A stretch of DNA of 21,566 nucleotides, from positions 1-21,566 of the IMG/VR virus record IMGVR_UViG_3300042893_002170. One strand, given 5' to 3'. Positions within the stretch are counted from its first letter, which is position 1. Every line of letters starts with the position of its first letter. Source of the DNA: a virus. Under the pieces are notes generated by a model that was not told where the DNA came from, did no database searches, and saw only the letters and a program-made list of their open reading frames with translations. The translations under genes and the position numbers were made by a program. Below, piece after piece: positions 1 to 21,566 of the stretch.

Positions 1-1
1 C

Positions 2-310
2 AACCAAGAAGGTAGACGAGTTAATAAGATTGTTGGGGATGATATAGAAGTTGTCCTTAAGGATAAGACAGTTTACATCCAAGGTAATGCTAATGTTGAG
101 GTTAAAGGAAATGTTAACGTCAAGGTAGACGGGAACTACAATTTAAATGTTTCTGGGGACATAAAGATTAACGGTAAAACGATCAACCTCAATCAGGGCT
201 CAAATGGAGCTGCTCGAGTTGGTGATACAGCTGACACCCAGGATCCTGGCAATGCTGTTGGTACCAACAAGATTGAGTCTGGATCAAGCACAGTATTCAT
301 AGGCGGCTAA
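2..310 (+). CDS. gp5: gp5-like baseplate hub / tail needle protein, C-terminal end (5'-truncated)
   Basis: This is the last 102 codons of a gene that begins before the window; the open frame ends at TAA 308-310. In T4, gp5 is the central hub lysozyme whose C-terminal triple beta-helix forms the membrane-puncturing needle. Four octapeptide repeats of the form xGNxNVxV are visible (residues QGNANVEV, KGNVNVKV, DGNYNLNV, SGDIKING), which is the T4 gp5C/VgrG-type pattern. The last 34 residues look PAAR-like, with AARVGD followed by IESGSSTVFIGG. No lysozyme domain is visible because the N-terminus lies outside the window. The gp25 gene follows after one base, supporting a baseplate operon. The needle assignment is firm in fold. 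The name gp5 rests on the repeats and on the gene order, and a separate VgrG/gp5-like spike protein is the alternative. Confidence 0.8.
   Translation, partial: NQEGRRVNKIVGDDIEVVLKDKTVYIQGNANVEVKGNVNVKVDGNYNLNVSGDIKINGKTINLNQGSNGAARVGDTADTQDPGNAVGTNKIESGSSTVFIGG
80..175 (+). repeat. Four octapeptide beta-helix repeats in the gp5-like needle
   Basis: Four consecutive 8-codon units, each with Gly at the second position and mostly alternating Val/Asn (consensus xGNxNVxV). This periodicity is the signature of the intertwined trimeric beta-helix of the T4 gp5 C-terminal domain. The fourth unit (SGDIKING) is the most divergent. Confidence 0.8.
206..307 (+). other. PAAR-like tip motif fused to the needle C-terminus
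   Basis: The final 34 residues contain AARVGDTADT and, after a short linker, KIESGSSTVFIGG. This resembles the 'AARxGD ... I..GSxTVxIxG' core of PAAR-repeat spike-tip proteins. In T4 the PAAR protein gp5.4 is a separate gene. The His/Cys ligands used by metal-binding PAAR domains are absent and the unit is shorter than a full PAAR domain, so this could be a degenerate or minimal tip. Confidence 0.4.
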
Positions 311-311
311 T

Positions 312-740
312 ATGGCAATCGTAGTAAGAAAAACAAAAACAACCCCGCAGACTGCCAAACCGCTAGTCTATTCTGACTTTTACTCTAATTTTGATTTGGA
401 GCTGGTTAAGAAAGATCTGCTATCTTATAAGAACGAAGACTCAGTTAAAAGGTCAATTAGAAACATTCTATTGACTGACAAGGGTGAAAGATTCTTCAAT
501 CCTACATTTGGTAGCGACATTAGAAAGATGTTGTTTGAAAACTTCTCACCATCTACAGAGCAAGTTGTTGCAGACTTAATTAAAACCGCAATTGGAAATC
601 ACGAGCCAAGAGCTAATGTAATCGATGTTAATGTCTCTGGCAACCCAGATCAGAATTCCATGTACATTAATATTGTTTTCAGCGTAATAAATAAAGCTGA
701 ACCTGTCACTTTAGAACTCATTTTAAATAGGATCCGATAA
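312..740 (+). CDS. gp25: Baseplate wedge subunit gp25
   Basis: A 142-residue protein of the GPW/gp25 family, a small wedge and sheath-initiator-type component of contractile tails; T4 gp25 is 132 residues. The diagnostic core is at residues 44-76: SVKRSIRNILLTDKGERFFN, then PTFGSDIRKMLFE. This matches the family pattern of an 'I..LL.T..GER...P.FG' segment followed by a helix. In contractile machines gp25 binds the gp6 pair and seeds sheath assembly. The start is the ATG one base after the gp5 stop, with a weak AGGCGG-like purine stretch upstream. The stop TAA (738-740) abuts the gp6 ATG. No cysteines. Identification by family motif is confident. Confidence 0.95.
   Translation: MAIVVRKTKTTPQTAKPLVYSDFYSNFDLELVKKDLLSYKNEDSVKRSIRNILLTDKGERFFNPTFGSDIRKMLFENFSPSTEQVVADLIKTAIGNHEPRANVIDVNVSGNPDQNSMYINIVFSVINKAEPVTLELILNRIR
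729..732 (+). promoter_or_regulatory. Ribosome binding site of gp6
   Basis: AGGA lies eight bases before the gp6 ATG, inside the last codons of gp25. It supports the start at 741 although the two genes abut with no spacer. Confidence 0.5.
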
Positions 741-2528
741 ATGGCTAACACCAGCATCGATCTGGTTGGACTAGATTTCCAAACAATCAAAACAAATCTT
801 AAGACATACCTTAAGAATAACACAGCATTTAAAGATGTAGACTTTGAAGGGTCTAACATTAACACGTTGGTTGACCTTCTGTCATACAACACGTATTTGA
901 ATTCCTTCTACACTAACATGGTTGCTAGTGAGATGTTCATCGACACCGCACAGTTGCGAGATAGTGTTATCTCTCATGCAAAGTCTTTAAACTACACCCC
1001 AAGATCTTTCGTTTCAGCAACAGCAGAAATTGGTCTAACTGTTACCCCTTCATCACCAACGACTAATATTGTTATTCCAAAAGGAACAACTTTCACTTCT
1101 AGAGTTGGTTCAAACACATACACGTTCTCAACATCCTCAAATGAAGTAATTAACACGTCCAATAACGGTGTATTCACGGCTAACATCATGTTGTATGAGG
1201 GAACATACATTGCTGATAGTTTTACGATGAATTATAGCAATACATCCCAAAGATTTGTTCTGTCCAATCCAACTATTGATACTGGTAGTGTTTCTGTAAC
1301 CGTAATTGAAGATGGTGGATCCACTACTCTTGCTTACACAAAAACTGAAACACTAATTGGTCTAACTTCGTTGACGAGAGCTTATTTTGTTGAAGCAGCA
1401 GAAAACCAACAATATGAAGTAAGATTTGGTGATAATGTTTTTGGTAGAAAACCAAGAGATGGTTCAGTAATTGTTGTTGAATATAGAACTTCCAGTGGTG
1501 AGTTGCCAAATGGTGCTTCAACATTCCTCAATGATGGAAATATCGATACGCACGCTAACGTGTCTATTAGCACCATTTCAAGTGCTACTGGCGGAGCGAT
1601 CAATGAAACAATTGAATCTATTAGATACAATGCTCCAAGAAACTTCCAGGTTCAAGGAAGAGCAGTCACAGCAACGGATTACGAAACAATCCTAAAAGCT
1701 AACTTTGGTGATATCCAAAGCATTTCAGCTTATGGTGGTGAGGACTTGGTTCCTCCTCAATTTGGTAAGGTATTCATTTCTGTTGATGTTCAGAATGCGG
1801 ATGGTACGCCAGCAAATAGAATTAAAACGTTCAGTGACTTTATCAAAGACAAAACTCCATTAACTGTTGATGTTGTGTTTGTTGATCCCCAGTTTATGTA
1901 CGTCAGAGTAATATCTGATATTAAGTATAATGTAAACGCAACTACAAAATTGTCTAGCGATATTAGAACAGCAGTGCTATCTAAGATTAGTGCGCACAAC
2001 ACAACGAATCTTGAAGGGTTCAAGAAGACGGTTTATTACACTAAGCTGACAAAGGATATTGATTCAGCGGATGATAGCATTATCAGCAATGATACTGAAA
2101 TTCGTGCTATTAAGATCATTACTCCGTTAACAAATACCGATCAAAGTTTTGATGTTAATTTTGGCTTTCCATTCCAAGCGGAAACAGGTGTAACTTTAAA
2201 CACTGCCGAATATCACTATGGTCACACAATTCAATCATCTCCTTTTACATATGATGGCAACAGATCAATTTTAGTTGATGATACTAGAGGTATCGTTTAT
2301 GTTGCCAAATTGACTGGTGGTATTGTGGAGGTTAAAAAGAATATTGGTTTAGTAGATTATACAAACGGTATTGTTACTATTCAAAACCTCAATGTTTCTG
2401 ACTACGAGGGTACCGGTATTAAAATATACGCAAGAAGTAATGCTAAAGATTTCTCAAGCTCAAAGAATGTTATCCTTGCTATTAAAGATGAAGATGTAAC
2501 AGTTACAGTGACACCAGTCAAGCTATGA
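741..2528 (+). CDS. gp6: Baseplate wedge subunit gp6 (baseplate J-like)
   Basis: A 595-residue protein of the baseplate J / T4 gp6 family, which dimerises to form the inner ring of the baseplate wedges; T4 gp6 is 660 residues. The N-terminal helical region (residues 10-90) contains SEMFIDTAQLRDSVISHAKS and then NYTPRSF, typical of marine T4-like gp6. The core J-type motif NAPRNFQVQGRAVTATDY is at about residues 297-314, followed by the GDIQSISAYGGE strand-turn. The remainder is beta-rich. The ATG directly abuts the gp25 stop and has AGGA eight bases upstream. The gene ends with a 4-base overlap (ATGA) with the next start, implying translational coupling. No cysteines by eye. Confidence 0.93.
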   Translation: MANTSIDLVGLDFQTIKTNLKTYLKNNTAFKDVDFEGSNINTLVDLLSYNTYLNSFYTNMVASEMFIDTAQLRDSVISHAKSLNYTPRSFVSATAEIGLTVTPSSPTTNIVIPKGTTFTSRVGSNTYTFSTSSNEVINTSNNGVFTANIMLYEGTYIADSFTMNYSNTSQRFVLSNPTIDTGSVSVTVIEDGGSTTLAYTKTETLIGLTSLTRAYFVEAAENQQYEVRFGDNVFGRKPRDGSVIVVEYRTSSGELPNGASTFLNDGNIDTHANVSISTISSATGGAINETIESIRYNAPRNFQVQGRAVTATDYETILKANFGDIQSISAYGGEDLVPPQFGKVFISVDVQNADGTPANRIKTFSDFIKDKTPLTVDVVFVDPQFMYVRVISDIKYNVNATTKLSSDIRTAVLSKISAHNTTNLEGFKKTVYYTKLTKDIDSADDSIISNDTEIRAIKIITPLTNTDQSFDVNFGFPFQAETGVTLNTAEYHYGHTIQSSPFTYDGNRSILVDDTRGIVYVAKLTGGIVEVKKNIGLVDYTNGIVTIQNLNVSDYEGTGIKIYARSNAKDFSSSKNVILAIKDEDVTVTVTPVKL

Positions 2529-5335
2529 AGAATATTGAAGACTTAGTTTCCCCTTTAATTCAATCACAATTTCCTGCCTTCTACAATGAAGAGGGACCAT
2601 TGTTTATTGAATTTGTTAAGTCTTATTATAAGTGGTTGGAAACTACTGGGCAGCAAGCATACTATGCGAGGAACTTGATTGAATACAGAGATGTTGATAA
2701 AACTGTAGATGAATTCATAGTTCACTTCAAAGAAACTTTCCTTAAAGATCTTCCTTTGTCTGTTCAATCAGATGAAAGATTGTTTATTAGAAACATTCTG
2801 GATTTATATCAAAACAAGGGAAATGAGCAAAGCGTCAAGCTTGCGATGAGAGCTCTTTTTAATCAAGACTCTGCAGTATATCTTCCTGGGCAAGATCTGT
2901 TAAAATCCTCTGATGGTACTTGGGTTAAGCCAAAATATTTGGAGGTTACTATCTCCTCAAGAAACGCTTCTTTTGTTAATAAAGAGGTTGTTGGCGTTTC
3001 TACAGGAGCAAAAGCTTTTTGTGAGAGTGTTGTAAAGAAGAGGGTTAATGGTAAATTTATCGATGTACTCTTCTTGTCTAACGTCAGGGGTGATTTTATT
3101 TATGGTGAGCAGGTTGTTGAAACTTCAAACACAAACACTTTTAATGCTCCATCTATTACTGGTTCTTTAACAACACTTGACGTACTTAATGGCGGCCAAG
3201 ATTTTGCTATTGGAGATGAATTTAACGTTGTTTCTGATAATGGTAAAAACGCCAAAGCAATCGTAACATCTATTTCAAGTGCTACAGGTAGAGTTAATTT
3301 TAAAATTGAGGATGGTGGTTTTGGATTCTCTAATACTGCAAGTGTTTATATCTCAGACAAGGTTTTGAGATATAACTCATTGACTAATAGTAACACTCAG
3401 ATCACAACGTTTGGTAGATTTGAAAATGTATCTCAGCAGGTAATGAGAGTTGGGTTCACAAGTGCTGTGAATGCTCAGTATTTTGCAGCCAATACTATCC
3501 TTTTTGCTCAAGGTAACTCATCAGTGGCTAACGCAACTGCTGGAATTGTTTCTGTTACTTTGGTATCAAATACTGTAGGTACAGTAAGAGTTAATAATAT
3601 ATCTGGTAATATTGTTGCATCAAACTTGGTATTCAAAGCTAGCTTAGTGGATTTAGTTTACGACACATCTTCTAATATATCCCTCTTTACAGCTAATTCA
3701 GTAATTGAAACAGTCAATGCTACTTCATCAGCAAATGCTTTAATTTTATCTGCTACTACTGCTAACACTACAAGAGGATCTTTATTATTAAGACCAATCA
3801 GTGGTAACGTTTTTGCAACTAATACCTCTTTTAGACTTGTTACTAATAACGCGACAATAGCTACAGTAAACACTTATACTTCCAATCTTTCTTTTACTGC
3901 TGTAGTTGCTAACAACGCAGACATTACAGCAAGGGGGACATTGATTGGTTCCAATGCTACCCACGTTGGCTTGGATTCTGTTTTAAATACTTTTTATCCA
4001 TCATCTATATTTTCCTATGTTGTTGGTTCAACATCTAACAGCTACGCAAACATTGATTTTGTAAGCTCTGGTTCAGATGCTGATTTTGAAGTAGGTTCTT
4101 TAGATAATGAAGAAACAGTGCTTATTACACCTGACTTACTTTCAGCAAACAATACTGGTAGCATTCCTTTTCTCGATATCAATCTTGATTTGAGTCCTAA
4201 CAATGCTAATGCAGTAGGATACGGCTTTGTTAAGTATCCTGGTGCTGACATTAATACTACTTTGCTTAATGCTCTGAGATATAACAGCACGGTTATCGGC
4301 ACTGTAGCTTCACTTACATCTATCAATCCTGGAACAGATTACAACATAGATCCATTTGTTTTAGTTTACGAGCCTGACGTTGCTGGTTATAAACGTAAAG
4401 ATTTTTCCATCACAATTAGTAGTCCAACTAAGTTGTTTGCTATCGGTGAAATTGTCAAACAAACATCTAACTCAGCTGCTGTTCAGTTAAATGTTACAAA
4501 CTTCTCTGGTACTGCTGCTAATGGTTCATCCACAAGCACTTTTGAAGCTAGTGAGTATGTTTATCAAAGCAACGGCACTTCAAACATAGCTACAGGCTTT
4601 GTTTACTCTTCAGGCATCACGGGTGGTAGTGGATCAGTTAAACTTTATTCAACTTCCGGATCATTCCAAAATACAAATACCAATGGATACCAGCTCCAAA
4701 CATTAACTACTAATGCTACTGCTAATATTGTTCTTGTAAACACAGCAGTAACAATAGCAACAACAGCAGTTGGTCAAGTTAAAGAGGGATCTAACAACAC
4801 TGTACTTGTAGTTAAGAGACTGAGTTTCGAAAATACTTTTTATCCAGCCAACACTATTATTGGTACTACAACTGGTGCACAAGCTACTATTGCAAGTGTA
4901 ACAGAAGAGGCTGATTCTTTGCCAATTGGTGAGAATGCAGATATCAGTGCTAACGTGCAAGTTGCTAATGCTGTCGTAAGTGGTGTTACCGTTCTTGATT
5001 CAGGATTTGGTTATATCGATGGTGAGAACGTTCTTTTAGAAAAAGAAGGATCTCCTTACATTGTTACTGCACAAACAACTCTTAATAAACAGGGTGTAGG
5101 TGAGGGGTACTTCTCTACCACTAGAGGTTTTGCTTCTAGTGATAAGAAAATTTTGGATAGTGACTACTACCAAGAATATAGTTACGAGATTCAATCCAAA
5201 GTTCCTTTTACAAAATACTCTGAGGTCCTTAAAAAGATTATTCACGTAGCTGGCACAAGAATGTTTGGTAAGGTGATTCTTTCTTCCGATCTGGATGTAA
5301 GTGCTAATGTGTCTTCGAAAATTGTTATTTCCTAG
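2525..5335 (+). CDS. Baseplate wedge protein in the gp7 position (936 aa, repeat-rich)
   Basis: A virion structural protein between gp6 and gp8, the place of wedge initiator gp7 in T4 (1032 residues). I recognise the N-terminal architecture from marine T4-like phages but cannot show homology to T4 gp7 by eye. Residues 1-140 are mostly helical and conserved-looking (FYNEEGPLFIEFVKSYYKWL; LIEYRDVDKTVDEFIVHFKE; NEQSVKLAMRALFNQ). From about residue 140 to 870 the protein is low-complexity beta structure rich in Asn/Ser/Thr/Val. It contains glycine-turn modules (DGGFGFSNTASVYIS, DSGFGYIDGENVLL) and 'GEIVKQTSNSAAVQL' modules that recur in gp8 and the following proteins. The C-terminus regains ordered sequence (DYYQEYSYEIQSKVPFTKYS). 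The start overlaps the gp6 stop by four bases with no clear Shine-Dalgarno sequence. One cysteine only. The CDS is certain; the gp7 label is positional. Confidence 0.75.
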   Translation: MKNIEDLVSPLIQSQFPAFYNEEGPLFIEFVKSYYKWLETTGQQAYYARNLIEYRDVDKTVDEFIVHFKETFLKDLPLSVQSDERLFIRNILDLYQNKGNEQSVKLAMRALFNQDSAVYLPGQDLLKSSDGTWVKPKYLEVTISSRNASFVNKEVVGVSTGAKAFCESVVKKRVNGKFIDVLFLSNVRGDFIYGEQVVETSNTNTFNAPSITGSLTTLDVLNGGQDFAIGDEFNVVSDNGKNAKAIVTSISSATGRVNFKIEDGGFGFSNTASVYISDKVLRYNSLTNSNTQITTFGRFENVSQQVMRVGFTSAVNAQYFAANTILFAQGNSSVANATAGIVSVTLVSNTVGTVRVNNISGNIVASNLVFKASLVDLVYDTSSNISLFTANSVIETVNATSSANALILSATTANTTRGSLLLRPISGNVFATNTSFRLVTNNATIATVNTYTSNLSFTAVVANNADITARGTLIGSNATHVGLDSVLNTFYPSSIFSYVVGSTSNSYANIDFVSSGSDADFEVGSLDNEETVLITPDLLSANNTGSIPFLDINLDLSPNNANAVGYGFVKYPGADINTTLLNALRYNSTVIGTVASLTSINPGTDYNIDPFVLVYEPDVAGYKRKDFSITISSPTKLFAIGEIVKQTSNSAAVQLNVTNFSGTAANGSSTSTFEASEYVYQSNGTSNIATGFVYSSGITGGSGSVKLYSTSGSFQNTNTNGYQLQTLTTNATANIVLVNTAVTIATTAVGQVKEGSNNTVLVVKRLSFENTFYPANTIIGTTTGAQATIASVTEEADSLPIGENADISANVQVANAVVSGVTVLDSGFGYIDGENVLLEKEGSPYIVTAQTTLNKQGVGEGYFSTTRGFASSDKKILDSDYYQEYSYEIQSKVPFTKYSEVLKKIIHVAGTRMFGKVILSSDLDVSANVSSKIVIS

Positions 5336-5343
5336 CATAAATA
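5336..5343 (+). promoter_or_regulatory. T4-type late promoter upstream of gp8 (CATAAATA)
   Basis: CATAAATA immediately follows the stop codon of the preceding gene and differs from the T4 late consensus TATAAATA at one base. With the T4 spacing (motif at -13 to -6) transcription would start at about 5349, one base before the gp8 ATG at 5350. No Shine-Dalgarno sequence lies between. Confidence 0.6.
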
Positions 5344-5349
5344 AGTTAT

Positions 5350-7110
5350 ATGTCTACAAAACTAGTTACCAATTATCTAAACTTGCATAACGCTAAGCAG
5401 TTCAGAGAGTCTATCTCCGAAACTGCTAATAGCATTTACTATGTGTTTGCTGGTCGTCATACACCTTATGCTGGTGGTGATGAAACCATTCCTAATTTAA
5501 CAAACACCAACGACACGGTCAATATTGATCCTTACAAATTGATGGTATTTGGAAAAAAGGTTTCCAACAATGATGTAACGGTAATGATTCCAAGGTATGA
5601 TTGGGTATCGAATACTGTTTATACAGCTTACAGTGGTAACACGGATATTACTGTAAATAATTACTATGCTGTAGTCAATGCTGTATCCTCTTTCCACGTG
5701 TTTAAGGTGCTTGGAAATAATAATGGGGCGCCATCAACTATATCACCAAACTTCAACGACACTGGTGCCGATGATGAATTTTACAGTACTTCGGACGGTT
5801 ATGTCTGGAAGTATATGTACACAATTGATAGCTCAAACTTTACTAAGTTTGCTACAGATGAATATGTACCTGTTATTCCAAATGCCAATGTTTCTGGTAA
5901 CGCAGTTTCTGGATCAATTGATGTTGTTTTAGTTAGTTATGCTGGATCAAATTATAACACATATCTTTCCAATACGTTCATTTCATCTGATTTAACTATC
6001 GGTGGAGACCCAACAATATTTACGATTGCAAACAATGCTGTTGCATCTAATAATTTCTATGATAACAGCTATATCTACATTAAAGGTGGAACTGGTTTAG
6101 GACAAATAAGAAAGATTGTTGATTATACAGTTATTGGTACTCAGAAAAAGATTACTGTTGATAGTGGATTTAGCATAACTCCGGATATTACATCAGTTTA
6201 TGAAATTACTCCTTCTGTATTGGTTGAAGGTGATGGAACTGGTGCTGTTGCTAGAGCTTTAGTTAATACAAACTCTTCTAATTCAATTTCCGGAATTGAA
6301 ATTATTGAAAGAGGTGCAGGATACACTTACGCTACTACTACTGTACTTGGTAATACAGGAGGTGTTTCAAATGCAGCCTCTGTTTACGTTGTTCTAGGAC
6401 CCAAGGGTGGCCACGGTAAGGATCCTGAATTTGAACTGGGTGGTAAGTACCTGGGCATCAGTGTGACTTTTGCTAATAACGAATCAGGTACGATCCCAGT
6501 CTCCAATGATTATAGAACAATTGGATTATTAAAGGATCCTTTGTTTGCAAATGTAACCTTGACAATTGCAACTCCTACTGGTGTGTTTACCGATAACGAA
6601 GTCGTTACCCAAACAGATTCCAATGCGACTGGTATTGTAAAAGGAAGTACGACTACGACGGTTGCTGTATCAAATGTTACAGGTATTTTTGTAACAAACA
6701 AGATCATTACAGGTGGTACTTCTGGTGCTACTGCTAACGCTATCAGTTATGTTATCAATGATCAAGCAAAAGACTTTAACACATTCGATAACAGAGAACG
6801 ATACACGTACACAGCTGGTTCCGGCACTTTCTTAGAAGATGAAAAGGTGTTTCAGATTGATGTAGCTACTGCAAATGCATACTATCATTCAAATGATGCT
6901 AATTATTATTATTTGTCTGACTTAAGAGGTGTGCTTAATACAGGAAACACAATGATTGGTGTCAATTCAGGAGCCTCAGTTACATTAAACAGCCGCTTGC
7001 CATCTGACATTGTTCAGGGCAGTGGAGAGGTGTTATACATAGAAAACGTAGATCCGATTGAGAGAAATGCCAGCCAATCAGAATCTATAAAACTAATTTT
7101 GAAGTTTTAA
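5350..7110 (+). CDS. gp8: Baseplate wedge subunit gp8
   Basis: A 586-residue gp8-family protein. T4 gp8 (334 residues) is a wedge component that dimerises and contacts gp7 and gp10. The longer form seen here is typical of T4-like marine phages. Recognisable segments are the N-terminal FRESISETANSIYYVFAGRH (residues 18-37), LMVFGKKVSNNDVTVMIPRY with DW next (64-85), and the highly conserved EFYSTSDGYVWKYMYTID (143-160) followed by KFATDEYVPVIPN. The C-terminal half has glycine-turn modules (RGAGYTYATTTVLG) and a 'NEVVTQTDSNATGIV' module shared with its neighbours. It begins six bases after a late promoter motif and has no Shine-Dalgarno sequence, so leaderless translation is likely from that promoter. 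No cysteines. Confidence 0.9.
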   Translation: MSTKLVTNYLNLHNAKQFRESISETANSIYYVFAGRHTPYAGGDETIPNLTNTNDTVNIDPYKLMVFGKKVSNNDVTVMIPRYDWVSNTVYTAYSGNTDITVNNYYAVVNAVSSFHVFKVLGNNNGAPSTISPNFNDTGADDEFYSTSDGYVWKYMYTIDSSNFTKFATDEYVPVIPNANVSGNAVSGSIDVVLVSYAGSNYNTYLSNTFISSDLTIGGDPTIFTIANNAVASNNFYDNSYIYIKGGTGLGQIRKIVDYTVIGTQKKITVDSGFSITPDITSVYEITPSVLVEGDGTGAVARALVNTNSSNSISGIEIIERGAGYTYATTTVLGNTGGVSNAASVYVVLGPKGGHGKDPEFELGGKYLGISVTFANNESGTIPVSNDYRTIGLLKDPLFANVTLTIATPTGVFTDNEVVTQTDSNATGIVKGSTTTTVAVSNVTGIFVTNKIITGGTSGATANAISYVINDQAKDFNTFDNRERYTYTAGSGTFLEDEKVFQIDVATANAYYHSNDANYYYLSDLRGVLNTGNTMIGVNSGASVTLNSRLPSDIVQGSGEVLYIENVDPIERNASQSESIKLILKF

Positions 7111-7115
7111 GAGGA
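7109..7115 (+). promoter_or_regulatory. Strong ribosome binding site of the DUF4815-type gene
   Basis: AAGAGGA overlaps the gp8 stop codon and lies four bases before the ATG at 7120. It contrasts with the SD-less starts of gp8 and the 122-residue gene. Confidence 0.65.
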
Positions 7116-7119
7116 CTAG

Positions 7120-10100
7120 ATGTCATTAGAAACCAATTTCAACACCACTCCCTATTGGGATGACTTCAATGAAGACAAGGATTTTTATAAAATCCTCTTC
7201 AAGCCTGGTGTTGCCTTACAAACTCGCGAATTAAACCAACTCCAGACAATCCTACAAAAACAAGTAGAGAGATTTGGAGATCATGTTTTTAAAAGTGGTA
7301 CAATTGTTAGTGGTGTAAACTTCATTTATAATCCTCTTCTAGCTTACGCAAAGATCAAAGATTTACAAGAGGATGGACAGCCAGTCAATCCCCAAGATTA
7401 CGTTGGCTTCTTTGTTAAGAACTCTGCTAATCTTCAAGCTATTGTCGTCAACTACGCCACTGGTTTTGAGTCAAAGAGCCCAGATCTAAACACCCTGTTC
7501 TTACAATACACTAACTCAGGAAATACTTATAACCTGAGTGCGTTCTCTAATGATGATGTGTTGGAGATTTTCAGCAAAGAAAACAATCTTTTTGACGTTG
7601 ATGTTAACAATGGTGGTCTTGGATTTGCTAACTCAGATACGTTGCATGTAATTAGTGCTGTCACTGTGCAAGTATCTAGCGGTGCTTTTACTAATGGTGA
7701 AATCTTTACTCAAGCTACTTCAGGTGCTAGACAGCAGATTGTTGGTATTGCAAGTGGATTGACTTCAAACACTAAGATCCTTTCAATCAAACCAATCAAC
7801 TCAGAGCAGCTAGCAAATACATCGGCCAATTCCAATACATGGACCGTTTCTACAGGTTACAACATCACTGGCAATACTTCCAGTGCCGTTGCTAATGTTA
7901 TCTCTCAAATTGGTAGTGGAGCTACTGGTTCTATTATTACTGACTCACTTGGCGTAGTTCAAAACTTAGTTTTGTCGAATGCCGGTAAAGATTACACAAC
8001 ATTGCCACAAGTTGTTATTAAACCAGCTTCAGCATCTGCTTCTGTATCCACTTTAGATTTAGCAGCAAGGTCTTACAAGGCAAAGGTGCGCGTAGCTCCA
8101 GGCACGTTTGCTGCACCTGTGGGATACGGTTATTCTTTTGGTGTTACGGAGGGTGTAATTTACCAAAAGGGAACATTCTCTCGTGTTATTCCTCAAAGCG
8201 TTATTGTATCAAAATATTCCACGTTACCTGACAACATATCAGTTGGATTCACATCAGACGAATCGATTGTTAAGTATACGACTGATTCCTCACTTTATGA
8301 CAATGCTGCAAACACATACAATGAGACAGCCCCTGGTGCTGATCGCCTAAGAATAAGACCAACACTGTTTGTTGTTAATACCGACATTGGTTCAGCCAAC
8401 TCTGAATTCCTATCGCTTGTTGAATTTAGTGATGGTGTTGCCTCTAAAGAAAACAGAAACACAGTTTATAACCAGTTAGCTAAAGAGTTTGAAACAAGAA
8501 CTTTTGAATCTTCTGGCAACTTTGTAATTGATCCTTTCAGAAGTTCTACCAAGGAAAAGGTATCCAACACGACGCATGTTTCCGTTGTTGTTGATCCAGG
8601 CACTGCTTACATCAGTGGTAAGAGAGTGGAGACTAGTGGCAATCTGTCAAAAGATGTTCAAAAGTCTAACACCGTCTTTTCAAAAGCAAATCAAACAATT
8701 ACTGCTAATTATGGTAATTATGTTGTAGTTAAAGAGCTTGCTGGATTCTTTGACTTTAAGTCAGGAACGACTGTTAACCTATATGATACAGCAAAGACGT
8801 TATTGACAAGTGTTAGTACAGGTGCCATTACTCCGGCCGGTACTTTAATTGGTTCTGCAAGAATGAGATCAATTGTGTATCAGTCAGGTACTATTGGTAC
8901 TCCAAATGCAACTTACAGATTGTATCTGTTTGATGTCACGATGAATGCTGGCAAGTCTTTTAGTGATGTTAAGAGTTTCTACTTTGACAGCACTTATGAT
9001 GGTATTTGCGATGCTGTTCTTGAGGCTGACGGCACATCCAGTGTTAATGTTGCCATATTGAAAGATACAAACAACCCAGATATTATTTTCAAGACTGGTG
9101 TTAAGGCTGTTAAGTCTATTTCAGATATCAGCTACACATACAGAACATCGACGGAAAACTTAACTCTCAATGCTAATGGCACAATTGAGATCACTGCACC
9201 AACAACTTATACATTTCCTTATTCTGGATCTTTGAGTCTCTCAGCAGCGCAAAAAGCTGACTTTATTATTGCTCCTGTTTCTAATACAAACACATCTAAT
9301 ACAACAGGAACAAGCTCTGGTAACACAACATCTGCAAATCTAGTAGGAACCTCAACCACGTTTGCAACAGACTATGCTGCTGGTGATTATATCAGTGTGT
9401 ACACAAACGCTGTATCATACGATGTTAAGAGAGTTGAGAATGTTGTTAATAACACGTTAATTATTCTTAACTCAGCTTTGACTGCTGCAAACAGCTCAAC
9501 AAATACCGCGTTGTTCCTGCCGGCTTTTTATCCGTTAGATTTGAGCAGATCTACAAGAACCATTACTACATCAGCCAATGCTGCGGTTGCAACTGTGGAT
9601 TTGAGTGAGACCTTGGCTGCTTCTGCAAACGTTGTTGCATTTTACAATATTAGAATTCCTTCTGCTGTTCAAATTAATAAAGATTTAAACAGAGATTTGT
9701 ATGTAAAAGTATACACAGGAAATAATGCAACTGTTTCAGCTTCTGGTAATAATACAACAGGACCATGGAGCTTGGGTGTTCCAGATACATTTAGATTGAA
9801 GGCTGTATACTTTGGTAATACAGCTTCGAGCACAGATGTAACAAAGCACTTCTTTGTGAATTCATATAATGACGGTGACGTTGTAAAAAATGCAGAACTG
9901 AGACTTGTTCCAGGATCTGATTTAGCCATTTCCAATACTCAGTGGCTATTAGCAAAGTTTGATGCTTTTGATGTTAATACATCCGAAGGTTTTATTACAA
10001 TTAACTCATACAACGACATTATAAATGACGCTACAGGTTATAGCAATAACACATTCATCAACCGTTTAGAAGTCCCTGAAGTATTAACATCTGATGGTAG

Positions 10101-11466
10101 ATATTACGATGGTATCGATACTTTTGACTTCCGTCCATTTACCAGCAATACAGCTGCCTACTCCACAACAGTCGGTGGTGCTACTGTCAACCCCGCTAAC
10201 ACTCAGACATTGAATAGCGATGAAAAGTACTTCCCTGTACCCGATTCGCAAGTTACGTTTGACATTGAGTTTTACGGAAGCAGAATTGATAGAGTTGTTG
10301 TTAATAAAAATACATTAATTTCTGTTATCCAAGGTGCACCAGACGTTGCTAACTTGAAGGATCCAGGAGCTCCTGCTGATTCCATTACAGTCAACAGACT
10401 GTTTGTTCCACCATATCCTTCTTTGCCTTCTGCTCTTTCAAATACAACCTTCCAAATTTTGGATAAGAGAGTTGGTAATGAGTCTTCTATTGTTAATGGG
10501 AGACAGCAAGCATACACTATTAACAACTTAAATTCCTCTGCTGATACTAGATCTCAGCCAAAGCGTTATTCAATGTCTCAGATTAACAAACTCGAGAAAA
10601 GAATTGATAGCCTAGAAAAGCAAGTTGCTTTAAACACATTGGAAAAGCAGATAACGGAGCTGGTTATTCCTAGCTCTAACGATTCCGGTAAAGATAGATT
10701 TAAGAATGCGTTCTTGGTAGATAATTTTGATGATGCCTTTGTTGTTGATAGAACAAGTCTTGAGAGTACGGCTTATATTGACAGTCAGAATAGTGAATTG
10801 TTGCCACTGACAACTATCTTCAATGTTGAAAGTATTTTTGATAGATCTGATGCTGCTACTGCAAATAATATCCATCAAAATAAAACTTTATTGCTTCCAT
10901 ACGAAGAGTATACAATTGTTAGTCAATTGAGCGCTTCAGAACCAAGAGTTGTTAGATCGGTGCCAGCTGCAATAGAGACTGCTGCTGTTACATACTATCC
11001 TGTTGATGACTATGTTTACACACCGCCAGATCCTATTGTAACCACAACGCCTACTGTAGCTGTTGTTCCTATTGTACAGCCTCCTGTTGTACAAAAACCT
11101 GCTATGGTTAGAGTAATTACAGATGGTGCAGTTGAATACTATGAAGCCGACTTTGTGGCTGAGTTTTATCAAAACAATAGAGAGTGGGTTGAATCAAGAT
11201 ATGGCGTACCTGAATTCAGCGGATTCAGAGCTGGTGATGAGACGGCAGTGTTTGATGTCGTTCTTACTTCAAAAGTTTCAATACCTGAGGTACAATCTAC
11301 ACCTGCAGAAGTTATTGTTGTTACCACGACAATTGACCCCCCACAGACACAAACAACATCTGAGCCATATATTCAGATAACAGATGCTAACGCTGAGGAG
11401 GCATCAATGACAAGAGACACTGGTGGTGGTAAGTATGTTGAAGATTTCTCAAACATGCAATATTAA
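7120..11466 (+). CDS. Large DUF4815-type virion structural protein (1448 aa)
   Basis: A large baseplate- or fibre-associated structural protein typical of T4-like marine phages, where it follows gp8. The N-terminus is diagnostic for the DUF4815 type: TTPYWDDFNEDKDFYKILFK (residues 9-28), then PGVALQTRELNQLQTILQKQ (29-48), then VERFGDHVFKSGTIVSG. The middle is beta-rich with glycine-turn modules (NNGGLGFANSD; SNAGKDYTTLPQVVI). Around residues 742-800 is a 'GTSTTFATDYAAGDYISVY' module that recurs three times in the 754-residue protein. A coiled coil (about residues 1152-1183; INKLEKRIDSLEKQVALNTL) precedes DRFKNAFLVDNFDDAF, a motif I recognise from marine homologues. A Pro/Val/Thr linker (about 1300-1329) leads to an unfamiliar C-terminus. 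One cysteine. The exact role is not established from sequence; a connector between wedge and fibre, analogous to gp9/gp10, is an inference. Confidence 0.85.
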   Translation: MSLETNFNTTPYWDDFNEDKDFYKILFKPGVALQTRELNQLQTILQKQVERFGDHVFKSGTIVSGVNFIYNPLLAYAKIKDLQEDGQPVNPQDYVGFFVKNSANLQAIVVNYATGFESKSPDLNTLFLQYTNSGNTYNLSAFSNDDVLEIFSKENNLFDVDVNNGGLGFANSDTLHVISAVTVQVSSGAFTNGEIFTQATSGARQQIVGIASGLTSNTKILSIKPINSEQLANTSANSNTWTVSTGYNITGNTSSAVANVISQIGSGATGSIITDSLGVVQNLVLSNAGKDYTTLPQVVIKPASASASVSTLDLAARSYKAKVRVAPGTFAAPVGYGYSFGVTEGVIYQKGTFSRVIPQSVIVSKYSTLPDNISVGFTSDESIVKYTTDSSLYDNAANTYNETAPGADRLRIRPTLFVVNTDIGSANSEFLSLVEFSDGVASKENRNTVYNQLAKEFETRTFESSGNFVIDPFRSSTKEKVSNTTHVSVVVDPGTAYISGKRVETSGNLSKDVQKSNTVFSKANQTITANYGNYVVVKELAGFFDFKSGTTVNLYDTAKTLLTSVSTGAITPAGTLIGSARMRSIVYQSGTIGTPNATYRLYLFDVTMNAGKSFSDVKSFYFDSTYDGICDAVLEADGTSSVNVAILKDTNNPDIIFKTGVKAVKSISDISYTYRTSTENLTLNANGTIEITAPTTYTFPYSGSLSLSAAQKADFIIAPVSNTNTSNTTGTSSGNTTSANLVGTSTTFATDYAAGDYISVYTNAVSYDVKRVENVVNNTLIILNSALTAANSSTNTALFLPAFYPLDLSRSTRTITTSANAAVATVDLSETLAASANVVAFYNIRIPSAVQINKDLNRDLYVKVYTGNNATVSASGNNTTGPWSLGVPDTFRLKAVYFGNTASSTDVTKHFFVNSYNDGDVVKNAELRLVPGSDLAISNTQWLLAKFDAFDVNTSEGFITINSYNDIINDATGYSNNTFINRLEVPEVLTSDGRYYDGIDTFDFRPFTSNTAAYSTTVGGATVNPANTQTLNSDEKYFPVPDSQVTFDIEFYGSRIDRVVVNKNTLISVIQGAPDVANLKDPGAPADSITVNRLFVPPYPSLPSALSNTTFQILDKRVGNESSIVNGRQQAYTINNLNSSADTRSQPKRYSMSQINKLEKRIDSLEKQVALNTLEKQITELVIPSSNDSGKDRFKNAFLVDNFDDAFVVDRTSLESTAYIDSQNSELLPLTTIFNVESIFDRSDAATANNIHQNKTLLLPYEEYTIVSQLSASEPRVVRSVPAAIETAAVTYYPVDDYVYTPPDPIVTTTPTVAVVPIVQPPVVQKPAMVRVITDGAVEYYEADFVAEFYQNNREWVESRYGVPEFSGFRAGDETAVFDVVLTSKVSIPEVQSTPAEVIVVTTTIDPPQTQTTSEPYIQITDANAEEASMTRDTGGGKYVEDFSNMQY

Positions 11467-11484
11467 AAACTCTTTAGAAACATC

Positions 11485-11492
11485 TATAAATA
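11485..11492 (+). promoter_or_regulatory. T4 late promoter, perfect consensus TATAAATA
   Basis: An exact TATAAATA sits in the 32-base gap between the 1448-residue gene and the 122-residue gene. Its last base is separated from the ATG (11499) by six bases, the same geometry as the gp8 promoter. The predicted start of transcription (about 11498) falls at the start codon, giving a leaderless message for the 122- and 754-residue genes. Confidence 0.75.
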
Positions 11493-11498
11493 AAAGTT

Positions 11499-11867
11499 AT
11501 GGGACAAAGAAAACTTCGATTCAAAGAGAGAGACATAATTCTAGAGTTTTATGGCTTAAGACCTCACACCACTCATTACTTTTACTTTGATAAGGTCAAG
11601 GTAACGAGTATGGTTAAACAATTTGGTAAGAAACTAGGTGGGGCTTTAATCTCTGATGAGAACGGTAATTTAAAAGTGATTTTTTATTTGTCATCAGGAA
11701 TATCTTCAAATTCGTATGAAAGTATTCCGGTTAAAGTTAGCAATCTTGAATCTGGAAGAAAAGAGATTGTTGTTACGACAATCAATCAAACAACATTGCC
11801 TGACAATTACTACAACGCATCGACATCTTTTGGTGCTGTAGTTTTAGGATTAGACAAAACAGTGTAA
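11499..11867 (+). CDS. Small structural protein resembling an internal module of large marine-phage fibre-connector proteins (122 aa)
   Basis: A 122-residue protein. Residues 1-31 (RKLRFKERDIILEFYGLRPH then TTHYFYFD) and 48-60 (GALISDENGNLKV) resemble a module I know from large T4-like marine-phage structural proteins: 'R...F...GL+P.T..Y.FFD...V' followed by 'L.TD..G...G.F.IP'. There it lies inside one long polypeptide, between the DUF4815-type part and the part that continues in the next gene here. This supports a split of one ancestral protein into three genes. It starts six bases after a consensus late promoter and has no Shine-Dalgarno sequence. Its stop is one base before the next ATG. 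No cysteines. It is too short for a fibre by itself and probably forms a complex with its neighbours (inference). Confidence 0.75.
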   Translation: MGQRKLRFKERDIILEFYGLRPHTTHYFYFDKVKVTSMVKQFGKKLGGALISDENGNLKVIFYLSSGISSNSYESIPVKVSNLESGRKEIVVTTINQTTLPDNYYNASTSFGAVVLGLDKTV

Positions 11868-11868
11868 T

Positions 11869-14133
11869 ATGTTCAATAAAGCTCAATCATTCTTTTTAGA
11901 CTCATCGTCAGCTCAAGGAGCTTCAGTCGTATTCGTCACGAGTATAGAACTATACTTTAAAGACAAACCCACTGCAAACAAAACGCAGTCTGGATCTTCC
12001 AAGCCTAGTGTTTCTTTAAACATATGTGAAGTTAAGGATAACGTTCCAAACTGGAACACTGCTGATATTAAAACTCTAGCGCGGGTTGATTATGACAATA
12101 TCAATACTAGCGCAACGGCTGATACATCTACTAAGTTTACTTTCGATACCCCAGTTCCTCTTCAAACGAACAAACAATATGCATTCTTAATTAAGTTTGA
12201 TTCTGATGAGTCTTTTTCTTTGTGGAAAAACCGAGTAGACGAAGTTGATATTAACACAGGAGTAGCTGCAAAGTTGTCTTCTGGTAAAGTTGATGGAAAT
12301 GCTTACGACATCACAAATGGATTTGACGTAACTCCTCTTTCTGATGTAGATTACAAGTTTAAAATTAATGTTGCTAAATTTACTGGCGCAAGAAGTAATA
12401 CTTTTACAGTTAGTAATGAGGCATATGATTTCTTAAAATTGACATCAGGTGCCGTGAATGGTACGTTTATTGGTGGTGAATACGTTTATCAACAACAAGC
12501 TAACTTGACTGGTACTGTTGCAGTTTCTTCAGGTGGTGCTAACATTGATGGCACAACAACAACCTTTACATCTGATGTTGCTAATAATGACTTAGTTATT
12601 GTTGCCAACTCCACTGTTTCTCAAGTAAGAAAAGTTAACATTGTAACTAATACAACGTTTATGAATGTTACGAGTACTTTCTCTACTACAGCGTCTGCTG
12701 TAAATATTAGAAAGTTCAATACAGGTACAATTTCAATCGACTCGTCAAGCAACACCATTTCTGGAACTAACACAAACTTTGCTTCAATTTCCTCAAACAC
12801 ATTTATTGTAATTTCAGATGGAACTGATGGAAACACTGAAGTTAGAAAAGTTGTCAGTGTTGATTCTGGTAACCAGACATTGGTGCTAGATGTAGTACCA
12901 TCTTTTACAAATACAACTGCTGGTTATTTCGTATCCCCTGTTGCAAAGGTAGACAGCTTCAAAGCATATGGCGACTTCCTCACATTGTATGATTCTTCAG
13001 CAAACACAACTGCATATTTTGCAGGCAGTACTATTATCAAAGGTGTTGACTCATTAGCTAATGCTACGGTTTCCTCAATTGAGAATGTCAACATTTCTAG
13101 ATTTGCTCCATACTTTAACGTCAAGGTTCCTAGTGGAGCAAAGGCAAAGTATTATGTTAACTTTGCAAACACAACTTATGCTAAGACTACAGGTAACTTG
13201 ACTGAAGTTGATCTCGGCAAGAATGCGCTTCTTTCTTATCCAGCAATGATTGCTTCAAGATCGAACGAAGTCAACAATTCAACAAACCTCTTTGCAAACT
13301 CCAAGAGCTTCAATGCAAAGTTAGAGTTTAGTTCAGAAAATCCTTTTGTTTCCCCATACGTCTTGGAAGAAAACTTGGACTTTGGCATTCAACAATTCAT
13401 TATTAATAACACATCAACAAACGAAGCATATTCCAACGGTGCTGCATATTCTAAGTATGTTTCGAAGCCAGTTATTCTTGGTACTGATCAAGTAGCAGAA
13501 GACTTAATTGTTTTCATGACAGCTTTCAAACCATCCGGTACTGATATTGAAGTTTACGCTAAGCTGTTGAGTGAAGAAGATGGTCAAAACTTAAATCAAA
13601 AGAATTGGACAAAGTTAGCATTGGATATCCCAACAGGATCTTCAATTAACAGCTTGGATTCGAATCCAAACGACTTTATTAATTTGAAGTATGTAATTCC
13701 TTCAGCACAAGCTGGTGCTAAGGTGACTAGTGGAACGTTCAGCATTCCGACAGCTACAAATGTAATTACGGGAAGCTATAGTACAGTCAATACAGACATT
13801 ACTGCTGGATCTGTTGTTAAAGTTTACAACCCAACATTCCCTGATTCATTCTTCGTTGATACGGTAACCGCTTCTAACACAACAACAATAACGGTATCAA
13901 GCGCTGTGTCAAATTCAAGCTTGAGAGGATCTGGTTTGAATATTGATGTGATTACGGACAAGAACTCAGGCTTCTTGAATAATCAAAATTACAACATTGT
14001 AAGATACTTCAATACTTCACTTGCTAAGTATGATGGATTTAAAGTATTTGCAATTAAGATTGTATTGTTATCATCTGCAAGCTACTTGGTTCCAAGAGTT
14101 GAAGAGTACAGAGCAATTGCGGTATCTGCATAA
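11869..14133 (+). CDS. Virion structural / fibre-connector protein (754 aa)
   Basis: A 754-residue structural protein corresponding to the C-terminal half of large marine T4-like structural proteins. Residues 1-30 (NKAQSFFLDSSSAQGASVVF then VTSIELYFKDK) resemble the 'AQSFFV...GVFVTSVDLYFKTKD' segment, and residues 50-120 the following beta-sandwich (VSLNICEV; STKFTFDTPVPL; YAFLIKFDSDESFSLW). Three modules of the type 'GTxTxF...D...xVxV......RKV..V...T' occur at about residues 228-280, 298-357 and 628-695. Residues 525-590 (YSKYVSKPVILG; DLIVFMTAFKPSGTDIEVYA) and the C-terminus (GFKVFAIKIVLLSSASYLVP, RVEEYRAIAV) are conserved signatures in marine homologues. Start codon follows the previous stop by one base. 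One cysteine. A peripheral baseplate or fibre-attachment role is inferred. Confidence 0.82.
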   Translation: MFNKAQSFFLDSSSAQGASVVFVTSIELYFKDKPTANKTQSGSSKPSVSLNICEVKDNVPNWNTADIKTLARVDYDNINTSATADTSTKFTFDTPVPLQTNKQYAFLIKFDSDESFSLWKNRVDEVDINTGVAAKLSSGKVDGNAYDITNGFDVTPLSDVDYKFKINVAKFTGARSNTFTVSNEAYDFLKLTSGAVNGTFIGGEYVYQQQANLTGTVAVSSGGANIDGTTTTFTSDVANNDLVIVANSTVSQVRKVNIVTNTTFMNVTSTFSTTASAVNIRKFNTGTISIDSSSNTISGTNTNFASISSNTFIVISDGTDGNTEVRKVVSVDSGNQTLVLDVVPSFTNTTAGYFVSPVAKVDSFKAYGDFLTLYDSSANTTAYFAGSTIIKGVDSLANATVSSIENVNISRFAPYFNVKVPSGAKAKYYVNFANTTYAKTTGNLTEVDLGKNALLSYPAMIASRSNEVNNSTNLFANSKSFNAKLEFSSENPFVSPYVLEENLDFGIQQFIINNTSTNEAYSNGAAYSKYVSKPVILGTDQVAEDLIVFMTAFKPSGTDIEVYAKLLSEEDGQNLNQKNWTKLALDIPTGSSINSLDSNPNDFINLKYVIPSAQAGAKVTSGTFSIPTATNVITGSYSTVNTDITAGSVVKVYNPTFPDSFFVDTVTASNTTTITVSSAVSNSSLRGSGLNIDVITDKNSGFLNNQNYNIVRYFNTSLAKYDGFKVFAIKIVLLSSASYLVPRVEEYRAIAVSA

Positions 14134-14351
14134 TGGACACGACAAAGTTAAAGAGACATCCATATACGCAAGCGGTGATCAACACAGACACAGCTTCGTA
14201 TAGACAACATATCTTCGAGGAACAGAGGAGCAGAGAGCTTCGCGGTGCTTTAACTGAGGTAAATACTCTGCGTAGGGATGTTGATGATATCAAAGATATG
14301 CTCAGAACAATAATTAACGGAATGAACAATAATGGCCAGAAGTGTAGCTAA
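14133..14351 (+). CDS. Small coiled-coil protein of the fibre module (72 aa)
   Basis: A 72-residue basic protein whose first base is the last base of the preceding stop (TAATG). It overlaps the next gene by 20 bases in a different frame. The N-terminus is KLKRHPYTQAVINTDTASYR. Residues 29-65 form a clear amphipathic heptad pattern (RSRELRGALTEVNTLRRDVD then DIKDMLRTI), so an oligomeric coiled coil is likely. I do not recognise a named family. Being translationally sandwiched between two structural genes, it may be an adaptor, trimerisation peptide or assembly factor for the following fibre (inference). It is real rather than a shadow: it is coupled at both ends and its composition (charged, helical) is unlike the beta-rich neighbours. 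One cysteine, next to the C-terminus. Confidence 0.72.
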   Translation: MDTTKLKRHPYTQAVINTDTASYRQHIFEEQRSRELRGALTEVNTLRRDVDDIKDMLRTIINGMNNNGQKCS

Positions 14352-15684
14352 TGTAGTTGTATCGACGGATACGTTTGCTTCTTGGATAGGAAGAACAAAT
14401 CAGCTTGCTGATTCAATGTCGCTGTATGCTGTTACTGTGGAAGCCAATACAACTGGAGCAAATGTTTCGGGGAATGGATTTATTAATGGAGTCTTTTCTG
14501 CTAACACTATTGCAGCAGGTCAAGTTCTTCGTGGTGGTTCAGTAGCTACATCCGCCAACTTAAACATTACATCCAATACAAGATTTACTGGTGCTGTTTT
14601 ATATTCAACAGCTAACCTTGACATTCAAGTAGCAAACGCTAGTGTTAACTCTACCATTCTTTATATCAATGGTGGGTTGGCTAATGTAACATCTAATGTT
14701 TCTGTTGTCACTACAAATACATCCATCCAGGCAGCTAATACAGCCCTGAAGGGTGGAAACGTCCACATCACATCGAATACACAGATCAATGCAGCAAACG
14801 TTGTTGTAACGGGCGTGAGTACTGTACTAAGCGGTACAACACTAAGCATTACAAGCAATACAGATCTAGTAGCTACAACTCTTAATGCAAACGCTGTTGT
14901 TACGGTTAATGGTAATACAACAGTTACTGCTAATAGCATTACATTAAAAGCTAATAGCTCTCTTAATACTATTTCCATCTCCGGCAACGGGACTGTATCC
15001 AATACAACTATTTCAGGCAACACATTTAGTGTAGTTGGTAATACAACATTCTCCAATGTGGTTAGTATTGCTCAAACATTAGGTGTTACTGGAGCCGTGA
15101 CTCTTAGCAATACAATTGCTGTTACGGGAAATGCAACGTTTAGCAATGTAAGCGCCTTTACAGGTGCGGCTACTTTCAGTAACACGGTTAACGTTTCTGG
15201 TTTGTTAACGGTTGCAACATCAAACATTGCATCTGCAGATATCAACACTGCTAACATTGTTAATTTATCAGTATCTAACAATCTAACATTAAATGCCAAT
15301 CTTGTTGTAAACGGTACTTCGAGTATCAGTGGCAATGCAACTTTCAACACTGATTATGTGGTTGTTGTAAGCTCCAATACAAACGTAGGTGCAAATACAA
15401 CAGATCCTCAAAGAGTGTTTTCCTTCCCCAAGGGAACTTATTCATCAGCGAAGATTACAGCTCAAGTTAAAACAGTTGGTGATTCCAATACTCAAATTAA
15501 CGAAATTGTATTGGCACATGATACAACAACCTCATACTTAACTGTTTATGGAACTGTGTCATCACCTCTAAATTCTAACCTTGGTGTTTTCTCTACAGCA
15601 ATAAATACCGCTAATGTAGAGCTATATCTTTTGCAATCTACTGCAAACTCTAAAATTAAAGTTGTAGCTCATTTAATTAAATAA
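14332..15684 (+). CDS. Repetitive tail fibre protein (450 aa)
   Basis: A 450-residue fibre-like protein with a conserved-looking N-terminal attachment segment (SVANVVVSTDTFASWIGRTN then QLADSMSLYAVTVEANT, residues 4-40). A long beta-repeat shaft runs from about 45 to 340, extremely rich in Asn, Thr, Ser, Ala and Val. Its repeats include GNTTFSNVV, GNATFSNVS and GAATFSNTV. A non-repetitive C-terminal domain follows (about 341-450; YVVVVSSNTNVGANTTDPQR ... LYLLQSTANSKIKVVAHLIK), plausibly the trimeric head. There are no cysteines. The ATG lies 20 bases inside the preceding gene with GGAA upstream. Such fibres are common in T4-like marine phages next to S74-terminated fibres. Whether this one binds receptor or is a shaft partner cannot be told from sequence. 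Confidence 0.85.
   Translation: MARSVANVVVSTDTFASWIGRTNQLADSMSLYAVTVEANTTGANVSGNGFINGVFSANTIAAGQVLRGGSVATSANLNITSNTRFTGAVLYSTANLDIQVANASVNSTILYINGGLANVTSNVSVVTTNTSIQAANTALKGGNVHITSNTQINAANVVVTGVSTVLSGTTLSITSNTDLVATTLNANAVVTVNGNTTVTANSITLKANSSLNTISISGNGTVSNTTISGNTFSVVGNTTFSNVVSIAQTLGVTGAVTLSNTIAVTGNATFSNVSAFTGAATFSNTVNVSGLLTVATSNIASADINTANIVNLSVSNNLTLNANLVVNGTSSISGNATFNTDYVVVVSSNTNVGANTTDPQRVFSFPKGTYSSAKITAQVKTVGDSNTQINEIVLAHDTTTSYLTVYGTVSSPLNSNLGVFSTAINTANVELYLLQSTANSKIKVVAHLIK
15028..15201 (+). repeat. Degenerate 12-residue beta-repeats in the 450-aa fibre shaft
   Basis: Successive units SVVGNTTFSNVV, LGVTGAVTLSNTI, AVTGNATFSNVS, AFTGAATFSNTV and NVSG share the pattern 'V-x-G-x-x-T-h-S-N-x-h'. 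The DNA copies are not identical, so this is a selected protein repeat rather than a recent tandem duplication. Confidence 0.6.
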
Positions 15685-15685
15685 C

Positions 15686-15688
15686 AGG
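15686..15688 (+). promoter_or_regulatory. Ribosome binding site of the S74-terminated fibre gene
   Basis: AGG in the ten-base gap after the previous stop, six bases before the ATG at 15695. It supports this start codon. Confidence 0.4.
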
Positions 15689-15694
15689 TAACCG

Positions 15695-17575
15695 ATGGCC
15701 AACACAGCATTTAAGGTAGAGAATGGATTATTAGTAGTAGGCAGTGCTAACGTTGCTGGCAGTCTGTCCGTTGGTGGTGAGTTTAATATTAGTGGCAACG
15801 TCACATTCAGTGGTACGTCTAATGGTGACTTTAGACCTATCAACAACAACTATTCGCTTGGTAACACAACAAGTAGATGGAGTTTGAATGCAATCGATAT
15901 CAATGTATCAAACACATCCACTTTAAATTTATCTACATTTTCTGGTCAATCTACGTTTTCAGCTAACGTTGTTCCTAACGCTAATAATATAAAGCTGGGC
16001 GATAGTGACAAACGTTGGGATTTGTATGCCAACAATGCTAATGTAGTAACAGTTGGTGTATCGAACACATTGACTGTTAACGGCACGCTGATTGTTAATC
16101 CTGGTATTGCTAACGCAGTTGTTGTTACTGGTAACTCTACCCACTCCAACATATCCTTTACCTCGAACAGCACTCAATTCTTCAGCAATGTTATTTTTGA
16201 TACAAATGTATTGTTTATTGATGCTTTCAATAATAGAGTAGGTATAGTCAATAGTACACCAGATGCAGCACTAACTATTTCAGGAACCGCCAACATTTCA
16301 GGCGGTGTAGTTTTTGGTAGCACACTTGCGGTTAACAATGCTCTGATAGTTTCAAATAACGGTGTATTCACAGGAACGGTCAATGCAAGTGCAGGATTCA
16401 ATGCTGGTGCAAATGTTTTGCTGTCTACTTCGGATATCAAAGTAGGCAATGCTACAGTCAATTCGTTTGTTAATTCTTCAAGCATTTCCACAACAGGTAC
16501 TCTTTCAGTAACTGCTAATGCATCTTTTGGTAATAACGTTACAATTTCTGGTAACCTGATAGTATCCGGTACTACGACATACGTTAACACATCCATTTTA
16601 AATGTTGCTGATAACATAATTACATTGAATGCTGACATTGGTGGTGCTACTGCTCCAACAGAGAATGCGGGTATTGAAGTTAATAGAGGGTCTAGTGCTA
16701 ACGTTGTGGTTCGCTGGAATGAGACGAGTGATGTATGGGACCTTACTGAAGATGGTACTAATTTTTATCAAGTTGTAAATAGGAACCAAACAGCTAATGC
16801 AACTTATGCTGGTATTTTAACAGTTCTTGATAGTGTTACAAATACAAGTATTACAATTGCAGCCTCCGCTAATAGTGTAAAGAGAGCATACGATATAGCA
16901 GCTACTGCATACAGTAATGCTATAGCATTTTCTGCAAGTGCAGCTGCTAATGCAGATAATATAACGTCTGGTACTCTAGTGACAGCCAGATTACCTGCAA
17001 CAGCAAACATCAGCACATTAATTAATGTTGGTGCAAATGTAAACTTATCTACAACTTCTATCAAGGTTGGCAATGCTACTGTAAACACATTTGTCAACTC
17101 TTCTAGTATTTCTACAACAGGTACTCTTTCTGTAACAGCCAATGCATCATTTGGTGCTAATGTTACAATTAGTTCTGGTAGCTTGGTTTTATCGGATGGC
17201 AGTTTAACCGTTAATGGAAACATTACAACAACAGGGTATGTTGATGCATCTTCTGATGCACGGATAAAGAAAAATATTAGACCGATTACTGACGCCCTGC
17301 AAACTGTTCTAAATATCGAAGGTGTTGTATACGATAGGATTGATGTCGATCTTATCAACCAAATGGGATTCATAGCTCAACAAATTAAACCATTCGTTCC
17401 TGAGATTGTTAATGGAACAGAAGAGGGCGGTTATAGAGTTTCGTATCAAAATATCACAGCATTGCTTGTAGAAGCAATCAAAGATCTAAATAATAAAATA
17501 GAAGTGATTGCTTTGCAAGAACAAGCAATTGAATATCTAAATAGTAAGTTAGAAGAATTACAAAAAAGAGGCTGA
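15695..17575 (+). CDS. Tail fibre with C-terminal self-cleaving Peptidase_S74 chaperone (626 aa)
   Basis: A 626-residue trimeric-fibre type protein. The shaft (residues 1-519) carries fibre motifs such as NNYSLGNTTSRW (residues 51-62), NNIKLGDSDKRWDLYANN (97-114) and NRVGIVNSTPDAALTISG. It also carries two near-identical 51-residue modules (nucleotides 16400-16552 and 17024-17176). The C-terminus is an intramolecular chaperone of the Peptidase_S74 family: SSDARIKKNIRPITDALQTV, later NQMGFIAQQIKPFVPEIV and YQNITALLVEAIKDLNNKI, ending in a coiled coil. In characterised members (phage endosialidases, MYRF) cleavage is before the Asp of S-D, with Ser and a Lys five residues later as dyad. Here these would be Ser520 and Lys525, releasing about 106 residues after trimerisation. 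No cysteines. This is a good receptor-binding candidate; which fibre is tip-most is not shown by sequence. Confidence 0.92.
   Translation: MANTAFKVENGLLVVGSANVAGSLSVGGEFNISGNVTFSGTSNGDFRPINNNYSLGNTTSRWSLNAIDINVSNTSTLNLSTFSGQSTFSANVVPNANNIKLGDSDKRWDLYANNANVVTVGVSNTLTVNGTLIVNPGIANAVVVTGNSTHSNISFTSNSTQFFSNVIFDTNVLFIDAFNNRVGIVNSTPDAALTISGTANISGGVVFGSTLAVNNALIVSNNGVFTGTVNASAGFNAGANVLLSTSDIKVGNATVNSFVNSSSISTTGTLSVTANASFGNNVTISGNLIVSGTTTYVNTSILNVADNIITLNADIGGATAPTENAGIEVNRGSSANVVVRWNETSDVWDLTEDGTNFYQVVNRNQTANATYAGILTVLDSVTNTSITIAASANSVKRAYDIAATAYSNAIAFSASAAANADNITSGTLVTARLPATANISTLINVGANVNLSTTSIKVGNATVNTFVNSSSISTTGTLSVTANASFGANVTISSGSLVLSDGSLTVNGNITTTGYVDASSDARIKKNIRPITDALQTVLNIEGVVYDRIDVDLINQMGFIAQQIKPFVPEIVNGTEEGGYRVSYQNITALLVEAIKDLNNKIEVIALQEQAIEYLNSKLEELQKRG
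16400..16552 (+). repeat. 51-residue duplicated module, copy 1, in the S74 fibre
   Basis: Begins NAGANVLLSTSDIKVGNATV and ends NNVTISG. It pairs with the copy at 17024-17176; 44 of 51 residues are identical by my count, while the DNA differs at many third codon positions. Confidence 0.85.
17024..17176 (+). repeat. 51-residue duplicated module, copy 2, in the S74 fibre
   Basis: Begins NVGANVNLSTTSIKVGNATV and ends ANVTISS. It lies about 75 bases before the S74 cleavage site and is the second copy of the 16400-16552 module. Confidence 0.85.
17252..17575 (+). other. Peptidase_S74 cleavage site and chaperone domain
   Basis: Ser520 (17252-17254) followed by Asp521 marks the expected autocleavage point. 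Lys525 is at the dyad position (Ser+5) known from MYRF. The rest of the domain has the family's GFIAQ(Q/E) and YxNLxALLVEAIK-like segments, and the final 35 residues form a coiled coil. Confidence 0.85.
17566..17571 (+). promoter_or_regulatory. Ribosome binding site of the cysteine-rich adhesin gene
   Basis: AAGAGG overlaps the last codons of the S74 fibre and is eight bases before the ATG at 17580. This is a good Shine-Dalgarno match and fixes the start. Confidence 0.6.
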
Positions 17576-17579
17576 ATAG

Positions 17580-20543
17580 ATGGCAACCTTATGTCAATAT
17601 AGTGTAGAAGGCTTGTGCTGCATTTGCATCACCACTGGATGTATCCAGGCTCCAAGTGTTTGCGGTACACACTACGGTAGTGGTGCAAACATAACCGGCG
17701 TGCCTGGCACCGTCGTTACAGGTCAAGTAGTTTTTATGCCTGGTACTACAACAACACCATCTGGTTATCTTCCTGCTGATGGTTCTTTGTACCCTGTCAG
17801 CAGCTATACCACTTTGGGAGCATGTCTGTGTGGATTCACGACACCTGAAGCCACTACATTTATGGGGGGGACAAATTACAATTTCTCACCTTTCATATCG
17901 TGGGCAAATATTCTTAGAATTGATTGCTGTCCAAATTTGGACGATATGTCTAAAACCCATTGCTGTGCTCATGAAGTCATTGGGTTATGCAACACCAACA
18001 CTTATCTCAATTGTAACTGCTCTTGCTGGGCCATGTCGTTAATAAAACCCATTACTGACGGTCAACTCAATAGCCGTGACGTGGGTATAAGTTGTTTGTT
18101 GTCTGCTTTTGCTTGTGGGGTATACCTATCTCCCGCAGGCAAATTTCAATGCAACAATTATTCCAGACCTGCTGGTACATTCTGGTATTCACCACCATCG
18201 GAATTAAATAGTACAGGGTGTGTATATAACCCAGCTAAACGACAATGTTATGTAGCAACCTCTCTTCAAGATCCACTATGTTGCCAACGTGATGGTATTC
18301 AAGGTACTGGTTCTGCTTATGCAATTTGTAATTTCATAGTGCAGGTAAATAACGCACGAAATACAAATGAATACACATATATTGGTATATACAATGCTAG
18401 TTGTGTAACGAATTGTGTATGTAATGTATTTAATACCGCATGTGGTGGGGCAACATATTCGGTATGTATGAACGTGCAAGTTAGTGGCAACCCATGCACT
18501 TCGTTTTCTTGTTATAATTTTGGTTCTGTAAATTTCTTGTGTGGGGTTGCTGCATGCTCTACAAACCCACTATTGGGTATAATTGTAAGAGATGCATGTT
18601 GCACGCAATGTTGCCTTTGCTGCCGAAATGGTGCATTTTATTGGGTAGGTGGTGCAGCTAATAATGGTGTATGCTCCACTGCAAGATTCCAATCATTGAG
18701 TCCCTATATTATGTCAAGTGATGAGCAGCATTTCTGCTATCAACTTGGAAGCACAATTAACTCCATGAATTTATATTATTATACAGATATTACAGGTGGC
18801 CTTGCATCTATTTTAAAACACGACACTGCTGCGCCACAACGAGGTAATCTTTTTCATAGTAGGCCATTCGATGTTGGTTATGATCGTTTTGTAACTTTTT
18901 CTGCTCAGCATGCTTGTTTTGGTGTGGGAGTGGTAGCTCCGTCTACCTGCGCTATGACTCTTACCTGCTACCCAACATCGTGTATAGGAAGTTGTTGCAT
19001 TTTACAAGTAAAGTACTCAAACCCAACCAATACTTGGGTAGCTACTGATTCAGATAGTAATATTTGGACTTCCCCAGGTGCTTGTGGTTTTTGCTGGACA
19101 TTGCGTGTGTGTGGTGCAACGTGCCATGCCGCGACTACAACATCAATTCAAAATCTGGATAATAAGGTAGCCGTATTAACTGCCTGTGGTGCAATATTGG
19201 TATCGTGTGATGGTACAACATGGAATTGCATCTACAACAAAGATAAGATGGTAGCTTTTGATCAATCCCCTCGTTTAGTTAAACACGGTAATTATTATTT
19301 GGGATCATCAACAATTTATTCTTGTGATCTGTGTTGTTCGGGGTTGACTATAGCTCCAGGTCCAATATGGTTTTCAAAAGGTATCAATGCTCTAGCATCA
19401 ATTGGTGGTGGAACTCTACCTTGTGCAGCGACTTGCAAAGGCAACGACTCAGGAATTACATCTTCAGGTGGATATAGTGGCATAGAGACTGCTATATGGT
19501 GCTCTAATCCAAATCTATATGACAATATTTGGTGGAAGTATAAACAAACTCAATTTTTCTGTACTTGCTCAACACCATGTGGTAGCAAGCAGGTTCAACC
19601 CCAGAGTATTGTTGTAAATCCTGTTCTTGATATTGTATACTCAACTTATAAGCTAGCGGACGCTGTTTCATGTGTTAATTGCCACGTTGTAAACCGATAT
19701 ACCATGCAGGGTGGTGTATCGACAGAAATAAGCTTATTATGCTGGTGTGGGAGCGCTCCATGCGCATGTGGTAACTCTACATTAATATCAGCTGCCTCAT
19801 TCTCTTCTTATGAAGGACTAGCTTACGCTGCCTATGTAAGTTGCACCGCTGGTGGTAGTGGAACTAACGTAAGATGGGGTTCTATATGTATTGCTAATTG
19901 TGTACCTACGTCTTTGTATGCGTGTGCCGTTGGTAATGGTGTTGGAGCGCCCGTATGTTTAATGCAAGGAGGTCCTTTCATAAGCTTTGCAGCCGAAGCT
20001 AATGTCTTTACTTCCCTGGGCTTTTCAGAACGTGGATTAATATGTACCTGCAATGTCTCTACTTTTGTAAAGACTCCTTTTTATATTGGGGATAGCTCTA
20101 TACCTTGTTGGAACCCCGCCACTACCGGGATGAATGCAAGGTACTCAGATGCTCCATTTACTAGCGGGTGTAGTTATTTTGTACCTTTGCCAATTGCGGG
20201 AACCATAGCAAATAGGTCCCAACGTAGTATATATTGTGAGACTGCTGAAACCGGTGAAACAATAACCGCTCCGAGTGCTTTCACAGGTTTTACTTCAATG
20301 GGGTTACAACAGGCCGCCCGCGTGCCATACAATTTTTCAAGTATTAATGGTGAACCCTGCATACGTGGTACCTGTACTACGAATTACCCACAAACTACTT
20401 CTTGCGCGCTCGGAAATAATAAACAAGTTGCAATCGTCAATGGTATTGTTCGTACTGCATGGGGATCGGTAACACCTTGTTTTGATACAACTACTTGTTT
20501 TTCTGTTCCTAAATTGCCTACGGGCTATTATATTAAAACTTAA
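17580..20543 (+). CDS. Cysteine-rich tail-collar-type fibre / putative adhesin (987 aa)
   Basis: A 987-residue protein at the distal end of the fibre cluster with about 84 cysteines (8.5 percent, counted by eye), against about five in the rest of the window. Residues 48-83 resemble the phage tail collar domain: GQVVFMPGTTTTPSGYLPAD then GSLYPVSSYTTLGA. The C-terminus (FSVPKLPTGYYIKT) also looks like the end of collar-type fibres, so the collar fold may flank a very large insert. The middle is beta-rich with Asp-box/BNR-like pieces: SCDGTTW at residues 542-548 and WVATDSDSNIWTS. A beta-propeller is therefore plausible. Cysteines come as CC doublets and CxC pairs throughout, densest at residues 340-348 (CCTQCCLCC). 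There is no signal peptide or membrane segment. The frame is intact with a good ribosome binding site, so this is not a frameshift artefact. Role as host-binding tip is inferred; the meaning of the cysteines is unknown. Confidence 0.8.
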   Translation: MATLCQYSVEGLCCICITTGCIQAPSVCGTHYGSGANITGVPGTVVTGQVVFMPGTTTTPSGYLPADGSLYPVSSYTTLGACLCGFTTPEATTFMGGTNYNFSPFISWANILRIDCCPNLDDMSKTHCCAHEVIGLCNTNTYLNCNCSCWAMSLIKPITDGQLNSRDVGISCLLSAFACGVYLSPAGKFQCNNYSRPAGTFWYSPPSELNSTGCVYNPAKRQCYVATSLQDPLCCQRDGIQGTGSAYAICNFIVQVNNARNTNEYTYIGIYNASCVTNCVCNVFNTACGGATYSVCMNVQVSGNPCTSFSCYNFGSVNFLCGVAACSTNPLLGIIVRDACCTQCCLCCRNGAFYWVGGAANNGVCSTARFQSLSPYIMSSDEQHFCYQLGSTINSMNLYYYTDITGGLASILKHDTAAPQRGNLFHSRPFDVGYDRFVTFSAQHACFGVGVVAPSTCAMTLTCYPTSCIGSCCILQVKYSNPTNTWVATDSDSNIWTSPGACGFCWTLRVCGATCHAATTTSIQNLDNKVAVLTACGAILVSCDGTTWNCIYNKDKMVAFDQSPRLVKHGNYYLGSSTIYSCDLCCSGLTIAPGPIWFSKGINALASIGGGTLPCAATCKGNDSGITSSGGYSGIETAIWCSNPNLYDNIWWKYKQTQFFCTCSTPCGSKQVQPQSIVVNPVLDIVYSTYKLADAVSCVNCHVVNRYTMQGGVSTEISLLCWCGSAPCACGNSTLISAASFSSYEGLAYAAYVSCTAGGSGTNVRWGSICIANCVPTSLYACAVGNGVGAPVCLMQGGPFISFAAEANVFTSLGFSERGLICTCNVSTFVKTPFYIGDSSIPCWNPATTGMNARYSDAPFTSGCSYFVPLPIAGTIANRSQRSIYCETAETGETITAPSAFTGFTSMGLQQAARVPYNFSSINGEPCIRGTCTTNYPQTTSCALGNNKQVAIVNGIVRTAWGSVTPCFDTTTCFSVPKLPTGYYIKT

Positions 20544-20551
20544 AACTTAAA

Positions 20552-21016
20552 ATGACAATTATAAAAAAATCAAATATGTTGCTCAGAGTAGAGTTAACTC
20601 TATCCGGTATACATAGAAGTCTTGGTGATGTTGGTATTCTCCATAAAGATTATATGGATGCTGAGAGCAACTATGCACCCGTAGATGCTTACTGTCTTGT
20701 TGCTGTATCCACTCTTCCGGAGGAATTTGAAAATGAAACAGATGAAAGTATTTTATTAAATTCTACCGATTTAATTAATAGTGCTTTATTACCTCACATG
20801 GTTAGGATAGACCTACAAATTACAAGTGTTGAGCTTGGTGAAAAACGGTTGTATGATGAAGAAAATCCAGGGCAATATATCTTGCCTATTGATTTTTTAA
20901 TTAATAAATATGGAGAAGCGGCTATATTGCAAAGACTGTATACGGAGTTCTCTAGTGGTGATAGCTTCACTGCGTTTCTGGATGAGCAAGTACAAAAATA
21001 CGGGGCTCCAATTTAA
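20552..21016 (+). CDS. Unrecognised acidic protein downstream of the adhesin (154 aa)
   Basis: A 154-residue protein I do not recognise. It is acidic and mixed alpha/beta in appearance. An N-terminal strand pair (MLLRVELTLSGIHRSLGDVG) and a middle beta segment (MVRIDLQITSVELGEKRLYD) are followed by helices (PIDFLINKYGEAAILQRLYT, SFTAFLDEQVQKYG). It lacks the Asn/Thr repeats of the fibre genes and has only one cysteine, so it is probably not a fibre. It starts eight bases after the adhesin stop with no Shine-Dalgarno sequence, in a TTAAAAC-TTAAAAC-TTAAAATG context. An in-frame ATG eight codons downstream (20576) is a possible alternative start. Position suggests a fibre chaperone or an adhesin-associated protein, but nothing in the sequence proves it. 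Confidence 0.7.
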   Translation: MTIIKKSNMLLRVELTLSGIHRSLGDVGILHKDYMDAESNYAPVDAYCLVAVSTLPEEFENETDESILLNSTDLINSALLPHMVRIDLQITSVELGEKRLYDEENPGQYILPIDFLINKYGEAAILQRLYTEFSSGDSFTAFLDEQVQKYGAPI

Positions 21017-21040
21017 AATATCCTTAAGTTATGGTATTTT
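21015..21040 (+). terminator. Possible weak intrinsic terminator after the 154-aa gene
   Basis: AAAATA-t-CC and GGTATTTT form an eight-pair stem with one bulged base and a nine-base loop, running into five T residues. The stem is mostly A-T and would be weak. It lies at the end of the structural block and just before a new promoter-like motif. Confidence 0.25.
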
Positions 21041-21046
21041 TAGGTT

Positions 21047-21054
21047 AATAAATA
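21047..21054 (+). promoter_or_regulatory. Late-promoter-like motif upstream of the glycosyltransferase (AATAAATA)
   Basis: AATAAATA differs from the T4 late consensus at the first base. It lies in the 89-base gap 21017-21105, the only intergenic space of that size in the window. Transcription would start near 21060, giving a leader of about 46 bases that contains the GGAG ribosome binding site, unlike the leaderless arrangement at the two other late promoters. Confidence 0.4.
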
Positions 21055-21096
21055 CAATGCGTGATTGTACACTATAAGTTTTTTTGAATATAATAT

Positions 21097-21100
21097 GGAG
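21097..21100 (+). promoter_or_regulatory. Ribosome binding site of the glycosyltransferase gene
   Basis: GGAG five bases before the ATG at 21106. It decides between this start and the upstream ATG at 21095, which runs into a stop after four codons. Confidence 0.6.
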
Positions 21101-21105
21101 AAAAT

Positions 21106-21566
21106 ATGAGTAAGATATTTTATATTGATGGTGGAGCGGGGCGCGTTATTGCAGCAATCCCTGCTTTAAAAAAATATGCCAGACTCCACTCTAATGAAGA
21201 TTGGAATATTTTAATAGGAGGATGGGATAACCTTTTGTGGGGAATCCCTGAACTTCAAGATATTACATACAACCCCGATACTAAGGGTATTTTTGATAAT
21301 GTAATTAAGCATGCAACAGTGATTCAAACTCCCGAACCTTACAGAGTCCCGGGTTACTTTAAGCAAGAATTATCACTTGCTGAAGCGTTTGATAAAGAAA
21401 TTAATAATACTGATGATCATAGTGACTTAGAGCCACCTTCCATGGTTCTTTCAAAAACAGAAGAGAAGAATGCTGCCAATATTGTTGCTGATGTCAAGCA
21501 ACAACAGCAAAAATCAAAAACCATTGTAATTCAGCCTTTTGGTAGATCAATACGCAAGGATAGAAC
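21106..21566 (+). CDS. GT9/heptosyltransferase-like glycosyltransferase, N-terminal part (3'-truncated)
   Basis: The first 153 codons of a gene that continues past the window. The N-terminus (KIFYIDGGAGRVIAAIPALK then KYAR) fits the GT-B fold of family 9-like glycosyltransferases, with a glycine-rich first turn followed by PALxxL. NEDWNILIGGWDNLLWGIPE, PEPYRVPGYFKQE, and the interdomain strand TIVIQPFGRSIRKDR are signatures I recognise from glycosyltransferases of T4-like cyanophages and relatives. The acceptor is unknown. It may modify phage structural proteins, phage DNA or host surface glycans. It is separated from the structural genes by its own promoter-like motif and has a good GGAG site. 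The catalytic C-terminal half is not visible. Confidence 0.75.
   Translation, partial: MSKIFYIDGGAGRVIAAIPALKKYARLHSNEDWNILIGGWDNLLWGIPELQDITYNPDTKGIFDNVIKHATVIQTPEPYRVPGYFKQELSLAEAFDKEINNTDDHSDLEPPSMVLSKTEEKNAANIVADVKQQQQKSKTIVIQPFGRSIRKDR

Follow-up and report, generated by a model that had tools for sequence, protein, structure and literature searches.

Across phages, a gene for a heptosyltransferase-like glycosyltransferase (GT) is linked to genes for proteins with an extreme cysteine content, and the comparisons described below demonstrate this linkage strongly. We think it somewhat probable that such a phage S-glycosylates its own adhesin, with the cysteines serving as acceptor sites for the phage-encoded GT. 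The window analyzed here is an entire viral record of 21,566 bases, and there is no further sequence in that record.

Cysteine content of the 987-residue ORF

The ORF at positions 17580 to 20543 (plus strand) encodes a protein of 987 aa with 84 Cys (8.5% of residues; 49 TGT and 35 TGC codons), which we identify as a tail fiber or adhesin from its synteny with Sinorhizobium phage phiM12. The other 13 counted ORFs of the window contain 5 Cys in total, a single one in each of the 936-, 1448-, 754-, 72-, and 154-aa proteins with the remaining ORFs free of Cys, so that a preliminary description of this DNA, which put the counts at about 84 and about five, was exact. In frame 1, TGY codons make up 8.5% of the Cys-rich gene, compared with at most 0.65% of every long neighboring ORF (1.4% in the neighboring 72-aa ORF). 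The other frames of the Cys-rich gene have TGY levels like those of the neighboring ORFs, which confines the excess to the coding frame and indicates that the extreme composition is real. Baseplate and fiber proteins encoded in positions 1 to 17575 of the window and in loci L002 to L037 are nearly free of Cys (~0.1% in the closest relatives). Since Cys is avoided in these proteins even where there is no GT gene, its avoidance elsewhere does not result from the GT.

The spacing of Cys in the 987-aa protein is near geometric, and the gaps that we examined show no zinc-finger or CxxC periodicity. Across the Cys-rich proteins described below, the gap distribution is also near geometric, with a mild excess at 1 to 3 residues; CC and CCC runs occur, many members have an odd number of Cys, and a pairing pattern is absent. 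No recurrent metal-binding Cys motif is present in these proteins, and a Pfam search of the window detected no metal domain. The whole 987-aa protein has no relatives in annotated phages, with Cys masked or unmasked, even at an E value of 10. It has no match among PDB sequences, a scan of viral contigs detected no relative, and a search with its C-terminal tip pattern gave no match. Single-sequence AlphaFold2 models had pLDDT values of 32 and 28, which makes them unusable for Cys-Cys distances.

A scan with the N-terminal part of the 987-aa protein identified a second contig, L007, which has the same gene order as the window and a 705-aa ORF with 76 Cys (10.8%). The two proteins are alike only in their first 47 residues (77% identity), an N-terminal anchor that in the window spans positions 17580 to 17720 (plus strand) and contains 6 Cys. 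Beyond this anchor, similarity between the 705-aa protein and the body of the 987-aa protein was not detectable, and a search of genome_contigs with the anchor gave no match. L007 retains all 6 Cys of the anchor, three of which differ in codon by a silent TGC/TGT change, and the anchor codons as a whole differ by 18 synonymous and 10 nonsynonymous changes. Finding the same gene order and a Cys-rich N terminus on an independent contig bears out the earlier claim that the composition is not an artifact of assembly or gene calling. Because the anchor alone is common to the two fibers, Cys richness has been retained while the protein body changed. Codon reassignment was considered and rejected because L007 keeps its Cys codons through silent changes; we know of no basis for a reassignment restricted to one gene. 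Among the 31 loci found via the 450-aa gene upstream, only L007 has a comparable Cys-rich ORF.

The ORF occupies a tail fiber slot

Upstream of the Cys-rich ORF, the window encodes gp6, a baseplate wedge protein, and gp8, which identifies this region as a T4-like baseplate and fiber module. The named phages closest in gp6 are Caulobacter phage Cr30 (40%) and Sinorhizobium phage phiM12 (38%). In the equivalent slot, phiM12 has a tail fiber gene followed by a fiber-assembly-like gene, and its fiber has 2 Cys in 901 residues. The slot in the window is preceded by genes for two Cys-free proteins of the same fiber module (both plus strand): a 450-aa fiber protein (positions 14332 to 15684), used as the upstream marker for locating the module in relatives, and a fiber with an S74 intramolecular chaperone (positions 15695 to 17575; PF13884, E 6.7e-11). 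It is followed by a 154-aa ORF in the position of a fiber assembly chaperone (positions 20552 to 21016, plus strand). This ORF has no family match below an E value of 0.1; its positional counterparts in L007 and L041 match the phage tail assembly chaperone family PF16778 (E 2.5e-15 for the gene after the L007 fiber), which supports a fiber role. The Cys-rich ORF thus follows baseplate wedge and fiber genes, is placed like the phiM12 fiber, and has counterparts that precede a chaperone, in agreement with the tail fiber slot proposed previously. The collar-type ends proposed along with it are less secure. A segment at residues 48 to 82 (positions 17721 to 17825, plus strand) does resemble the phage tail collar family PF07484, but weakly (E 0.0016), and at 18.8 bits against a curated cutoff of 24 it does not qualify as a collar fiber. 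The fiber of L043 is 36% identical to the N-terminal region of the 987-aa protein over 66 residues.

Over 13 kb of upstream sequence, identity between the window and a close relative, L004, is ~90%, but the slot in L004 contains collagen-like, Cys-free fibers, which indicates that the fiber slot is a swappable cassette. In L004 (positions 12464 to 22262) and in L038, these collagen-like fibers have GXX repeats and are followed by a different gene set. Positions 1 to 12406 of L002, which comes from another sample, are 100% identical to positions 1869 to 14274 of the window; L002 ends just before the fiber genes.

Cysteine-rich ORFs accompany the GT gene in T4-like phages

The GT gene (phrog_8954, E 3e-43) occupies positions 21106 to 21564 (plus strand) and is truncated by the window end, leaving the N-terminal 153 aa. 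It is 77% identical to the GT of L007 and lies downstream of the Cys-rich fiber in both. When viral contigs were scanned with the GT gene alone, a query that carries no information on Cys, five new metagenomic loci (L041 to L045) were found, and all five have a Cys-rich ORF (9.5 to 11.7%) in the same cluster. These ORFs have 106 Cys in 1025 aa, 16 in 149 (partial, L042), 88 in 914, 74 in 631, and 108 in 1138. A GT search of annotated phages matched 55 records, of which we examined a single representative for each of S-CAM3, P-SSM2, S-CAM1, S-SSM7, and Sf-FS3, together with three single-cell marine viruses. All eight have one to three Cys-rich ORFs (7.6 to 11.6%) upstream of the GT gene, which are labeled "hypothetical" or are unannotated; PSSM2_304 and PSSM2_306 have 36 Cys each, and the GT and carbamoyltransferase of P-SSM2 are PSSM2_307 and PSSM2_308. 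The reverse search, with the Cys-rich protein of Sf-FS3, matched 21 records, every one of them from phages or single-cell viruses among the GT matches. In the complete genomes of P-SSM2, S-CAM1, and S-SSM7, every ORF of at least 200 aa with at least 7.5% Cys adjoins the GT gene. The Cys-rich proteins beside the GT gene belong to several unrelated sequence types.

In 34 records around Cys-free relatives, the GT gene was not found, and a comparable Cys-rich ORF was also absent. The GT gene was likewise not found in S-SM2, Syn9, S-PM2, S-RSM4, or P-SSM4, and tiles covering almost the whole of these five genomes contained no ORF of at least 200 aa that reached 7.5% Cys. The ORF nearest to this threshold, one of 538 aa in Syn9, is on the minus strand, opposite the gene for the major head protein, and was rejected; antisense Cys-rich ORFs occur in Cys-free phages and are therefore not evidence. 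Among T4-like records, a Cys-rich ORF is thus present in 13 of 13 with the GT gene and in 0 of 39 without it (nominal Fisher P of ~1.6e-12), a comparison that leaves out the window and L007, in which the records are partly related and many are fragments, and in which the metagenomic controls were scanned for Cys in the fetched part only. L022, a relative that lacks the GT gene, has ORFs of 339 and 350 aa (positions 9529 to 10548 and 13085 to 14137) with 13 Cys each (~3.8%).

Aligned cysteines in homologues with and without the GT gene

A more distant version of the GT gene is present in the N4-like Vibrio phages D505, K481, and SBP1 and in Aeromonas phage HJ05. In these phages, the adjoining tail gene (in HJ05, the upstream ORF) encodes 2.3 to 4.4% Cys, an enrichment weaker than that in the T4-like phages. 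The tail proteins of D505 and SBP1 are 52% identical and have 11 of 14 aligned Cys in common. In contrast, homologues of the tail protein from phages that lack the GT gene (D456, PG11, 1.169.O, PMBT5, and 1.004.O) keep only 4 of 136 aligned Cys. In these homologues, the residues aligned with Cys have a polarity of 0.52, equal to the background of 0.52, and so give no signal of surface exposure. Within the D505 protein itself, some repeat copies read VCACAYADG and others VRANAYADG or VRADAYADG.

The cyanophage proteins show a similar substitution. Cys-poor Gly_rich_2 homologues from phages without the GT gene have mostly G, T, S, and A opposite the cyanophage Cys, as does a Gly_rich_2 protein of P-SSM2 that is encoded away from the GT gene. 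Close homologues from phages with the GT gene conserve 27 of 29 and 26 of 28 Cys at 65 to 72% identity, although a structural role for the Cys would give the same pattern. The preliminary description had counted homologues without the aligned cysteines as evidence against its structural readings; such homologues do exist, in phages that lack the GT gene, whereas between phages that have it the Cys are retained.

The GT gene and its neighbors

The GT family profile matches Escherichia coli WaaC/WaaF/WaaQ/WaaU in hhalign (probability of 91.5, E 8.5e-7) over a region that includes a conserved DSxxxHxA stretch, and a control comparison of two unrelated LPS glucosyltransferases had a probability of 0.2. 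The match to the NCBI heptosyltransferase III model is weak (E 5e-5), and the best score against the Pfam GT9 model (PF01075) is 21.2 bits (E 2e-4), just below the cutoff of 22, so that formal assignment to this family fails. The GT has no sequence match in the PDB. Known GT9 enzymes act on LPS.

In L007, the GT gene is followed by a gene for a Nol/NodU-like carbamoyltransferase. Among the neighbors of the GT gene in relatives are genes of ADP-heptose synthesis, encoding HldE-like (E 3.8e-94), HldD-like (E 6.9e-58), and GmhB-like (E 8e-36) proteins, as well as a NodU-like carbamoyltransferase (E 2.1e-34). Based on these sequence resemblances, the GT is a candidate for an enzyme that would transfer heptose from ADP-heptose, for which the linked synthesis genes are indirect evidence. 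Vibrio and Aeromonas make ADP-heptose for their LPS, which would explain why the N4-like phages seem to need the transferase only. The LPS of marine Synechococcus is reportedly without heptose, which would account for the presence of synthesis genes in the cyanophages. Pseudomonas LPS contains 7-O-carbamoyl-heptose, and this is a chemical precedent for the pairing of a heptosyltransferase with a carbamoyltransferase.

A small cupin is encoded in L050 (positions 24355 to 24711), with counterparts in L043, L045, L047, L048, and L051 to L053. The P-SSM2, S-CAM1, and S-SSM7 copies carry the annotation "cysteine dioxygenase"; the tested copies match models of cupins in general and of sugar isomerases. 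The cluster cupin might be a stand-in for the missing GmhA isomerase. The cyanophage GT clusters of L050, L052, and L053 contain, or have nearby, several 2OG-Fe(II) oxygenase/prolyl-4-hydroxylase-like genes, and there is a glutaredoxin gene near the P-SSM2 cluster.

Proposed S-glycosylation and alternatives

The GT gene predicts dense Cys nearby in unrelated sequences and in two phage lineages, and the Cys are lost where the gene is absent; the simplest explanation for this is that the Cys are acceptors. CC and CCC runs, odd Cys counts, and near-random spacing also fit modification sites better than paired bridges, since S-glycosylation works in a reducing cytoplasm and needs no pairing. In the mechanism that we propose, the Cys-rich protein would be the distal fiber or adhesin of a T4-like phage and would be made in the reducing cytoplasm, where its thiols would be free. 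The GT9-like enzyme would then move a sugar, most likely heptose from ADP-heptose, onto many exposed Cys, and the NodU-type carbamoyltransferase, which in relatives is encoded beyond the point that corresponds to the window end, would probably carbamoylate it; the added sugar is thus likely to be heptose, possibly carbamoylated. The fiber tip would become densely covered in S-linked glycan, a linkage resistant to ordinary glycosidases, and such a coat may shield or diversify the host-binding surface. Its purposes could include shielding, host binding, and resistance to enzymes. More tentatively, the genes may form a portable cassette (transferase and carbamoyltransferase, with or without ADP-heptose synthesis) that coats adhesins of ~10% Cys and unrelated sequence with S-linked carbamoylated heptose.

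The preliminary description had instead suggested a disulfide lock, a metal- or cluster-loaded tip, or redox-triggered exposure of the binding surface. The comparative evidence favors none of these, because the Cys-rich state tracks the adjacent heptosyltransferase-like gene, but disulfides or metal binding may be additional roles of the Cys. A fiber stabilized by intra- or interchain bridges that form after lysis into oxic water, with the GT linked for some other reason, is unlikely, even though disulfide networks are established in the virions of phages Milano and 7-7-1 (PMC10491603, PMC12796354) and though Cys are conserved between close homologues from phages with the GT gene. It leaves unexplained why Cys should track a single GT gene in sequence types that are unrelated and in two lineages, the odd Cys counts are common and show no pairing pattern, and Cys in Milano is ~2.4% across the structural proteins, compared with ~0.08% in the rest of the module described here.

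We regard as a little less likely still that the GT and the carbamoyltransferase act on host LPS or another surface glycan, causing receptor change or superinfection exclusion, and that fiber and receptor genes simply travel together. GT9 enzymes are, after all, LPS enzymes. In cyanophages, moreover, clusters with such genes carry the annotation of LPS genes whose purpose is unknown (PMC3037559). This explanation does not account for 8 to 12% Cys or for the loss of Cys in homologues from phages without the GT gene, and S-SM2, for which a number of these LPS gene families have been reported (PMC3037559), has neither the GT gene nor Cys-rich ORFs.

It is improbable that the Cys are modified in some other way, for example oxidized by the linked cupin, while the GT acts elsewhere on the fiber. 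A small cupin is indeed present in several clusters, but it matches general cupin and sugar-isomerase models, and no cupin is annotated in the inspected N4-like neighborhoods, where the GT alone accompanies the Cys. Least probable is a tip that is stabilized by Cys-bound Zn, Fe, or Cu or that uses these metals to exploit host metal uptake, since the very high thiol density and the six potential iron-binding domains proposed for an Alteromonas phage fiber (PMC11705849) are outweighed by spacing that is near geometric save for the mild excess at 1 to 3 residues, the lack of a recurrent metal motif, the unrelated sequence types, and a link to the GT that metal binding would not explain.

Relation to known systems

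In the window, in L007, and in L041 to L053, the GT gene lies near an adhesin gene. AIDA-I with Aah and TibA with TibC are heptosylated autotransporter adhesins in which the acceptor is Ser. The systems are alike in having a heptosyltransferase-type gene beside a large repetitive adhesin with many acceptor sites and ADP-heptose as donor, features that for the phages are partly putative. They differ in that AIDA-I and TibA are secreted bacterial adhesins modified on Ser, whereas here Cys is enriched in a phage fiber, and in that the phage GT gene is linked to a carbamoyltransferase gene and, in many cases, to genes of ADP-heptose synthesis.

Sublancin is a glycocin, and SunS is its transferase. 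In glycocin F and pallidocin, Cys is S-glycosylated by a transferase encoded beside its substrate (PMC5890784, PMC6405829), as would be the case for the phage proteins if the S-linkage that we propose is correct. Glycocins, however, are short peptides that are secreted and modified at one or two sites, while the phage substrates would be fiber proteins of ~260 to 1140 aa with dozens of Cys, modified by a GT9-like enzyme. Unusual Cys enrichment in phage structural proteins is itself known from Agrobacterium phages Milano and 7-7-1, which have ~2.4 to 2.6% Cys in structural/capsid proteins, with mapped disulfides (PMC10491603, PMC12796354). In those phages Cys are spread over the capsid, neck, and tail, but here 8 to 12% Cys is found only in the protein beside the GT gene, and the 5 Cys found elsewhere in the window are not the general increase seen in Milano.

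The LPS cluster of P-SSM2 and S-SSM7, with its GT (T4-GC 302), Nol-like carbamoyltransferase (303), HldE (304), kinase (305), cupin (307), and epimerase (308) (PMC3037559), is the same gene cluster as the one described here, and it can now be tied to adjacent Cys-rich proteins. Sullivan et al. (2010) described the cyanophage LPS genes as having no known function, suggested that they might be "stuffer DNA," and made no mention of cysteine (PMC3037559). The literature that we searched on Cys-rich tail fibers, cyanophage Cys-rich proteins, and ADP-heptose virion glycosylation, which covered few subscription papers, does not describe the linkage between the GT and Cys-rich fibers, consistent with the earlier suggestion that this is an undescribed structural system. 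What began as a compositional oddity is now a testable general system, present in reference cyanophages that were sequenced years ago. If our proposal is correct, the LPS/heptose genes of P-SSM2 and S-SSM7 would dress the phage's own adhesin. S-glycosylation at many sites of one protein would be a chemical rarity, and the enzyme might serve as a tool to place sugars on engineered cysteines.

The protein encoded at positions 10224 to 15494 of L055 contains, from about residue 100 to about residue 900, AYADG repeats in which the positions occupied by Cys in some copies are R, T, N, or D in others. Repeat copies with and without Cys in one protein provide a natural within-protein comparison of substrates.
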